A stretch of DNA of 64,000 nucleotides from Candidatus Heimdallarchaeota archaeon. Lineage in GTDB: Archaea > Asgardarchaeota > Heimdallarchaeia > Heimdallarchaeales > Heimdallarchaeaceae. Every line of letters begins with the position of its first letter. The first letter of the stretch is position 1. The translations under genes and the position numbers were made by a program. The stretch is taken from positions 1 through 64,000 of the forward strand of contig JABCTC010000003.1 of NCBI GenBank assembly GCA_018238545.1, in the 5' to 3' direction. Positions 1 through 64,000 of the stretch are shown piece by piece. The notes below the pieces were generated by a model. The model was given only the letters and a program-made list of their open reading frames with translations, had not been told where the DNA came from and made no database searches.

Positions 1-292
1 CTTTCATTTGGATTAACTCCAATTTTATGTGTTCGGTTGAGATACTTTGTGTATTCAACCCAAATTAAAAATACCAATCAGAAATTACTAACTCTTTTAA
101 GATTAAATAAAACTCCAATCGCTTAAATTTTTAACTTAGATAGAAAATTGTGTAACCTATTAATAAATACTCAGTTCTTGATAAAATTTATTGAAAATAA
201 ACAAAGTAATCTCCTCTTTTTTTGTGCTTTTTGTATGAAAGGCCACTCTAAGTGGGAAAAATCTTTAAATTGGGGATAATCTTGGTCGATTA
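1..292. other. Left-edge non-coding stretch
   Basis: This AT-rich stretch holds no reading frame I can support. A CAT at 5-7 could be the start codon of a gene leaving the window on the minus strand, but only two codons are visible. The 3' part presumably carries the promoter of the alcohol dehydrogenase that begins at 293. Confidence 0.5.
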
Positions 293-1318
293 ATGAAAGC
301 TGTTCAGTTAATTAAAATCGGCAAAGATTTAGAAGATCGAGAAATACCAATTCCAGTACCTAAACCTGACGAAGTCTTAATTAAAATCAAAGCAGCGGGT
401 ATATGTCATTCTGATATTCATTATAGAGATGGAGTTTCCTCAGTTGGGTATCGCCCTATCTCTTTAGGGCATGAGGTTGCAGGTGTAATAGAAAAATTAG
501 GCTCATGTGTGCTTGATTTCCAGTTAGGCGAAAGAGTTTGTCTTAATTATATGATTACATGCGGGAAGTGTCAATATTGTGTCAGAGGAACTGAACAATT
601 TTGCGAACAAGGAAAAATGATAGGGAAAGATGTAGATGGAGGATATGCAGAATATATTGCTGTGCCTATAAGAGGAATATACAGAATACCTGATTCTATT
701 TCATTTGAACATGCTTCTGTTATGATGTGCTCATCAGCAACTTCGCTCCATGCTCTTAAAAAAACTCGCTTCAAACCAGGAGAAACCATAGCCATTTTCG
801 GTTTAGGAGGGTTAGGAATATCAGCTATGCAATTAGCTAAAATATTTGGTGCAAGAGTAATCTATGCAATAGATATTGATTCAAGAAAACTTAAGGTAGC
901 AAAAGAAATGGGAGCAGTTCCAATAAATGCAAAGAAGAATGATCCAGTAAAGAAAATAATGGAATTAACAACTGGAGAAGGGGTAGATGTTGCTTTGGAG
1001 CTTATTGGTCTCTCAATAACTATGGAACAAGGAGTAAGATCTTTAGCCAGATTTGGTAGATTAGGTCTTGTAGGCATTACTAAAGATACATTTGATATCA
1101 ACTCATATGAAATAATTTGCAGAGAAAAGGAGATAATTGGCGTTTCTGATCACTTATTATCTGAACTACCATTTTTGTTTAATCTTGCAGAACAAGGAAA
1201 ATTAGATTTAAGTAAAGTAGTGACGAAAACAGTTCCTCTAGAAGCTGATGCTATCAATGAAGTACATCATCGGTTGAAGGAGTTTAATGCTGATTTCAGA
1301 ACTATAATTAAACCTTAG
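293..1318 (+). CDS. Zinc-dependent medium-chain alcohol dehydrogenase
   Basis: This is a zinc-dependent MDR-family dehydrogenase that would oxidise an alcohol or polyol with NAD(P). The N-terminal GroES-like domain shows catalytic-zinc ligands C38 (in GICHSD), H60 (GHE) and C146, and a full structural-zinc lobe C90, C93, C96, C104. The Rossmann motif GLGGLG lies at 170-175. The length of 341 residues is normal for the family and nothing is missing. Substrate cannot be read from sequence. The gene stands alone, convergent with the minus-strand kinase/hydantoinase pair that ends 40 bp downstream. Confidence 0.93.
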   Translation: MKAVQLIKIGKDLEDREIPIPVPKPDEVLIKIKAAGICHSDIHYRDGVSSVGYRPISLGHEVAGVIEKLGSCVLDFQLGERVCLNYMITCGKCQYCVRGTEQFCEQGKMIGKDVDGGYAEYIAVPIRGIYRIPDSISFEHASVMMCSSATSLHALKKTRFKPGETIAIFGLGGLGISAMQLAKIFGARVIYAIDIDSRKLKVAKEMGAVPINAKKNDPVKKIMELTTGEGVDVALELIGLSITMEQGVRSLARFGRLGLVGITKDTFDINSYEIICREKEIIGVSDHLLSELPFLFNLAEQGKLDLSKVVTKTVPLEADAINEVHHRLKEFNADFRTIIKP

Positions 1319-1361
1319 TCCTTCTTCTTCTGATGTACTATCTCGTATAACTTTAGAGAAG

Positions 1362-2060
1362 TTAGCCATTAGTAAAAGACAACTTTTCTCTTAATTGATT
1401 CAATGCTTTTAAGGAAAGTTCTTCAGGATTTGTCAGTATAGCTTCTTTAATTTTTTGAGCACATTCCATTGGACTGGAGTTGGTTGTATCTACTTCTATA
1501 TCATAGATGGTATGGGCATGAACTCTATCATAATGTATCTTAACTAAACCAAGTTTTCTATCCCCTCGTTCTTGTTCTCTTTTTTCTAGTTCTTCAAGAG
1601 TGCAATGAACACCTACAAATACAACTGGAAACTCACCTAGAATGTTGATACATTGTTTTAATACATTCTCTGTATCAAGTACTGTATCAGCAATTATGTT
1701 ATTTCCTGCTTTAGAAAAAGCAGCTAAAAAATGGTGAAAGGTAGAACTTCTTCTATTCCTAACACTGCATTTTTCAAGTAAAACATATCCTTCGTCTGGT
1801 GAAATGTCTTCTGGAATAGGTGTTGGGTTAAAACGCTTGGGAAATGCATCTTTGTATAACTGAAAAAACTTATCTAGTCCAACTATCAGATAAGGTTCAT
1901 CCATAATTTCTTGCAATGAATTTGCTATCATTGACTTCCCTGAACTCGAGACTCCATTTAATAATATGATTGAACCTTTAACCTCTTCAGATGACATCAA
2001 ACAATTTAATTCAGTTTCTTTTGATAAACATTCCTCTTTTTGTAGCAACAAATTTGCCAT
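1362..2060 (-). CDS. P-loop kinase, chloramphenicol phosphotransferase-like
   Basis: A small P-loop phosphotransferase resembling the chloramphenicol 3-O-phosphotransferase family (CPT). It has a Walker A GVSSSGKS close to the N-terminus, followed by a VGLDKFF segment and a VFVGVHCTLEELEKRE segment typical of this kinase group, then an R-rich lid region. The ATG at 2060 overlaps the end of the upstream hydantoinase gene by about 50 bp. A second in-frame ATG at 1997 would remove the overlap and put the P-loop near residue 15, as usual in the family, so the true start may be 1997. A resistance role should not be assumed; many members phosphorylate unknown small molecules. Co-orientation with the hydantoinase suggests cotranscription. 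Confidence 0.75.
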   Translation of the reverse strand: MANLLLQKEECLSKETELNCLMSSEEVKGSIILLNGVSSSGKSMIANSLQEIMDEPYLIVGLDKFFQLYKDAFPKRFNPTPIPEDISPDEGYVLLEKCSVRNRRSSTFHHFLAAFSKAGNNIIADTVLDTENVLKQCINILGEFPVVFVGVHCTLEELEKREQERGDRKLGLVKIHYDRVHAHTIYDIEVDTTNSSPMECAQKIKEAILTNPEELSLKALNQLREKLSFTNG

Positions 2061-3342
2061 TCTCTACGAGGAACTCTCCTCTAAGTATTGTTGAATCAAC
2101 TGCTCCAATTATTTCTGATCCTTCATAAGGGCTATAATCTGATTTTGAGTGACCAGAATCGATGATTAATTGCTTCTTTGGGTCAAAAATGACTAAATCT
2201 GCATCTGATCCTTCTTGGATAATCCCTTTCCTAGGGAATAAACTGTGGATGACAGCAGGATTGATTGTATATTTTGGAATAATACTTTCCCCAAATAGAT
2301 TATACATAAGTGAAAAACTGTATTCCAAACTTCCAAGTCCTTTAGGAACTTGGCTGGGTTTTGCGTATCTCAACTTCTCTTCTTTTGTAAAAGGTGCATG
2401 ATCTGTTCCAATAGTATTTATTATTCCGATGTTTTTCTTCAGTTTTTCTTGTTCTTCTATAGAACGGAGAGGTGGTGCAAGAAGGAATAAGTTCCCATTT
2501 TCAGTAGAGTAAACTTCTTTGGTAAGGTAGAAATACTGGGGACAGCTTTCAATGAAAATATTGTGTTGTAGAAGCTCAGAGTATTTCTCTTTTAGAAGAT
2601 CTATTGAAGACCCACAAGTGACATGTACGAAGTAGATTCTTCCTTTAAGTTCTGAAACGATTTTTGCTAATTTATCTATTTCTTCGATTTCTGCATTAGC
2701 AGGTCTTGAGCTTTCATATACAGCTATTTGGTCTTCTACATTTGAATTTATTATTATTTCATCGTTTTCAGTATGTATTAGGATAAGACTGTCAGTTAAA
2801 CCTGAAATTTCAATAAACTCTCTGATTTTTTCATATGCGCATCTGCGATTTGATTCAGAATATGTTGTAAATAATTTGATTGAAGGAATACCATTATCAA
2901 TCGATAATTTTACGAGTTTTTCTGCATCATCTTCGAAATTACCAACAGTTGTATGGAAACTATAGTCTATAAATGATGTTTCAGCTTCTTTGTGTTTCTG
3001 TTGAAGTTTTTCGTCAAATTCATCCACAGTAATAATCGGTTCAAGGAAATCGATGAAAGTAGTAATTCCACCAAAAGCAGCAGCCCTAGAAGCACTCTCA
3101 TAATCATCACTTGATTTGAATTCACCCAAATCAAGGTTGATATGAACATGAGGGTCGATAAATCCAGGCATGACTAATTTATTTGTACAGTCTACAATTT
3201 TTTTGCATGGTAGGGTTTTTCCAGAAGGAACAATTTTTGTAATTTTTTGATCAGACAGATAGATGTCTTCGAGATAAAAAGTTCCATTATGATATATTGA
3301 ACCATTTACAAGGCTCATGCTATATTCAAAATCCTTTTTCAC
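2011..3342 (-). CDS. Dihydropyrimidinase/hydantoinase-type amidohydrolase
   Basis: A cyclic-amide hydrolase of the dihydropyrimidinase / D-hydantoinase / allantoinase family, opening rings such as hydantoins or dihydropyrimidines. The complete binuclear metal site is visible: H65 and H67 (PHVH), the lysine that is normally carboxylated K156 (SIKLF), H190 (IHTEND), H240 (FVHVT) and D314 (GTDHAPF). An alternative start is M9 (MSLVNG), nearer the usual family N-terminus. The carbamoyltransferase and carbamate kinase genes lie 0.8-3 kb away, and a molybdenum hydroxylase lies 7 kb away. This fits a pathway in which a purine- or hydantoin-derived ureido compound is opened and its carbamoyl group used to make ATP. 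Exact substrate unknown. Confidence 0.88.
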   Translation of the reverse strand: MKKDFEYSMSLVNGSIYHNGTFYLEDIYLSDQKITKIVPSGKTLPCKKIVDCTNKLVMPGFIDPHVHINLDLGEFKSSDDYESASRAAAFGGITTFIDFLEPIITVDEFDEKLQQKHKEAETSFIDYSFHTTVGNFEDDAEKLVKLSIDNGIPSIKLFTTYSESNRRCAYEKIREFIEISGLTDSLILIHTENDEIIINSNVEDQIAVYESSRPANAEIEEIDKLAKIVSELKGRIYFVHVTCGSSIDLLKEKYSELLQHNIFIESCPQYFYLTKEVYSTENGNLFLLAPPLRSIEEQEKLKKNIGIINTIGTDHAPFTKEEKLRYAKPSQVPKGLGSLEYSFSLMYNLFGESIIPKYTINPAVIHSLFPRKGIIQEGSDADLVIFDPKKQLIIDSGHSKSDYSPYEGSEIIGAVDSTILRGEFLVENGKFVATKRGMFIKRN

Positions 3343-3446
3343 GGACTAACACTATCATACTTTCATATTAATATTGTCTTTTTAGAAAGGAAATAAATCA
3401 ATTTTTTTGAGAATATACTTATTAATACAAAATAAAAGGTTTCATA

Positions 3447-3980
3447 ATGAATGAAATGGATAATTCTGATAAAGAAATTGTTTCAGGTAAGAAGGGTATT
3501 TTGTCATTACCAGGTTTTCCTATTGTTATAGGGTGTATTGGTAAAAATCTTATAGCTTTAGCTGCAGTAAGTATGGTTTCATTTGATAACCCTCCTTTAA
3601 TTATGATCGGAATTGTTCCCCAAAGATATTCATTTGAACTGATAAAAGAAGTAAAGGATTATTCAATAAACATCCCCACAACTGAACTTATAGATGATGT
3701 GAAACATATAGGAAAAATTTCAGGTAGAGATGTCGAAGATAAATTTAAAGCAACAGGGCTTACACCAGTAAAAGCTTCAAAAATAAGTTCATATCTAATA
3801 AAAGAATGTCCGGTTAATCTAGAATGTAAGGTTGTTCATACTCTTGATTTAGGGGGAACGCATACGTGGTTTGTTGGTGAAGTAGTAACTGCTCATTTAG
3901 CTAAAGATTATGATCGGTCTAAAGCATTCATGTTCTGGCCTAGACAATTCAGATATGTTGGCGATGTAATCGAAACTTGA
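3447..3980 (+). CDS. Flavin reductase-like FMN-binding protein
   Basis: A 177-residue protein of the flavin reductase / flavoredoxin family, a split-barrel FMN-binding fold. The recognisable core runs from LPGFPIVIG through the ALAAVSMVSFDNPPLIMIG strand pair to NIPTTELIDDV and a GEVV segment near the C-terminus. Such proteins reduce flavin with NAD(P)H or carry electrons as small flavoproteins. It is divergent from the hydantoinase gene (104 bp between starts), and only a TnpB remnant separates it from the carbamoyltransferases. A link to that pathway is possible but unproven. The start could be M1 or M4; both lie before the conserved core. Confidence 0.85.
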   Translation: MNEMDNSDKEIVSGKKGILSLPGFPIVIGCIGKNLIALAAVSMVSFDNPPLIMIGIVPQRYSFELIKEVKDYSINIPTTELIDDVKHIGKISGRDVEDKFKATGLTPVKASKISSYLIKECPVNLECKVVHTLDLGGTHTWFVGEVVTAHLAKDYDRSKAFMFWPRQFRYVGDVIET

Positions 3981-3982
3981 AA

Positions 3983-4078
3983 GATGATCCGCAAGTGCTA
4001 CCTAAACTTAGTGTGGGGGCGGGTTAGGAGTGTACGTGATTACCCACTCAGAGTGAGTTATTCAGCGGTGAAACTCTA
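3983..4078 (+). pseudogene. Decayed 3' end of a TnpB gene (solo right-end remnant)
   Basis: This intergenic segment aligns by eye with the last ~95 bases of the intact tnpB at 15734-16999 (around 16907-16998). Shared blocks include GATCCG.AAG, CCTAAAC, a GGG-rich stretch, TACGTGAT and CAGAGTGAGT. In frame it would encode the C-terminal PK..VG.G tail but contains stops. It lies directly after the flavin reductase stop and ahead of the first carbamoyltransferase. In IS200/IS605-type elements this end contains the guide (omega) RNA 3' region and right-end hairpins, so it is either a scar or a solitary right end. Confidence 0.65.
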
Positions 4079-4118
4079 AATAAGAAAATGTTTTAAGCCA
4101 ATATGATAAAATCAAATC

Positions 4119-5072
4119 ATGAGAAGTTTTGTAGGGCGTGACATTATATCATTAAAGGATTTTGAACGCCATGAATTTGAGCGAATATTTGAGGTTGCAG
4201 ATAAATTAGCCCCAATAGTTCGCAATAGAAAAAATGTAGATTTATTGAAAGAAAAAGTAATGGTAACTGCTTTTTATCAGCCTTCAACCAGGACTCGTTT
4301 AGCACACGAAACAGCTATGCTTCGATTGGGTGGAAAGGTGACAGGATTTTCTGACGCTAAAATGACCCGCGCAGGTGACTTTTATATGGAATCCATCAAG
4401 GACACCTTTAAGATGCTCGAAAATTACGGAGACGTCATTGTTATGAGACATTTCCAGAAAGGCGCTCCCAAAGAAGCTGCTAAATGGGTAAGTGTTCCTA
4501 TTATCAATGGTGGAGATGGATGGGGAGAACATCCTACACAAATCCTCACTGATCTTTATACTATTTATAAAGAAAAAGGTCGCTTAGATGGATTAAGGTG
4601 GGTAGCTGTAGGTGATATGAGAATGCGTACCATGCACTCACTTGGTCATGCTTTAACACAGTTCGACTGTCCGATAACCTTCATATCGCCAAAAGACATG
4701 GAACTTCCTGATGAATACAGAGAAGATTTCAAACGTAACGGTCTGAACTTCACCGAAGGTAATGATGTTCGCACAGTTATCGCAGATGCAGATGTAATCC
4801 TTGTTGAACCAGTAGTTCAGCCTGATTATACCAAATCCCGTGATGAAAGAGATGGTGAAGTTGCACTAACACCACCCGAATTCAAAATCACCAAAGAACT
4901 TCTGGAAACCAAAGCAAAATCAGATGCAATATTACTCCACTCTTTACCCCGTATGGATGAAATTCCTCCCGATGTAGATCAAACCCGCTGGGCTCGTTAC
5001 TGGAAGGAAGGTCATAACGGTGTTGTAATGCGTATGGCTCTACTAGCCTTGGTTTTAGGTGCAGAGGAGTAG
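4119..5072 (+). CDS. Aspartate carbamoyltransferase-like transcarbamylase
   Basis: A 317-residue transcarbamylase with the carbamoyl-phosphate site S56-T-R-T-R60, the GEHPTQ block with H138, and a C-terminal SLPRMDEI segment that resembles the aspartate carbamoyltransferase signature more than the ornithine enzyme. It is 6 bp upstream of a second transcarbamylase and cotranscribed with carbamate kinase. That argues for a catabolic role, moving a carbamoyl group from a ureido compound to phosphate, rather than pyrimidine synthesis; no PyrI regulatory subunit is nearby. Classical PyrB remains an alternative. The amino-acid-side binding loop cannot be assigned to a substrate from sequence. Confidence 0.85.
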   Translation: MRSFVGRDIISLKDFERHEFERIFEVADKLAPIVRNRKNVDLLKEKVMVTAFYQPSTRTRLAHETAMLRLGGKVTGFSDAKMTRAGDFYMESIKDTFKMLENYGDVIVMRHFQKGAPKEAAKWVSVPIINGGDGWGEHPTQILTDLYTIYKEKGRLDGLRWVAVGDMRMRTMHSLGHALTQFDCPITFISPKDMELPDEYREDFKRNGLNFTEGNDVRTVIADADVILVEPVVQPDYTKSRDERDGEVALTPPEFKITKELLETKAKSDAILLHSLPRMDEIPPDVDQTRWARYWKEGHNGVVMRMALLALVLGAEE

Positions 5073-5078
5073 ATTATA

Positions 5079-6059
5079 ATGATATCTGATTTACGAGGTC
5101 GTGACTTAATCGGCGACCTAGATTTTACAAAAGAAGAAGTAGAAACTGTTCTGGAAGTAGCCTGGGATCTTAAGAAAAAACGAGCCCTTGGTGAAAGACA
5201 CGCTTTGCTTCTGGATAAAACGTTATGTATGCTATTCTTCTTCTCAAGCACACGAACACGAGCTTCTTTTGAGTCAGGAATGGCACAGCTAGGAGGACAA
5301 GCAACATTTTTGGAGAGCCGCACAACACAGGTTTCTCATGGAGACACAGAAAAAGAACTAGGAGAAATCCTTGGAAGATATTATGATGGAATTGCCATTC
5401 GTCATTGCGATTGGGGAGTAGGAAACAAGTACATAAACAACGTGGCTTCCGCCTCACGCTCACCTGTTTTGAATATGCAGTGTGATATTTATCATCCTCA
5501 CCAATGCCTTGCCGATATCATGACTATCATGGAGAAAAAAGGTCGGGATTTAAGAGGAAAGAAAATTGTCGTGTCATGGGCATACGCTTCATCTTACCTT
5601 AAACCAATTTCTGTTCCACAGTCATTGATTCTACAGATGCCTCGTTTTGGTCTTGATGTAACACTTGCACATCCACCTGAATTTAAGTTGATGCCGGAGA
5701 TTATGAAACAAGCTCAAGAACAAGCTGATAAATTTGGTAGCAAATTTGAAGTAGTGGATAGCATGGAAGAAGGTTTCAAGGATGCAGATATAGTATATGC
5801 TAAATCTTGGGGACCCTTACTCACAACACAAGATCCAGTTGAAGGCAAAAAGATCCAAGATCAATACAAGGATTGGATTACTGACTCTAAAAAGATGGCT
5901 CTTGCAGACAAGGATGCAATTTATATGCACCCGCTTCCAGCTGATCGCGATGTGGAGGTTACAAGCGAAGTAATGGATGGTCCGCAATCAGTGGTCTTTG
6001 ATCAGGCTGAAAATAGAATGCATGCTCAGAAAGCAGTAATGGCATTAACAATGCGGTAG
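5079..6059 (+). CDS. YgeW-like carbamoyltransferase
   Basis: A 326-residue transcarbamylase with carbamoyl-phosphate motif S57-T-R-T-R61 and an HPHQ block (H139-Q142). A KPISVPQS segment and the ending HPLPADRDVEVTSEVMDG resemble the YgeW group of knotted transcarbamylases. In bacteria YgeW sits in purine/hydantoin degradation clusters and its substrate is debated. A GGAG-type Shine-Dalgarno lies just before the ATG, and the gene starts 6 bp after the preceding transcarbamylase and ends 9 bp before carbamate kinase: a clear three-gene operon. Two adjacent paralogous transcarbamylases could act on two different ureido intermediates or form a mixed assembly. Confidence 0.85.
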   Translation: MISDLRGRDLIGDLDFTKEEVETVLEVAWDLKKKRALGERHALLLDKTLCMLFFFSSTRTRASFESGMAQLGGQATFLESRTTQVSHGDTEKELGEILGRYYDGIAIRHCDWGVGNKYINNVASASRSPVLNMQCDIYHPHQCLADIMTIMEKKGRDLRGKKIVVSWAYASSYLKPISVPQSLILQMPRFGLDVTLAHPPEFKLMPEIMKQAQEQADKFGSKFEVVDSMEEGFKDADIVYAKSWGPLLTTQDPVEGKKIQDQYKDWITDSKKMALADKDAIYMHPLPADRDVEVTSEVMDGPQSVVFDQAENRMHAQKAVMALTMR

Positions 6060-6068
6060 GAGATACAA

Positions 6069-7025
6069 ATGTCAGAACAAAAAAAAGTAGCAGTTGTAGC
6101 GATTGGTGGAAATTCACTCATCAAATCCAAACAGCATCAAACAGTAGAAGATCAATATAAAGCAACCCAGGAAACTGCAATTCATCTGGTAGATATGATT
6201 GAAGAAGGCTGGGATATTGCAATTGGACATGGTAATGGACCCCAGGTTGGATTCATTTTACGACGAAGTGAAATTGCTCATAAGGTGGAAGGTATGCATG
6301 AACTTCCCCTGGATGTTTGCGGAGCTGACAGCCAAGGCGCTATCGGTTATGCCTTGCAGCAGAATATACAAAACGAACTCAAAAAAAGGGGAATTGACAA
6401 ACCAGTAGCAACTGTGATTACTCAAGTTCGAGTAGATCCAAATGACCCTGCTTTCCAGACACCTGCTAAACCTATTGGTACATTCATGGAAGTAGAAGAG
6501 GCGGAAAAAAGGAAACAAGATTTATGTTGGAATGTGGTTGAAGATGCCGGTCGTGGCTGGCGTCGAGTGGTAGCTTCCCCGTTACCTGTGGAAATAATGG
6601 AACTAGAAGCTATTAAAACGTTAATCAATTCTGGAACAGTTACAATTACAGTGGGTGGTGGAGGAATACCAGTTATTGAGACCGATCAAGGAATAGAGGG
6701 GACTGCAGCAGTAATTGACAAAGATTTTGCATCTGCGTTCCTGGCCAATAAAATCAATGCGGATATGCTTCTAATTTCAACTGCTGTTGAAAAAGTTTCC
6801 TTGAATTTTGGTAAACCTAATCAAGTTGATTTGGATCAGCTCACAATTGCCGAGGCTAAAAAGTACCTAGCAGAAGGAACTCACTTTGCTAAAGGTTCAA
6901 TGGAACCAAAAATTAAAGCTATCGTTCAGTTTTTGGAGCAAGGTGGTAAAGAAGCCCTAGTTACCAATCCTGAAAACATCGGTCGGGCTTTAAAGGGTGA
7001 AACAGGAACCAAGTTTGTTCCTTAG
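6069..7025 (+). CDS. arcC: Carbamate kinase
   Basis: Carbamate kinase converts carbamoyl phosphate and ADP into ATP, CO2 and ammonia. The N-terminal AIGGNSLI motif (residues 11-18), the GHGNGPQVG segment, the GADSQGAIGY block and the C-terminal FAKGSMEPKIKA segment are all characteristic, and 318 residues is the family norm. It is the last gene of the transcarbamylase operon, with a GGAG Shine-Dalgarno in the 9-bp gap. The arrangement implies substrate-level phosphorylation from ureido compounds. The operon ends here; a 304-bp gap follows. Confidence 0.95.
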   Translation: MSEQKKVAVVAIGGNSLIKSKQHQTVEDQYKATQETAIHLVDMIEEGWDIAIGHGNGPQVGFILRRSEIAHKVEGMHELPLDVCGADSQGAIGYALQQNIQNELKKRGIDKPVATVITQVRVDPNDPAFQTPAKPIGTFMEVEEAEKRKQDLCWNVVEDAGRGWRRVVASPLPVEIMELEAIKTLINSGTVTITVGGGGIPVIETDQGIEGTAAVIDKDFASAFLANKINADMLLISTAVEKVSLNFGKPNQVDLDQLTIAEAKKYLAEGTHFAKGSMEPKIKAIVQFLEQGGKEALVTNPENIGRALKGETGTKFVP

Positions 7026-7329
7026 TGCAGTATTAATATGCAGCAAGTTACTATAAAAGGAAAAGAAACTGTGGATAGAGAGATAAAAGTTAATTGACAC
7101 CTTCTTTCAGAAAGAATAAAAGCATCTGTTTAAACATTCTCCCATGATTTGTTTAACTACATCCATCATCTTTTCTTTATAAGCACTATGAACTATTTTA
7201 TTACTAATCACATAGAAACAAAGTAATAAGTTAGATGCAATACTGTTAGTATTGGGTACTGGAAGTTCTAAACTAGAATTAAGCTCTTTACTGTAATCTA
7301 ATTTAGTCCTCTAGTTACATAAATTAGAA
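7026..7329. other. Intergenic gap between convergent genes
   Basis: This 304-bp AT-rich gap lies between the converging carbamate kinase and beta-helix genes. I see no gene, RNA or strong hairpin. A minus-strand open stretch of about 20 codons near 7105-7170 has no homology that I recognise and is not called. It presumably carries both terminators. Confidence 0.5.
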
Positions 7330-8994
7330 TCACTTTCTTTTTCGTCTAGATATAAACTTGAAATAACCATATAGTGCTAAAGGAATTACTAGTACTAAAG
7401 CAAGATATGAATAATAAACTAAATTGTTCTTGTAGATTGGGGGTTCAGAAAGAGGATAAGGATCTTCGGCAAGTGCTGATCCATCGATACTGTAATTTCC
7501 ACTTCCCTGATAGTCTCCCCAGTAGTTTCCTTCCTCTTTTTGTTCATCATACCAAATGTTGTTTTGACCATCATCTTTGGCTTGAGATGTTCCAAAATGC
7601 TGATTATTATCGTAGAAAGAATTATGATGAACAGAGTTGTTAGATGAGTATGCGTCTAAAACTACACCCCAAACAATGTTGTTTTGTAGAAAATTATAGC
7701 TAAGTTCATTTTTATCAGAGTTTTCTAATACTATTCCTACATAGTTTAAACTACAATTATTATTAATAATCTCAATGTTTGTGGAACCAACTATATTGAT
7801 TCCGTAATTTCGATTATTAGAACAGACAGTACTCTTAATCAAACTATTAGAGCAATAAAACATAGTGATTCCTGTAATTGTATCACAAAGATATTGATTC
7901 TTTATTCGAACATTAGAACAATCTGCAAAAAAAAGTTGACCATAAATTGACTTAGTAATTGTTAGGTCTTTTAAACTTGCAAAATAGCCAAACTCTTTGT
8001 CATTTACTGTGTTATTTAAGACGATATAAGTAGTATAGTCATTTTTGTTTAGTTCATAGAATTTGAAACCACTTCTATACAGAATATTATTGGTGATTTT
8101 AGACTTTTCAGCATCGTTTATAAGAATACCAATTGCATTTCCAGAACAATTATTACAATCAACTGTTATATTCCCCCCATTATCAATAGAAATTCCAACT
8201 CCTCTACCTGAACAATAGTTGTTTAGTACATAAGAATCATTGGATTCATGAAGGGCGATATTATTTTGTACATTGTCAATACACAAGTTATCTGCAACAA
8301 CTGAACTATTGGATTGAGATAAACTAATTCCTCCAGAATAATCATTGTTTTTACATCTATTATCAGCTACGTACGATAAAGGTGATTCTTCCACAACAAT
8401 CCCCCCCATACTATTTGAATTGCAAGTGTTATTATTAATCAAACACGCTTCACTTCGGTCTACAAATATCCCTATCCAACCATCCTGAATACACCGATTG
8501 TTTTCAATTTGTGATTCATAAGAGTTCCCAACATGAATACCAGCAAAGCTATTAAAGTTGCAAGTATTGTTAATTATTTTCGTGCCTGGTGAATGATTGA
8601 TTCGAATGCCTGTTGCAGAATTTCCCACACAAATGTTGTCTTCTATTATAGTTGTTTCTTTCCTTACAGAATCTATAACTATACCGCCCCTATAAGCATC
8701 TACAAAACAATTCTGAATTATAAAATGTTTAGTTGTATTGAAAACATAAATTCCTTTTTCTTCTGTAGTTGTAATATTTAAATTTTCAATCCTATATGAA
8801 TCAAGAGGAGTTCCATTACCTAGAAATCCATAATCTGTGAAATTTGAATCATTTGTTATTATAATTGGTAATGAGTCTAAGTAAGAAAGAGAATAGGGAT
8901 AAGTAGTACTTTCTGAAACAATTATATTCTGAACAGTAATCTCAGTTGAGCTTATTAATATAATTAAAACAAACATTTGATATAATTTATTCAT
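7330..8994 (-). CDS. Membrane-anchored parallel beta-helix (NosD-type) surface protein
   Basis: A 554-residue exported protein: hydrophobic N-terminus (about residues 5-25), a long right-handed beta-helix built of short Asn-rich turns (repeated I.NN.C..N and GI.I/V..S patterns from ~80 to ~490), and one C-terminal transmembrane segment followed by a basic RRKRK tail. The turns are of the NosD/CASH type, seen in copper-insertion and carbohydrate-binding proteins. Asn- and Cys-containing turns are regularly spaced, which suggests stacked side-chain ladders. The topology places the helix outside the cell with a C-terminal anchor. It follows the caspase-like gene by 28 bp on the same strand. Its ligand is unknown. 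Confidence 0.85.
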   Translation of the reverse strand: MNKLYQMFVLIILISSTEITVQNIIVSESTTYPYSLSYLDSLPIIITNDSNFTDYGFLGNGTPLDSYRIENLNITTTEEKGIYVFNTTKHFIIQNCFVDAYRGGIVIDSVRKETTIIEDNICVGNSATGIRINHSPGTKIINNTCNFNSFAGIHVGNSYESQIENNRCIQDGWIGIFVDRSEACLINNNTCNSNSMGGIVVEESPLSYVADNRCKNNDYSGGISLSQSNSSVVADNLCIDNVQNNIALHESNDSYVLNNYCSGRGVGISIDNGGNITVDCNNCSGNAIGILINDAEKSKITNNILYRSGFKFYELNKNDYTTYIVLNNTVNDKEFGYFASLKDLTITKSIYGQLFFADCSNVRIKNQYLCDTITGITMFYCSNSLIKSTVCSNNRNYGINIVGSTNIEIINNNCSLNYVGIVLENSDKNELSYNFLQNNIVWGVVLDAYSSNNSVHHNSFYDNNQHFGTSQAKDDGQNNIWYDEQKEEGNYWGDYQGSGNYSIDGSALAEDPYPLSEPPIYKNNLVYYSYLALVLVIPLALYGYFKFISRRKRK

Positions 8995-9022
8995 TGCATA
9001 CTTATCCCCTTTGTTATTTTAT

Positions 9023-9856
9023 TTATTGTGGTGTGATGCCCTCTATTGATAAACAGAATCCATTTCCATAGTCACTCAATTTTGTTGGAGTTTGGTTTGC
9101 GTTGTAGTAATTAACTGACCCTACATAATAATTATACCAAAACAATGCATCATCGAAAATATCTATGAAATCTGCAGTTATTGAACCTGAAGATCCACGT
9201 TCAGAATTTCCATTCCAAGAATAGTGCAGAAAACACTGTGCCCAGCATCTAAATTCTTTATCAACATCCCACCATGAGGTTTCATCGTCGCGAGTAGCTG
9301 CGGCTAGGAAAAAGGTATCTGAGTTATTAAGTAATTCTAGTTCGTTATACATGCCAGAAGCATTACAGCAATCAAAGAAGAAAAACACTCTTTCTGCGAT
9401 TGAGTTTTCCATTATCGTTGCTAATTCTGTATCATTGAAAAATCCCTCGTTGTCTGGATTACCAGGATCTGCTTCGTAGGCACTTAGGGCGTAACTTTCT
9501 CCTTTATCATACTTATAACCATGACCTGAGAAGATGAAAGCTATAATGTCTCCACCATCTGCACCAGAAACCATTGTATTTAGTTTGGTTTTTATTGCAC
9601 TTTCTGTAGCAGCATTATTTTTCAAGACTTCTACATTGTCAAAATCTAAACCAGTTTCGTTTGTGAAGTGGGCATTCCACGTATCAGCATCGTTATCACT
9701 AAATTGTGCGTTACCAAGAGGATAGTAATCTTCAATTCCAACAATGACTGCCCATTTTACGACATAATATAGATCAAAATTATATCTCCAAGGACCACTA
9801 CCTTCGGGTCTTCCTATTAGATTATCATATTGTTGAGTTGTCCAATTTGAGTTCAT
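9023..9856 (-). CDS. Caspase-fold (C14) peptidase
   Basis: A 277-residue caspase-like cysteine peptidase. The domain starts at WAVIVGIEDY (35-44), with the catalytic His in FSGHG (H112) and the catalytic Cys in FFDCCNASG (C164). Both dyad residues are present, so activity is expected; such enzymes usually cut after Arg/Lys (metacaspase-like) or Asp, which cannot be told here. There is no obvious signal peptide from the ATG at 9856. The frame is open only 18 codons further upstream with no good start. It directly precedes the beta-helix surface protein, and the two may form an operon. Its role (cell death, protein quality control, surface processing) is open. Confidence 0.85.
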   Translation of the reverse strand: MNSNWTTQQYDNLIGRPEGSGPWRYNFDLYYVVKWAVIVGIEDYYPLGNAQFSDNDADTWNAHFTNETGLDFDNVEVLKNNAATESAIKTKLNTMVSGADGGDIIAFIFSGHGYKYDKGESYALSAYEADPGNPDNEGFFNDTELATIMENSIAERVFFFFDCCNASGMYNELELLNNSDTFFLAAATRDDETSWWDVDKEFRCWAQCFLHYSWNGNSERGSSGSITADFIDIFDDALFWYNYYVGSVNYYNANQTPTKLSDYGNGFCLSIEGITPQ

Positions 9857-10183
9857 TGAAGCTGTTAATGTGTATCTCTTTTTTTCAGTATTTAAGGTAC
9901 TAGAGAGAGTTCATGACAAGTGAAAAAAGTAATCAAAAAACGGAAAAACTCTAGGTGTTACTTCATTCCTATTTGTTCATGTATAAAGCTTTTATAGAAG
10001 TTTGTAATCAAATCATCTGGAGCTAGCGACTTTCCTTTATATTATATTCAAATCACTTATGAATTTAGTTTAAGGTTGAGCTAGCTCCTTTACTTATTTA
10101 CAATGGATTCTTTTAACTATTTAACTTTAAAATATACTTAAAGTTATTGTACAAAACCTCGCTTCCTTATGAATCCCTCTAAA
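9857..10183. other. Intergenic region between two minus-strand genes
   Basis: This 327-bp gap lies between the end of the molybdenum hydroxylase gene and the start of the caspase-like gene. It is AT-rich and contains no supported gene. It should hold the caspase promoter and the hydroxylase terminator; I cannot place either confidently. Confidence 0.45.
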
Positions 10184-12817
10184 TCATTTTCTTGATATTG
10201 GTAGCTCAAAACGCCATTTACCATCATATTGGTACAGAGCTCCTGCAACTGCTCCAGCTGTTGGTACAAGACCAATCTCTCCCACTCCTTTTGATCCAAA
10301 CCCTCCTACTTCTTCTGGTTCTTCAATTAAAATTACTTCAACCTCTGGCATATCTTTAGCCTTGATTATTTGAAGATCTCTCAGTTTTAAGGAATCTGGA
10401 ACTCCATTTGTTGTTGGAAAGTTTTCTGAAAGACTATGTCCTAGTCCCATATGTATTCCTCCTTCAAATTGTCCAGCACAGGCCATGGGGTTGATTGCTT
10501 TTCCAACATCATGGGCTGCTATCATTTTGGTAAGTTTACCCTTTCCATCTAAGATTGCCATTTGAACAGCGTGACTAAACGCTAAATGTGTTATAGGATT
10601 ATCAGTTTGTGTGCCTGGTTTGACTGTGAAATTACTAATATATTCTCCATGGAATTCTTCACCTGCTAGATCTTTAAGTGATTTTGTTTGAAGAGCAATT
10701 GCAAGTTTTTCTGCAGCAAATTTAGCTGCCATAGTATCCAAAGCAGTACCTCTAGAAGCAGTTGTCATTCCACATTTAGTTTTTGGATAGCTTATTGTTT
10801 TAACATCCATTTGTTTAGGTGAGATGTCTGTAAGTTCTGTTAATACTTGTGTAAGAACAGTAAACAATCCTTGTCCCATCTCCGTAAATCCCGTTAAGAT
10901 TTCAAGTCGTTCATTTTCAAGAACTTTTATGAGAACCCTCCCAGTATCCTCCAAACCGTTACCAATACCGGTATTTTTTATCCCGCAAGCTATCCCTATT
11001 GGATCTTTAGAATTCTTATAGATGTCTTTAACAGCATCTAGACATTGTTGCATTCCATTGATTGTCTTTGTCATCTTTTGACCTGTTGCAAACCTTTGAC
11101 CTTCTCTAAGAATATTTTTTTCTCTTATATCATAATCGTCAATTTCAATCCCATCTTTTTTCATCTTCGCAACAATCATATTAAGACATGTTTCAATAGC
11201 AAAGGAGGTTTGATTGACTCCAAAACCTCTCATCGCTCCACAAGCGGGATTGTTTGTATAAACAGCTTTTGCATCTACATCAACATTAGGAACGAAGTAT
11301 GGCCCACAACAATGTCCTGCTGCGCGTTCTGCAACTTTTGCTCCAACAGATGCATAAGCTCCTGAATCAGCTATTAAACGGAGTTTTACAGCTGTTAACT
11401 TTCCATTTTCATCTGCTCCTACTTCATAATCCATAGTCATTGGGTGTCTCTTAACGCTCATGAGAAGAGACTGTTCTCTTGTAAGAACTGTTTTTACAGG
11501 TTTCTTCATAATCATGGATGCCATAGCTGTCTGTGCTTGGCATGTAAGATCCTCCTTTCCACCAAAAGCACCGCCATTAGAAACAAGTTCAACGATAACT
11601 TGTTCTTTTTCTAATCCGAGTGCTTCTGCAATTTGTCTTTGGTCTTCATGAACTCCTTGTCCTTGACTATATAGATGAACCCCTTTTTCTGTTGGGAATG
11701 CTAAACAACTTTCTACTTCCATGTAAGCATGTTCAATTCGTTGAGTTTTGAAACGCTGTTTTATTACGTATTTGGATTTATCCAAAGCACTCTTAACATC
11801 TCCTCTTCCAAAGAATGTGTGGCCTAGTAAATTGCCTTTTTCATGTATTTTTTCTGCAGAAGGTAATAGAGCTTTTTCTGGGTCAATTATTGGTTCAAGT
11901 ATTTCATAATCAACCTTAATTTTCTCAAGAGCAGCTCGGGCATGAATCATGGAATCAGCAACGACCATTGCAAGCACATCACCTACATATTTTGTAGATT
12001 CACCTTCAGAAACAAAAATAGGCCAATCTGGTATAATATGTCCAATCATCCGTTTGCCAGGTACATCTTTTGCTGTAAATGTCTCTATCACTCCACATGC
12101 TTCCTTAACTTTTGATGTGTCAATATTGATTACTTTAGCATGTGGGTGCTCGCTGAGCAACAAAGCTCCATGAAGCATTTCATCCATTTCCATATCTGCG
12201 ATATAGGGCTTTCTACCTAGAGCCATATCCACTCCACGATAACGATGAGCACTAGAACCTACTCCATTTTCTTTCGGTTCATACTCTCTTTTTAGACCAT
12301 GGCTCTCTCCAAAGAATTCGTTTCTTCGAGGTGGTCCTGTTATGTCATCATCCTTCGGATTCCAATGTTCTTCAGCTGTTTCCATAGCATCGAGAATTCG
12401 TTGGTAACCCGTACATCTGCAGAGATTTCCTGTTATCGCTTTTGCTTTTTCTTCTCTTGTAGATGTAGGATGTTGATCGAGAAAAGATTTAATTCGCAAA
12501 ACAAGTCCTGGAGTGCAGAACCCACATTGTATGGCTCCTTCTTTGACAAAGGATTTTGATAAAATGTCTTGTTCTACTTTATCTAATCCTTCAATTGTTA
12601 CAATTTCTTTACCCTCAATAGATGCAGGTTTCTGCCTACATGAAACCATAGCTCTGCCATTAATTAGAACTGTACAAGCTCCACAAGTTCCTTGACCTGA
12701 ACAACCGTCTTTACAACTTTTTATGTGACAAACTTCTCTGAGTAAATCAAGCACACTCATTCCTTCTTCATAATTAACAGTGGTTTCTTTTCCATTAAGA
12801 GTAAAGGTTACATTCAT
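10184..12817 (-). CDS. Fused [2Fe-2S]/molybdopterin hydroxylase, XdhD / Se-dependent type
   Basis: An 877-residue xanthine-dehydrogenase-family enzyme with two domains fused. Residues 1-140 are the iron-sulfur module: first cluster around C39, C45, C48, C60 and second cluster C97, C100, C132, C134. From ~190 on is the molybdopterin module with GGAFGGKE, a CGAMRGFG segment, FTEMGQG and the catalytic glutamate in SKGVGE (E847). The CKDGCSGQGTCGACTV start and the absence of a fused FAD domain match the XdhD / selenium-dependent molybdenum hydroxylase group rather than classic XDH. No separate FAD subunit, SelD or YqeB/YqeC is in the window. It overlaps the mocA-like gene by 4 nt. Likely substrate: xanthine or another purine. 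Confidence 0.9.
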   Translation of the reverse strand: MNVTFTLNGKETTVNYEEGMSVLDLLREVCHIKSCKDGCSGQGTCGACTVLINGRAMVSCRQKPASIEGKEIVTIEGLDKVEQDILSKSFVKEGAIQCGFCTPGLVLRIKSFLDQHPTSTREEKAKAITGNLCRCTGYQRILDAMETAEEHWNPKDDDITGPPRRNEFFGESHGLKREYEPKENGVGSSAHRYRGVDMALGRKPYIADMEMDEMLHGALLLSEHPHAKVINIDTSKVKEACGVIETFTAKDVPGKRMIGHIIPDWPIFVSEGESTKYVGDVLAMVVADSMIHARAALEKIKVDYEILEPIIDPEKALLPSAEKIHEKGNLLGHTFFGRGDVKSALDKSKYVIKQRFKTQRIEHAYMEVESCLAFPTEKGVHLYSQGQGVHEDQRQIAEALGLEKEQVIVELVSNGGAFGGKEDLTCQAQTAMASMIMKKPVKTVLTREQSLLMSVKRHPMTMDYEVGADENGKLTAVKLRLIADSGAYASVGAKVAERAAGHCCGPYFVPNVDVDAKAVYTNNPACGAMRGFGVNQTSFAIETCLNMIVAKMKKDGIEIDDYDIREKNILREGQRFATGQKMTKTINGMQQCLDAVKDIYKNSKDPIGIACGIKNTGIGNGLEDTGRVLIKVLENERLEILTGFTEMGQGLFTVLTQVLTELTDISPKQMDVKTISYPKTKCGMTTASRGTALDTMAAKFAAEKLAIALQTKSLKDLAGEEFHGEYISNFTVKPGTQTDNPITHLAFSHAVQMAILDGKGKLTKMIAAHDVGKAINPMACAGQFEGGIHMGLGHSLSENFPTTNGVPDSLKLRDLQIIKAKDMPEVEVILIEEPEEVGGFGSKGVGEIGLVPTAGAVAGALYQYDGKWRFELPISRK

Positions 12818-13428
12818 TTTAATTCCTCATATTCTTTCCAAACTTCTCGTGTATTGAGGTTACGTGTGATATTTTTGTCATTAACAGATATAATCTTTGC
12901 TTTCTTTAGGTCTATTTGCTTATAGATTTCAAAATCCAATCGAGAATCAGATTTACATGAAATGAGATGTTGCATAAACTTCTTTGAAATGAGAACAGGA
13001 TGACCCTTTTTTCCTTGGAATTCTGGAATTGTGACTGCGATATCTGAGGGATCTAATGAATTTGATAACTTTTCCCAAACTTCTCTATCTGGGCAAGGCA
13101 CATCAATTGGAAAAATGAAAACTCCTGATGCCACACTAGATCTTGCCTTTTGCATTCCACATTGTATTGAAGAAAATTGTCCTCTCTCTGGAGATGGATT
13201 TATAGTAAACGCTACTCCATTAAGTTCAGGAACTTTTTCGTGGTAGAGTCTGTAATCTTTTCCGAGTACAACGATAATCTCAGATAATCCTATCTCAGAC
13301 ATTTGTTCAATTTGATGGACAAGGAAAGGTTTACCTCGATAGTTAAGAAGCCCTTTCGGTTCTCCCATTCGTTTTGAGTCTCCTCCTGCTAAAATGATTA
13401 CTGGAAGGGTTCTGAAATCGATATTCAT
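12814..13428 (-). CDS. Molybdenum cofactor cytidylyltransferase, MocA/YgfJ-like
   Basis: A 204-residue nucleotidyltransferase that would attach CMP (or GMP) to molybdopterin for insertion into the hydroxylase encoded immediately downstream; the two genes overlap by 4 nt (ATGA), so translation is probably coupled. Visible motifs are the NTP-binding ILAGGDSKRMGEPKGLL loop at the N-terminus, the FPIDVPCPD metal-binding aspartate segment, and KKGHPVLIS, the GHP block common to MocA and MobA. The YgfJ-like pairing with an XdhD-type enzyme favours CMP transfer; MobA function is the alternative. Confidence 0.88.
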   Translation of the reverse strand: MNIDFRTLPVIILAGGDSKRMGEPKGLLNYRGKPFLVHQIEQMSEIGLSEIIVVLGKDYRLYHEKVPELNGVAFTINPSPERGQFSSIQCGMQKARSSVASGVFIFPIDVPCPDREVWEKLSNSLDPSDIAVTIPEFQGKKGHPVLISKKFMQHLISCKSDSRLDFEIYKQIDLKKAKIISVNDKNITRNLNTREVWKEYEELK

Positions 13429-13492
13429 TAGTTCATACCTAGCTCTTTTTAGCTTTATGTAAACCTTCTAGGGAAACAATTACTAAAGATTT

Positions 13493-13759
13493 CTATTTCT
13501 CTCTTGTAATTTTAAAAACTACTGGATTTTTGTGATCAGGACAACAAATAGTAACACTATCAGGATCATCTGACCAACTAAAACTTCCACCATTTTGTAT
13601 GGTTAAAGCAAATGGATAAAGTGAATGCCAAGCTGCAGCACATATCTTGCTTCTCTCACTAGGATAATCAAAGTTATCCCCTATTTTATGTCCATAATCA
13701 CAATTCTCTGTTAGTAAAATGTCTACAATTTCAATAGTTACTTTCTTTTTTTCAGTCAT
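13493..13759 (-). CDS. TIGR04076-type small protein
   Basis: An 88-residue protein matching the TIGR04076 pattern from memory: an early C.YGHKIGD block, then ICAAAWHSLYPFALTIQNGG, and a C-terminal CCPDHKNPVVFKITR. The conserved Cys and His suggest metal or redox binding, but no function is established that I know of. It is 12 bp from the DinB-like gene and probably cotranscribed with it. A paralogue lies at 61854-62126. Confidence 0.8.
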   Translation of the reverse strand: MTEKKKVTIEIVDILLTENCDYGHKIGDNFDYPSERSKICAAAWHSLYPFALTIQNGGSFSWSDDPDSVTICCPDHKNPVVFKITREK

Positions 13760-13771
13760 ACTATCTCTACC

Positions 13772-14296
13772 TTAATCTTCTTTCTTCTGAACACCATACA
13801 CTTTTTCTCTAATATCCTGATCTGTCCAGCCAGTTATTCGCTTGAAAATCCATAGAACTTGACCCAAATGGTTGCTTTCGTGATTTAATAACCCAGAAAT
13901 CCTCTTGAATCTTGGACTATCACCATAGGGTGATTTGAGTATTTCATCTTCTTCCTCAACAGTCATTTTTGCGATTCCTTCGCCAATAATCGAAGATATC
14001 CTGCGAAATTCTTTTTCAATTTCTTCTAATGAGAAGGAATCTTCAGGTTTCTCTCCATATTTAGTTGCCAATGAACTTTCTTCGAAATCAATGTTAGGAA
14101 TAAGTGTTTTGAACCAGTTTAGAACTGATAGATTATGCCGAAAAATGAGCTCTGCAGACCATGTGTCTTCAGTAAAAGATTTGTGGAAAACATCCTTAGG
14201 TGCTAGTTTGAATAGTTTAAAGTAATCATTTCTATCTTTTTCAACCAGTTTATAATATTCTGATAGGTTAAACATAGGTGTTAAAAATACTGCCAA
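13772..14296 (-). CDS. DinB/YfiT-like four-helix protein
   Basis: A 174-residue helical protein resembling the DinB/YfiT superfamily (metal-binding four-helix bundles). Histidines occur at the expected helix positions: one in the first helix region (IFRHNLSVLNW) and a pair in the C-terminal NHESNHLGQVLWIF segment. The ATG giving MFNLSEYY (residue 8) is an equally good start. These proteins include thiol transferases and unknown enzymes; no substrate can be suggested here. It lies directly upstream of the TIGR04076 gene on the same strand. Confidence 0.72.
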   Translation of the reverse strand: MAVFLTPMFNLSEYYKLVEKDRNDYFKLFKLAPKDVFHKSFTEDTWSAELIFRHNLSVLNWFKTLIPNIDFEESSLATKYGEKPEDSFSLEEIEKEFRRISSIIGEGIAKMTVEEEDEILKSPYGDSPRFKRISGLLNHESNHLGQVLWIFKRITGWTDQDIREKVYGVQKKED

Positions 14297-14331
14297 TATT
14301 TAAAATATCCTTATTAAAGATAATTCGAGAT

Positions 14332-15588
14332 TTACCCAGTCATTATTAGATTAGAGATCCAAATCACCCAGTAAATGACAATTAAAATAACACCAATTAT
14401 ACTTGGAATTTTCTTTTTCTTGTCTAGTAGTTTTATTGCTGATATATTTACAGCTGCAAAAATTACCATGAAAATTATGCTTGCCGCCATTGCTACTACA
14501 TCTAACCTGAATAGTAAAACAATGATAATACTCATTATTCCTGAAAGAGCGATAGCTCTCATTGGTACTCGTGTCTTAGGACTGATTTTTGCAATTGCTT
14601 TTGGTATAATTCTCTCATGAGATAGCATATAAGAAAGTCTTGATGACCCTAGTAATGTTGCATTTATAGCTGAAGCTGCGGAGATTATAGCTGCAAAAGC
14701 CATGATTCCTGCTCCTGCTAACCCTAGAAATCTACTTGCTGAATGAGTTAAGATAACTTCTCCAATATCTTTCAAACTCTCATCGTGACCTAACACACCA
14801 ACGGTTACTATCGCTACTGTGATGTATAGAAACAGAACTATGATTATTGAGATGTACATACCTAACTTGAGGTCCTTCTCTGGATTTTTCATTTCTTCAA
14901 CAGAGTTGGACAAAATCTCAAAACCTTCCATCGAAACGAAAATAAGAACAGAACTTGCGATTAGAGGAAAAGCACCATTAGGTAAGAAAGGAACAAAATT
15001 GGAACTTTCAACTGCAAAAATACCTACTACAATATATAGAATTAGAATTGCAACTTTTATGAGAACTAATATATTTTGAGCTCGACTAGATTCTTTTACT
15101 CCTAGCATGTTCAACCCTATGAACAGTAAAATGCTGATAAATTGGAATATAAAAGCTGAAACAGATATTCCGAAATATGGCATAATGTGGTCACCAAAAA
15201 GAGGCCAAACTGCACCTAAGTATCTACCAAAAGTCATAGCATAGAGACCTATAGAAAAACTATAACCGAACCAAAGGACAATACCAAGAGATCCAGATAA
15301 CCATTTCTTCTTGAAAGCTTCTTGAACATAGATGAAAGCCCCACCTGCTCTTGGATATTTGAGTGCTAAATGCACATAACTGTAAGCTGTAAAAGTACTA
15401 ACTACACCTGCTAATAAGAATGCCAAAAAAGCAGCAGGACCTGATTCATATATTACCAGCCCAAGGACACTGAAAACTCCTCCACCAATTAGAGCACCAA
15501 CAGCAATACCAAGAGCTTCTTTTAGCCCAAGCTCTTTGGATAATTCCACCTCTTCACCATTGACGGAACCGTTGTTTTCTTCTGGCAT
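14332..15588 (-). CDS. APC-superfamily amino acid permease
   Basis: A 418-residue polytopic transporter of the amino acid-polyamine-organocation family. After a short charged N-terminus, the first helix shows the GIAVGALIGGGVFSVLG signature, the unwound substrate/ion-binding segment of the LeuT fold, followed by the YPRAGGAFIYV motif of TM3. About 12 hydrophobic segments can be traced. It should import an amino acid or amine by proton symport or exchange. There is no clear operon partner; the substrate is not predictable from sequence. The stop lies 35 bp from the DinB-like gene start on the same strand. Confidence 0.9.
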   Translation of the reverse strand: MPEENNGSVNGEEVELSKELGLKEALGIAVGALIGGGVFSVLGLVIYESGPAAFLAFLLAGVVSTFTAYSYVHLALKYPRAGGAFIYVQEAFKKKWLSGSLGIVLWFGYSFSIGLYAMTFGRYLGAVWPLFGDHIMPYFGISVSAFIFQFISILLFIGLNMLGVKESSRAQNILVLIKVAILILYIVVGIFAVESSNFVPFLPNGAFPLIASSVLIFVSMEGFEILSNSVEEMKNPEKDLKLGMYISIIIVLFLYITVAIVTVGVLGHDESLKDIGEVILTHSASRFLGLAGAGIMAFAAIISAASAINATLLGSSRLSYMLSHERIIPKAIAKISPKTRVPMRAIALSGIMSIIIVLLFRLDVVAMAASIIFMVIFAAVNISAIKLLDKKKKIPSIIGVILIVIYWVIWISNLIMTG

Positions 15589-15733
15589 GAGTATCCCATT
15601 TTATGAGCAAAAATTCTGGAAGGAATTTAAGAATGTTATGATGCGTTATTTTCATATTGGCTTATTGGCGACAGAATAATCAGTTTAAATGGACTGCTCT
15701 AGGCATATATTACTGGGGTTTTTATAGAAAAAT

Positions 15734-16999
15734 ATGTTTAGAAAAGTGATGACAAAGGTTCTGAGAGTAGAGTGTATAGAAGTAGACTATCATTCTAACT
15801 TGAGTAAGCTGTGTCATCAAACAAAAAATCTCTATAATCGAATAAATTTTCTGATAAAGCATTCTCTAAATCAAACAAATACGCTCCTCTTCTATAATGA
15901 TCTAGACCGATTGTTGAAGCACGAAGAGTGTTATCGCGTCCTTCCTGCACATGTTGCTCAGCAGACGATCAAACTCCTCTGTAGGAGTTGGAAAGGATAT
16001 TTTAATGCTCTCAAGGAGTGGAAACTCAACCCTGATCACTTCTTCGCTATGCCTAATCCCCCTAACTACAAGCGTAAAGATGGGGAAGTGACAGCCATCT
16101 TCACCAACCAGCAGGCACGAATAGTCAATGGTTGGTTGGTTTTACCTAAGAAAGTAGGCTATAGATACAAGACTAGATTAACAGAACATATGGAATTAAA
16201 AGAAGTGCGAATCGTTCCCCGACGTATATGTTACACAATAGAGATAGTTTATCAGAAAACCATACCCAAGTTTGTGAAAAAGAGAGTTAGAAAGGGGGCA
16301 GTAGATTTAGGGATGGACAACCTTGCTGCCTTTGTGGACAACCTCGGAGGACAACCGATTGTTGTCAAGGATGCAGGGAAAGGGATAAAATCCATAACAC
16401 AGTATTACTTGAAAAAACAAAAACAGTTACAGATACAATATGCTCAGCAGCAGAGAAAACAACTGAAAGGCACTAATCGACTGAAGTATGGTCATGCTTA
16501 CTACAAACTCCGAGAAAAGTGGAGGAGAAAACTGAAAGATGCTATCCATAAACTTACTAGTTATTTGATTGATCTATGGGTCGAACGCGACCTTCATGAA
16601 GTTGTCATCGGCTACAATAAGAAGTGGAAACAAGGATTACATTTCTGGAAAAAAGTCACCCAGATGTTCGTCACTATACCCTTCTTGCGGATAATAAATA
16701 TTCTCAAGTATAAGGGAGCTGAGAAAGGGATAAAGGTTGAGACAATCCCCGAGGAGTTCACCTCCAAAAGTAGTTTCCTAGATAATGAGTTTCCCAAAAG
16801 ACGTAAAAGGTACAAAGGAACGAGAACACATCGAGGTCTCTTCCGTTCTGCTCATGGTCACTTGATCAACGCTGATGTTAATGCTGCATATAATATATTG
16901 ATAAAAAGCGATCCGAAAGCCTTGCCTAAACGCAGGGTGAACGGGGTAGGAGGATACGTGATGTATCCACAGAGAGTGAGTATAGAACTACTCCCTTGA
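15734..16999 (+). CDS. tnpB: TnpB RNA-guided nuclease/transposon protein (IS200/IS605 group)
   Basis: A 421-residue TnpB. Visible are the helical N-terminal region, the RuvC-I aspartate in AVDLGMDNLAAF, the VVIGYNKKWKQ strand, the PEEFTSKSSFLDNEF segment and the last catalytic aspartate in INADVNAAYNIL. The CxxC zinc ribbon is absent: TSKSS stands where other TnpBs have TS..CS.CG, as in the TSKASF subgroup. No tnpA is adjacent, so transposition would need a protein in trans. The 3' end (about 16900-17000) and the stem-forming CTTGTC...GACA region near 17044-17060 are where the guide RNA and right end are expected. It appears intact. Confidence 0.9.
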   Translation: MFRKVMTKVLRVECIEVDYHSNLSKLCHQTKNLYNRINFLIKHSLNQTNTLLFYNDLDRLLKHEECYRVLPAHVAQQTIKLLCRSWKGYFNALKEWKLNPDHFFAMPNPPNYKRKDGEVTAIFTNQQARIVNGWLVLPKKVGYRYKTRLTEHMELKEVRIVPRRICYTIEIVYQKTIPKFVKKRVRKGAVDLGMDNLAAFVDNLGGQPIVVKDAGKGIKSITQYYLKKQKQLQIQYAQQQRKQLKGTNRLKYGHAYYKLREKWRRKLKDAIHKLTSYLIDLWVERDLHEVVIGYNKKWKQGLHFWKKVTQMFVTIPFLRIINILKYKGAEKGIKVETIPEEFTSKSSFLDNEFPKRRKRYKGTRTHRGLFRSAHGHLINADVNAAYNILIKSDPKALPKRRVNGVGGYVMYPQRVSIELLP

Positions 17000-17158
17000 G
17001 TTTTTCTATATGGTGATCTCTACAAAACTAGCTCAACTATGCTTGTCTTAACAAGACAGTATGACAACAACCCATCATGGTATCCTAAACATCTAATTCT
17101 TCCATATGAGCGCATCTAGTAGGAAGGTATTCTGATTAGAGGCGATTTTTCTATCTTT

Positions 17159-18133
17159 TTAGTATCCTAGTTGAACTGTTGATAATACTATATAAATTAG
17201 AAATAGAAATACTGTAGTTCCTATTAGATACCAGAATAATTTGCTGTTCCAGCTACGAATATATCTTCCACGATTGAACCCAAAAGGAATCATCGAGAAT
17301 AGTATGTAGATGAAGAAGAATATGACAAGTGTTTGAAATCCCAGATAGAAATACAAACTAAAAGTGATAATTCCAGTGATTGATAAAATACTAAATATTA
17401 CAGTAAGAAATTGCCACCCTAATATCCATAAAACCCCACTCAGAGCTACTTTTCCTCTATTTTTTGAGCTGGACCCATGTTCACTGAATAAAAGGAAATT
17501 CGGTGTTATAATTATTGGAAGGAATATGCTAACAATACCTATCAACATACCTTGTAACCATAAAGAGTGAGTAGCTCTAATCCCTAAGCGTTTTGCATAT
17601 AAAGATTCTAGTATCATATGTCCTCCATAAATTATACTTATGCTAATGGAATATCCTATCATGAATAATAAGAAAAATGCAGACCAAACCTCTACTGGGA
17701 GTTTCTTAATCACAGCTAGATCAAATAGAAGACTAAGGCTTACAATAGCTAGGAAATAGAGCGAACCTATAAACATATTTAGAAAATTATACTTGAAGGA
17801 ATAAAATGTGAAAAATGAGGATCTAAGCAAAAATCTATCTTGAGGTTCCACGTACTTAGATTTCATCTCTATATCTCTAGCAGTATAGAACTCTTTTTTC
17901 TCTTTTGACTTCTTTTTTTTCTTTTTACTATCTTTGCTTTTCTCCTTATCTTCCCTTGTAGGGGATAGCTTAGATTTTTTATATTCATCAGTTTGATATA
18001 TGCCAACTCTTGGACAATCGTGTTGTTCAGGTAATCTATGTTTTGCACAAAAGGTTTGACTACATAACTTACATTTGAAAGGCAAAGATTCCTCTTCTTC
18101 GCATCCAAAAAATGAGCAATTTTTCATTTGCAT
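17159..18133 (-). CDS. AN1 zinc-finger multi-pass membrane protein, M50-like
   Basis: A 324-residue protein with a perfect N-terminal AN1 zinc finger (C6, C11, C21, C24, C29, H32, H38, C40), a lysine-rich cytoplasmic linker (~52-85) and about six transmembrane helices. The membrane part resembles site-2-protease (M50) proteins: GGHMILESLYAKRLGI sits where HExxH...AKRFG is expected and GKVALSGVLWILG where the LAGPxxN motif is expected. The HExxH is replaced by HMILE (172-176), so it is probably not a protease. AN1 fingers in eukaryotes bind ubiquitin-like or chaperone partners. The USP-like gene starts just upstream, 6 bp between coding regions. The M50 relation is my inference. Confidence 0.7.
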   Translation of the reverse strand: MQMKNCSFFGCEEEESLPFKCKLCSQTFCAKHRLPEQHDCPRVGIYQTDEYKKSKLSPTREDKEKSKDSKKKKKKSKEKKEFYTARDIEMKSKYVEPQDRFLLRSSFFTFYSFKYNFLNMFIGSLYFLAIVSLSLLFDLAVIKKLPVEVWSAFFLLFMIGYSISISIIYGGHMILESLYAKRLGIRATHSLWLQGMLIGIVSIFLPIIITPNFLLFSEHGSSSKNRGKVALSGVLWILGWQFLTVIFSILSITGIITFSLYFYLGFQTLVIFFFIYILFSMIPFGFNRGRYIRSWNSKLFWYLIGTTVFLFLIYIVLSTVQLGY

Positions 18134-18139
18134 CTACCT

Positions 18140-19012
18140 TTACAACATGTGATGAATACAAACTCCAGTGTTCAGAAGTTTATCTCTGATTTTGCTGGAT
18201 AGTGGTCTGGAGAGTTTTTGGAAGAAGCTTCTTTGTTTCGATTTCCCTATAATCACAATATCAGGTTCATCTTTACTAAATATGAATTTTAAAGAAGATT
18301 GGATTTTGTGACCTATGACAAATTTTGTTTTTAATATCTGTCCAAAAACCATAGAATAATTTTTCATGTAGTCTTTGAAGATTTTTTCTTCTTTTTTAAT
18401 CTCTTTTTCATTCCTAGCTTCTCTTAAAGGAATAAGTTCAGGAACTCTTGAGATATGATAGACTTTAATCTTAGCTCCTTTCTGAGGTGCTGCAATTGCT
18501 GAAGCCCACCTTAAAAGAAATGGATCTCTTCTAGAATAAGGTAGAAGCACAGCGACTTTTTTCAATTTATCACTCATTTTCTTAATTTTTGGAGGAAAGA
18601 CTTGTAGAACCTCAGTGTGAATCTCTGGAATTATAGTATTAGAGATACTTTTTACTGTAATTTTATCGAAAAATGTTGGTCTTCTCCTACTAGACATAAT
18701 AACTAAATTGTGCTTATGTTTTTTCCAATAATCAATAATTGTTTGTGTAACATTTTTGTTCTTCTTAACAACTAAATCATGTTCTATTTCGAATTTTGCC
18801 AACTTCTTAAGATAACTATCAATATCCTTGCCTGGATCTGCTCCAACATGAAGAAGATCTAGATGCGCACCATATTCATGAGCAATATAGAATGCCAGTT
18901 CTAATCCCATACATTCGAATTCTTTACCACCATAGGGAACTAGAATTCGGTCCAGATTAAGAAAAAACTCATCTTGATAATCGGGATGTAAATTCTTAGA
19001 TATACTTGCCAT
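18140..19012 (-). CDS. Tandem universal-stress-protein-like protein
   Basis: A 290-residue protein consisting of two Usp-type alpha/beta domains. The first begins at DRILVPYGGKEFE and includes LDLLHVG and the LVIMSSRRR strand; the second begins at KKVAVLLPYSRRD and ends with DIVIIGKSKQRSFF, followed by a degraded GNP-like nucleotide loop. The canonical G-x2-G-x9-G-S/T ATP-binding loop is not clear in either half, so nucleotide binding is uncertain. Tandem Usp proteins often partner with membrane transporters or regulators; here the downstream partner is the AN1 membrane protein, 6 bp away on the same strand. Confidence 0.75.
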   Translation of the reverse strand: MASISKNLHPDYQDEFFLNLDRILVPYGGKEFECMGLELAFYIAHEYGAHLDLLHVGADPGKDIDSYLKKLAKFEIEHDLVVKKNKNVTQTIIDYWKKHKHNLVIMSSRRRPTFFDKITVKSISNTIIPEIHTEVLQVFPPKIKKMSDKLKKVAVLLPYSRRDPFLLRWASAIAAPQKGAKIKVYHISRVPELIPLREARNEKEIKKEEKIFKDYMKNYSMVFGQILKTKFVIGHKIQSSLKFIFSKDEPDIVIIGKSKQRSFFQKLSRPLSSKIRDKLLNTGVCIHHML

Positions 19013-19070
19013 TCTCTTGTTCGAATCTGTAATACTTTCATCTAATATAAAGATTATCCAAACTCATAAA

Positions 19071-20081
19071 TCAGCTGTTTTCACGAAGATCGATAATATC
19101 TTCAGCTGATGGTCCAGTGCCAATTAATGACACTTTAACTTTTGTTTCTTTCTCAATGCGGTCAATGAATTCTCTTGCTTCCCCTTTGATTTGGTCAAAA
19201 TTATTTGCTTTGGCGGTATCTGGAAACAAAATATCGAATTTAGTTAGTGCAATCTGTGTTGCTCCATTTAATCTGACAGCTTTTCTAGCTAAATCATAAT
19301 TGAAGGGAGCTGCTCTTCTCAACCTGCCAGTCACTGCACCATATTCAGTCCAACCTCTTTTTTCTGTTTCCTCTACACTAATTTCTCCTGGAAGTTCCCC
19401 AGTTCCAACTCTGGTTACAAATGATTTCAAAACAACTATAACGTCTGTTACTTTGGTAGGTCCAACACCTAAATCGGAACAGATAGCAGCTGCTGAAACA
19501 TCCTTTGAAGTAACATAGGGATAACTTCCATGGAACAATGATAGTAGAATAGCTTGACTTCCTTCAGCAATAACTAGACTACCTTCATTTAAAGTATCAT
19601 CAATCTCTTTGCTAACATCTGTCAAATAAGGTTTAAGTTCAGGAATATCTCTAGCAAGTTTGAGTTTTCTCAGTGCTCTGTCTACATTTGCCGGTCCGCA
19701 TCCACTTCCAGTTGATCCAATCTTTCCTTTAAGATGGGCATCAGTTGAATCAATTTCTATGTGATTTGGTTCTATGATCCCTGATTGGAAGTCAACCCCA
19801 AATCTGTCTTTAGTTTTGGTGACTTCAAGTTCTTTAAGTAACACTTGAGTATTGATAAGCACTCCTGCGCCTATAACAAGCCTGATTTTAGGATTAATAA
19901 AACCAGAGGGAACAAGTCGAAGTTTGTATTCTTTTCCCTCAAATTCAATCGTGTGACCCGCATTAGGCCCTACTCCCGCGCGTGCAACCATTACAGGGTC
20001 ATCAGCTATTGCAAGATAAGAAAGTATTTTTCCTTTCCCTTCATCGCCCCAAAATCCTCCACAAACAATTGAAAATGCCAT
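19071..20081 (-). CDS. purA: Adenylosuccinate synthetase (short archaeal form)
   Basis: PurA joins IMP and aspartate using GTP in AMP synthesis. The P-loop-like GFWGDEGKGK (9-18) and the GPNAGHT segment near residue 40 are diagnostic, as are IGSTGSGCGPA and TGRLRRAAPFNYD further on. At 336 residues it is about 90 shorter than the bacterial/eukaryotic enzyme, the known short form of many archaea. It is divergent from the small GTPase gene. Its presence is housekeeping and not evidence for the catabolic purine cluster. Confidence 0.95.
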   Translation of the reverse strand: MAFSIVCGGFWGDEGKGKILSYLAIADDPVMVARAGVGPNAGHTIEFEGKEYKLRLVPSGFINPKIRLVIGAGVLINTQVLLKELEVTKTKDRFGVDFQSGIIEPNHIEIDSTDAHLKGKIGSTGSGCGPANVDRALRKLKLARDIPELKPYLTDVSKEIDDTLNEGSLVIAEGSQAILLSLFHGSYPYVTSKDVSAAAICSDLGVGPTKVTDVIVVLKSFVTRVGTGELPGEISVEETEKRGWTEYGAVTGRLRRAAPFNYDLARKAVRLNGATQIALTKFDILFPDTAKANNFDQIKGEAREFIDRIEKETKVKVSLIGTGPSAEDIIDLRENS

Positions 20082-20177
20082 ACACGTGACAAATTAAGAA
20101 CTCATTGTTAAATATTGTTACAACAACCGAGAATATTAGAAAAGCTAATAAATACCCTTTCCAGTATAACCATACTT

Positions 20178-20741
20178 ATGTCCATATATGGTGCTGTTAA
20201 AATAGTTTTGTTAGGAGATTATGCTACTGGAAAAACTACCTTGAAACGTTCTTTCATGGGTTTGCATCTGGATGAAAAATATATGAGTACTTTGGGGGTA
20301 GATCTAGCAACTCACAAATATATGGATGAAGATATGGAAATAACTTTTCAAATATGGGATATGGGAGGTCAGAAGGAGTTTAAAGAAATTAGAATCAAGC
20401 AATATGTTGGAACCGAAGGTGGTCTTCTAGTTTTTGATAAGAGCAGACCTGAGACATTTGCTAATCTAAATAAATGGTTAGAGGAACTTAATTCTTCAAT
20501 AGACTATAAAATTCCATTGCTGATTCTTGGAAATAAACATGATCTTCTAGAGTATGATCAAAATCAGCTTTTTGATGAACAATCCAAACACTTTCTTAAT
20601 GAGTTTAAAGATAAATTCCAGAACATTGACCTTGTAGAATACTTTTCAACGTGCGCTTTAACAGGTAGCAATGTTTACGATGCTTTTCTTAGATTAGGTC
20701 GTACTATTATCAAAAAGAAAAGCAATGAAATGAAAATCTAA
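20178..20741 (+). CDS. Ras-superfamily small GTPase
   Basis: A Ras/Rab/Arf-like small GTPase of about 187 residues from the ATG at 20178; an upstream in-frame start at 20115 would add 21 residues with no family counterpart. Motifs (numbering from 20178): G1 GDYATGKT (13-20), G3 WDMGGQ (60-65, catalytic Gln present), G4 GNKHD (118-122), and a G5-like TCALTGSN region near residue 155. There is no C-terminal cysteine, so no CAAX or double-Cys prenylation, and no obvious N-terminal myristoylation site. It is followed by a membrane-anchored protein of unknown function. Such GTPases are expanded in Asgard archaea. Confidence 0.92.
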   Translation: MSIYGAVKIVLLGDYATGKTTLKRSFMGLHLDEKYMSTLGVDLATHKYMDEDMEITFQIWDMGGQKEFKEIRIKQYVGTEGGLLVFDKSRPETFANLNKWLEELNSSIDYKIPLLILGNKHDLLEYDQNQLFDEQSKHFLNEFKDKFQNIDLVEYFSTCALTGSNVYDAFLRLGRTIIKKKSNEMKI

Positions 20742-20808
20742 AAGAACGACAAAAAGAAAGTATTAAAATAGGTGAATCTCAAAATCACTAACGAGAGCTG
20801 GTTATTGT

Positions 20809-21711
20809 ATGGCTATTGGTGAAGAAATTCTAAGCATCTTAACAATGTTGATACCAATTATAGGTTTCATAGGTTTGTATGTTGCGTTTTACGTTTGGGG
20901 AAAAATAGTAAACAAAAAGAAAAAGGAAGAATATTTTGATGATGTCTTAACAGCATTAGATCCTTACATAACTAACTATGCCAGAAAAGATCCAAATGAT
21001 AGGCAAGTAGAGATAAGATGCCAACTAAATGAGGAATTCATCCTAAAGAGTGCATCAGTGTGGCTAATTCTCTTACCTAGAACTAGTTTTCCAACAATGC
21101 TGGTTGATGGATTGTTTTATAGAAATAAAGATTCATTTGGAATGGCAGCAAATTTCAAGGATAAACCAAGAGTGGTTTTTGAAATGATACCTTATCGTCT
21201 CAAACCAGCCATAAAAAAGGATTTTGATTACCTTGTTGAAATTGACGATGTCCCTACGCCTAATCCTGAGCTAAATGGTAAATTTCTTATCAAGTCAAAT
21301 CGTTCTAGAGCTGTAAAACAACTAGTTAACAGCAAGATGTTCACAAAAAGCTTAGAGAACTATCCAAAGGAATTACAATGGATTTCAGTAAGAACTGATG
21401 AACCAAATTTTGAAATGAAATTTAATTTAACAAAGAAGCCAGCAGACTTACTACATTTGACAAAGTTTGCTATGACAACTTTGAAGTTTTTTGCTAAAGT
21501 TACCGAGAAAACAAAAGATTTGCCCATTCCTGTTATTTTGAAGAAAGAAGTTAAGAAATTGGATGAAAAAGAGAAACAAAAGCAAGAAAAAGAGAAAGAA
21601 AAATTCATGAAGGAAAGGGAGAAAAGAAGAGAAAAAGAAAGGAAAATTGAAGAAAAAGAAGCAAAAAGACGGGCGAAAAAAGAAGAAAGAGCAAGAAATA
21701 AAGGAAAATAA
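20809..21711 (+). CDS. Single-pass membrane protein with charged C-terminal coil
   Basis: I do not recognise this 300-residue protein. It has one N-terminal transmembrane segment (about 8-32) ending in a KKKKEE stop-transfer sequence, a mixed alpha/beta soluble domain (~45-240), and a very charged Lys/Glu/Arg tail (~243-300) that should form a long single helix or coiled coil. N-out/C-in topology is implied by the lysines. It begins 67 bp after the small GTPase on the same strand and might be a membrane partner for it; that is inference from position only. Confidence 0.75.
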   Translation: MAIGEEILSILTMLIPIIGFIGLYVAFYVWGKIVNKKKKEEYFDDVLTALDPYITNYARKDPNDRQVEIRCQLNEEFILKSASVWLILLPRTSFPTMLVDGLFYRNKDSFGMAANFKDKPRVVFEMIPYRLKPAIKKDFDYLVEIDDVPTPNPELNGKFLIKSNRSRAVKQLVNSKMFTKSLENYPKELQWISVRTDEPNFEMKFNLTKKPADLLHLTKFAMTTLKFFAKVTEKTKDLPIPVILKKEVKKLDEKEKQKQEKEKEKFMKEREKRREKERKIEEKEAKRRAKKEERARNKGK

Positions 21712-21890
21712 TCTCAATTATTTCTGCTATCTACTTTTATTGTATCGTTTTTTGTTGAAAGACAACGTTTTGACAAATTGTTTATAAAAGACCTCAAGAT
21801 TTCTTATGCATAGCAAAATTTGCTTCTATAACAATTATTGTATCTATTCTGCATCAGATAAAGGAATGAAAATATTTGCCAAAAAGTACT

Positions 21891-22733
21891 ATGAAAGTTA
21901 TAGTTGACAGTACATGTGATCTCCCAGAAGAATTAGCTAGGAAATATGACATTGATATTGTCCCCGTTTATATCCATCATCATGATGAGATTATTGCTGA
22001 TAGATTCGAAATTACTTCTGCTGAATTTTATGAAGTTTTGAGGAATGATGATACTTTACCAAAGACCTCAGGATCAAGTCCAAAAGATTTTCTAGATAAA
22101 ATTAATGAAAATATGAAAAATTATTCCTCAATGTTCATTACTACAATTTCTTCAAAACTTTCTGCTACATATCAATCAGCTTGTATTGTAGTTAAGAGAA
22201 TTAAGAACAAGAGAATCCATCTGGTAGATTCCAAATTTAGTTCAGGAGTATTAGCTTTCATCTCTTTAGCAGCTGCAAAATTGACAAGAAAAGGTGTTCC
22301 TGAAGAAGAAATAATAAGGAAAGTAGAAGAAATACGAGATGAATCAATTCTATTAGGTTATGTGGATAACCTTGAAAATCTAAAAAAATCAGGAAGAATC
22401 TCTCATATTAAGTTTCTAATTGGGTCACTTATAAAATCTAAACCCCTTCTCGAATTAACAGATGGGATATTGCAGTCAATAGGTCAAGCAACTGGAAAGG
22501 ATAAGGCAATCAACAAAGTTCTTTCTTCAATCTTTGAACGAATTAAGAAAAATCAGAAATATGATGTTATGATAACCCATGGGGATGACTCAAAAACAGC
22601 AGAAACAATATTATCTCGCTTAGAAGGCAAATTCCCAATAGGAGAGAAAATTATTAACTTCCTCACTCCTGCTTTAGCAGTTCACTTGGGTTTAGGAACA
22701 ATTGTTGTATCATTGTCTCCAAGCCCTTACTGA
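21891..22733 (+). CDS. DegV-family fatty-acid-binding protein
   Basis: A DegV-family protein, a two-domain fold that binds one fatty acid. In bacteria the homologous FakB hands fatty acids to a kinase. The start MKVIVDSTCDLP is the classic DegV N-terminus, so the ATG at 21891 is preferred over a TTG 15 bp upstream. KTSGSSPKDF, FITTISSKLSATYQSA and the LENLKKSGRI segment are all typical. Length (281 residues) is normal. No FakA-like kinase is nearby, and archaeal membranes do not use fatty acids as main lipids, so its ligand is unclear. Confidence 0.9.
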   Translation: MKVIVDSTCDLPEELARKYDIDIVPVYIHHHDEIIADRFEITSAEFYEVLRNDDTLPKTSGSSPKDFLDKINENMKNYSSMFITTISSKLSATYQSACIVVKRIKNKRIHLVDSKFSSGVLAFISLAAAKLTRKGVPEEEIIRKVEEIRDESILLGYVDNLENLKKSGRISHIKFLIGSLIKSKPLLELTDGILQSIGQATGKDKAINKVLSSIFERIKKNQKYDVMITHGDDSKTAETILSRLEGKFPIGEKIINFLTPALAVHLGLGTIVVSLSPSPY

Positions 22734-22746
22734 TATCCTAACTCCT

Positions 22747-24291
22747 TTAGATCTCCTTAGCTCTAAAAGCTAAAGCCCTCTCTATTACACTATTGATATA
22801 GTTGGGGATATCTGAAGCCATTAATCCATTTCCGTAGTCTTTTGCAGCTAGTTCTCCAGCTGCTCCTGAGATATAAATACCCAGACATGATGCGAGAAAT
22901 GGATCATCAATAACAGCTTGAAGAGCTCCAATGATACCTGTAAGAACGTCCCCTGTACCCCCAACAGACATCCCAGGATGACCTGTTTTGTTGATTTTAG
23001 TAGTTTTTCCGTTAGATATAATGTCGTTTTTACCTTTCAAAACAATTATAGTATTCCATTTAGCAGCTACTTCTGCTACTATTTCTGCATCTTTATCGAC
23101 GTCTCCCGATAGTTTCTTATTGAAAATCTTACGGAATTCACCTTTGTGAGGGGTAAGAACAGACTGATGGTATTTTAATAGAAACAAGTGTTCCTCTTCC
23201 ATTGAGCTTAAAGCACTAGCATCTATTACGACTCGCTTAGGTTCTTTAGATTTAAGAAACTCGAGTAAAGTATCTTTTGTTGTTTGGGAATCTATCATTC
23301 CAGGACCAATTACATATGCAGAACCTTTTGTCCGATGGTGATTAAAAATGTCTTCAATATCATTAGGTGTGATTTCACCTTCTGCTGCAGGGATTGTTAT
23401 AAAATCAGGTGCATAGGACGAAACCGTATTCCTAATATCAGAAGGTGTGAGAATGAAGATTAAATCAGCTCCTGTTCTAAAAGCTCCAAAACCTACCAAA
23501 GCTGGAGCCCCTATATACTCCCGAGAACCAGCTATAACAGTTACTACACCATTTTGTCTCTTATGACTATCAGGTTTCCTTATAGGATAAAACCATTTGA
23601 GATCTCCTATACCAATAATTTTTTCTGCATCCTCAGGAATGCCTATATCTCTAACTACAATTTGTGCATCAGTAAAATTACCTTTACGAACCTTATTTCT
23701 ACCTAAACAAATGATGAGATTAGGTTGCTTAACAAACTGTTCATTTTGTGTTTCAGGATTGTATCCTGAGGGTATATCTAGAGCAATAATCTTAGCTTGA
23801 CTTCTTGTGTTAAGATACTCAACAGCTGTTTTTACTGGTTCTCTTAAATCTCCAATAACGCCAATTCCTAAGAGAGCATCTAGAATAACTTTGCTTTCCA
23901 ACATTGTTTCTGGTATCTTGATGAAATCCTCTGGTTCTCGAACATAGTACCAATTCTCTTTTGGCAATTTCTTCTGAAGTATCTCATAATTCTTTTGAGA
24001 AGCTAAAGAATCAAACTTATTTTTATTACCAAAAATGACAATATAACAGCTAAAACCTTGTTGTAATAGTAGTTTTGCAGCTACTAAAGAATCTCCACCA
24101 TTATTGCCATAACCAGAAAAGATAGTAATTGAGTTGAGCGATTCTTTTTTGCAAAATTCAATGATTTCCTCTGTTATTACTTTTCCAGCAATTTTCATCA
24201 TCTCAAAAATTGTTTTGCCTTCTGCAAATACATTGTCCTCTAAAGCTCTAGTCATTCGAATTGTAAAGAAATTATGTTCATCTTTACTCAT
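22747..24291 (-). CDS. nnr: Bifunctional NAD(P)H-hydrate epimerase/dehydratase
   Basis: Nnr repairs hydrated NAD(P)H. The N-terminal YjeF_N epimerase domain (1-~215) contains TIFSGYGNNGGDSLVAA and LDALLGIG. The C-terminal ADP-dependent dehydratase domain (~235-514) contains VIAGSREYIGAPALVG, the TPHKGEF segment and the GGTGDVLTGIIGAL nucleotide motif. At 514 residues it is a standard fusion. It is convergent with the DegV gene (13-bp gap). The downstream-side neighbours are mobile, so no operon is evident. Confidence 0.94.
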   Translation of the reverse strand: MSKDEHNFFTIRMTRALEDNVFAEGKTIFEMMKIAGKVITEEIIEFCKKESLNSITIFSGYGNNGGDSLVAAKLLLQQGFSCYIVIFGNKNKFDSLASQKNYEILQKKLPKENWYYVREPEDFIKIPETMLESKVILDALLGIGVIGDLREPVKTAVEYLNTRSQAKIIALDIPSGYNPETQNEQFVKQPNLIICLGRNKVRKGNFTDAQIVVRDIGIPEDAEKIIGIGDLKWFYPIRKPDSHKRQNGVVTVIAGSREYIGAPALVGFGAFRTGADLIFILTPSDIRNTVSSYAPDFITIPAAEGEITPNDIEDIFNHHRTKGSAYVIGPGMIDSQTTKDTLLEFLKSKEPKRVVIDASALSSMEEEHLFLLKYHQSVLTPHKGEFRKIFNKKLSGDVDKDAEIVAEVAAKWNTIIVLKGKNDIISNGKTTKINKTGHPGMSVGGTGDVLTGIIGALQAVIDDPFLASCLGIYISGAAGELAAKDYGNGLMASDIPNYINSVIERALAFRAKEI

Positions 24292-24411
24292 TGAAAATTA
24301 ATTGTTCTATAGATTAATAACTCTTTTTCATTATGAGTGACCTTTCCGAACGTTAACGAACATTTAAGGTCTTCAACTGTTATCATCTCTGCAGCGATTA
24401 CTCTAAACAGT

Positions 24412-25611
24412 TCAACAGTGAGGATGACTCACGGCATCCACTGTCCCGGAGGTGAAGACCAGCGGGAATACTTTTCGACCGATATTGCCAGCTGAGTTGC
24501 AATCAGCGTTAAGCAGGATACCGGTTTTGCTTCTGAATAAACCTCTTTTCAACCTTCTTCCTAGATATTTGGGGTGTTTTTTGATTACCTCGTTATCTAG
24601 AACCGAACATTTAGATGTATAATCTTCTTCCGTCAAGATGACTTTTATCCCCACCTCTTCAGCTTTATATTGAAGTTTGCGTACCAAGGTCAAGAAAGGA
24701 ATAGTGACGAAATTCTGATTGTTTCTCTTCCCCATCTTGCTCTTCTGTTTCCATTTCTTGTTATAACCGATAACGATGGTACCTATGTTATATTTCAAAC
24801 ATTGGTCGATGACGATCCTTGAAGCTTTATGAAGATAATCTTCCACCTGTTGATAGCGTTTGTCTATCACCTTTTTCATCCCCTCCCCGTAACCTTCTAG
24901 TCTTTGTAAATCGTATGTAGATTGGAGACGGGAACACTCCTTGTTATACCATTGGTTGATCGCTTTCAGTTTCTTCCCGCTGATGAGGAAAGGGGATACA
25001 CAGTTACTCACACAGGCCAAGAGGTTGTTCACCCCTAAATCTATGGCTAAGATATTCTTTGCTCGGAGAGCGTGTTTCGATGGCTCTTGTTTTATTTCTC
25101 GCTCATAAATTATCTCTAAGATAAAACATGTCCCTTTAGGGAGTAAACGGACGTGATTGATCTTACTCCCTTTCTCCAGCCTTGTTTTCACTTTTAACCC
25201 TACTTTTTTGGGAAAATGCAACCACCCCTCTTCTTTCACTTTTGCTTGGCTAGCGGTAAAATAAATGGTGTGGAACCCTCGTTTTTTCTTATACTTGGGT
25301 ACATGGGGTGGAGAGAGGAATTTTTGCGGGTGCTTCTTGTACTCTTTTCTCGCTCTGAAATATGCTTTCCAGTTCTTTACTAAAAATTTTATAGTCTGTT
25401 GTGCTGAGTGGGCGATAAAGTCCGTATAGCAAGGATGATAACGGATCATGCTCACTAATTCATACTCTGAGGTCATATAATTACTATTTTTCAGTTGTCT
25501 TTTAATGATATAATTGCCATAATTATACACATTTTTGCTCTGTCTTGCTAACTGCATAAGCGTGAAACTATGTTTCACTTTTATCCGTTCAGTCCGTCTA
25601 ACGAGCATCAT
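24412..25611 (-). CDS. tnpB: TnpB, TSKCS subgroup
   Basis: A 399-residue TnpB with RuvC-I aspartate in AIDLGVNNLLA, the IVIGYNKKWKQK strand, TEEDYTSKCSVLDNEV and the final aspartate in LNADCNSAGNI. Like the copy at 15734 it lacks a zinc ribbon. The two share motif layout but differ through much of their length, so they are different elements rather than recent copies. No tnpA is nearby. The region 24320-24420 after the stop, with palindromic GAGTCATCC/ACTCACGG sequences, is where the right end and guide RNA should lie. The gene looks intact. Confidence 0.88.
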   Translation of the reverse strand: MMLVRRTERIKVKHSFTLMQLARQSKNVYNYGNYIIKRQLKNSNYMTSEYELVSMIRYHPCYTDFIAHSAQQTIKFLVKNWKAYFRARKEYKKHPQKFLSPPHVPKYKKKRGFHTIYFTASQAKVKEEGWLHFPKKVGLKVKTRLEKGSKINHVRLLPKGTCFILEIIYEREIKQEPSKHALRAKNILAIDLGVNNLLACVSNCVSPFLISGKKLKAINQWYNKECSRLQSTYDLQRLEGYGEGMKKVIDKRYQQVEDYLHKASRIVIDQCLKYNIGTIVIGYNKKWKQKSKMGKRNNQNFVTIPFLTLVRKLQYKAEEVGIKVILTEEDYTSKCSVLDNEVIKKHPKYLGRRLKRGLFRSKTGILLNADCNSAGNIGRKVFPLVFTSGTVDAVSHPHC

Positions 25612-25717
25612 TACTACCCTCCTTATTACATTATTTAAACCTAAAAACTCTCTCTGAACCTATGCGTTAATGCGGAATAAGACGGAAGATTCAAGCATCT
25701 ATTAGTAACTGAATCTC

Positions 25718-26419
25718 CTAATCTAGACCTTTCCATTCTTTGCTTGCATCTTGCAAATCTTTAGGATTATCTATACTTCTCCAGAAATACTTTGGATCAA
25801 TTTTAAAGGCTTTTAGTTGTTTTTTCTCAGCTAATGAAACGAATATAGTTTCTTCCATTTGCCCTTTCTCGGGAAAATCCTTGAGCAACTCAGATTTGAA
25901 TGTGTCAACACCTGCATGTATCCAATGGTCTAAAATTGGTTTTTCTCTAAATTGTAGAATTGTATCGTCTTCATCGTTTTCTACAATTCCAAATGGACTT
26001 CGCATCTTTGACGTTGCTATTGTCCCCATGGCACCAACCTTAACATGATATGAATTCATCTCTCCCAAATCAAAATTAGTCATAATATCTCCGTTAACAA
26101 TGATGGTTTCTTTGCTCCCAACAAACTCATTTGCTTGTTTAACCGCTCCACCCGAACCAAGTTTTTCTTTTTCTTTGCTATAACTTACTTCTATTGTCCC
26201 ATAATCAGTGCTATATGTGTTCCCAAATTGCTCCTCAATGTAATCTGCTAAATGTCTAACAGCAAGTATAGCATGTTTTACTCCATACTTGCGTAACCAT
26301 GACATCTCCCACTCTAATATGGTCTTTCCAGCTATAGGGATCATAGTCTTTGGGTAACTATCTTGGGTGACTGTTCTGATTCTTGTTCCAAGTCCACCAC
26401 ATAGAATAATTGCATCCAT
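25718..26419 (-). CDS. Sugar-phosphate nucleotidyltransferase
   Basis: A 233-residue GT-A-type nucleotidyltransferase (glucose-1-phosphate / mannose-1-phosphate / heptose-phosphate class). It has the activating-nucleotide loop LCGGLGTRIR (6-15), the PKTMIPIAGK catalytic lysine segment, LGSGGAV and the VNGDIM metal aspartate. It lacks the left-handed beta-helix domain of longer GlmU-like enzymes, so it is the short form. It likely makes an NDP-sugar for glycolipids, glycoproteins or solutes. No glycosyltransferase is adjacent; specificity cannot be told. Confidence 0.9.
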   Translation of the reverse strand: MDAIILCGGLGTRIRTVTQDSYPKTMIPIAGKTILEWEMSWLRKYGVKHAILAVRHLADYIEEQFGNTYSTDYGTIEVSYSKEKEKLGSGGAVKQANEFVGSKETIIVNGDIMTNFDLGEMNSYHVKVGAMGTIATSKMRSPFGIVENDEDDTILQFREKPILDHWIHAGVDTFKSELLKDFPEKGQMEETIFVSLAEKKQLKAFKIDPKYFWRSIDNPKDLQDASKEWKGLD

Positions 26420-26519
26420 ATTCTGTTTTCGGAACGTTAGAATAATAAACTTTTCTCTCGCTATTTCTCAAATCAATGACATAAAGTTAAAATAGTTTGG
26501 AGAGGAGTCAAAGACATTA

Positions 26520-27091
26520 TGTCAGTTGAAGAAAAATCACCTATAGAAGAATTTGTAGAATTATACGCCAAAATCAAAGGCGATTTTGAAAAACTTCCTG
26601 AAATCTTAACTAAACTATCTAATTTCTCTGGTGATATTGTCAAAGAGAACAATGAACTTAAAGAAAAATTGAAGAATATTGATGAAAAGTTACAAGTTTT
26701 GCAAACAGAGTATGAAACAAAAGATTCCAAAATCTCTGACGTAGAAAAAGAAGCTGCTAAATATAAAAAGAAACTTGAAAGCGTCGAAGACCAGATGTCT
26801 GGATTACGTGATATGTACGAAGATATGGCTCAAGAAAGATCCAAGGACATGGAAATTCAAGACCTTCTAGCAATCTATACAGTTCTATTTGAGAAAGTTT
26901 TTGCAGCAGACCCACATACAAAGATTCTGTTGCTTTTACAAGGTGTAGACAAAGAAGTTTGGACAAGAGATGAATTAGTTAAAACCACAGGTTTTGCTCC
27001 TGCTGCAATCTTGAAAGCATTACATGATTTAAGGAACAACGAAATTGTTGAACTTGATGAATCTGCAAAAGAAGTGAAACTTATTATTTAA
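26520..27091 (+). CDS. Coiled-coil protein with C-terminal winged helix
   Basis: A 190-residue protein with a long heptad-rich coiled coil (about residues 20-110; repeated E-L-K spacing) and a C-terminal winged-helix-like domain (~125-190: EVWTRDELVKTTGFAPAAILKALHDLRNNEIVEL). The wing-type end suggests DNA or protein binding as an elongated dimer. A GGAG Shine-Dalgarno precedes the ATG. The truncated protein at the right edge of the window (63311-64000) has the same architecture, so they may be paralogues. Function unknown. Confidence 0.75.
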
Positions 27092-27106
27092 AAGAGAAAG
27101 GAGAAT

Positions 27107-27706
27107 TTAGTCAACTAAGGACATTAAATATTCCTTAATTTTCTTCTCTTCATACTTCTCATCGTGAGTTACTTTTTCTAAAGGTATTTTTCTTGGAGAT
27201 TCGGGGTCTTCATCTGGGTAACCAATCGGAATTATAGCCATCGGAAGAACATGTTCAGGTAATTCTAGCAATCTAGAAACCCTCTCATCGTTAAAAGCTC
27301 CTATCCAACAAGATCCCAAACCTAGTGCTTTGCACATTAAAAGAATATTTTGTACTGCAGCACCAGAATCATGATAGATGTACATTTGTTCTCCTCTATC
27401 ACCATACCGAGAAGTTGTTCTTTCTAAATTGACAATAACGACAATTACGGCTGCAGATTCTTTCACAAATTGTTGTGCAGAAATTTTTTGTCTTATAGAT
27501 GAATCCTTTATAACTATAAATTCAACAGGCTGTCGGTTCCCAGCTGAAGGAGCTAACCAACCTGCTTCAAGAATCTTTTGAAGAGTACTATCTGATATCT
27601 CTTGATTGGTAAATGAACGTACACTTCTTCTTGTTTTTATTATCTCATAAACTGTATCAGCTGATTCTTTACTCATGTTTTTCACAGTACAACTGACAAT
27701 GTACAA
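27107..27706 (-). CDS. Nitroreductase-family flavoprotein
   Basis: A 199-residue FMN oxidoreductase of the nitroreductase family. The N-terminal KTRRSVRSF motif (FMN phosphate binding), AGWLAPSAGNRQP, the AAVQNILLMCKALGLGSCWIG block and PIGYPDE are all present. It probably reduces quinones, nitro compounds or dehalogenates/dehydrogenates an unknown substrate with NAD(P)H. It is convergent with the coiled-coil gene (15-bp gap). A start at M10 (MSKESAD) would fit the family equally well. Confidence 0.92.
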   Translation of the reverse strand: MYIVSCTVKNMSKESADTVYEIIKTRRSVRSFTNQEISDSTLQKILEAGWLAPSAGNRQPVEFIVIKDSSIRQKISAQQFVKESAAVIVVIVNLERTTSRYGDRGEQMYIYHDSGAAVQNILLMCKALGLGSCWIGAFNDERVSRLLELPEHVLPMAIIPIGYPDEDPESPRKIPLEKVTHDEKYEEKKIKEYLMSLVD

Positions 27707-27765
27707 TATTTATCATTTTCGGATGAAGTTTACCTTTTTTGAATTAATATTTACTTAGGTTTCTT

Positions 27766-28695
27766 TCATTCTATATTTAGCATATCTTTTCCTTTTGATT
27801 CTTCTACGTCCTTTTCCTCTTCCTTCTCTCTCTGATTCATAGCATTTTTTACATATGTTAAATCTGCTAGAAATGCTTTCAGAGGGATAATCAACAATCC
27901 TAAGAAGTATATTAGAGCTGCTATAAAAGAAAAGATTGTTATTCCTATTGCAGGGTTAATATCGAAAAAGATATCCAATATAAGTAATGGAGAAAATGCT
28001 AAACCTATTGCAGAGAAAAGTAGCGTTCCTAAACCATAGTTCAATAAAATTGTGCTTATCTTTACAGGTCTCTTAATCTGAAATATCTTGTATAACCAGC
28101 TAGAACTGACATAATAGATTCCAAAAAATGGTGCAGACAATATGAGCGCTCCACCCAATATTCCAGTGATAAGAGGAGGTATTAGTAATTCAAAAAATGC
28201 TAGCCCGATACTGAATATTACTGTGCCTATTGTTATTAATGCTAATGCATATCCAAAAGACTCCAAAGCAGGACTCACAATGTTTGATAATGGTATAGGA
28301 CCACTGAAATAACCAAATGGACGAACTTTATCATAACCATATTTAGTTACAGGAGGTTCATATACTGGACCTTCAGTAATAACTTGTTTTCTTTGTACTA
28401 CTGGTGGGGCATACATCCTACTTTGATCTATTGGTGGCCAAATTACTAATTGAGGCTGTTTCCCAGGAGTTGCTCCTTGTGAAGGAGATTCCCGTTTGAC
28501 ATTGATGGGAGATTCAACTTTAACATCCTTGATATCTTCACCACAAGAACCACAAAACACATCTTCAACTTTGTTATGATCTTTGCATGCTGGACAAATT
28601 TTAAGTGGAATGCCGCAGTACTTGCAGAATTTAGATTCCTCTTTGATGTTTTTAAAACATGCAGGGCATTTAGATGTAACAGTCATTCTATTCAA
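27766..28695 (-). CDS. Double zinc-ribbon membrane protein
   Basis: A 309-residue protein with two N-terminal zinc ribbons (CPACFKNIKEESKFCKYCG and CPACKDHNKVEDVFCGSCG), a Pro/Gln-rich linker (~65-120) and four to five transmembrane helices, then a charged C-terminus (EKEEEKDVEESK). The ribbons should face the cytoplasm and may bind protein or nucleic acid. It starts 50 bp after the FtsZ-like gene on the same strand and may be the third gene of that unit (membrane protein - tubulin-like protein - zinc-ribbon membrane protein). I do not recognise a specific family. Confidence 0.8.
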   Translation of the reverse strand: MNRMTVTSKCPACFKNIKEESKFCKYCGIPLKICPACKDHNKVEDVFCGSCGEDIKDVKVESPINVKRESPSQGATPGKQPQLVIWPPIDQSRMYAPPVVQRKQVITEGPVYEPPVTKYGYDKVRPFGYFSGPIPLSNIVSPALESFGYALALITIGTVIFSIGLAFFELLIPPLITGILGGALILSAPFFGIYYVSSSWLYKIFQIKRPVKISTILLNYGLGTLLFSAIGLAFSPLLILDIFFDINPAIGITIFSFIAALIYFLGLLIIPLKAFLADLTYVKNAMNQREKEEEKDVEESKGKDMLNIE

Positions 28696-28744
28696 AGGAT
28701 GGAGTAAGAAAAATAAAAGGGTTGTGAATCAGTTATTTTTTGAT

Positions 28745-29887
28745 TCAACTTGACAAACTTATAAAGGATTTTCGCAATTTTTCTTCTGTTTCAATAATCT
28801 CCTTTCTACTATCTCTGCCCTTTTCAAGAACTTCCCAAAACCTATCGACATAATCTGGATGAATGCCTGTCAAAACTCCTCTAATGGTGAGATAGGGTTC
28901 ATCAATTGAATTTAGAGCAATCCTGACATCTCCTCTTTCAAACTTCTTGACTATCTTTCTGGTTTCGAAGGTAGATTGGTAAGTTGAAGGCGTTGATATT
29001 GTTAGATATCCTTTTTTTGCTCTGGTTACATCAGCTGTTAAACTTGAATTTCCATCTAATTCATTGAAGAATAAATCTGAAAATCTTACATTTTGAGCTT
29101 GTTCAAGAGTTTCAAATTCCTTATCCAAGGAGACGATAACTCCTAATCCATTTGCTTCTTTAGTGAATGCTAAAAAGAAATCATTCAAACCTGCATTATA
29201 ATCTTCATGATCACTTTCTTGCAAAGCTGCGAGAACAGTTGTGGTCATAGTCACGGCTAACAATTCATTACTTTGTTCTAGAACAACCATTGCTTCTTCT
29301 TCTTCTTCAAAGAATGAAAGAAGTTTCTCATTATCAAATAGTAATATAGGACTTTGAGGTCCCTTAAAATCAAATCCTAGAAAATGTAGTGCTTTTGCTG
29401 CATTATACTGAACTAAGGAGGACTCACCTTTTTCCGGAACGATAAAAATAATTGTTGGAGGGTCTCCTGTTATATCTGCTAGGATTTTGCTTGCTAACAT
29501 CGAACCCGCGCTACCTGTTCCTCCACCACTACCCACAATAAGATGTAGTGCTAAATTTTCTTCATCTCTTCGATCGTCTCTTTTGTAAAAAACTACTTTC
29601 TCAAGCTTATCTCTGAAGTCCATTTCTCTGGTCTTGAGTTTTTCATAAACCGAAGCCAAGTCACTATTTGAAGAAGTTTTATCTCTGTTAAACCACCAAT
29701 GTTCTTCGTAGTTTCTCATTTTTGTTTTGAAATTGTCTGATTGATTAATTGCAAGAGATTTTACTGTGATTCTACTCTCCTTCAAGTGATGAATTATTCT
29801 ATCTCCAATTCTGCAACCAGCATTTCCTATTCCTATAACAGCAATAGAAATTTTCTTTTTGAATAGTTTCCGTTTTAACCAAGACAT
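28745..29887 (-). CDS. Tubulin/FtsZ-superfamily GTPase, divergent
   Basis: A 380-residue protein with clear tubulin/FtsZ nucleotide motifs: a first loop GIGNAGCRIG (19-28), corresponding to the FtsZ GxGGxG loop, and the tubulin signature GSGGGTGSAG (119-128). LFDNEKLL matches the FtsZ NdkLL segment. The T7 catalytic loop (NxDxxD in FtsZ) is not clearly conserved; the nearest sequence is GLNDFFLAF. It can therefore probably bind GTP but polymerisation-dependent hydrolysis is uncertain. It starts 2 bp after a multi-pass membrane protein gene, implying a membrane-linked filament or regulator rather than canonical FtsZ1/FtsZ2. The basic N-terminus (KRKLFKKK) is unusual. Confidence 0.82.
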   Translation of the reverse strand: MSWLKRKLFKKKISIAVIGIGNAGCRIGDRIIHHLKESRITVKSLAINQSDNFKTKMRNYEEHWWFNRDKTSSNSDLASVYEKLKTREMDFRDKLEKVVFYKRDDRRDEENLALHLIVGSGGGTGSAGSMLASKILADITGDPPTIIFIVPEKGESSLVQYNAAKALHFLGFDFKGPQSPILLFDNEKLLSFFEEEEEAMVVLEQSNELLAVTMTTTVLAALQESDHEDYNAGLNDFFLAFTKEANGLGVIVSLDKEFETLEQAQNVRFSDLFFNELDGNSSLTADVTRAKKGYLTISTPSTYQSTFETRKIVKKFERGDVRIALNSIDEPYLTIRGVLTGIHPDYVDRFWEVLEKGRDSRKEIIETEEKLRKSFISLSS

Positions 29888-29889
29888 TA

Positions 29890-31251
29890 TTAAACATCTC
29901 CTGCAACTGTGGTAAAGATTCTTCTCATATTGAGTACCCAGATAATTATAGCCATAGAACTTTTTAGCAATTTACCGGTTGAAATTGGCACAGTTCTCAT
30001 GTTAGAAATATAGTTTCTTAACTGGAACATAGTCACGTTTTCTTGTTTTGCATCTTCAGCGTAATTTAATTCAAATTCTACAACATTTGCAAATATATAA
30101 TTGTCTAATTCGATCAAAGCTTTCGTCTTAAATTTCACCATTTTAACTCTGAAGCTGTTTAGAGGAAGATAAACCATCAAAAACATAACAGCTGCAAGAA
30201 GAACTGATATGATAATAACCATAACTGTCCAAGGGCTATCTGCACCTATGAAATTTAAAATCGGGAAGCCTAAACTGGGCATTTCACTAGCAAAACCATA
30301 AATCAGCAAGTTAATTGTTCCCATAGCCATCGCTATGGTAGTTATAAGTGCGGAAAGTAAGCCTGCAACAGGAATGTTTTCTAATTGTCTTATAGATCTT
30401 CCAGGTGTATCTCCCAAAGCCCAAATTATATCATAATTTTCTCTGTTTAGAAGGGTTCCATATTCATCAAGGTAAGTTGTCAATCTTTCTTTTAGCGTTT
30501 TTAGGATTTTGGAGTAAATTTGTGTATTAAGTACAAGGTAATAGGTTGCTAGATAGAAAATATAGAACATCATTGGGCTTACAATGCATGAGATTATACC
30601 AAAAGCATTAGCAACAGAGAGATTTGCTCCCGTAGTTTTAGGGATTGTTACTAATAACATTGGCAGGTTTAAACCTATTCCTGATAGAAGAGATAAAATG
30701 ATTATAATGGGATTCTTAGGTAAGTACCTATCATAATATTTTGCATAATACTCTCGCACTGGTTTTTCTATCCATTCTACACGTTTTTCTAGTGTTAAAC
30801 CTAAATATCCATCGTGTGTGTACTTCAAATAGAATAAGGAAAATAGCACTCCTCCTAGTAAAGGTATGAGCACAGAAACAGATAAATCTACCATGATTCT
30901 GCTGAGATTAAGTGGGTTTGCAAGCTCCTGGAATGGAACAATAACCATTATAATTGTTGGTATAAATAGTAATACAACATAAAACCACAATTTAATGTAA
31001 TTCCACCACTTCAAAGCTAAAATGGAATTAAGCTTAACTTTGAAGAGCGCAATTGGAACTAAGTAAAAATAGCGAAAAGGATTCTCTAGAGCTTTCAAAT
31101 AGCGAGGATTCTCTACCATCGCAGCTGTTCTAGGATACTTCTTATAGTGCTTAATAATTAAATCTTCAAATTCGAAAGAAGGTACCTCAACATCGTTTGG
31201 TTTTATCACTTTTGCTTTTACTGAAATAGATTTAGAAGTACTAGTTTCCAT
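29890..31251 (-). CDS. Multi-pass membrane protein coupled to the FtsZ-like gene
   Basis: A 453-residue membrane protein I do not recognise. After a ~60-residue cytoplasmic N-terminus there are about eight to nine hydrophobic segments, with a sizeable loop (~235-275, KTLKERLTTYLDEYGTLL) and a soluble C-terminal stretch (~370-420). The stop is 2 bp from the start of the tubulin-like gene, so the two are almost certainly cotranscribed and probably cooperate, the membrane protein as anchor or receptor. The promoter region abuts the TnpB pseudo-element beginning near 31322. Confidence 0.75.
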   Translation of the reverse strand: METSTSKSISVKAKVIKPNDVEVPSFEFEDLIIKHYKKYPRTAAMVENPRYLKALENPFRYFYLVPIALFKVKLNSILALKWWNYIKLWFYVVLLFIPTIIMVIVPFQELANPLNLSRIMVDLSVSVLIPLLGGVLFSLFYLKYTHDGYLGLTLEKRVEWIEKPVREYYAKYYDRYLPKNPIIIILSLLSGIGLNLPMLLVTIPKTTGANLSVANAFGIISCIVSPMMFYIFYLATYYLVLNTQIYSKILKTLKERLTTYLDEYGTLLNRENYDIIWALGDTPGRSIRQLENIPVAGLLSALITTIAMAMGTINLLIYGFASEMPSLGFPILNFIGADSPWTVMVIIISVLLAAVMFLMVYLPLNSFRVKMVKFKTKALIELDNYIFANVVEFELNYAEDAKQENVTMFQLRNYISNMRTVPISTGKLLKSSMAIIIWVLNMRRIFTTVAGDV

Positions 31252-31321
31252 GACATTTCCTTATATCGTGAGCTTACTTTTAACAATTTCGCATGAGTAA
31301 ATTATTTCATCTCTCTCATTT

Positions 31322-33056
31322 ATGTTAGCTTTTTATAGGAAATTCTAATACAAATACTGATTCCAAAATGACGAGTGGGGTGAAAACGACTGTTAGAGTG
31401 AAAATTAAAGCAGAAGGACTCACAACACGGAAAAGAACACGACTAAAACAGATTACGGGAAGAGATACTAGAATAATTAAACAGTACCTCAAAGTAATCT
31501 ATCACAATGAAGAGAAACTAGTGAACAAGAAAAGAGAAAAGAAGATAAATAAATTAAAACTCAACCACCTCACTCTTACAACAAGTAAGAAGAATAAACA
31601 ATTTAACCGGCTGAGTGTTAGACACGATTTAAAAAAGAACTTTCTTCGTTGCTCCCAGAATGAACTACAAGAATGTAGAGAAAATGCCGTAGCAATATAC
31701 CACAGCCAGCGAGTGAAAAATACCTTACCTGCTAAAGAAACACATGCTAAAAGATTCCTCGCACGCAACTAGCACATAATAAAAGGTTTGTAATTGCTTT
31801 TTCCCCTTCAAACACTATTGCTCGATGGTGGGTAGGGATTAGAGACTCTTTAGATACAAAGAAGAATAACACTCGCAATCACGAGAAATTATGGTTACCT
31901 CTTGCTTGTTCACCCTATCACGAGTATAAACTCCACCGGGGGAAAATACAGGCTCTCGAAGTGCTTTACTCTCCCAAGAAAAAGGAATGGTGGGTACATT
32001 TCAATCTGCTTCATGTTCCAGATAAGTACTCTTCTTCTCGTCCTCCAGCTGTGCTGGGGATAGATTTAGGAATCAATAAACGTGCGGTAAGTGCACTCCT
32101 TACACCAAAAGAAACAATCAACCGACATGAGATCAGTTTTTGGTCTGATAAGACACGAAAAAAACTACTAAAGGAAAAAGAAAGAAAAATAGCAGAACTA
32201 CAGAAACTTCTAGCTAAATCTAGTTTGACTTTTGGAAAAAGAAAAGAATTTCTTTACCAACTTAAGTCACTTAGAAAAAGATAAAGAACGGAACATAAGC
32301 TAACCGACCACACATATGTCAATAAAATCGTCAAGTACATTCTCTCATTAGGAAAGAGGTACGACCTCTTTGTGGTAGTAGGTTTTCCAATTCATATCCG
32401 CAAAAGTCATTATCGCGGTAATCTCCGCCCCTATTCTCGTAAAAGTGTCCACAAATGGAATTACAGGAGAATGACAGAATTGCTCAAATTCAAGCTTTTT
32501 CTGCATGGCTGGGAAGAGTACAGAATCCTAGCTATTGGTGAATCGTGGACCTCTTCTACCTGTTCTCGTTGTGGCTCCTATCACACTATCCGTCCTAACC
32601 AACCTACATTCATCTGCAATATTTGTGGGTATCAACTTAATGCTGACTTGAATGGAGCGAAGAATATAGCTAAAAGACTGATCAAGTATGTTCTACAACC
32701 AAAATATAACTCTATTAAAGATCAAGTTAGTGGAAAGTTTTTTCCTCTCAGTTCTTTTCGTGTCTTCCCTGTCCTAAGCCAATGGCTACAGACAAAGCAG
32801 AGTCATCTGCTTACTCCTGGAGCTGGAGTGAGTACCTAAGGTACTCAATAACATTGTCTCCAGTAATGAGTCCCGGGGAGGAGATGAACCCGCTCACCTT
32901 CACTAACCCCGTGTGTTGAAGGTGTAATCCTAGATCTTGAAGCTACCTTACGCTACTGCTTACTGCTATGCTACCTTAATACGTTCTTGGTTGGGAAGAG
33001 TCCTCAAAATTATTTTCCGCTACCCTTAATTGTGGAAAGTAGGAAAAATAACTCAT
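31322..33056 (+). mobile_element. TnpB-only IS element, inactivated copy
   Basis: Boundaries come from comparing this copy with the inverted copy at 60084-61825: both begin ATGTTAGCTTTTTATAGG and end ...AAAATAACTCAT, and flanking bases diverge at once. The ~235 bases after the gene contain conserved GC-rich palindromic sequence (right end and probable guide RNA). No tnpA. The element lies between the membrane-protein/tubulin-like operon and pyruvate kinase. Confidence 0.8.
31368..32839 (+). pseudogene. tnpB: Broken tnpB
   Basis: This is a disrupted tnpB closely similar to the intact gene at 60301-61779. There is one frameshift near 31750, apparently one base lost from an A run, moving the frame from HAKR to PRTQ. 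There is also one nonsense change, CAA to TAA, at 32282-32284 (LRKRQ becomes LRKR-stop). Everything downstream stays in one frame to 32839 and retains the CSRCG...CNICG zinc ribbon and NADLNGAKNIA. The protein is therefore dead, though the right-end sequence may still be mobilised in trans or transcribed. Confidence 0.9.
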
Positions 33057-33075
33057 AGTTACAAAACAAATTTAT

Positions 33076-34515
33076 GTGAATACATGCTTACTAAACTTGA
33101 TTCAGTTGAAATATTCGAAAATAGTTTGTACGATTGGACCTTCTTCTAGTGATGAATCAACTCTCAAAAAGATGATTAACGCAGGCATGGATGTAGCTCG
33201 GTTGAACTTCTCTCATGGGACTCACCAATCACATGAAGAAGTGTTCAAAAGAATAAGAAATATCGATTCTCGCATTGCTATAGCGATTGATATTAGCGGG
33301 CCAAAGATAAGACTTGGTAAACTAGAACAAAGTTATGTTTTAGAAAGGGATCAACAGGTTATACTTACTACTGACGATGTAGTGGGAACTAAAGATTTAC
33401 TCCCTGTTAATTATCCTTCTTTGATAAAGGAAGTCCAACAAGATTCTTTTGTTTATATTAATGATGGATTTGTAAAACTCAAGGTTATTCAGAAAGAGAA
33501 CAATAATCTAATTTGTAAGATTATTTATGGCGGTTACGTCTCATCTAGAAAGGGTGTTAACGTTCCAGAATCTAATCTTTCGATGAGAGTTCCTACAGAG
33601 AAAGATATAACTGATATCAAAAAAGCATGCGAACTGGGTGCAGATTATCTGTTTATATCCTTTGTTAGAAGTTCTACTGATCTTGTTAAAGTAAGAGAAA
33701 TTATCAATAATTGCTCCGATAGAACTATTGGATTAGTTTCAAAGATTGAGCACAAAGACGCAGTAGATAACATTAAGGAAATTGTAACTGCAAGTGATGG
33801 TATAATGGTTGCTAGGGGCGACTTAGGCGTTGAAGTAGGTGCAGCTAAAGTTCCTGTCCTTCAGAAGGAAATAATTAGGCTTTCTGTGAATATGGCCAAA
33901 CCTGTAATTGTTGCAACACAGATGCTTGAATCTATGACTAAAGAGTCTTTACCTACACGAGCTGAGGCAAGTGATGTAGCTCATGCCGTATTTGATGGAG
34001 CTGATGCACTGATGTTATCTGGAGAAACAGCTAAAGGGCATCATCCTGTTACGGTTGTTAAAACTATGTCAGAGATTATTCATGAGGCAGAAAACAATCT
34101 TTCCTTCAACACTTCCTTTATTTCTGAATCAAATCTTCCTAAAGGAGGCGAAATAGGTCAAGCAGCAGTTAAACTTGGTCAAAAATTAGCTGTGGAAGCT
34201 TTAGTTGCTATTACTCAAACAGGATACTCGGCAAGAATGATATCAAGAAACAGAGTCCCCCTACCTATTTATGCTGTTACTCCAGACGAATCAACAATGA
34301 GAAGGACCAATTTATTATGGGCAGTAAAATCTCTCTATCATCCTTATGATGGTGACTTTAATCAGATGATATCGAGTACAATAAAAAAACTCCACACTGA
34401 AAAATTCATTCATCTTAACAATGATGTAATAGTTGTTGCTGGTTCAGTAGTTGGACTTCCTGGAAGGATTAATACCATACAAGTTCTCAATGTTAAAGAA
34501 ACTATTGAGAGTTAA
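33076..34515 (+). CDS. pyk: Pyruvate kinase
   Basis: Pyruvate kinase makes pyruvate and ATP from phosphoenolpyruvate and ADP. The N-terminal KIVCTIGPSS, ARLNFSHG, DISGPKIRLG, the catalytic lysine segment VSKIEHKDAVDN, MVARGDLGVE and MLSGETAKG are all intact; the C-terminal allosteric domain is complete at 479 residues. The start is uncertain: the longest frame begins at GTG 33076, while TTG codons at 33097 and 33106 sit nearer the conserved KIVCTIGP. The right end of the TnpB element stops only ~20 bp upstream, so the native promoter has probably been displaced. Confidence 0.95.
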   Translation: MNTCLLNLIQLKYSKIVCTIGPSSSDESTLKKMINAGMDVARLNFSHGTHQSHEEVFKRIRNIDSRIAIAIDISGPKIRLGKLEQSYVLERDQQVILTTDDVVGTKDLLPVNYPSLIKEVQQDSFVYINDGFVKLKVIQKENNNLICKIIYGGYVSSRKGVNVPESNLSMRVPTEKDITDIKKACELGADYLFISFVRSSTDLVKVREIINNCSDRTIGLVSKIEHKDAVDNIKEIVTASDGIMVARGDLGVEVGAAKVPVLQKEIIRLSVNMAKPVIVATQMLESMTKESLPTRAEASDVAHAVFDGADALMLSGETAKGHHPVTVVKTMSEIIHEAENNLSFNTSFISESNLPKGGEIGQAAVKLGQKLAVEALVAITQTGYSARMISRNRVPLPIYAVTPDESTMRRTNLLWAVKSLYHPYDGDFNQMISSTIKKLHTEKFIHLNNDVIVVAGSVVGLPGRINTIQVLNVKETIES

Positions 34516-34597
34516 ACTAACTCTCACCTATTTTTCTTTTTACAATAAATTAGAAAACTCTTAAAAGGAAGAATGAATCTCAGTAATTGAAGTAGAG

Positions 34598-35872
34598 ATG
34601 ACAAAGATAAGCTCAATATTTGGAAAGAAAAAACGAAAAGAAAAGGAAGAACAGCCAAGTTTTTTCAATGGACTATACAAATTTAATCATCAAAATATAG
34701 TTAAGAACAGTCAAACCTCTGAAGAGATCTTGCTTGGCAGTGAAAAATCCGATACTTTGTTTTTAGAAACTACTACAAAATTTTCTTCGTTCGGATATGT
34801 TTTTGCTGGAAAAACAGGGATCAATATACTTTCTCAAATGAAGACACGCATAAGAGAAAACTTCCCCCCAGCACTAATTGTATCTACTTTAAATGAATTC
34901 GATAGAATTGGTGAAAAATTTCCATTTATTGAAGTTCCAAATATATCCTTAGAGGATCAAACATTCTTTCAGGGTAATCAGTGGTATCTTACAAACAAGG
35001 ACAGAGTTGAGGATAGATTAGCTCGTTTACACAAAGAAGTTTCAATTGTATTTATCTTTGTAGAAAATAATGCTTTCTTATTAGGCTTGCTTACACCCAT
35101 ACTCAAATTCTTAGAAACTACTGATGTTCAACCCGTTGTGGTTCTAAACTTACCCAATGATGAAAGTGCACTAAATGAAACTGTCAGTGCTCTTACCTTC
35201 ATTTATAATCTCATGAATAAGGAAGAATCAACAAACATTCCTTTCATCCTCTTCGATGAAAATATACTTGTGAAAGCCAATCCAACAATGAATTTGGGTG
35301 AGTTATTAACAAGATTTACTGATCGAGTAGCTAATATATTCTGTGATATAATGCTTGGTTCGTTAACTACATCAACTTTCTATCAAACAGATTTAAGCAA
35401 TTTTATTAGAATATTTGAAAATGTGAGAGGACCTTGTAAACTGGTTTCCGTTGATATTTATGATAATAAACCAAATATATCAAGTCTTCTTGAACAGAAA
35501 CAGCTCTATGGGTCAAGTTTTTCAGTGAAAAAAGATGCAACTAGAGGATTTATGATAATTCAACCAAGTAACAAAGGCCTTAGTACTAAGGAGTACAGAA
35601 ATTTTAGAGATATTTACTCCAATTTTGATGTAAACATCTCAATTCTTGAAAAGCGAAATAATGGTTCAATAATTAGAGGTATTTTTACTTATAATGAGTT
35701 ACCAAAATCATTATTAGAGCTGTATGAAAACCTCTCTGAAATCTATATTGAAATTCTAGATGATCAAAATAACGTTAGTGAATATTTTGATTTAATAAAT
35801 CTTGAAGATTTAATGAATATACAACGATACAGAATCAATGTTAGAGTTAAAGAAGAAAAAGTAAAAGAATAG
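34598..35872 (+). CDS. Degenerate tubulin/FtsZ-like protein (putative)
   Basis: A 424-residue protein with no close family I recognise, but the strand/loop order follows the tubulin/FtsZ fold: GYVFAGKTGINILSQM at the first nucleotide loop, VSIVFIFVENNAFLLGLL where FtsZ has VFITAGMGGGTGTG, VVVLNLPNDES where FtsZ has VVTLPF..E, then IPFILFDENILV matching the NdkLL segment and LGELLTRFTDRVANIF matching the AF..AD helix. The GGGTGSG phosphate loop is replaced by ENNAFLLG, so GTP binding is probably lost. The basic N-terminus (KKKRKEKEE) echoes the tubulin-like protein at 28745. The fold assignment is my inference and needs a structure model. Confidence 0.5.
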   Translation: MTKISSIFGKKKRKEKEEQPSFFNGLYKFNHQNIVKNSQTSEEILLGSEKSDTLFLETTTKFSSFGYVFAGKTGINILSQMKTRIRENFPPALIVSTLNEFDRIGEKFPFIEVPNISLEDQTFFQGNQWYLTNKDRVEDRLARLHKEVSIVFIFVENNAFLLGLLTPILKFLETTDVQPVVVLNLPNDESALNETVSALTFIYNLMNKEESTNIPFILFDENILVKANPTMNLGELLTRFTDRVANIFCDIMLGSLTTSTFYQTDLSNFIRIFENVRGPCKLVSVDIYDNKPNISSLLEQKQLYGSSFSVKKDATRGFMIIQPSNKGLSTKEYRNFRDIYSNFDVNISILEKRNNGSIIRGIFTYNELPKSLLELYENLSEIYIEILDDQNNVSEYFDLINLEDLMNIQRYRINVRVKEEKVKE

Positions 35873-36046
35873 GAGTAAACTTTTTCTTATTTCTATTCAT
35901 TATTTCATGCTATTTAAAATATCTAAATTAACGTCTTATCCTTTCTTTTTACCAAATTCTTGGTATATGTAGAGCGAAAGGTATATAATAGTTCAAAATT
36001 GTTTTTTACAAAATTAAATCTCGCTGATGAATGTTTCAGTCATTAC

Positions 36047-36060
36047 CTTTAAATATATAT
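36047..36060 (+). promoter_or_regulatory. Probable TATA box
   Basis: The run CTTTAAATATATAT, preceded by a purine-poor stretch, is a strong archaeal TATA-type element lying ~45 bp before the ATG of the CD36-like gene. This would give a short leader of about 15-20 nt. Called from sequence only. Confidence 0.5.
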
Positions 36061-36103
36061 TAGCGAGACGAAACGATAAATAATCATTAATGAGGATACT
36101 AGA

Positions 36104-39100
36104 ATGCAAGGTAAACTCCGTACAATTATAGGTATTTTAATTTTAACAATTACAGTAAGTTCATCAGTCGCAATGGGTGTATTGCTTCCTCTTCACTCTT
36201 CGAATTTAATTACCCAAATATATACAGATATGGATAATAATGCTCGGTTGACAGAGAGTGATTTCTTTCCAAATGACGGAAGCGGTAATTACTCTGAATG
36301 GATGTATACAGGTGTAGGAACAAACACTTCAAAATTTGTTGATCAAGCAGTTTTTGAATTCTTCAATATTACAGATAGAGAGGCTTACCTCGACTACAAT
36401 ACGAAAATAGCGTACTTCTTTGTGCAAGGTGAACTAGTTTTTGACATTATTATTAATAAAACAGTTTTAGAATACGACGTAGAATCTGACTATGTAGTTT
36501 ATGCTTATAGAAAACAATTTCTCTTCAATGCAGAAGACTCATCCCTAACTGGTGATGAAACTGTTTTGAATTTCAACTATCTTTGGCCATATTATATTGA
36601 ACATTTTGGAAATGGATCAGAATATGGTTTTCAGAGTTTTATAGCATCAAAACTAATTCAAGAAGAATTAATCGGTTTTAATACATCACTAGGTTATACC
36701 TTTGATGAATTAGCTTATGCAGTTATGAATAGAACATATGCTGAAGAAGAAGGTATAGTGGATTTAGGCATCTATTTGCCCCACAATTGGTTAAGTGTAA
36801 GACCTGCTTTTCCAGATCTTAACTTTGATATTGCAACAAGTTATCAGATATTGTATGATGCTATATATAATGGTCATGATTACTCATTACTAACAGGCGA
36901 AGCTGGTTCAACTAAATACTTCCTTGATTTAGTAAGAGGTCTTGATTTTGAAGGACAATATGATTTGATTGTTGATGTTGAACAACTTTTAACAGATATT
37001 TATGGAATTGATACTCCACAAGAACAAGAATACGCAAAATCCCTTGCAGCCTATATGAATTATTTACTAGGAAAGCCTTCATTGGATTGGCTTTATGAAA
37101 ATCAAATATCATATGTTTGTGAAAGAACTGCTATGGATTGGGTATTAGGTATTGAAGATCCTCTTATGGATGGAAAAAGATTCCCCTTAGTTAACAATCA
37201 ATCATTATCAAGTTCAAGTATTGATTGGGATTTAGATTTGTATTATGCAGAAAAACTTGGATCATATGATGTAAATGATGTTGGTAAAATCATAGCAATA
37301 GCTAATATTCCAGGGTATTATTATTCTCAATCTATGGAACTATTCGTGGAAGATAACCTAGCTTACGTGATAGAAGGTGGAACTGATATTAAAATAGTTA
37401 ATATGACAGATCCCTTATTCAAAGCAATCGGTCAATTCGGAGACTTCATTCTTGACACTGCTCTTCCCAATCCTTCATACGATCCTATAGGCGTTGATGG
37501 TTATATTTCAAACCTTGTTGTAGTTGATTCATATATTTATGCAGTAGAAGGTGACACTGGATTAGAAATACTCAATGCAACCGACCCAAGTGCTATTTAC
37601 GAACTTGACCAGTGGGATAATTTTGGGAATGCTGATATGCGAGATGTTGATAACGCCGTTTTTGGAACATCAACTCCTTATGATGCTCTTATAATAGCAA
37701 ATGGACAACATGGTCTAACTTATGCCAGATTGCAAACTGAAGATAGAACAGTAAGTACAGTTGTTAATTTTGCAGGGTTATCTGGAGAGGCTTATTCCGT
37801 AGATGAATACAATGATTACGCTTTCGTAGGTTTAGGAATTGATGGAATTGATGTAGTTAGTATAGATGGTCTCGACGGTACAATGGCGCTTGAATATCAT
37901 TATGATTCAATCAATTTTGCAACATTCAATAACATTCTAGATGTTAAAGCAGAAAATGGATTCCTATACGTTCTTGATGCAGTTGAGGGATTGTTAATAT
38001 TCGATATATTGTTTAATGGTACTCTTATTGAACAAGGTCAATTTGCATATGGACCTACGGAAACACCTTACATTGATGTTTATGTTGAAGGAACTAATGC
38101 CTATTTAGCACAAGGAGATTATGGTCTTGTTGTAGTAGATATCTCTAACAAACTCAGTCCTTCTGAAAATGCCAGATTTGACGGTGCTGAACACAAAGGT
38201 TTAGCATACAGCGTATATGTTGATGGAAGTGATGTTTATCTTTCAGATTATTCTCAAGGACTGGTTCATCTCAATTATGTCTCTAACACCTTTTCAATTG
38301 CTAATAAAGATCAGTTACACACTTTCGTTGAAGCTTGGCAAAGCGAGAACAATATTCAATTCAATAATTGGCTTCTAAGTGATCCTGAATTCGAAGCAAA
38401 TGAAACATATGATTCATTCGGATTATACACATTTGTTGAAAGAGGTTTCAGACAACAATGGACAGAGTATTTCCTTAGACCTTACATCTTCTCCTCATTA
38501 ACAGATACAGCTCTGTTTGTTGATAAAACAGTATTAGTTTATACCGCACAAGCTCAGATACCATATCTACAAAATGAGGAAAACAGCCTGTATTGGATGC
38601 AAGACGCTAACTTCCTCAATGAAAGTTTCCAACATGCAGGAAGATGGAGCATCCTTCATGGGGTAGAATATCAAGCAACAGATTTTGATATTACTCATTC
38701 CTTCCCTGGTACATTACGAGATGAATTCCACATGCAATTCATGTTAGTAGAACCTAAAACAGGGTCTATAATTGAACGCAAAGATAGAGTACAATATAAT
38801 ACACGAGCTATAGACTATAAAGAGGCTTATTCACTTCTCAATAAGACTACATTCGGATACGAGTGGGAAGTCCCTGGGGCTAATTACGTCAATTTACCTG
38901 TTGATCACATCTACAAGACATGGCATGTTACATATCCAGCTTTACCTGGAGATATGGCAACACTCTTCTGGCAAGAAGATGTCTACAAAGCTACAAATAA
39001 TTTCTATGAAGTGTTAAGAGAAGACTTCTTAGATAAAATCGACAATGCTGATGCTCTGAGAACATTAGGTGCTTTTGGTTCAATGTTCAGTGTTGCCGCT

Positions 39101-39163
39101 GGTTTTATTGTAGCTTCTGTTGTGCTCAATTTCATGAAGAAGAGAGCAGAAATTCCAAAATAA
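36104..39163 (+). CDS. CD36/DUF3068-like ectodomain protein with inserted LVIVD propeller
   Basis: A 1019-residue protein with a transmembrane segment near each end (about 7-28 and 993-1012), so a large external domain. The N-terminal ectodomain reads like CD36/LIMP-2 or the related DUF3068 group: FEFFNITDREAY (84-95), then Y..RK.F.F....S.L.GDETVL...N (~133-158). Near the C-terminus EPKTGSIIERKDRVQYN (883-899) matches the CD36 P.TG......R.Q.N block. Between them, ~400-735, are six or so LVIVD-type beta-propeller blades (e.g. NLAYVIEG..DIKIVNMTDP, GYISNLVVV, DYGLVVVDIS). CD36 proteins bind and channel lipids. The homology is recognised by eye only. It has its own promoter and stands alone. Confidence 0.62.
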   Translation: MQGKLRTIIGILILTITVSSSVAMGVLLPLHSSNLITQIYTDMDNNARLTESDFFPNDGSGNYSEWMYTGVGTNTSKFVDQAVFEFFNITDREAYLDYNTKIAYFFVQGELVFDIIINKTVLEYDVESDYVVYAYRKQFLFNAEDSSLTGDETVLNFNYLWPYYIEHFGNGSEYGFQSFIASKLIQEELIGFNTSLGYTFDELAYAVMNRTYAEEEGIVDLGIYLPHNWLSVRPAFPDLNFDIATSYQILYDAIYNGHDYSLLTGEAGSTKYFLDLVRGLDFEGQYDLIVDVEQLLTDIYGIDTPQEQEYAKSLAAYMNYLLGKPSLDWLYENQISYVCERTAMDWVLGIEDPLMDGKRFPLVNNQSLSSSSIDWDLDLYYAEKLGSYDVNDVGKIIAIANIPGYYYSQSMELFVEDNLAYVIEGGTDIKIVNMTDPLFKAIGQFGDFILDTALPNPSYDPIGVDGYISNLVVVDSYIYAVEGDTGLEILNATDPSAIYELDQWDNFGNADMRDVDNAVFGTSTPYDALIIANGQHGLTYARLQTEDRTVSTVVNFAGLSGEAYSVDEYNDYAFVGLGIDGIDVVSIDGLDGTMALEYHYDSINFATFNNILDVKAENGFLYVLDAVEGLLIFDILFNGTLIEQGQFAYGPTETPYIDVYVEGTNAYLAQGDYGLVVVDISNKLSPSENARFDGAEHKGLAYSVYVDGSDVYLSDYSQGLVHLNYVSNTFSIANKDQLHTFVEAWQSENNIQFNNWLLSDPEFEANETYDSFGLYTFVERGFRQQWTEYFLRPYIFSSLTDTALFVDKTVLVYTAQAQIPYLQNEENSLYWMQDANFLNESFQHAGRWSILHGVEYQATDFDITHSFPGTLRDEFHMQFMLVEPKTGSIIERKDRVQYNTRAIDYKEAYSLLNKTTFGYEWEVPGANYVNLPVDHIYKTWHVTYPALPGDMATLFWQEDVYKATNNFYEVLREDFLDKIDNADALRTLGAFGSMFSVAAGFIVASVVLNFMKKRAEIPK

Positions 39164-39251
39164 AAGAATAAACTGCGCATTCTTTTCACTCTTTTTTTCT
39201 ATCTAAGTTTTTCAAAATGCCTGTCTAATCATTTTTGCCGGTAAAATTTAA

Positions 39252-39260
39252 CTTTAAATA
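39252..39260 (+). promoter_or_regulatory. Possible TATA box of the topoisomerase VI operon
   Basis: CTTTAAATA resembles an archaeal TATA element about 95 bp before the TTG start of the giant B subunit. Start codon choice is supported by AGAGGT a few bases before TTG 39355. Weak call. Confidence 0.35.
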
Positions 39261-39354
39261 GGTATAACAACAATATGATTTATATTGACAAGAACAGTCT
39301 CAATATTATTATATGTTAAGGGGACATATGACAAGAGGATAAGAGGTAAACACA

Positions 39355-42300
39355 TTGTCTGATGATACAAGAGCAAAGAAAATGTCAGCAGCTGCATTCT
39401 TCAATGATAACAAAGCAATAGCTGGCTTTGGAAATTCAATGAGGGCAGTATTTACGAGTATCAGAGAACTTGTAGAAAATGGTTTGGATGCAGCAGAAAT
39501 AAGGGGAGTCAACCCTGTTATTTCAGTTGACTTACGTAAGCTTTCTAGCAGAGAAATTAACGATCTGCTAGATGTTACACAATATAAAAAGTTGGAAAAG
39601 CATCTTGATTTTCTGCAGTTAACTTGTAGAGATAACGGTGTTGGGGTTCCAAGTAATCAAATAGCAGATTTGTTCGGACGAGTATTAACCGGAACTAAAT
39701 ACGGTGTGATTCAGACTCGTGGTCGATTTGGTCTTGGAGCAAAAATGTGTTTACTTCACTCTATGTCTTCAGTTGATCTACCTGCTCGTATCAAAAGTCG
39801 TTATTTTATGGATGATATGACTCATGAACTACATTTAATGATAGATCTTGAAAGAAATCAACCTATCGTCATGGAACAAAGAGAATATTTATCTGGAGAT
39901 CCAAATGCGCTAGAAGAACCGGGTGTTGAGATTAGCATAACCTTTACAGGTGCTTGGAGATTAGCAAAGAATAGCGTTAAAGAATACTTCAGACAGTTAG
40001 CAATTATTACTCCTTATGCAAGTTTTGATATAAAAGTTCCTGGTGATAAGGAAGGAGAATATGAGGAATTACATTATGTGAATGTGGTAGATGATATGCC
40101 TTCCCCTCCCCAGCACGTTAAAATTCATCCTTGGGGTTGTGATATCACTCAATTCAAATCAGAATTATCTTCAACTAAAGCTAAAAAAATGAAGAAATTT
40201 CTTGCAGAACATTTTATGGGAGTAACAGAAGAAATTGCTGAAGATTTCTTCCAGTTATTGGAAATCGACCCAAACAAATCACCTTCGAATATAACTTCAA
40301 AAGAAATTCGAAGAATAGTTCACGAAGGTTTTGTTAAAGCTTATCAAGAAGCCAAGGATGTTAAGAGGAAACGAGATAGGATATTTCAGTTTGACCCACC
40401 TAGAGGAGATGCTCTTTCTCCATTAGGTGCAGGAAGATTAAGGAAAGGTCTCGAGAAAGAATTACAACCAAAATTTGTTGAAGCGGTTACAAGACCTCCT
40501 AAGGCTTATTCTGGTCATCCTTTCGCAATTGAAGCAACAATGGGTTATGGTGGGGGAGTAAATGAAGCAGCTCAAGCTAAAGGAACTACCGTCCACGACA
40601 ATAAGATAATTTACAGGTATGCTAATAGAATCCCTCTTATTTTTGGGGCTGGAAATGATGTTATCACTCAAGTCGTTTCCTCTATTCGGTGGAACGATTA
40701 TGGACTAACTAGACAGTCTGACCCTCTTGCCATCGCTGTTTCGTTAGTCAGTACAAAAATACCTTTCCCTGAGACAAGTAAAGAATATATTTCTAATGTT
40801 CCTGAAATTGAAGAAGAAATAAGATTAGCTCTGATGCAATTAGGAAGGAGACTTAAAACCTTTTTGAGCAGAGCAAAACGAAGAAAGAGAGAACATGCTC
40901 GATTATCAAGATTTGTTAAATCAGCACCAGTAATAATTGAAAATCTCACTCAAATTCTTGAAGATGAGAACCTTAAATTTACCGATTTCCGACTAGAAAC
41001 AGATCGGATTTCTGCAGCTCTCGCTCATGGTACTCCGAGGAAGGTTCGCCTTTATATGCCAATTGGAAAGCGGTTATTCGGAGCAAATATTTGGTGCCCA
41101 AATAATATTCAAACTACATTAAAGAATAACAATGTTGAGTCAGTTGCAGAATTTTTACTCAAAGATTCAAAAGAATTAGTTACAATCCTTCAATTAACAG
41201 AATCTCAAGTTTACGACATAAAATTAAGAACCATTTCTGAATTGGATAGAGACAACTTGAGTCCAAATTTTGACACAAAGACCTTAGTATCTCGTCTTGT
41301 TGAAAGAAGGTTCTCCTCCGAAGGTGAAAGAAAATTCATTTCCCTAAAAGATGCATTATTTAGGCGATGGATACAAAATGTTTACCACTATTTAGCAACG
41401 GATTTCGAAAAATTACGTAATGTCTCCGGAATGCTTGAGAAATTTTTTGAAACTAAAAAAGACGAATTACTTAATGATTATTTAGCTAAAGGAGCTAAAA
41501 CAAGTAAAAATACCATATTAACAATAGACAAAGCTATTGCTACTTACGCTAAAGCATCAGATTTAAAGAAAGAACAACTTTACCCTCCTTTTAAATATTT
41601 AAAATCTGAAACTGACAATGTTCTTGGAGAAGATTTATCGATAGAAGAATTTCTTTACCAGACTGTACAACCCACATCTATCAACTATCATCCAGAAATA
41701 ACTCGAACACTTATCGAGTATCTGAAAATTGTATTTACCCACATCAAAAACAAATTCCCTGCTTTCGCAACAACCAGTATAACAAAAATGCAACCTGATT
41801 GGACAGACGGTTATACAAAAAACGCTTTCCACAGAAGAAAGATAAAAACTGTTGGTGATTTTCTAAACCATTCTACTGATGATCTTATCGACATAAAAGA
41901 ACTGGAAAGAATAATGTATGAACAATACATTGAACTGATCACATTAAATACCAAATCTGTTCCTTTGAATGATTTCTCTTTTGTTGAGATTCAACAGCTA
42001 AAAGAAGAAGAAAACCGTATTAAGAGAGTTTTGGCTAAACACGGAATAAAAACCCTTGCTCAGTTCTTAAGTTATCCCTCTGAATCGATTTTACTTAAGA
42101 AGTTTGATACTTTAAGTGCTCTTCTGCTCAAGGAATCAAAATTCAAATTATTTACAAATTTACACGATACTAATAGAATTATTAATCAATCTTACATCAA
42201 AGTTATTCCTAAAAATGTTGAAACAGAATTAGTGAAAAATCAAATATTTACAACTTCTACCTTTTTAGCCAAATCTTCTGTAATTTTGAAGAAAATGGGC

Positions 42301-45300
42301 ATGAAGAAAAAAGATATTGAGAAAGCAAAGAAAGAACTTGGTACACCTTTACAGAATTGGGTTGATCATGATGAAATTCTCAAGAAATGTGGTATAGTAG
42401 TTTTAGAAGAATTATTCTTCAATGACGCCTCTGAATATAATCTCACAACTGAAGAAAGTAAGAAATATACTGAAAATATCATTTTCCTCCGTACGCCATT
42501 AGTTTTTGTGTTACCTGAATTAAGAAGTTCTTCTTATCTTCTTACTGAAATTGGCATCAATAATATTGGTCGTTTTTTGATATGGTCTAATACTGAACTT
42601 TCAGATATCCTTTATCTATCTGTCAATGAAATAAAAGCTCTAAAGAAGAAAATTGCCTTTCAAAAACAAATTCAATCAAAAGAAGAACTGAAGAAAGATT
42701 TAGTACTTTTTTCAAGGCACTATCCCAATTTAGTGAAATATTTTGGTAATGAAACACCATCGATTCAGGATTTGTATTATGCTTACCAATCAGAGAATTT
42801 CTCGCTTAATACAGGTTTTTGGAAGAAATTATACAAATTGAGTGAACTATCTCAACAAGAAGCTGTTGATTTAGTACATCTTTATCCAAAGAACTTCAAA
42901 GATATAGAGACGGTGAAAGATGCTCTTCTACGCTTGAAATCGAGGAATGTTGAAACTATACGTCAATTCATGGAATTACAACCAGAGATAATTGAATCAA
43001 AATTGAGTAACTCAAAGGAAAGAAAAGTTGCATTAGATCTTTATGATAAAATACTATTCAGAAGATTTGAAGGAGAACAGGAACTTCATAAACAAATACT
43101 TCTTCTTAGTGAGTATGATGAACTTCAAAGAAATTTTGGATCTCCTATCTCTAGAATCCCTGAACTTACTCTAGAGGAATTGGAAAAATTCCGAAGCCAC
43201 GATATACTAGCTGTTCATCAAATATTCGATTATACAGTTGATGAAATTGCTACTTTGCTTGGTCGTGACAAAGGCTCGGTTCAACACTTCATGGAAAGCT
43301 TTACACTCTTACGGAAAGGAACACCGTTTTTTGAGAAAGCAGATAGAAACAGATACAAATCACTTGTTTCCTTTGAATTTGAGGATTTAGAACGATTTTC
43401 TTCCATAGAGATTCAATCCCTTATTCAAGCTGGCTATGCTTCAGTTGACCAGATTTTTTACCTCACACACCCACTTACTTTTTCCTCTTCCATTCTAAAT
43501 TGGAATGTTGTAGACAAATTTAGAAAATTATTACGATCTCCACTTACATTGGTTACATGGGAAAAATCAGTTAAGTTAAAATCTTTTGATGAGGTTAAAA
43601 ATAAAGAAGTTGAGGTTGTGGATATTCAGATTTCTACATTAACTACTTCACAATTAACCGTTTTGCAGAATCAAGGCATTTCAAGAATCATCGATCTTCT
43701 TGTAAGTGAACCAGAAACGCTTTCAGAATCTCTTAACATCAGTTTGGATGAAGCTAAGATGCTTCAGAAAGATATCAGAATTATTGATACTGGAACTGAT
43801 TTAGCAGATTTAGACATCTTCAAATCAGAAATTGTTGATCAATTAGAAGAAAACAACATCTTAACTCTTGAGGATTTATATTTCTCAACTACGAAGAGTA
43901 AATGGCGAGTTAAGGAAGTTCCATGGGATATCATTATGTCATTCAAAAGTGTCCTCAACCTCCCCCTTGCACATTTGTCAGATATGTTGGATGAAGATAT
44001 TATAGTTGCATTAGAGGGCGCAAATGTTAAAACTCTATTAGGATTTATTCTTACAACTCCTGAAAGTTTAATGAATAAAACTGGTATACCTGATGAAAGA
44101 TTCGAAACAATAAAACGCGGATTGGATATCTCCGATATATTCAGTTATTTCTCACTTCCAAGTTATTTTCTTCCAAATTTAACCTTCCAGCAAACCGAAA
44201 TTCTACAAGAAAATGGCATTAAATCGGTTGCAGAATTTGTAAATAGCTCTCCACAGAAAATTAACAAACTAATCAAAGTAACTGCAAAGCAGTTTCGAGA
44301 AATCACTACGGCTTTAACCACTCAAAACCTCCAAGCTCTTTACGATGAGAAAGGTATCTTTGCTTTTGAAACAAAGCTCTTCGATAAAATGGAACAACGG
44401 CAATTGGGCAGAGATTCAATATTTGAATTTGATAGGTTTCAAACTATCCAAGAAATATACTATACGTTGAATAGAGATTTCTATTCAAATAATCAAAACC
44501 TGTGGGGAAAGGTCTCGGCAATCCAGAAAGTATTATTACTTCCTCTGCACATATTCACCGAAATTTCTGAATATGCTCTTGAGATTATGAGTCAAAACAG
44601 TATTGATTTTGTTTATCAGCTACTCTTTATTCTTGATGCAGATATTACTGATCCCTTATTATTCAGAACTGTATCAACTTATTCTTCAAAAATAATTGAG
44701 ATGAGAGCATTTCATTACTTTTCTAAGCTCCCTGCTTCTGTTTATAACTCAAGTTATTTCAAAAAAATATTGAAGGATACTGACAACAAATCTCTATCTG
44801 ATGTTATTACTGATGAGAAGATTATCAAAGATTTATCTGCTAAGGATAAACAATACCTATATGAAAATTATAACTTAACTCTCATTCGATCAATTCTAGA
44901 ATTACCTCTAAGGATTACTCCTTACTTTACAAGAATAAAGAAAGTTAGAAGAGAAGAATATAAAAATACAAAAATCGGAGATGTTTTTGATATTGATTTA
45001 GAGGAGCACTCTGCTCTGTCTTCTTTTTACTCTAGATTACTTGAAGAAAATTCTTTCAACAAATTAATCTCACAATTAACTATCCCTATATCTTCAATGG
45101 GATTACCTCGCGAACTTGCATTGAAGCTAAGCAAATCCTCTATAGGTACGTTATTAGCTTTCTATTCTACTCCTGAGAAACAAGTTTCTGAAATCTCTGG
45201 TTTCTCACAGAAGAATATTCGAGAAATAAAAGATGAATTAAAATATTCCAACATTGTTTCTATCCGAGTTTCACAAGCTCATAAAATTAAACCCTCTTCC

Positions 45301-48300
45301 TTTGCATCAGAAAAACAAATTTTTGACCTTATGGGGAGATCGATATCGGATATTGAGTCTCTCTTCTACTCCGCAGAACATTTAGGAATCTCAAAATGCC
45401 TTCCCATTGAAAATTATAAGAAAATCAAGGAAATTCTATCAGGATCTATAAGATTCATAGGATTTCTTTCATTTGATGAAATAAGGCGGTTGGAGTATCA
45501 TAATATTAATTCAATAATAGATTTTGCTCTACTCTCGAAAAAAGAACTTTTCACTATTACACAGAATCCAATTTACAAGGAATTTCATGTTCTAGATCTG
45601 ATTTCTTTTGATGAATTATCAGAAAAAAGGATTCAAGCTGCTATACCCCTCTCTCTGTGTCCCTCGATAGAAGAAGACTATTTAGATAAAATCAAAGAAA
45701 TAGGAATCAACTCTATTCAAGATTTTATCTCTAGAATGCCAGAAATTAGAGAATCTCATCCTCATTTAGTGAAATTAGATATCTTCCGCGAAGTGCAAAT
45801 GTATCTGTCCTCTGTTGCTTATATCGGACTTCCAAATGAAAGCGTTCAAAAACTGATTTACTCAGGTGTTGGCGATATTTTATCTTTCATTACTGAAGAT
45901 CCTTCAACTATCTCTCTGATTCTTGGAATAAGTGAGAAACAAGTTGAGAAATATAGCAAACTTGCTGTTCCAAGTAATTTGGTCACAGAAGTCGACAACA
46001 AAGGTGTTCTTCTCACTGAATTTTCAGCGTTATCTAAAGGAAGAAGAAATTCCTTACTTAAATCTGGTAAAGAAACAGTTCAAGATCTATTTAGTTCCCG
46101 TTATCAAGCATATTCTCAATCTAACATCTCTGATGTGTTAATGAGCGAATTTATTGAAAGTTGTAATGTGTCTTTATACAGAATTGAAGAAATTGAACCA
46201 GAAATTAAAGCTAAACTTTCAAAGAGTGAAATAACTAGGATTATTGACTTATTATGTAGTACTGATGCAGAACTAAAGAAAGCTCTTGATGGTAAACTCC
46301 CAAAAGAGTTTAAGCAAATTAGAAAAGGTCAGTTTACTTTAACAAAAGGCATTCCACTAATTTTGAATGAACCTTTGCAGGATATTATTAGAGAACTTAA
46401 TATCGAACCTTCCAACAAAAAAGTTGAGGACATGTTTGGTTTTGTACCCGAATTTCTACTTCAATTTACAGAATCTGAAAGGATTGAAAAAGACAAGAAT
46501 TTGGCTTTTCTTGAACAGATAGTTAGTTTCTTGAGTCTTAATATACTATCATTACCATTATTTAATACAACTACTAAACTAATTCTTTGGAACCGTGGAA
46601 TCCGACATGTTATAGAACTTTTATCTACTAATATGAACACAATTGATGGTATCCCATTTCAAGTAATATCAGAGGTTCGCTCTTTCCAGAAAGAATTTAG
46701 TTTAACTAGAAGCATGTCAGAGACATTGTCACCATACATTGATGATGTACTCATCTTGCCTGCAAAGAAGCAAGCTAAATTCCAGAATTATGGTCTCACT
46801 AATGCATTGTTATTTGTTGATTTTATACCTCATCCTATATTCAGTTTCACAGCAAGTGAGCAATCTATTCTCAGGATTGTTTCAAATAACATGTTCAAAC
46901 CTATAGCCTGGTTATCTTCAGATATGTCATTTAAGATAGAAGATATGAATTTACTTATTCAAAATAGAGCAATAAATATCCTTTCAGCTCTTCTTTTGTT
47001 ATCTGATCAAAATGATACTAAAGTTCTAGAAACTTTATCTAATAAATACTACAAATCGATTTCTACTTACCTAAATTCATCAATCTTACAATTTAGTGCT
47101 CCTGAATGGGCCTTGCAATTAACAGATACAAAGATAATAACTGATTCTAACAGTTTGAAGATACTAAAGAAAGATAATATCTCTTATCTTGATGAATTTT
47201 TAACACTAGAAAGCAAGTTCTTGAATAACCCTAATCTTGTAGCAGAGATTTTGCCAAAATTACTCTCCCTAAAGAGTCTCCCTATTTCCTCTATCAGTGA
47301 TCTATCACCCAGTAACATTCAAAAATTAAAACGTTCAAGAATAAATAATGTTTATGAGTTTCTTGTTTTTCCAGCTCCGTTGCTTTCAAATCTTCTGTCG
47401 ATTTCTGTTGAGAATGTTAACGCAATTAAATCTTCAATTGATCTTTCATCATTGGAAAAAACAGCTAAGCTTACAGGTTTAGATCTAGAGCTCTTCCCAG
47501 AACTTTCCCAAGATTCTAGAACAATTCTTCAAAGAAGAGGTTGCGTATCTCTGAATCAAGCATCAAAAATGGATCTAGACTTGATTCCACTTCTTTCAGA
47601 AGATAAAGCGATTCTACAAAATCTAATAGCTATGTTGTTTACTCCTACTACATTAATTGGAAAAATACTTAAATTAACAAAAAATGAAATTGATGAATTA
47701 TTGGTTCAGAACGTATGTACCTATGCAGACCTGTTGGAGCTTCCTCAAAAAACATGGCCAGCAAAAATAAGGAAGAGTCTTTCTGATAAGGATTCTGATC
47801 CAACATACCTTATCAAGAATCTACAGAACCTTGAGAAATTCGGAGTACCTATAGAAAAGTTAGATTTAGCGAAAAGTGTAACTAAATCTTTGGTAGAAGC
47901 AGGAATTGTGACAATTGATCATCTATACTATCTACCCATAGCCTATGTAAGTGCAAGAAGTAAAGTTAAACAGCATATTCTTGAAGAAATAAAGAAGAAA
48001 TTATCATATAATATTAATTTCCTTCAAGATATCTCACTTACAACTTTATCTGTTTGCTATTCAAAAGATTCATTCACGATAATTAGTTGCTTGATTTATT
48101 GGAATGGTTTATCGAAAGATGTAAGAACAGACTTAGAAGGTTCTTTAGACAGTATCAAATTAATTGAAGAAACAAGTTTTATAGAACCACTGACTCCAAC
48201 GGAAACAAAGTTAAAATCAATAGGTATTTTCTCCTTAAGATCATTCATTTTATCTCCTCAGATTAAGAAAGAAGCAGGCTTAACAACCAAACTTTTACCA

Positions 48301-51300
48301 TCTCTATTAGCAAATATTCGTTTCTTAAATCTAGATCCAAAGCAGAGTTATCGCTTGAAGAAAACAGGTTTTACAACTGTTGCTGACTTGCTTCTAAATA
48401 CATCAAAAACTATATCTGTTAAGTCTAAATTGGGCAAGAACGCAATTGATGAAGTTATCAATAACATAAAAATTGATAACCTAACCAGTTTGATTAAATC
48501 GATGGAACGAGAGCATTTACATGATGCATTTTATCTGAATTCTAACGATAAAGCATTCTTGAAATCAATAGGTGTTTATAGTTTAGCAGACTTAAACGAG
48601 TATACTGTTTTTGATTGGTTTGTTTCAAAACAAAAAATACAGAAAATCAAAAAGAAAATTAATTCCTTATTAGATACTAACATTTTGTACTATCCAGGAA
48701 TCACATCTAAGCAGTATGCAGAAGTTGTTGAACAATTCTTCATGAAGGATATATTTACAATCAAAGATCTGATGATATCAACAACAGTTGAGCAGTCAAG
48801 TGATTTAATTGAATTTTTAACCATTTTCTCTACTAACAAACCTAAAATCCAATCCCAGTATTTAACTTCTCTATCATTCTTAAAAGGGATTGAAGCCAAA
48901 GACTTGTTTAAGATTGACGTAAAAATGGAAAAATCTGCAACAATTAATGATCTTATTATAGCATTATACAAAAATTCAGCAGAATTGACCAAAAAGGGTG
49001 ATGATGTTCTTAAGCAAATCAGCTACCCCATTTCTATTTCATCGAAACTCAATCTCGATGAAGTAAATATTTTACTTAGTAAAAATATCCTCTCTTATGG
49101 AGATGTGCTTACCAAACCATCAGGTTATTGGGTAGCATTTACTCCAGTGAAACTAAAGAAGAAACTTCTTGAAATTCTTAGTACAATAACATCGAAAACT
49201 ATTAGCAATGATAGTAGTAAGGGCGTTCAATTAAGTAACATGAAAATATTTGATGCAAACCTCAAGAAACAGCTTACATCAAATTTTAAAACACTCGATG
49301 AAGTTGCTCATGCAATAAGAATAGGTGATTCTCGGATCTTAAAACCATTAGAGAGGAAAATCACTAAGGTTCTCTCTACTCCTATTTCTCTCCTTAAACT
49401 GCCAAAAATCAGCATCAAATCTTGGAAACGACTGTTATCTACAGCATCTACATTAGAAGAATTTTACTTATTAACAGATCAAGAACTTGTCAAAATATTT
49501 TCTTCTACCAAAGAAGAAATCGTAAAATTAAAAAATAATCTTGGTCCTGATAATATCGTCCTACCTCCAAGGATAAAGGAAAATAAAATCTTTACTAGTT
49601 CTGATGTTAAAGAATTGAGTGATAATAGTATTTCAAATTACATACAAATATTTGATAAATCTGCAGAAAAAGCAGATCTCAGCACTTCCTTAAAAGATAA
49701 AATTGCTTTCTACAAAGAGTTTGATGTTAAGCAACTAGATGAAAACTTAGAAGAAACTATACTCTTGAAAGATTTTGTAATTCTTGAATCTTATGCAGAT
49801 TCTCTAGAATTAAGTAGAAAACAAAAAGAATCTGTAAAGAACCTTTCTTCCTTGCTTCTATCTCGTGGTACATATTTGTCAAAGATTTTTGATATAGATT
49901 CTAATAAAGACAAAAGTGGTTTGCTCAATACAACTATAGAGTATTTCCTCTTAATTGAGAAATATCAACCTAAAATATACTCGAAAATTATTGAATCTTT
50001 ACCGGGAAATATCTCTTCACAATTCAACTCTTTACTGTCTTATCTCAATCGATCACCAATTCTCCTTTCAGGACCAAATCTAAAAAATATCAATAAAATA
50101 GTTAAACTTCCTTATGAAAATGTAAAGGACTTGCTATTATTGTCCAAGGAGAAACTTGTTCAAGAAATAGATGACACTGCAGTTCAAAGAAATATTAGAG
50201 GATTGACATTATCTATTTTGAAGAGTCTTAATTCCAAACTGACCTCTATTCCAAAAGAATTTTTGACAGCTTACGAGTTAAATCAGTTAAAGAAAGAGAA
50301 TATTTATTCCTTTGAGGAAGCTTTGGTTTTCAATAGAAAATCAACTAGTAAGAAGTCTAAGACTTGGTTACTCTCTGAGAAAGTAAGAAAAATTTCCACT
50401 ATCAACACACTCTCACTTTCTTCGTATCTCCCCTCATCTAAAATACAAGAAAGACTACTAAAACTTAAGATATCCAATGTTTATGAGCTGGTTTATTATT
50501 GCCAGAATACAGAAAAAGAAGAAGATCTGAGTCTTTGTCAAACTGTAATTCAATCTGTAAGTTCCATTAACATTGAGGAAATTGAAATAAAAGAGAGAAA
50601 AAGATTTGCTAAATTCTTTAATGACCCTGATATTCTTTCTTATTTGCGAAGCCAAGATATCAGAACTTTTGGACCTTTAGTACACTATCTAGAGCAATTA
50701 GAGGATGAAACTATTACACCTGAAATTGAGAAAATCTTATCCGTTATGCGTTTTCCAATTTCTGTTCTATCAGAAAATAAGAAACTTGTACAAAAATTAG
50801 AAAGTGAAGGTTATAACCAAGTAATTGATCTTCTTCTTCCTGCAAAAATTCAAAACAGTTTGAAAAGCAATATTACAGAGAATCAGCGGAAAGTTCTTGC
50901 GTCTTTAATCAACATGTTTTATCAAGAAATATACCAAACAATCCTAAAAAATCATTATCCAGTTTCAAAACTTACTTTGATCGATGATATTTTACAAAAA
51001 GAATTAATAAAAGCTGGATATGCAACAGTAGCTCATCTCAAATCACCTGATATAATTATTGCTGATACAAGCAAATTAAATCTGCAACAAATTTCACGTA
51101 TTGTGAGACTGTTTGATGCTTCTACCTACTACTTGTCTGAAATGCTCAAAGACTATCCACAAAGTGCTTTTGTTTTGTATAGCAATGGAATTAACACACT
51201 ATGGGACATTTTCCTTACAGGAAGTAAGGAAATATCCAAGATTACAGGTATATCTGTTCGTCAAGTAAATTCCTACTTATCAACTATCAATCCTCAAGCT

Positions 51301-52059
51301 ATGAAACTTTCGCAGAAAGATCAAATTATTCTGAAAGAAACACTTACCTACTTAACAACCGATGATGTGGGACGATTGGAACAAGATAACATCACATCTA
51401 TCCAACAATTATTGTTCCTAACAAAGGAAAACAAAACCAGTTCTTCACTCCAACGAAGTAATGTAAAGAAATTCATTCAATTACTTAGTATGCCTTTAAG
51501 TACAATAGACATACAAGAAACAGTTATTAAACAGCTGGAAGTACTCGGCATTAAATTAGTAAAAGATTTTGTTGTTTATCCAGCAGAACCTATGGCTGGC
51601 AAAGTAGACATAAGTTATGTAATGATAAAAAGAATTAAGGGAAGACTTCCTTTGGTTACAAAAAAGAAAGTAAAACAAACTGCCAAAACTTCGACCTTAA
51701 AGAAACCAACAGCTAAAAAATCTGCTACAACTAAGGGAGCTACTCCCGCTAAAAAGCGTTCTTCAACAAAGTCTAAGACCACAAAGAAAACTATAGCTCC
51801 GAAGAAATCAGCAAAAACTCAACAAAAAGCTAAACCAAAGGCTAAACCAAAGGCTAAACCAAAGGCTAAACCAAAGGCTAAACCAAAGGCTAAACCAAAG
51901 GCTAAACCAAAGGCTAAACCAAAGGCTAAACCAAAACCGAAATCCACTAAACAAATGACTTTGATGGATATTAAACCTACTTCCACAAAGAAACCATCTT
52001 CAACTTCAAAAACGAGAAAAAGCTCAAAATCCACTACTAAAAAAGGTGAAAAATCATGA
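39355..52059 (+). CDS. top6B: Giant topoisomerase VI subunit B with HhH-like repeat array
   Basis: A 4234-residue protein. Residues 1-~540 are a complete topoisomerase VI B module: GHKL ATPase (E38, N42, D45 of ELVENGLDAAE; DNGVG 93-97; GRFGLGAK 123-130), H2TH and transducer with the KIPFPETSKE lysine loop. This part alone is the normal full length. Residues ~560-4100 are a repeat array: units of about 50-67 residues with pattern L..L...GI.[ST]V..FL......L.......... .I..LK..L, like paired helix-hairpin-helix DNA-binding domains. Examples have the GI/NI/NV/GY residue at 898, 964, 1014, 1068, 1442, 1502, 1558, 1622, 3889, 3946, 4013 and 4066. Residues ~4103-4234 are a Lys/Ala/Pro tail. TTG start, preceded by AGAGGT. 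One uninterrupted frame. Confidence 0.9.
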   Translation: MSDDTRAKKMSAAAFFNDNKAIAGFGNSMRAVFTSIRELVENGLDAAEIRGVNPVISVDLRKLSSREINDLLDVTQYKKLEKHLDFLQLTCRDNGVGVPSNQIADLFGRVLTGTKYGVIQTRGRFGLGAKMCLLHSMSSVDLPARIKSRYFMDDMTHELHLMIDLERNQPIVMEQREYLSGDPNALEEPGVEISITFTGAWRLAKNSVKEYFRQLAIITPYASFDIKVPGDKEGEYEELHYVNVVDDMPSPPQHVKIHPWGCDITQFKSELSSTKAKKMKKFLAEHFMGVTEEIAEDFFQLLEIDPNKSPSNITSKEIRRIVHEGFVKAYQEAKDVKRKRDRIFQFDPPRGDALSPLGAGRLRKGLEKELQPKFVEAVTRPPKAYSGHPFAIEATMGYGGGVNEAAQAKGTTVHDNKIIYRYANRIPLIFGAGNDVITQVVSSIRWNDYGLTRQSDPLAIAVSLVSTKIPFPETSKEYISNVPEIEEEIRLALMQLGRRLKTFLSRAKRRKREHARLSRFVKSAPVIIENLTQILEDENLKFTDFRLETDRISAALAHGTPRKVRLYMPIGKRLFGANIWCPNNIQTTLKNNNVESVAEFLLKDSKELVTILQLTESQVYDIKLRTISELDRDNLSPNFDTKTLVSRLVERRFSSEGERKFISLKDALFRRWIQNVYHYLATDFEKLRNVSGMLEKFFETKKDELLNDYLAKGAKTSKNTILTIDKAIATYAKASDLKKEQLYPPFKYLKSETDNVLGEDLSIEEFLYQTVQPTSINYHPEITRTLIEYLKIVFTHIKNKFPAFATTSITKMQPDWTDGYTKNAFHRRKIKTVGDFLNHSTDDLIDIKELERIMYEQYIELITLNTKSVPLNDFSFVEIQQLKEEENRIKRVLAKHGIKTLAQFLSYPSESILLKKFDTLSALLLKESKFKLFTNLHDTNRIINQSYIKVIPKNVETELVKNQIFTTSTFLAKSSVILKKMGMKKKDIEKAKKELGTPLQNWVDHDEILKKCGIVVLEELFFNDASEYNLTTEESKKYTENIIFLRTPLVFVLPELRSSSYLLTEIGINNIGRFLIWSNTELSDILYLSVNEIKALKKKIAFQKQIQSKEELKKDLVLFSRHYPNLVKYFGNETPSIQDLYYAYQSENFSLNTGFWKKLYKLSELSQQEAVDLVHLYPKNFKDIETVKDALLRLKSRNVETIRQFMELQPEIIESKLSNSKERKVALDLYDKILFRRFEGEQELHKQILLLSEYDELQRNFGSPISRIPELTLEELEKFRSHDILAVHQIFDYTVDEIATLLGRDKGSVQHFMESFTLLRKGTPFFEKADRNRYKSLVSFEFEDLERFSSIEIQSLIQAGYASVDQIFYLTHPLTFSSSILNWNVVDKFRKLLRSPLTLVTWEKSVKLKSFDEVKNKEVEVVDIQISTLTTSQLTVLQNQGISRIIDLLVSEPETLSESLNISLDEAKMLQKDIRIIDTGTDLADLDIFKSEIVDQLEENNILTLEDLYFSTTKSKWRVKEVPWDIIMSFKSVLNLPLAHLSDMLDEDIIVALEGANVKTLLGFILTTPESLMNKTGIPDERFETIKRGLDISDIFSYFSLPSYFLPNLTFQQTEILQENGIKSVAEFVNSSPQKINKLIKVTAKQFREITTALTTQNLQALYDEKGIFAFETKLFDKMEQRQLGRDSIFEFDRFQTIQEIYYTLNRDFYSNNQNLWGKVSAIQKVLLLPLHIFTEISEYALEIMSQNSIDFVYQLLFILDADITDPLLFRTVSTYSSKIIEMRAFHYFSKLPASVYNSSYFKKILKDTDNKSLSDVITDEKIIKDLSAKDKQYLYENYNLTLIRSILELPLRITPYFTRIKKVRREEYKNTKIGDVFDIDLEEHSALSSFYSRLLEENSFNKLISQLTIPISSMGLPRELALKLSKSSIGTLLAFYSTPEKQVSEISGFSQKNIREIKDELKYSNIVSIRVSQAHKIKPSSFASEKQIFDLMGRSISDIESLFYSAEHLGISKCLPIENYKKIKEILSGSIRFIGFLSFDEIRRLEYHNINSIIDFALLSKKELFTITQNPIYKEFHVLDLISFDELSEKRIQAAIPLSLCPSIEEDYLDKIKEIGINSIQDFISRMPEIRESHPHLVKLDIFREVQMYLSSVAYIGLPNESVQKLIYSGVGDILSFITEDPSTISLILGISEKQVEKYSKLAVPSNLVTEVDNKGVLLTEFSALSKGRRNSLLKSGKETVQDLFSSRYQAYSQSNISDVLMSEFIESCNVSLYRIEEIEPEIKAKLSKSEITRIIDLLCSTDAELKKALDGKLPKEFKQIRKGQFTLTKGIPLILNEPLQDIIRELNIEPSNKKVEDMFGFVPEFLLQFTESERIEKDKNLAFLEQIVSFLSLNILSLPLFNTTTKLILWNRGIRHVIELLSTNMNTIDGIPFQVISEVRSFQKEFSLTRSMSETLSPYIDDVLILPAKKQAKFQNYGLTNALLFVDFIPHPIFSFTASEQSILRIVSNNMFKPIAWLSSDMSFKIEDMNLLIQNRAINILSALLLLSDQNDTKVLETLSNKYYKSISTYLNSSILQFSAPEWALQLTDTKIITDSNSLKILKKDNISYLDEFLTLESKFLNNPNLVAEILPKLLSLKSLPISSISDLSPSNIQKLKRSRINNVYEFLVFPAPLLSNLLSISVENVNAIKSSIDLSSLEKTAKLTGLDLELFPELSQDSRTILQRRGCVSLNQASKMDLDLIPLLSEDKAILQNLIAMLFTPTTLIGKILKLTKNEIDELLVQNVCTYADLLELPQKTWPAKIRKSLSDKDSDPTYLIKNLQNLEKFGVPIEKLDLAKSVTKSLVEAGIVTIDHLYYLPIAYVSARSKVKQHILEEIKKKLSYNINFLQDISLTTLSVCYSKDSFTIISCLIYWNGLSKDVRTDLEGSLDSIKLIEETSFIEPLTPTETKLKSIGIFSLRSFILSPQIKKEAGLTTKLLPSLLANIRFLNLDPKQSYRLKKTGFTTVADLLLNTSKTISVKSKLGKNAIDEVINNIKIDNLTSLIKSMEREHLHDAFYLNSNDKAFLKSIGVYSLADLNEYTVFDWFVSKQKIQKIKKKINSLLDTNILYYPGITSKQYAEVVEQFFMKDIFTIKDLMISTTVEQSSDLIEFLTIFSTNKPKIQSQYLTSLSFLKGIEAKDLFKIDVKMEKSATINDLIIALYKNSAELTKKGDDVLKQISYPISISSKLNLDEVNILLSKNILSYGDVLTKPSGYWVAFTPVKLKKKLLEILSTITSKTISNDSSKGVQLSNMKIFDANLKKQLTSNFKTLDEVAHAIRIGDSRILKPLERKITKVLSTPISLLKLPKISIKSWKRLLSTASTLEEFYLLTDQELVKIFSSTKEEIVKLKNNLGPDNIVLPPRIKENKIFTSSDVKELSDNSISNYIQIFDKSAEKADLSTSLKDKIAFYKEFDVKQLDENLEETILLKDFVILESYADSLELSRKQKESVKNLSSLLLSRGTYLSKIFDIDSNKDKSGLLNTTIEYFLLIEKYQPKIYSKIIESLPGNISSQFNSLLSYLNRSPILLSGPNLKNINKIVKLPYENVKDLLLLSKEKLVQEIDDTAVQRNIRGLTLSILKSLNSKLTSIPKEFLTAYELNQLKKENIYSFEEALVFNRKSTSKKSKTWLLSEKVRKISTINTLSLSSYLPSSKIQERLLKLKISNVYELVYYCQNTEKEEDLSLCQTVIQSVSSINIEEIEIKERKRFAKFFNDPDILSYLRSQDIRTFGPLVHYLEQLEDETITPEIEKILSVMRFPISVLSENKKLVQKLESEGYNQVIDLLLPAKIQNSLKSNITENQRKVLASLINMFYQEIYQTILKNHYPVSKLTLIDDILQKELIKAGYATVAHLKSPDIIIADTSKLNLQQISRIVRLFDASTYYLSEMLKDYPQSAFVLYSNGINTLWDIFLTGSKEISKITGISVRQVNSYLSTINPQAMKLSQKDQIILKETLTYLTTDDVGRLEQDNITSIQQLLFLTKENKTSSSLQRSNVKKFIQLLSMPLSTIDIQETVIKQLEVLGIKLVKDFVVYPAEPMAGKVDISYVMIKRIKGRLPLVTKKKVKQTAKTSTLKKPTAKKSATTKGATPAKKRSSTKSKTTKKTIAPKKSAKTQQKAKPKAKPKAKPKAKPKAKPKAKPKAKPKAKPKAKPKPKSTKQMTLMDIKPTSTKKPSSTSKTRKSSKSTTKKGEKS
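51829..51936 (+). repeat. 12-bp tandem repeat encoding AKPK
   Basis: Nine back-to-back copies of GCTAAACCAAAG (the last with one change) encode residues 4159-4194 of the giant B subunit as (AKPK)n. Near-perfect DNA identity implies recent expansion by slippage or strong conversion; copy number should vary among strains. Confidence 0.95.
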
Positions 52060-53465
52060 GTTCAGATTGCAAATTCATTATTAGTAATTCAACAGTTTTA
52101 CCTGCTATTGAGAGAACTGCTTCTTTTGACAAGGATATTCTAGTTCGAGAGATATACAGTTGGGCCAGAGAAACATTTGACCTCAAACGAGGGTCATATG
52201 TACTATTTTTAAGAAGCTTCAAGAAATGGCACAAACTTGAGCCTACAAGAAAATTATCTAGATACAATCTACAAAAAGATACCATGAGTATTAGTGTAAA
52301 AAACACAGTTTCAATCGACAAACTAAAAATCGTTAGAGAAGAATTGAAACATCTAACTGAATACTTGATGCCTTTCGGTGTTACTCACGTAGCAACTAAA
52401 AATTCTCAAGAAACAAACAATCTTCTTGTAGAATATTCTTTAGATTTCCTAAATCAAGCAATGTTATCACCTAATGATGCATCTTTTCAGATTCCATCTA
52501 GAGCTGGTACAAATGTAGGTTTTGATGAGGATCAAGAATTAGTTCTTATTGGTCGTCAAATGATTGATAGACAATTTAGAAATTTAGCTTCAGTTAGTTC
52601 TGTCGAACAAATGACCATTGTTATGAAACTTATTCATGATATTCTATCCAGAGATATTCACAGTACTAAAAGAGATATATTTTACATGAATGTAAATGCA
52701 TTTGATAAACAGTCTGTCTCTGATTCTCTCATAGAAGATGTTGGCGCAATGTTACAGGTTACTCGTTCATCTTTGAATATTAGTGCTTCTTCTAAAGGTA
52801 TTGTTGTTGGGAGGATTAGTTTCAAAGAAAAAGGAGATCTCATAAATTGCCGTGCAATAGGGGCTGGCAAAGCTATTTCCCCTAATATTGATGATATAGA
52901 AAACATGGAAACTGATGCAGAGATGTGTTTAGTTATTGAGAAGGATGCTGTCTTCAATAGGCTAGCTGAGGATCAATTCTATGATTATGTCCCAAGTATC
53001 CTTGTAACAGCAAAAGGTCAACCAGATATAGCTACAAGACAATTTTTGAAGAAGATAAACGATGATCTCAATCTACCTATATTTGCTGTAATGGATGCTG
53101 ATCCTTATGGGTTCGAAATTATGAGAGTATATAGTGTAGGGAGCAAAGCATTGAGTTTTGAATCAAGTCATTTAGCTGTTCCCAGCATTAAATGGTTAGG
53201 TTTACTACCTAGTGATCTCGCTCCTGAAAGTGGATTTGATATTCCGAGAAGTGCTTTAATTAAAATGACTTCCAAAGATCTTCATCGATCTAAACTGATG
53301 CTAGATGAGGAATTTGTTAAAAGAAAGCCAAAATGGAAAGAACAACTAGAAATACAAATAGCAACTGGTTTAAAAGCTGAAATACAGGCTCTTAACGCAA
53401 GAGATCCACAATATATTACCAATTTTTATCTTCCACAAAAAATCGAGGCTGGAGATTTTATCTAA
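52056..53465 (+). CDS. top6A: Topoisomerase VI subunit A (Spo11-like)
   Basis: The DNA-cleaving subunit. It overlaps the B-subunit stop by 4 nt (ATGA), so the two are made together and form the A2B2 enzyme. The active-site tyrosine is Y210 in TKRDIFYMN (winged-helix CAP domain), and the Toprim metal ligands are E295 (VIEKDAVF) and D347/D349 (MDADPYG). The length is 469 residues, against roughly 370-390 for typical archaeal A subunits, and the tyrosine is about 100 residues later than usual. The extra length is an N-terminal extension (1-~100) with charged helices and no motif I know. All catalytic residues are intact, so the enzyme should be active. Confidence 0.95.
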   Translation: MSSDCKFIISNSTVLPAIERTASFDKDILVREIYSWARETFDLKRGSYVLFLRSFKKWHKLEPTRKLSRYNLQKDTMSISVKNTVSIDKLKIVREELKHLTEYLMPFGVTHVATKNSQETNNLLVEYSLDFLNQAMLSPNDASFQIPSRAGTNVGFDEDQELVLIGRQMIDRQFRNLASVSSVEQMTIVMKLIHDILSRDIHSTKRDIFYMNVNAFDKQSVSDSLIEDVGAMLQVTRSSLNISASSKGIVVGRISFKEKGDLINCRAIGAGKAISPNIDDIENMETDAEMCLVIEKDAVFNRLAEDQFYDYVPSILVTAKGQPDIATRQFLKKINDDLNLPIFAVMDADPYGFEIMRVYSVGSKALSFESSHLAVPSIKWLGLLPSDLAPESGFDIPRSALIKMTSKDLHRSKLMLDEEFVKRKPKWKEQLEIQIATGLKAEIQALNARDPQYITNFYLPQKIEAGDFI

Positions 53466-53525
53466 AATTATGTAAACTAATAGGATAAAAATTATAGGAA
53501 AAAATTAGTGACTTAAAATCCCTAA

Positions 53526-54032
53526 TTATCCCTTTAGAAGTACAATCTCAATTGTGGAAACTGTTTTTGGACCGTATCCTTCTATATCGCTTGGTAATTC
53601 TTCAGATCCTATAACCACTTTATCTATTACTACACTATCTTGTAGAAATTTTCTGCGAGCAATTTCAGCAACATCAACTGCTTTAGAGATTTGTCTCCCG
53701 CGGGCTTGAATTGCGCATTTATCGCGTTTATTTAATATAGTAACTGCAACTAAAACATAACTAATTGTTGGTTTTTTTCCAATGTAAATAATATGACTCT
53801 GCTCTCTGTATTCAGTTTTAGGTTTAGGTTTAGGGGTTTCTTTGGGAGCTTCCTCTTTGACTTCCTCTCTGACTTCCTCTCTGACTTCCTCTCTGACTTC
53901 CTCTCTGACTTCCTCTCTGACTTCCTCTCTGACTTCCTCTTTGACTTCCTCTTTGACTTCCTCTTTGACTTCCTCTTTGACTTCCTCTTTGACTTCCTCT
54001 TTGACTTCTTCCTTAGCTACTTTCTTACTCAT
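53526..54032 (-). CDS. alba: Alba chromatin protein with (K/R)EEV-repeat tail
   Basis: The C-terminal ~88 residues are a normal Alba domain, a small archaeal nucleic-acid-binding dimer: YIGKKPTISYVLVAV, then IQARGRQISKAVDVAEIARRKF, and VSTIEIVLLKG at the end. The N-terminal ~60 residues are fourteen 4-residue units KEEV or REEV, then a Pro/Lys linker. The repeat should form a long, highly charged, net acidic helix, unlike ordinary ~90-residue Alba. The ATG at 54032 is chosen because AGGTGAT lies just upstream; two further upstream starts add only three residues. It converges with the topoisomerase VI operon. Confidence 0.92.
   Translation of the reverse strand: MSKKVAKEEVKEEVKEEVKEEVKEEVKEEVKEEVREEVREEVREEVREEVREEVREEVKEEAPKETPKPKPKTEYREQSHIIYIGKKPTISYVLVAVTILNKRDKCAIQARGRQISKAVDVAEIARRKFLQDSVVIDKVVIGSEELPSDIEGYGPKTVSTIEIVLLKG
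53847..54014 (-). repeat. 12-bp tandem repeat encoding KEEV/REEV
   Basis: Fourteen tandem 12-bp units (168 bp; GACTTCCTCTTT or GACTTCCTCTCT on the plus strand) encode the Alba N-terminal tail. Two variants are grouped in blocks (seven K units, six R units, then K), consistent with expansion of neighbouring units. Confidence 0.95.
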
Positions 54033-54204
54033 GAACATCACCTATTTTTCTTTTGTCTGTCAAATGTTTCAGTATAAGTAGTATCAAAAAGGTATTGCAA
54101 CGTTAAAAATATTTCCTATTACATTTGTGACAGAAAAGAACAGATAAATACATTAAAGTAGACTACATTACGGGTTTGATATCACCAAAGGATGTTTAAT
54201 AGAT

Positions 54205-56001
54205 TTGAAGCCTCAACGTTTACTAATTGATTCTTTAATAATTGTGCTAAGCATATCATTGCTTACTGCCCTTTCTACTACATTTAGGTGGTTTTTACCC
54301 CTCTATGAAAGTTACATTATAATCTTATATATTTTCGTTGGGATAGGTTTTATCATCTATGGGTGGTTATTAAGACGATGGTTTATTAAGAAGAATCTTG
54401 ATGAGAAAGATGGTTCATTAATACATTTACTGAAGATAATTCTACCAGTATTTAGTTTAATATTGATTTTTACCTTAGTAATTGGTTTATCAAGTCTATC
54501 AGAGATTATTCTCCTTTCAATGATATCTAGTTATTTGCTAAGTATATTTCAAATCTTCATAATATCGATTCTAGTTGGGATTTTCGCGTTTACTTTTATC
54601 GAGAATAATTTAGGAATTCTTCTTTTCAAAGAACCGGTTGCAGAACAAGAAACCGAACTGGGTTTTGGTTTAATGAGAAAACAGCTAAAAAATCTCATGG
54701 ACAAACAATGGAAATATGGTATGATTATTCTTTGGCTTTCTATTATGATTGCAAACATGCTGGTTTTTTTTGTATATCCATCTATACCTTCAAGTGATGT
54801 GGCATTTGGACTACAAAGTCTACATTTTAGTTTTCCAAATATTGCGTTTACATTTAATCCAGAAACAGGCTTTTATCAAGAATTTTTTTCTAGTGTTGCT
54901 CTCCCCTCATCAGCATTGCTAAACTGGAAGTTAATTCAATCTCTCATCAGTCTTACTTTTCTAGGCTTGCTTGTAATGCTAATATATCTACCTCATTCAA
55001 AGCTCCTAATGAACAAAAAGAAGGTTGATGAAAATACAAACAATATAGAGAAAATTCAAGAAAGTGATGAGAAAATAGTTGCTGTTGTAACTTCTTTAAC
55101 CGCTCCTGAAATTATTGAGCACTTTGATGATATAGACCCTGAAATTCTTGCTTATAAAATTCTGTCTCCATTGTCTACAAAAGAATACTTGCCTTCAAAT
55201 ATAATAAATCCTAAACCAAGGAGAAAGTTCTCTAAACTAATAAACAGAATGAAGAATAGTGATGTTATCCCAGTTATGAATTTAGCGAGCTTAAATCTTG
55301 TTGTTGCGGTTTATATAGTTAGTTTATTTCAAAGATTGGGAATAATAACAATTATTGTAAATGATCTGTATCAAGATTCATATGCTCAATTAACACATCT
55401 TTACTGGGCTGGTTTGGCCGAAGAAATATCTTATCGTTTTCTTATTTTTGGTGTCCCATTGTTTATCATCTATGGAGTAGTTTTTCTATTTATTTTCATT
55501 TTAAAGAAGACATTAATCAAAGAGAAGAAAGATGAAGATCTTTCAAGATTTGCATTATGGGTTAAGTCTAGAACACCTATAAACCCCTTACTTTATTTGA
55601 GTGGAAGATGGAAAAAACTGAGGATTCTTGACATTATGTTACTATTATTATCGTCATTTGGTTTTGGTTATGCTCACTACCAGTTTAGCCCAGATTACTG
55701 GGGTACATGGAAAATATTTCAAGCTGGTGTAGCTGGACTTATTTTTGGCTATGCTTTCTGCAAATACGGATTACACGCTGCAATAATTTTACATACAATT
55801 AATGATTTTGTCATAGGAATGATTGTAACTCCTAATCTTGGACTTTTGTTAGATGGTGGTATTCTATTTATGGTTATTATTTTTGCTGGAACGTTAGTTT
55901 TACTAAGTTTAGTGGCAAAGGCACTAACAGTATCTTTTAAATTCATAAATACAACATTAAAAAGAACTCAACCAATTACTGATACCTCTAAACAAAAGTG
56001 A
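54205..56001 (+). CDS. CPBP-family intramembrane metalloprotease (Rce1/CAAX protease-like)
   Basis: A 598-residue polytopic membrane protein. The C-terminal half carries the CPBP (Abi) protease motifs: E406-E407-x3-R411 (LAEEISYRF), the histidine in GFGYAHYQF and HTINDFVIG near residue 530. The N-terminal half adds about five to six helices and a soluble loop (~270-350) not found in the minimal domain. Eukaryotic Rce1 in this family cleaves prenylated CAAX proteins. The gene overlaps the start of a small GTPase and is followed by a HEAT protein. TTG start. The GTPase lacks a CAAX box, so it is not an obvious substrate. Confidence 0.88.
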   Translation: MKPQRLLIDSLIIVLSISLLTALSTTFRWFLPLYESYIIILYIFVGIGFIIYGWLLRRWFIKKNLDEKDGSLIHLLKIILPVFSLILIFTLVIGLSSLSEIILLSMISSYLLSIFQIFIISILVGIFAFTFIENNLGILLFKEPVAEQETELGFGLMRKQLKNLMDKQWKYGMIILWLSIMIANMLVFFVYPSIPSSDVAFGLQSLHFSFPNIAFTFNPETGFYQEFFSSVALPSSALLNWKLIQSLISLTFLGLLVMLIYLPHSKLLMNKKKVDENTNNIEKIQESDEKIVAVVTSLTAPEIIEHFDDIDPEILAYKILSPLSTKEYLPSNIINPKPRRKFSKLINRMKNSDVIPVMNLASLNLVVAVYIVSLFQRLGIITIIVNDLYQDSYAQLTHLYWAGLAEEISYRFLIFGVPLFIIYGVVFLFIFILKKTLIKEKKDEDLSRFALWVKSRTPINPLLYLSGRWKKLRILDIMLLLLSSFGFGYAHYQFSPDYWGTWKIFQAGVAGLIFGYAFCKYGLHAAIILHTINDFVIGMIVTPNLGLLLDGGILFMVIIFAGTLVLLSLVAKALTVSFKFINTTLKRTQPITDTSKQK

Positions 56002-56006
56002 AGAAC

Positions 56007-56591
56007 ATGAGCTATGGACAAAAATTATTCCTTAAAGTAATTTTAGCTGGAGAAGCGGAAGTAGGAAAAACAAGTTTAAGACGTTCATATCTTGGAGAAG
56101 GATTTGTCAAAAACCATCTTCAAACAATCGGTGCTGATTTTGCTTCATTACCAAAAACAATCAAAGATTATAACGTTCTTTTTCAGATCTGGGACGTAGC
56201 AGGACAAGATATTTTTGAAAACGTCAGGATGATGTACTATAAGGGGACTCTTGGAGCTCTAATGGTATTTGATGCTACAAAGATTGCTACATTTAGAACA
56301 TTAGATCGTTGGATAAAAGAGCTTGAGAAAGGTACAGAAAGAGGGATTGTTCCATTCTTTATACTTGGTAATAAGATGGATTTAGTTACTTCTGCAAAAA
56401 AAACCAAGCTAAAAGCAGAAGTCACTAAGTATATAGCTGCATTAAACAAGAAGTATTCTGATAAGGGATTCACCGTAGAGTATATTGAAACCTCTGCAAA
56501 AACAGGTGAGAATGTCCATTCAGCTTTTGAGCAATTAGGTGTTAAAATTATAGATTACATTCAGCATAGAAAGAAGATGAGGGGGAAATAA
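56007..56591 (+). CDS. Rab/Ras-like small GTPase
   Basis: A small GTPase with a full motif set (numbering from the ATG at 56007): G1 GEAEVGKT (15-22), switch-I T40 in QTIGAD, G3 WDVAGQ (62-67, catalytic Gln present), G4 GNKMD (121-125), G5 ETSAKTG. A GTG at 55998 overlapping the upstream stop is an alternative start. The C-terminus (IQHRKKMRGK) is basic with no cysteine, so prenylation is not expected and membrane contact would be electrostatic. It sits between the CPBP protease (overlap/6 bp) and the HEAT protein (1-bp gap), a very tight operon. Rab-like motifs suggest a switch controlling the HEAT scaffold or protease. Confidence 0.94.
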   Translation: MSYGQKLFLKVILAGEAEVGKTSLRRSYLGEGFVKNHLQTIGADFASLPKTIKDYNVLFQIWDVAGQDIFENVRMMYYKGTLGALMVFDATKIATFRTLDRWIKELEKGTERGIVPFFILGNKMDLVTSAKKTKLKAEVTKYIAALNKKYSDKGFTVEYIETSAKTGENVHSAFEQLGVKIIDYIQHRKKMRGK

Positions 56592-56592
56592 A

Positions 56593-58947
56593 TTGAGTTT
56601 AGAGGAAATTAGAAACCTCATAATAGCTGATAAAAGCAATGAAATTAGACTTAATAACATCAAAGTCTATCAGCATTTAATAAAATTACTTAAGGATACG
56701 GAAGATTATATTAGAAAAAAAACTACTTCAATTATATTTAATTCTGATTTTGTTCCAACAGAGAAAATTATTGAGGAATATCTAAGTGATCCTGACCCCT
56801 TACTTAAGGACATAATTGTCAACAAGTTTCATTTTTTTGTTCCAATTTTATCGAAATATCTTGTTCAAGATAGAAGTTTCAAACCAATTTCAGAAATTAT
56901 CAATTCAATGAAAACTAAAACTCTGCACGATGCAATAGCGAAAGCCTACAAAATTACACCCGTGCTAGCATCTTTAACAGAGCTATCAATTAGAATATGT
57001 CATTCTTCACTAGCTCAACAAGAAGCAACAGTTATTTCTTTTCATTTAATTACTGAACATGCAAAAGAGGTTAAAAGAATACTTATTTTCGGATTCAAGC
57101 AAGTAGAACCAATCTATGCAGAACTTGTTTTGCTAACAGTCACTTTGTTTCCAGAATTAGCCACTTTAATAGAAAAACAAATACGCGATGTTGTAGTGAA
57201 ATCTAATTCAGAGGAACAAATAAAATATGCATCAATTGCTCTTATGAACCTGCAAGATCCTAAAAATGCAGACGTGCTAATCACAAGACTCGCAAATAAA
57301 GAAGATTCTCTTGACACAAAATTATCGATTATAGAATCACTTGGAAACTTAGGTAATCAAAAAGCTAGTCAAGTATTAATTAATCAATTCTCTAAAAATG
57401 ATACTCTTGCATATTATTCAACTCGATCTCTTGCAATGCTTGGAGATAGTGTTCTACCTTTGCTCATAAAAGAGCTAGAGCATGATAGCAAAGTTCCTTA
57501 CATTATTGAAACTATGAAGCGCATTGGTGATACTAGTTACGATTATTTAATGTACGCTCTCAATAAAGGAAAAGGTAACGTTCGAAAAAATGCAGCTCAA
57601 TGTCTTACACTTGTCATGAGCCAGAAGTATGGATATGAAGGTGCAATACGCTTACTTACTACTCAGCTCGCAGGAAAAAACACAGCAATTGTGGAATCAG
57701 TTACTCAAGCGCTGTTAACCTTAGGTACTCCATCGATTAGGGTGTTAATCGAAGAGTTGGCAGATGATGACCTAAAACTAAGGAAAAATGCAACTGAGGT
57801 TTTACAATATTTTGGTCACAATAATATAGAACTCACATTAGATGGTTTATTGGAAACTGACATTACGCTTGGAGTGAAACTTGGTATTATCCTTTACATG
57901 TATTATCCAAATGATGAAATGCAAAAATTAGGTTATGGTTTTGCTATTACCAAGAACAAGATACGGGATAAAGACGACGTAACATATGAACTGATTTTAA
58001 AAGGTTTGAAGGAACTCGATCCAGATATCCGCGAAAAATCATGTGAATTACTTTATTACTTTGGAACAAAAGCAGTGCCAACACTTTCTTCAGTTTTATC
58101 TGATCCCAACATACATGTTAGACGGAAAGCTGTAGGGTCTCTTCGGAAACTAAAAAATAAACGTGCTCTTATCACCTTAATCAAAGGTGCTAAAGATAAC
58201 GATGATATAATTGCAGAAATATCAACACGAGCACTGGGAGAACTGAAAGATCCTGGCGTGATTGATGTAATAGTTAACAATATGAAGCGTTCAAAAACTT
58301 TAGTCAGGGATGCCGCTGTATATGCCGCAACACAAATAGGTTCCCCTATAGCAAAGAAACTTTCAGCTCAGCTTAACGCGAATAATCAGTACTTAGTTAA
58401 AGCAACGATAACTGCTTTGAGTAAAATGGATTGTAAAACACTGAAAGATATGTTATCTAATTTGCAAAATGCTGATGAACGTTGGTTTTCAAATATGAAG
58501 AAAGTTGTCCAAAAGATGGGTCCTTCAGCTGCCCCTACCCTACAATCTTTGCATAAAAAGGCAAAAAATGAAAAAGCTAACCATCGATTACTCATTTTAC
58601 TTTCACTATGTAAAGATACTACCATAATCCCCAACTTGATTCAATTGATACTTGAAGATAAACAGAAAACTGGTATTGTAGGTCTAAATAATTTTGGAGA
58701 AGATGGATCAGAGAAAATTGCCGAAGTGTTACTAGATGCACCTGCTAAAAACAGAAAATTGTTCGTTGAAAAATCTAAAGGATTAGACGGAGAACTAGCT
58801 GTAGCTTTAGTTTCAGCATTTAAGAAAGAGAAAAAGCTGAAATCTCTTATTAACTCAATGTTGAAAGTTCACAATAGATCAATCAGAAAATACTGTCAAA
58901 CTAAAGAAATGAAACATGAAAATTTCATAGAAAATTACAGAAAATAA
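56593..58947 (+). CDS. HEAT-repeat scaffold protein
   Basis: A 784-residue protein built of HEAT/PBS-lyase-type helical repeats along most of its length. Recurrent units are LGNLGNQKASQVLINQF, LGDSVLPLLIKEL, VRKNAAQCLTLV, LGTPSIRVLIEELADDD, FGTKAVPTLSSVLSDP and LGELKDPGVIDVIVNNM. Such superhelices bind proteins. The TTG start lies one base after the GTPase stop, so it is probably an effector, regulator or assembly platform for that GTPase. No catalytic domain or transmembrane segment is visible. Confidence 0.88.
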   Translation: MSLEEIRNLIIADKSNEIRLNNIKVYQHLIKLLKDTEDYIRKKTTSIIFNSDFVPTEKIIEEYLSDPDPLLKDIIVNKFHFFVPILSKYLVQDRSFKPISEIINSMKTKTLHDAIAKAYKITPVLASLTELSIRICHSSLAQQEATVISFHLITEHAKEVKRILIFGFKQVEPIYAELVLLTVTLFPELATLIEKQIRDVVVKSNSEEQIKYASIALMNLQDPKNADVLITRLANKEDSLDTKLSIIESLGNLGNQKASQVLINQFSKNDTLAYYSTRSLAMLGDSVLPLLIKELEHDSKVPYIIETMKRIGDTSYDYLMYALNKGKGNVRKNAAQCLTLVMSQKYGYEGAIRLLTTQLAGKNTAIVESVTQALLTLGTPSIRVLIEELADDDLKLRKNATEVLQYFGHNNIELTLDGLLETDITLGVKLGIILYMYYPNDEMQKLGYGFAITKNKIRDKDDVTYELILKGLKELDPDIREKSCELLYYFGTKAVPTLSSVLSDPNIHVRRKAVGSLRKLKNKRALITLIKGAKDNDDIIAEISTRALGELKDPGVIDVIVNNMKRSKTLVRDAAVYAATQIGSPIAKKLSAQLNANNQYLVKATITALSKMDCKTLKDMLSNLQNADERWFSNMKKVVQKMGPSAAPTLQSLHKKAKNEKANHRLLILLSLCKDTTIIPNLIQLILEDKQKTGIVGLNNFGEDGSEKIAEVLLDAPAKNRKLFVEKSKGLDGELAVALVSAFKKEKKLKSLINSMLKVHNRSIRKYCQTKEMKHENFIENYRK

Positions 58948-58959
58948 TATTGCATCAAA

Positions 58960-60033
58960 TCAGTAATTTATTACTGATTCAGTTGTTATCTTATCTAATG
59001 TCTCTTCCTCTTGTTTTGAAACTAATTTGCTTAAATTACTTGCTAAAACAGGAGCTAAAGAAAATTCATGTTGGAGGGGCAGTAAAAACTGAATAAGTTT
59101 TGTATTGGCATATCTCTTAATACTACTGTCAGAAAGCACAGGATTTTTTACAATTGCAAACATTTCATCAACTATTTCGAGAGTATCCATATGAGGGAAA
59201 ATGGAAGTAAATAATGCTTTAATCTTGCTCGTAGCTTCCTGAGGGTTAAGATCGCTTAATAGTTGAAAAATATGGAAGTAACCAGCTTCTTCTAACCACA
59301 TAGAAGAATTCGTATCTACATCATACAAGCTTATGCGCGGAAATTTTTCAATAATTGGTGTTGATACTTTGAACCCTTTCATCTCTTGATAAGTGCTATT
59401 TGGTAAAAGATCAATTGATGTTGAAATGATGAGATTTCTAGCATTGTACGTATAATCTTTTGTAATAATACTATTGTCTGATTCATCATATTTAATCTCA
59501 CTATTCTCGCTTATTGTGTGGACATTGTTTTCCTCTGCAACTTTCGTATATGTAGCTATAAGACTGTGAATATCAGAACATGTGAATGAATCAAATATTT
59601 CAGTCAAAAAAATATCATTTTCTAGATTTATGAACGAGTAGTTTCTAGCTATATCTTTAGCTGTATAATTGATGTGTTTAATATCCGAATCTTCTATTTT
59701 GGAGAGGATCTTATCCATCAAGTTAATTGACTTCTTAGTTCGGAATAGTAGTGCTAAGGGTTTTTTAGAGAGTTCAAATTGAGATGTGATAGAGTGTAAA
59801 TCTTCTAGCAATAATCCAGATTTTAAATATGCTTTTGCCATCAGTGAACTTTGCAATTCAGTAACTGGAGTTAGGACGCTTGGTGTTAAGAATGAAAACG
59901 TATCTTTCCTATCCTCTCTTTGTAATAATGTTATATCCTCGTTTGGATTGTTTAATGAAATATAATAGGCAAGAGCTGATGCAGATAATCCATCTCCTTC
60001 AATTAGAATATCTGTGCTATACTTTTCATGCAT
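58960..60033 (-). CDS. Putative FAD-dependent oxidoreductase, DAO-like
   Basis: A 357-residue protein with an N-terminal beta-alpha-beta resembling FAD-binding DAO-family enzymes: DILIEGDGLSASALAYYI, then ITLLQRE ending in the acidic ribose-binding position. The third glycine of GxGxxG is replaced (GDGLSA), and the C-terminal GxxP/G.G motif of the family is not evident, so FAD binding may be altered. A middle strand YNARNLIISTSIDLLP matches the second FAD segment of DAO proteins. The C-terminal half is helical and unfamiliar. It is convergent with the HEAT protein (12-bp gap). Confidence 0.5.
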   Translation of the reverse strand: MHEKYSTDILIEGDGLSASALAYYISLNNPNEDITLLQREDRKDTFSFLTPSVLTPVTELQSSLMAKAYLKSGLLLEDLHSITSQFELSKKPLALLFRTKKSINLMDKILSKIEDSDIKHINYTAKDIARNYSFINLENDIFLTEIFDSFTCSDIHSLIATYTKVAEENNVHTISENSEIKYDESDNSIITKDYTYNARNLIISTSIDLLPNSTYQEMKGFKVSTPIIEKFPRISLYDVDTNSSMWLEEAGYFHIFQLLSDLNPQEATSKIKALFTSIFPHMDTLEIVDEMFAIVKNPVLSDSSIKRYANTKLIQFLLPLQHEFSLAPVLASNLSKLVSKQEEETLDKITTESVINY

Positions 60034-60083
60034 AAGGTAAGAATAAGGAATACCTATATAAATTTAGAACATTATCTACTGAC

Positions 60084-61825
60084 ATGAGTTATTTTTCCCA
60101 CTTTCCCCATAGTGAGGAAGGTGGAGAGCAATTTTGAGGACTCTTCCCAACCCAAGAACGTACAAGGTAGCATCGCAGCAAGCAGTAGCGTAAGGGGGTT
60201 CAAGCTCTGGAATTACACCTCCAACACACAGTGTTAGCGGAGGTGAACGGGTTCATCTCCTCTCCGGGACTCATTTCTGGAGGCAATGTTGTTGAGCACC
60301 TTAGGTACTCACTCCAGCTCCGGGGGTAAGCAGATGACTCTGCTTTGTCTGTAGCCATTGGCTCAAGACAGGGAAAACACGAAAAGAACTGAGAGGGAAA
60401 TATTTTCCTGTAAGTTGATCTTTTATTGAAGTATACTTTGGTTGCAGAACATATTTGATCAGTCTTTTAGCTATATTCTTCGCTCCATTCAAGTCAGCAT
60501 TGAGGTTATACCCACAAGTCTGGCAGGTGAATGTAGGTTGGTTATGACGAGTAGTGAGATAGGAACCACAGCGAGAACAAGTAGAAGAAGTCCATGATTC
60601 ATTGATGGCTAGTATCCTGTGTTCTTCCCAGCCATTAAGTGAGAGCTTGAATTTGAGTAATTCTATCACTCTCCTATAATTCCATTTGTGGACACTTTTA
60701 CGTGTGCTCGGTTTTTGGTTTCCCCTATATTGACTCTTACGGATGTTATGGGGGAAACCTACTACCACATGGAGATCATACCTCTTTCCTAAGGAGAGAA
60801 TGTACTTGACAAGTTTGTTGACATAGGTATGGTCGGTTAGCTTATGTTCCGTTCTTTGTCTCTTTCGGAGTAGTTTAAGTTGATAAACAACTTGTTTTCT
60901 TTTTCCAAAACTCAAACTAGGTTTAGCTAGAACCTTTTGCAGTTTAGAGGTTTTTTGTTCAGTTTCCTTTAGCAGTTTTTTTCTTGTCTTATCAGACCAA
61001 AATCTGATCTCATGTTGGTTGATTGTTCCTTTCGGAGTTAGAAGCGCACTTACTGCACGTTTATTGATTCCTAGATCTATCCCCAGCACAGCTGGAGGAC
61101 GAGATGAAGAATATTTATCTGGAACATGAAGCAGGATGAAATGTACCCACCATTCCTTTTTCTTGGGAGAGTATAGTACTTCTAGAGCTTGTATTTTCCC
61201 TTGGTGGATTTTGTACTCGTGATAGGGTGAACAAGCCAGAGGTAACCATAGTTTCTCGTGATTGCGAGTGTTATTCTTCTTTGTATCTAAGGAGTCTCTT
61301 ATCCCCACCCACCATCGAGCGATGGAGTTTGAAGGAGTACAAGTAAGAACAAATCTCTTCTTATTCGCTGATTGTGTTCGTGGTATTTTCTTTGGTAAGG
61401 TTTTTTTTGTAGGGGAAGAGTTGAGTGCTTGTTGGCTGTGATAAATAGCTGTAGCATTGTCTCTACATTCTTGTAGTTCATCATGAGAGGAGCGAGGAAA
61501 GCGCCTCTTCAAATCATGTCTAACCTTAGGACGAGATGCATGTGTAGTATTTTTTGTTGTTGTCAAGGTAAGTTGATCTAGTTTAACTTTATTCACCTTT
61601 TTCTTCCCACTTTTTCCACTGATAAGGTGATCTTCATTATGGTAAATGACCTTAAGAAAATGGTGAATGGTTCTTGTATCTCTCCCTGTAATCTGTTCCA
61701 ACCTTCTCTGTTTACGAGCTGTGAGCACTTCTGTTTTAATTCTCGCTTTTACAGTTGTTCTCACTCTACTTCTCGTCATTCAGGAATCATTACTTATAGT
61801 AGATTTTCCTATAAAAAGCTAACAT
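60084..61825 (-). mobile_element. TnpB-only IS element, intact copy
   Basis: This is the same element as 31322-33056, in opposite orientation. The ends are defined by where the two copies stop matching (ATGTTAGC... left, ...AATAACTCAT right). The ~215 bases beyond the tnpB stop (60084-60300) contain conserved palindromes and GC-rich blocks consistent with a right end and guide RNA. No tnpA gene. Confidence 0.82.
60301..61779 (-). CDS. tnpB: TnpB with zinc ribbon, intact
   Basis: A 492-residue TnpB with RuvC-I aspartate in GIDLGINKRAVSALL, a four-cysteine zinc ribbon (STCSRCG ... FTCQTCG) and the final aspartate in NADLNGAKNIAKRL. The strand that normally holds the RuvC-II glutamate reads HVVVGFPHNIRK with no Glu; a Glu lies later in INESWTSSTC. 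The N-terminal ~100 residues are basic and low-complexity. It differs from the TnpBs at 15734 and 24412, which lack the ribbon, and is the parent type of the broken gene at 31368. It may supply protein in trans to the broken copy. Confidence 0.92.
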   Translation of the reverse strand: MTRSRVRTTVKARIKTEVLTARKQRRLEQITGRDTRTIHHFLKVIYHNEDHLISGKSGKKKVNKVKLDQLTLTTTKNTTHASRPKVRHDLKRRFPRSSHDELQECRDNATAIYHSQQALNSSPTKKTLPKKIPRTQSANKKRFVLTCTPSNSIARWWVGIRDSLDTKKNNTRNHEKLWLPLACSPYHEYKIHQGKIQALEVLYSPKKKEWWVHFILLHVPDKYSSSRPPAVLGIDLGINKRAVSALLTPKGTINQHEIRFWSDKTRKKLLKETEQKTSKLQKVLAKPSLSFGKRKQVVYQLKLLRKRQRTEHKLTDHTYVNKLVKYILSLGKRYDLHVVVGFPHNIRKSQYRGNQKPSTRKSVHKWNYRRVIELLKFKLSLNGWEEHRILAINESWTSSTCSRCGSYLTTRHNQPTFTCQTCGYNLNADLNGAKNIAKRLIKYVLQPKYTSIKDQLTGKYFPLSSFRVFPVLSQWLQTKQSHLLTPGAGVST

Positions 61826-61853
61826 TAATATGGGAAAATGGGTAGAAACTACC

Positions 61854-62126
61854 ATGGCTCACGATATAGTGTTAAAAGTTATCAAACAAGAAGGTAATTG
61901 TGCAGCTGGTCACAATGTTGGAGATGAAATCATTATAAGCTTCGAAAATAATGAAATCAAAGGTAAAATATGCCTCCATGCACTTTATTCTGTTTTCCCT
62001 AAAGTGTTTGCGATGGCTTATGGGGCAGAATTTCCTTGGCTAGAAGATGCTGATATATCAACTCATGCTTGTCCTGATGCTTGGAACCCTCTTGTTTATG
62101 AAGTAAAAAGAAAAAGGGAAAAGTAG
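61854..62126 (+). CDS. TIGR04076-type small protein, second copy
   Basis: A ~90-residue paralogue of the protein at 13493-13759: EGNCAAGHNVGDE, then KICLHALYSVFPKVFAMAYGAEFPW and ACPDAWNPLVYEVKR. The ATG at 61854 aligns with the family start; an ATG at 61830 adds eight residues and lies 5 bp from the end of the TnpB element. The conserved Cys/His positions match the first copy. The function is unknown. The IS element inserted immediately upstream may have cut off its original promoter. Confidence 0.78.
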   Translation: MAHDIVLKVIKQEGNCAAGHNVGDEIIISFENNEIKGKICLHALYSVFPKVFAMAYGAEFPWLEDADISTHACPDAWNPLVYEVKRKREK

Positions 62127-62134
62127 GATAGTTA

Positions 62135-63055
62135 CTATATTATTAAGTAAACTATCTTGTCGACTATAAAGAGTGTTAAGAAAACTAGGAAGACTATTAG
62201 AAGTATTTCCTTTGTGGTATAAGCCCACTTAGGGCTCTGGTTTATCAAGATAGCTACAGCTAAGAACAACACTAACGCGATTACAAGATATCCAATTATT
62301 TGGCTTGCCAAGTAATGTAAACCGATAAAAACAGCTGTCCCCCCTCCTGCAAGTAGACAAAATAGAAAGAAGGATCCTATAATAGCAGCTTTTTTAACTC
62401 CAAATTTCACGGCTAATGTTCTAACTCCTGCATCTCTATCTCCTTCAACATCTGGTAAGCCTTTTATTATTTCTCTACCAATATTTCCAAGACCTGCTGC
62501 AGCTCCTACTATTATGGGTACATATTGGAACTCTCCACCATATACTAAATATGAGTGTAATGCACCATAAGCAAACAATGCAGTAACATTCATTCCTATT
62601 GTGGTATTCCCCCAAATTCCAAGTTTCTTTAGTTTAAAATCATAAAGGTCAAGAGAACCTCCAAATAGTATTACTGTTAATACACTCAAACCATACAAAC
62701 CGTTGATTACATCAATTACAACACCTGTAATTAATGCAAGAATAGCAACAATTACTCCATAAATATACGCCGCTTTAATAGATATTTTTCCGGAAGGTAT
62801 AGGTCTATGAGGTGCATTAGTTTTATCTTCTTCTATATCAGCTATATCATTGAAAATCATAGCTTGACAGGAAACAAGTGCCGCTGCTAGGACTACCAGA
62901 CCTAAACTTAGATAGTCGATGTTTGATACAGAGTCGGGAAGCGAAAGCACTAATCCGAATGCTGCTGCAGCTCCTGATACAATTCCATTGACTATTCTTA
63001 TAATAGTAAAATAGGAAAGTACAATTTGTCCTTTTGAAAATTGGGTTTTAGACAT
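62135..63055 (-). CDS. UbiA prenyltransferase, DGGGP synthase-like
   Basis: A 306-residue polytopic prenyltransferase with both aspartate motifs: N69-D-x2-D73-x3-D77 (FNDIADIEED) and GLPDVEGDRDAG near residue 195. In archaea the closest role is digeranylgeranylglyceryl phosphate synthase, adding the second geranylgeranyl chain in ether-lipid synthesis; quinone or heme prenylation are alternatives. About eight to nine transmembrane helices and normal length. Convergent with the TIGR04076 gene (8-bp gap). Confidence 0.88.
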   Translation of the reverse strand: MSKTQFSKGQIVLSYFTIIRIVNGIVSGAAAAFGLVLSLPDSVSNIDYLSLGLVVLAAALVSCQAMIFNDIADIEEDKTNAPHRPIPSGKISIKAAYIYGVIVAILALITGVVIDVINGLYGLSVLTVILFGGSLDLYDFKLKKLGIWGNTTIGMNVTALFAYGALHSYLVYGGEFQYVPIIVGAAAGLGNIGREIIKGLPDVEGDRDAGVRTLAVKFGVKKAAIIGSFFLFCLLAGGGTAVFIGLHYLASQIIGYLVIALVLFLAVAILINQSPKWAYTTKEILLIVFLVFLTLFIVDKIVYLII

Positions 63056-63310
63056 GATGCTATGATACCATCAAGTCAGATATAAAATTTACCTAGCATT
63101 CTTTCAATCAGCTAGCGTAATAGATAGTTCTATCTCTTTAAGATTCTTTTCGTCAACACCTTTAAGAGAGGTAATTAAAGCAAGGTTTAATTTCTTAAAT
63201 AATTGTTTAATGTAATTGTTCATCGGAACTTTTTCGTTATTAATTTTTAATAGAATCCTGTCTGTCATTTATGTCACTAATAACAATAAAAAAAAGAGTA
63301 TAATAAAAAG

Positions 63311-64000
63311 TTATTTTAGCTTGATAGTTGGGTTGGGGTCATCTTTTCCATGCATTTCGATATCAACAAGTCCTGCAGATTCTAGCATTTGTACATATCT
63401 TAGAATTGCATGAGTTGATGAACCGGTAGACATAGCTAATCTTTTCAGTTCAATTACTTTGTATTTTTCAAGAGTGCCAAGCCAGCTATAGGATGGATCA
63501 TTTTCTGCTATGATTGTATATCTTCTAACAGCTTCCTCTTTGTCTTTTAATTGATCTTTTATTTGATCTAATCTAGAAGATTCAGCTAGAAACTCATTAT
63601 GTTTGTTCTCAAGTGTTGCATTCTCGTCTTTAAGTTGCTCTAACTGTGCTTTAAGTTCAGTTGTAACACTTTCAGTCTCCGCTAAATTTTCTCTTAGCTT
63701 GTCTATTGTTTGCTGTTTTTCTTGAAACTCGTCTTTATCAGTTTCTACTTCTCTCTTGAAATTTCCAATTTCTGTTTCCTTTTGTAATAAGTCATTTTTT
63801 AATTGTTGAATCTCATTTTGGCTGTCTTCTTTCTCAGTTTGAAATTCGGAAATTTGTTGATTTAGAGCTGATATTTCTGTTTCTAGGTCAATCTTTTTAG
63901 TTTCTAGTTTCCCAAGAACAGCTGATTTTCCTTTAATGTCAGTTAGCTCTTCAATGAGAGAATTGTTTTTGGTTTCTAATTCTCCGTTTTTTGTTTCAAG
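63311..64000 (-). CDS. Coiled-coil protein with C-terminal winged helix (5' end beyond window)
   Basis: A minus-strand frame is open for 230 codons from the window edge to a TAA at 63311-63313; the start lies beyond 64000. The visible part is a long heptad coiled coil rich in Glu, Lys, Gln and Leu (~150 residues), then a C-terminal domain with AVRRYTIIAENDPSYSW, KVIELKRLAMSTGSSTHAI and LRYVQMLESAGLVDIE that looks like a winged helix. The layout matches the 26520-27091 protein. No enzymatic motif. Function unknown; a DNA-binding or scaffold role is only a guess. Confidence 0.75.
   Translation of the reverse strand, partial: LETKNGELETKNNSLIEELTDIKGKSAVLGKLETKKIDLETEISALNQQISEFQTEKEDSQNEIQQLKNDLLQKETEIGNFKREVETDKDEFQEKQQTIDKLRENLAETESVTTELKAQLEQLKDENATLENKHNEFLAESSRLDQIKDQLKDKEEAVRRYTIIAENDPSYSWLGTLEKYKVIELKRLAMSTGSSTHAILRYVQMLESAGLVDIEMHGKDDPNPTIKLK

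Follow-up and report, generated by a model that had tools for sequence, protein, structure and literature searches.

What does a topoisomerase VI B subunit (Top6B) do with an arm several times longer than its catalytic core? The question is raised by a gene within 64,000 nucleotides of DNA from a Candidatus Heimdallarchaeota archaeon (contig JABCTC010000003.1, positions 1 to 64,000), which we call the window and to which all coordinates refer. The frame at 39355-52059 (+) starts with TTG, has GAGGT 7 nt upstream and is open and uninterrupted over 4234 aa, so that the single frame of the original prediction is confirmed. The locus is organized as follows.

39355..40989, + strand: Top6B catalytic core (residues 1-545) with GHKL ATPase, H2TH region and transducer
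40990..51669, + strand: arm (residues 546-4105), about 3560 residues, with an estimated 55 degenerate 62-aa units, predicted to be HhH/RAD51-N-domain-like
51670..52056, + strand: Lys/Pro/Ala/Ser-rich tail (residues 4106-4234), Lys and Arg making up 39 of the last 100 residues
52056..53465, + strand: Top6A, the cognate cleavage subunit, 469 aa; its start overlaps the Top6B stop by 4 nt

The core matches the NCBIfam model TIGR01052 (top6b) with 392 bits over residues 7-537 (cut-off 381), and the Pfam domain Topo-VIb_trans is found at residues 349-515. The Sulfolobus shibatae Top6B (2zbk_B) aligns over residues 8-541 (E = 1.4e-85) with ATPase boxes, H2TH, transducer and switch lysine in place. 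A complete N-terminal Top6B of about 540 residues, as originally claimed, is thus present. We take RELVENGLDA, DNGVGV and GRFGLGAK to be the N-box, G1 and G2 motifs and the lysine in STKIPF to be the switch lysine. By its GHKL motifs and its transducer with switch lysine the protein is, as predicted from the sequence, a topoisomerase VI B subunit. Top6A is recognized by Pfam PF21180 (E = 1.8e-57) and PF04406 (E = 2.1e-21) and by 2zbk_A (E = 3.7e-54), and its alignment to solved Top6A covers the tyrosine region, presumably RDIFY, and the Toprim acidic residues; VIEKD and DADPYG are presumably the metal sites. A single Top6B match and a single Top6A Toprim match were found in the genome, which is 91.8% complete. 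Compared with the topoisomerases VI of S. shibatae (2zbk) and M. mazei (2q2e), core and Top6A align nearly end to end, the motifs are kept and the genes are likewise adjacent. The solved archaeal Top6B chains, however, have only 530 and 621 aa, whereas in the window Top6B continues into the 3,560-aa arm and Top6A, at 469 aa, has an additional N-terminal part. In 16 regions, wherever both Top6B and Top6A are present (12 pairs), they are adjacent and co-directional; in five, Top6B or the contig ends first. An intein within Top6B was considered and rejected, as a Pfam intein match is absent in P0001. Nor does the window protein belong to topoisomerase V, as its N-terminal domain is that of Top6B and not a type IC topoisomerase domain.

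In the rest of the protein Pfam finds RAD51D_N in four stretches (E = 4.6e-23) and HHH_5 (E = 7.5e-11); RNA_pol_A_CTD matches four stretches with 23.0 bits, just under its cut-off of 23.8. To build a unit profile, seven seeds were extended iteratively through 54 proteins and the instances re-aligned. It yields the 62-residue consensus LSLPISFLPELSPEEIKKLKKNGITTIIDFLLTPNEELAKILGLSEEEIEEIKKSLDLEEIG (369 non-redundant of 632 instances) and supersedes an earlier model of 38 columns, which had given 21-22 units in the window protein. Against the arm alignment of 14 orthologous sequences the profile finds 41 placements (scores 17.2-73.5), whereas the reversed columns and three column shuffles gave one placement each with a best score of 16.1. 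Thus the repeat is not due to chance. A search with the sequence only detects, at E < 1, 36 units in the protein of the window and none in its shuffled version. The placements are mostly spaced by 50-70, often alternating between about 54 and about 68, and otherwise by about two or three times that. From this spacing we estimate that about 55 unit slots fit into the arm, which is close to the 55-65 units first proposed. Three parts of the arm stand out.

44149..44334, + strand: best-scoring unit (residues 1599-1660), hhalign score 73.5, E = 6.4e-13
41332..41850, + strand: proximal conserved module (residues 660-832), helical, carrying RRWIQN and DWTDGYTKNAFHRR
43330..43635, + strand: two predicted beta hairpins (residues 1326-1347 and 1400-1427), by DSSP of the AlphaFold2 model

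Within the proximal module the unit placements are weak (scores 23.2 and 26.7). It contains the invariant columns R132, W133, I134 and D279 of alignment A1 (16 sequences), and a RWI-type motif is found in 16 of the 19 armed proteins scanned.

AlphaFold2 models of residues 540-1690 and 2950-4105 (about 1150 aa each, built on 16 and 13 sequences) have pLDDT values of 84.5 and 81.6 and show HhH units. Each of the 12 hairpin residues named in the original prediction (898 to 4066) lies exactly two residues ahead of a turn of the models (900 to 4068). Single units superpose on solved HhH domains, closest on the N-domains of RAD51 paralogues; further matches are topoisomerase V, the DNA-bound alpha-CTD, Dpo4 and RadA, and one listed match shows the N-lobe of RAD51 on the tail of histone H4. 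These matches concern single units only, and their Z scores are in the range flagged by the tool as a possibly common arrangement. A Foldseek search of the PDB with the whole first model (residues 540-1690) gave nothing at E ≤ 0.001, which is uninformative for an array. The arm is thus predicted to be a chain of HhH units resembling RAD51 N-domains. In the RAD51 family (RAD51C 8gj9, chains of BCDX2 and CX3, RadA) the N-domain is a single domain on a RecA-type ATPase, whereas here a long array is attached to a topoisomerase. The C-terminal domain of RNA polymerase alpha has a topology in common with the unit but is also a single domain; it has DNA-contact residues, and a comparable conserved basic hairpin is absent here.

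What then could be the purpose of the arm? We tentatively favor the reading that it is a tether or scaffold of fixed length which likely docks topoisomerase VI on DNA and in certain lineages also on the sliding clamp. We suggest a tether because the length stays nearly constant while the surface drifts, as in a spacer. The arm would serve mainly as a spacer or as a protein-docking surface rather than as a DNA grip. The C-terminal anchor would likely bind DNA, in some lineages also PCNA, and the enzyme would be kept at a distance from this anchor. The substrates of the enzyme could be positive supercoils and catenanes at or behind the forks, with a separate DNA gyrase alongside in genomes that have one.

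An anchor is suggested because the tail is basic and has clamp-like or SAP ends. The last 130 residues or so are Lys-rich and hypervariable among the aligned C-termini. Such a tail might bind DNA or RNA, or might have no specific ligand. SAP domains above cut-off are found near the end of the arm in P0054 (3974-4011), and the frame of L052 ends at a contig edge in similar sequence. Within the tail of the window protein lies a putative clamp motif.

51949..51972, + strand: PIP-like KQMTLMDI (residues 4199-4206), with QxTL in 14 of 14 aligned C-termini and aromatic residues absent

The Q-x-T-L is found in all 14 aligned C-termini of close relatives, window included, and is followed by D in at least 13; P0015, marked as partial and ending without the motif in the sequence available, was left out of this alignment. 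In the part of PMC4929162 consulted, the PIP box is defined as QXXhXXaa. The window C-terminus does not carry this full form, as QMTLMDI is without aromatics. Of 47 intact C-termini, 21 have Qx[TS][LIM] within their final 60 aa, compared with a mean of 1.9 and a maximum of 7 in 500 shuffles. In four of the 47, which belong to distant homologues, one aromatic residue completes QxxhxxAromatic (QKSLNAF or QKSLDEY), a form similar to the FEN1 ending. FEN1 of the window's genome ends in the full form KQKSLDAFFG, and PCNA is encoded there at C102:30475-30828; the C-terminus of RNase HII, DSKLTDYFG, is neutral for the PIP reading. A degenerate DNA pattern for the motif gave matches no commoner than its reversed control. 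Qx[TS][LIM] is missing from all 13 complete proteins with lengths of 3,468-3,685 aa and from the frames of a unit search of 48 frames (see below), and the proteins of 2.3-2.5 kaa have one incidental match (P0052). With the motif missing from the 3,468-3,685-aa proteins and, but for this match, from those of 2.3-2.5 kaa, clamp docking cannot be what the arm serves in general. Binding of PCNA by the C-terminal motif is the weakest step of the mechanism because many armed proteins are without the motif. There is a precedent for contact of topoisomerase VI with clamp-bound complexes, as a NucS pull-down from P. abyssi, in the part of PMC4929162 consulted, held PCNA together with both topoisomerase VI subunits. 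The window tail also has a run of AKPK micro-repeats (51670-51960), which is not seen in the other 13 aligned C-termini.

Instead of a clamp tether the arm could be a platform whose units gather partners such as recombinases, chromatin proteins or gyrase at topoisomerase VI. We consider this possible but rather unlikely. The predicted units have the RAD51-family N-domains as their nearest folds, including the entry with the histone H4 tail, and the PIP-like motif is missing from many armed proteins. The platform is also suggested by a probable ubiquitin-like domain on the partner subunit.

52056..52310, + strand: predicted ubiquitin-like N-terminal domain of Top6A (residues 1-85); the family profile ranks ubiquitin first

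This profile was made from nine Top6A N-termini encoded beside armed Top6B. On its own, the window N-terminus matches only FERM_f0 (E = 0.0026) and MHC_II_alpha (E = 0.058), both under cut-off. Ubiquitin is matched at E ≤ 0.1 by four of the nine; only the N-terminus from G176 exceeds Pfam cut-offs (Rad60-SLD 29.8, ubiquitin 27.4), with that of L029 just under. When the two best members are removed, ubiquitin still comes first, although the matches to single ubiquitins are then weak (E of 0.02 or higher). No ubiquitin-like match was obtained for the Top6A that G042 encodes next to its short-armed copy. For the window Top6A, a ubiquitin-like N-terminus is a prediction. An argument against a platform is that positions outside the predicted core of the units are poorly conserved, although a docking surface should be conserved.

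The original prediction likened the arm to the DNA-gripping arm of topoisomerase V; in this reading, HhH units would wrap DNA and thereby give processivity. The topoisomerase V of Methanopyrus kandleri is indeed similar in that a topoisomerase domain is followed by tandem HhH units, as stated in the sections of PMC9489208 consulted. Its topoisomerase domain, however, is unrelated, and according to the same source its 12 (HhH)2 domains form a positive track, of which only repeats 3-6 and 9 contact the backbone, whereas we find about 55 units in arms that are mostly neutral to acidic. In the window arm the canonical GhG-type hairpin pattern is absent (shuffle mean 0.17) and a plain GhG occurs once. 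At the hairpin positions 42-48 the mean ortholog conservation is 0.60 and the Lys/Arg fraction 0.14, and at positions 9-15 these values are 0.63 and 0.07, compared with 0.64 and 0.13 for the arm average and a conservation of 0.76 for buried positions (38 of 41 units in each case). A basic and conserved hairpin surface was not found in these 38 of 41 units. Since the hairpin pattern is absent and Lys/Arg are neither enriched nor conserved, the usual signature of DNA binding is missing despite the predicted HhH fold. The net charge is negative for 44 of 51 arms, down to -132, and slightly positive for seven, including the window with +8 (partial proteins included, three proteins left out, last 140 residues trimmed). 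A grip along the arm is therefore unlikely in our view. It would be in line with the predicted fold, with topoisomerase V, DNA-bound alpha-CTD, Dpo4 and RadA as structural matches and with the few slightly positive arms, and since only some repeats of topoisomerase V contact DNA (PMC9489208, as far as consulted), a minority of the units may bind DNA. Thus, the repeat and the predicted HhH fold of the original prediction are supported (AlphaFold2, RAD51D_N/HHH_5), while its gripping function is not.

It is improbable that the arm is a functionless expansion, produced by tandem duplications and simply tolerated by the cell. Such an origin would agree with the roughly fourfold variation of protein length between lineages and with the fast divergence of the sequence. 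However, dN/dS values against the near relatives L021 and L022 are 0.08-0.16 along the whole arm and 0.03 in the core (farther pairs are saturated at synonymous sites), so the arm is, judged from these sequences, under purifying selection. Over about 3360 arm residues only two gap events are found at 88% identity and one at 86%, compared with 13 and seven for L024 and L028 at 48-49% identity (an end artefact included). The arm is collinear with those of the three family members compared (49, 37 and 34% identity). The original prediction had called for a look at the length of Top6B homologues in Asgard genomes, and 13 family proteins, window included, have 4161-4341 aa.

The arm is also kept across a clade, which again speaks against mere tolerance. 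Among 227 genomes of the phylum searched, at least 215 have a Top6B transducer match among the matches listed. Family f1 has 14 open frames of 4140-4305 aa (one, of G021, running off its contig) and seven shorter ones. The other frames reach 4244 aa in f2 (to the contig edge), 3496 aa in f3, 3573 aa in f4 and 2324 aa in f5; f6 has frames of about 1120 aa, beside a copy of about 505 aa in most f6 genomes, f7 frames of 1323 and 1359 aa, both at contig ends, and f26 frames of 2286-2297 aa, beside a 564-aa copy in G176. In a unit search of 48 frames, many of the armed ones partial, units were detected in 14 genes but, at E < 0.01, in none of 31 further Asgard Top6B genes (three duplicate rows dropped, the G072b fragment left out, no scored row for G085). 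In a tree of 39 Top6B cores, without short core matches and duplicates, the 14 armed ones form one side of a branch with support 100/99. The arm thus marks one clade of Asgard Top6B, in line with a single origin. G042, with the shortest arm, is the first to branch off and the types of 3.5-4.3 kaa are nested within, which suggests, without proving it, that the arm lengthened stepwise among Asgard archaea. In protein databases at least 52 Top6B-matching proteins have about 2,330-7,400 aa (among the best 1719 candidates scored); those with organism names are Asgard, and in database records the name 'DNA topoisomerase VI subunit B' is already in use for them. The largest armed Top6B found has 4,341 aa. 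Both G042 (L047/L048) and G176 (L046) encode two Top6A/Top6B pairs, one armed and one plain. A 1348-aa Top6B frame in G080 (L049/L068) has no HhH units and is extended by sequence of another kind, and in L078-L082 (G158, G117, G131, G085, G096) divergent Top6B frames of 1013-1210 aa match the transducer only in part and have long portions upstream of it.

An assembly join or fusion of separate genes, against which the original prediction had warned, is hardly credible: a single-contig genome (G022, 3.33 Mb) has a 4304-aa homologue, 14 frames of 4140 aa or more occur in one family, and five DNA relatives are stop-free over their available length (L021, L022, L024, L028 with 3915 aa and L026 with 3309 aa), with one contig as the exception (L029/L053, 4969-15809), where Top6B is split after the core into ORFs of 625 and 2996 aa overlapping by 28 nt, which may be a sequencing error, a frameshift or a true separation.

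If the arm is a tether of fixed length, as we favor, one may go further and propose a 'ruler' topoisomerase VI. Up to about 55 modules resembling RAD51 N-domains would set the distance from the replication clamp at which crossings are resolved, the arm would have grown stepwise in Asgard (7, then 25, then 36 sequence-detectable units) and the ubiquitin-like domain would be a handle on the Spo11-like subunit for recruitment or turnover. This proposal is speculative and quite unlikely. The largest protein is about seven times as long as a solved Top6B chain, with the array kept across one clade of Asgard Top6B. Type II topoisomerases would gain a new architecture, in which a strand-passage machine is joined to RAD51-type modules, to an anchor that probably holds DNA or the clamp and, on the Spo11-related subunit, to what is probably a ubiquitin-like domain. 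The division of labor between gyrase and topoisomerase VI and the early history of Spo11/Top6 in archaea related to eukaryotes become directly testable.

In the literature searched, a giant or HhH-armed Top6B is not described. For group II Euryarchaeota, the part of PMC9348778 consulted reports an Ig-like C-terminal domain of about 100 aa on Top6B, and for Asgard Top6B it describes lineage-specific C-terminal extensions as a 'globular domain' tied to gyrase-bearing lineages. That part mentions neither giant length nor HhH, and we find armed Top6B also in two genomes without GyrA match. Extended Data Fig. 7b of PMC8813620, to judge from the part consulted, lists Asgard proteins of more than 3000 aa with their CDD domains and may include armed Top6B. 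Gyrase as the cause of the arm was rejected, as armed Top6B occurs without GyrA match in two of seven genomes (G042, G176); these being drafts, the evidence is weak.

Some further observations concern gyrase and the neighboring genes. In the window's genome (G000), GyrA (contig C59, L090:1283-5140) is encoded by a frame of 1285 aa that carries an intein (Intein_splicing 151-577, LAGLIDADG_3 375-459), and the GyrA frame of G022 is likewise split by an insert. In L045 (G053), GyrA, assigned by position, lies directly upstream of a 2311-aa Top6B and co-directional with it, and Top6A follows Top6B; the 657-aa gene next upstream of GyrA is possibly GyrB. Downstream of Top6A (54205-58947) the window encodes a Ras-like small GTPase (55998-56591), flanked by an unknown protein of 598 aa on one side and a HEAT-repeat protein on the other. 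Upstream of Top6B lies a 1019-aa LVIVD-repeat protein (36104-39163), a relative of which is also found upstream in L043, L057 and L058.
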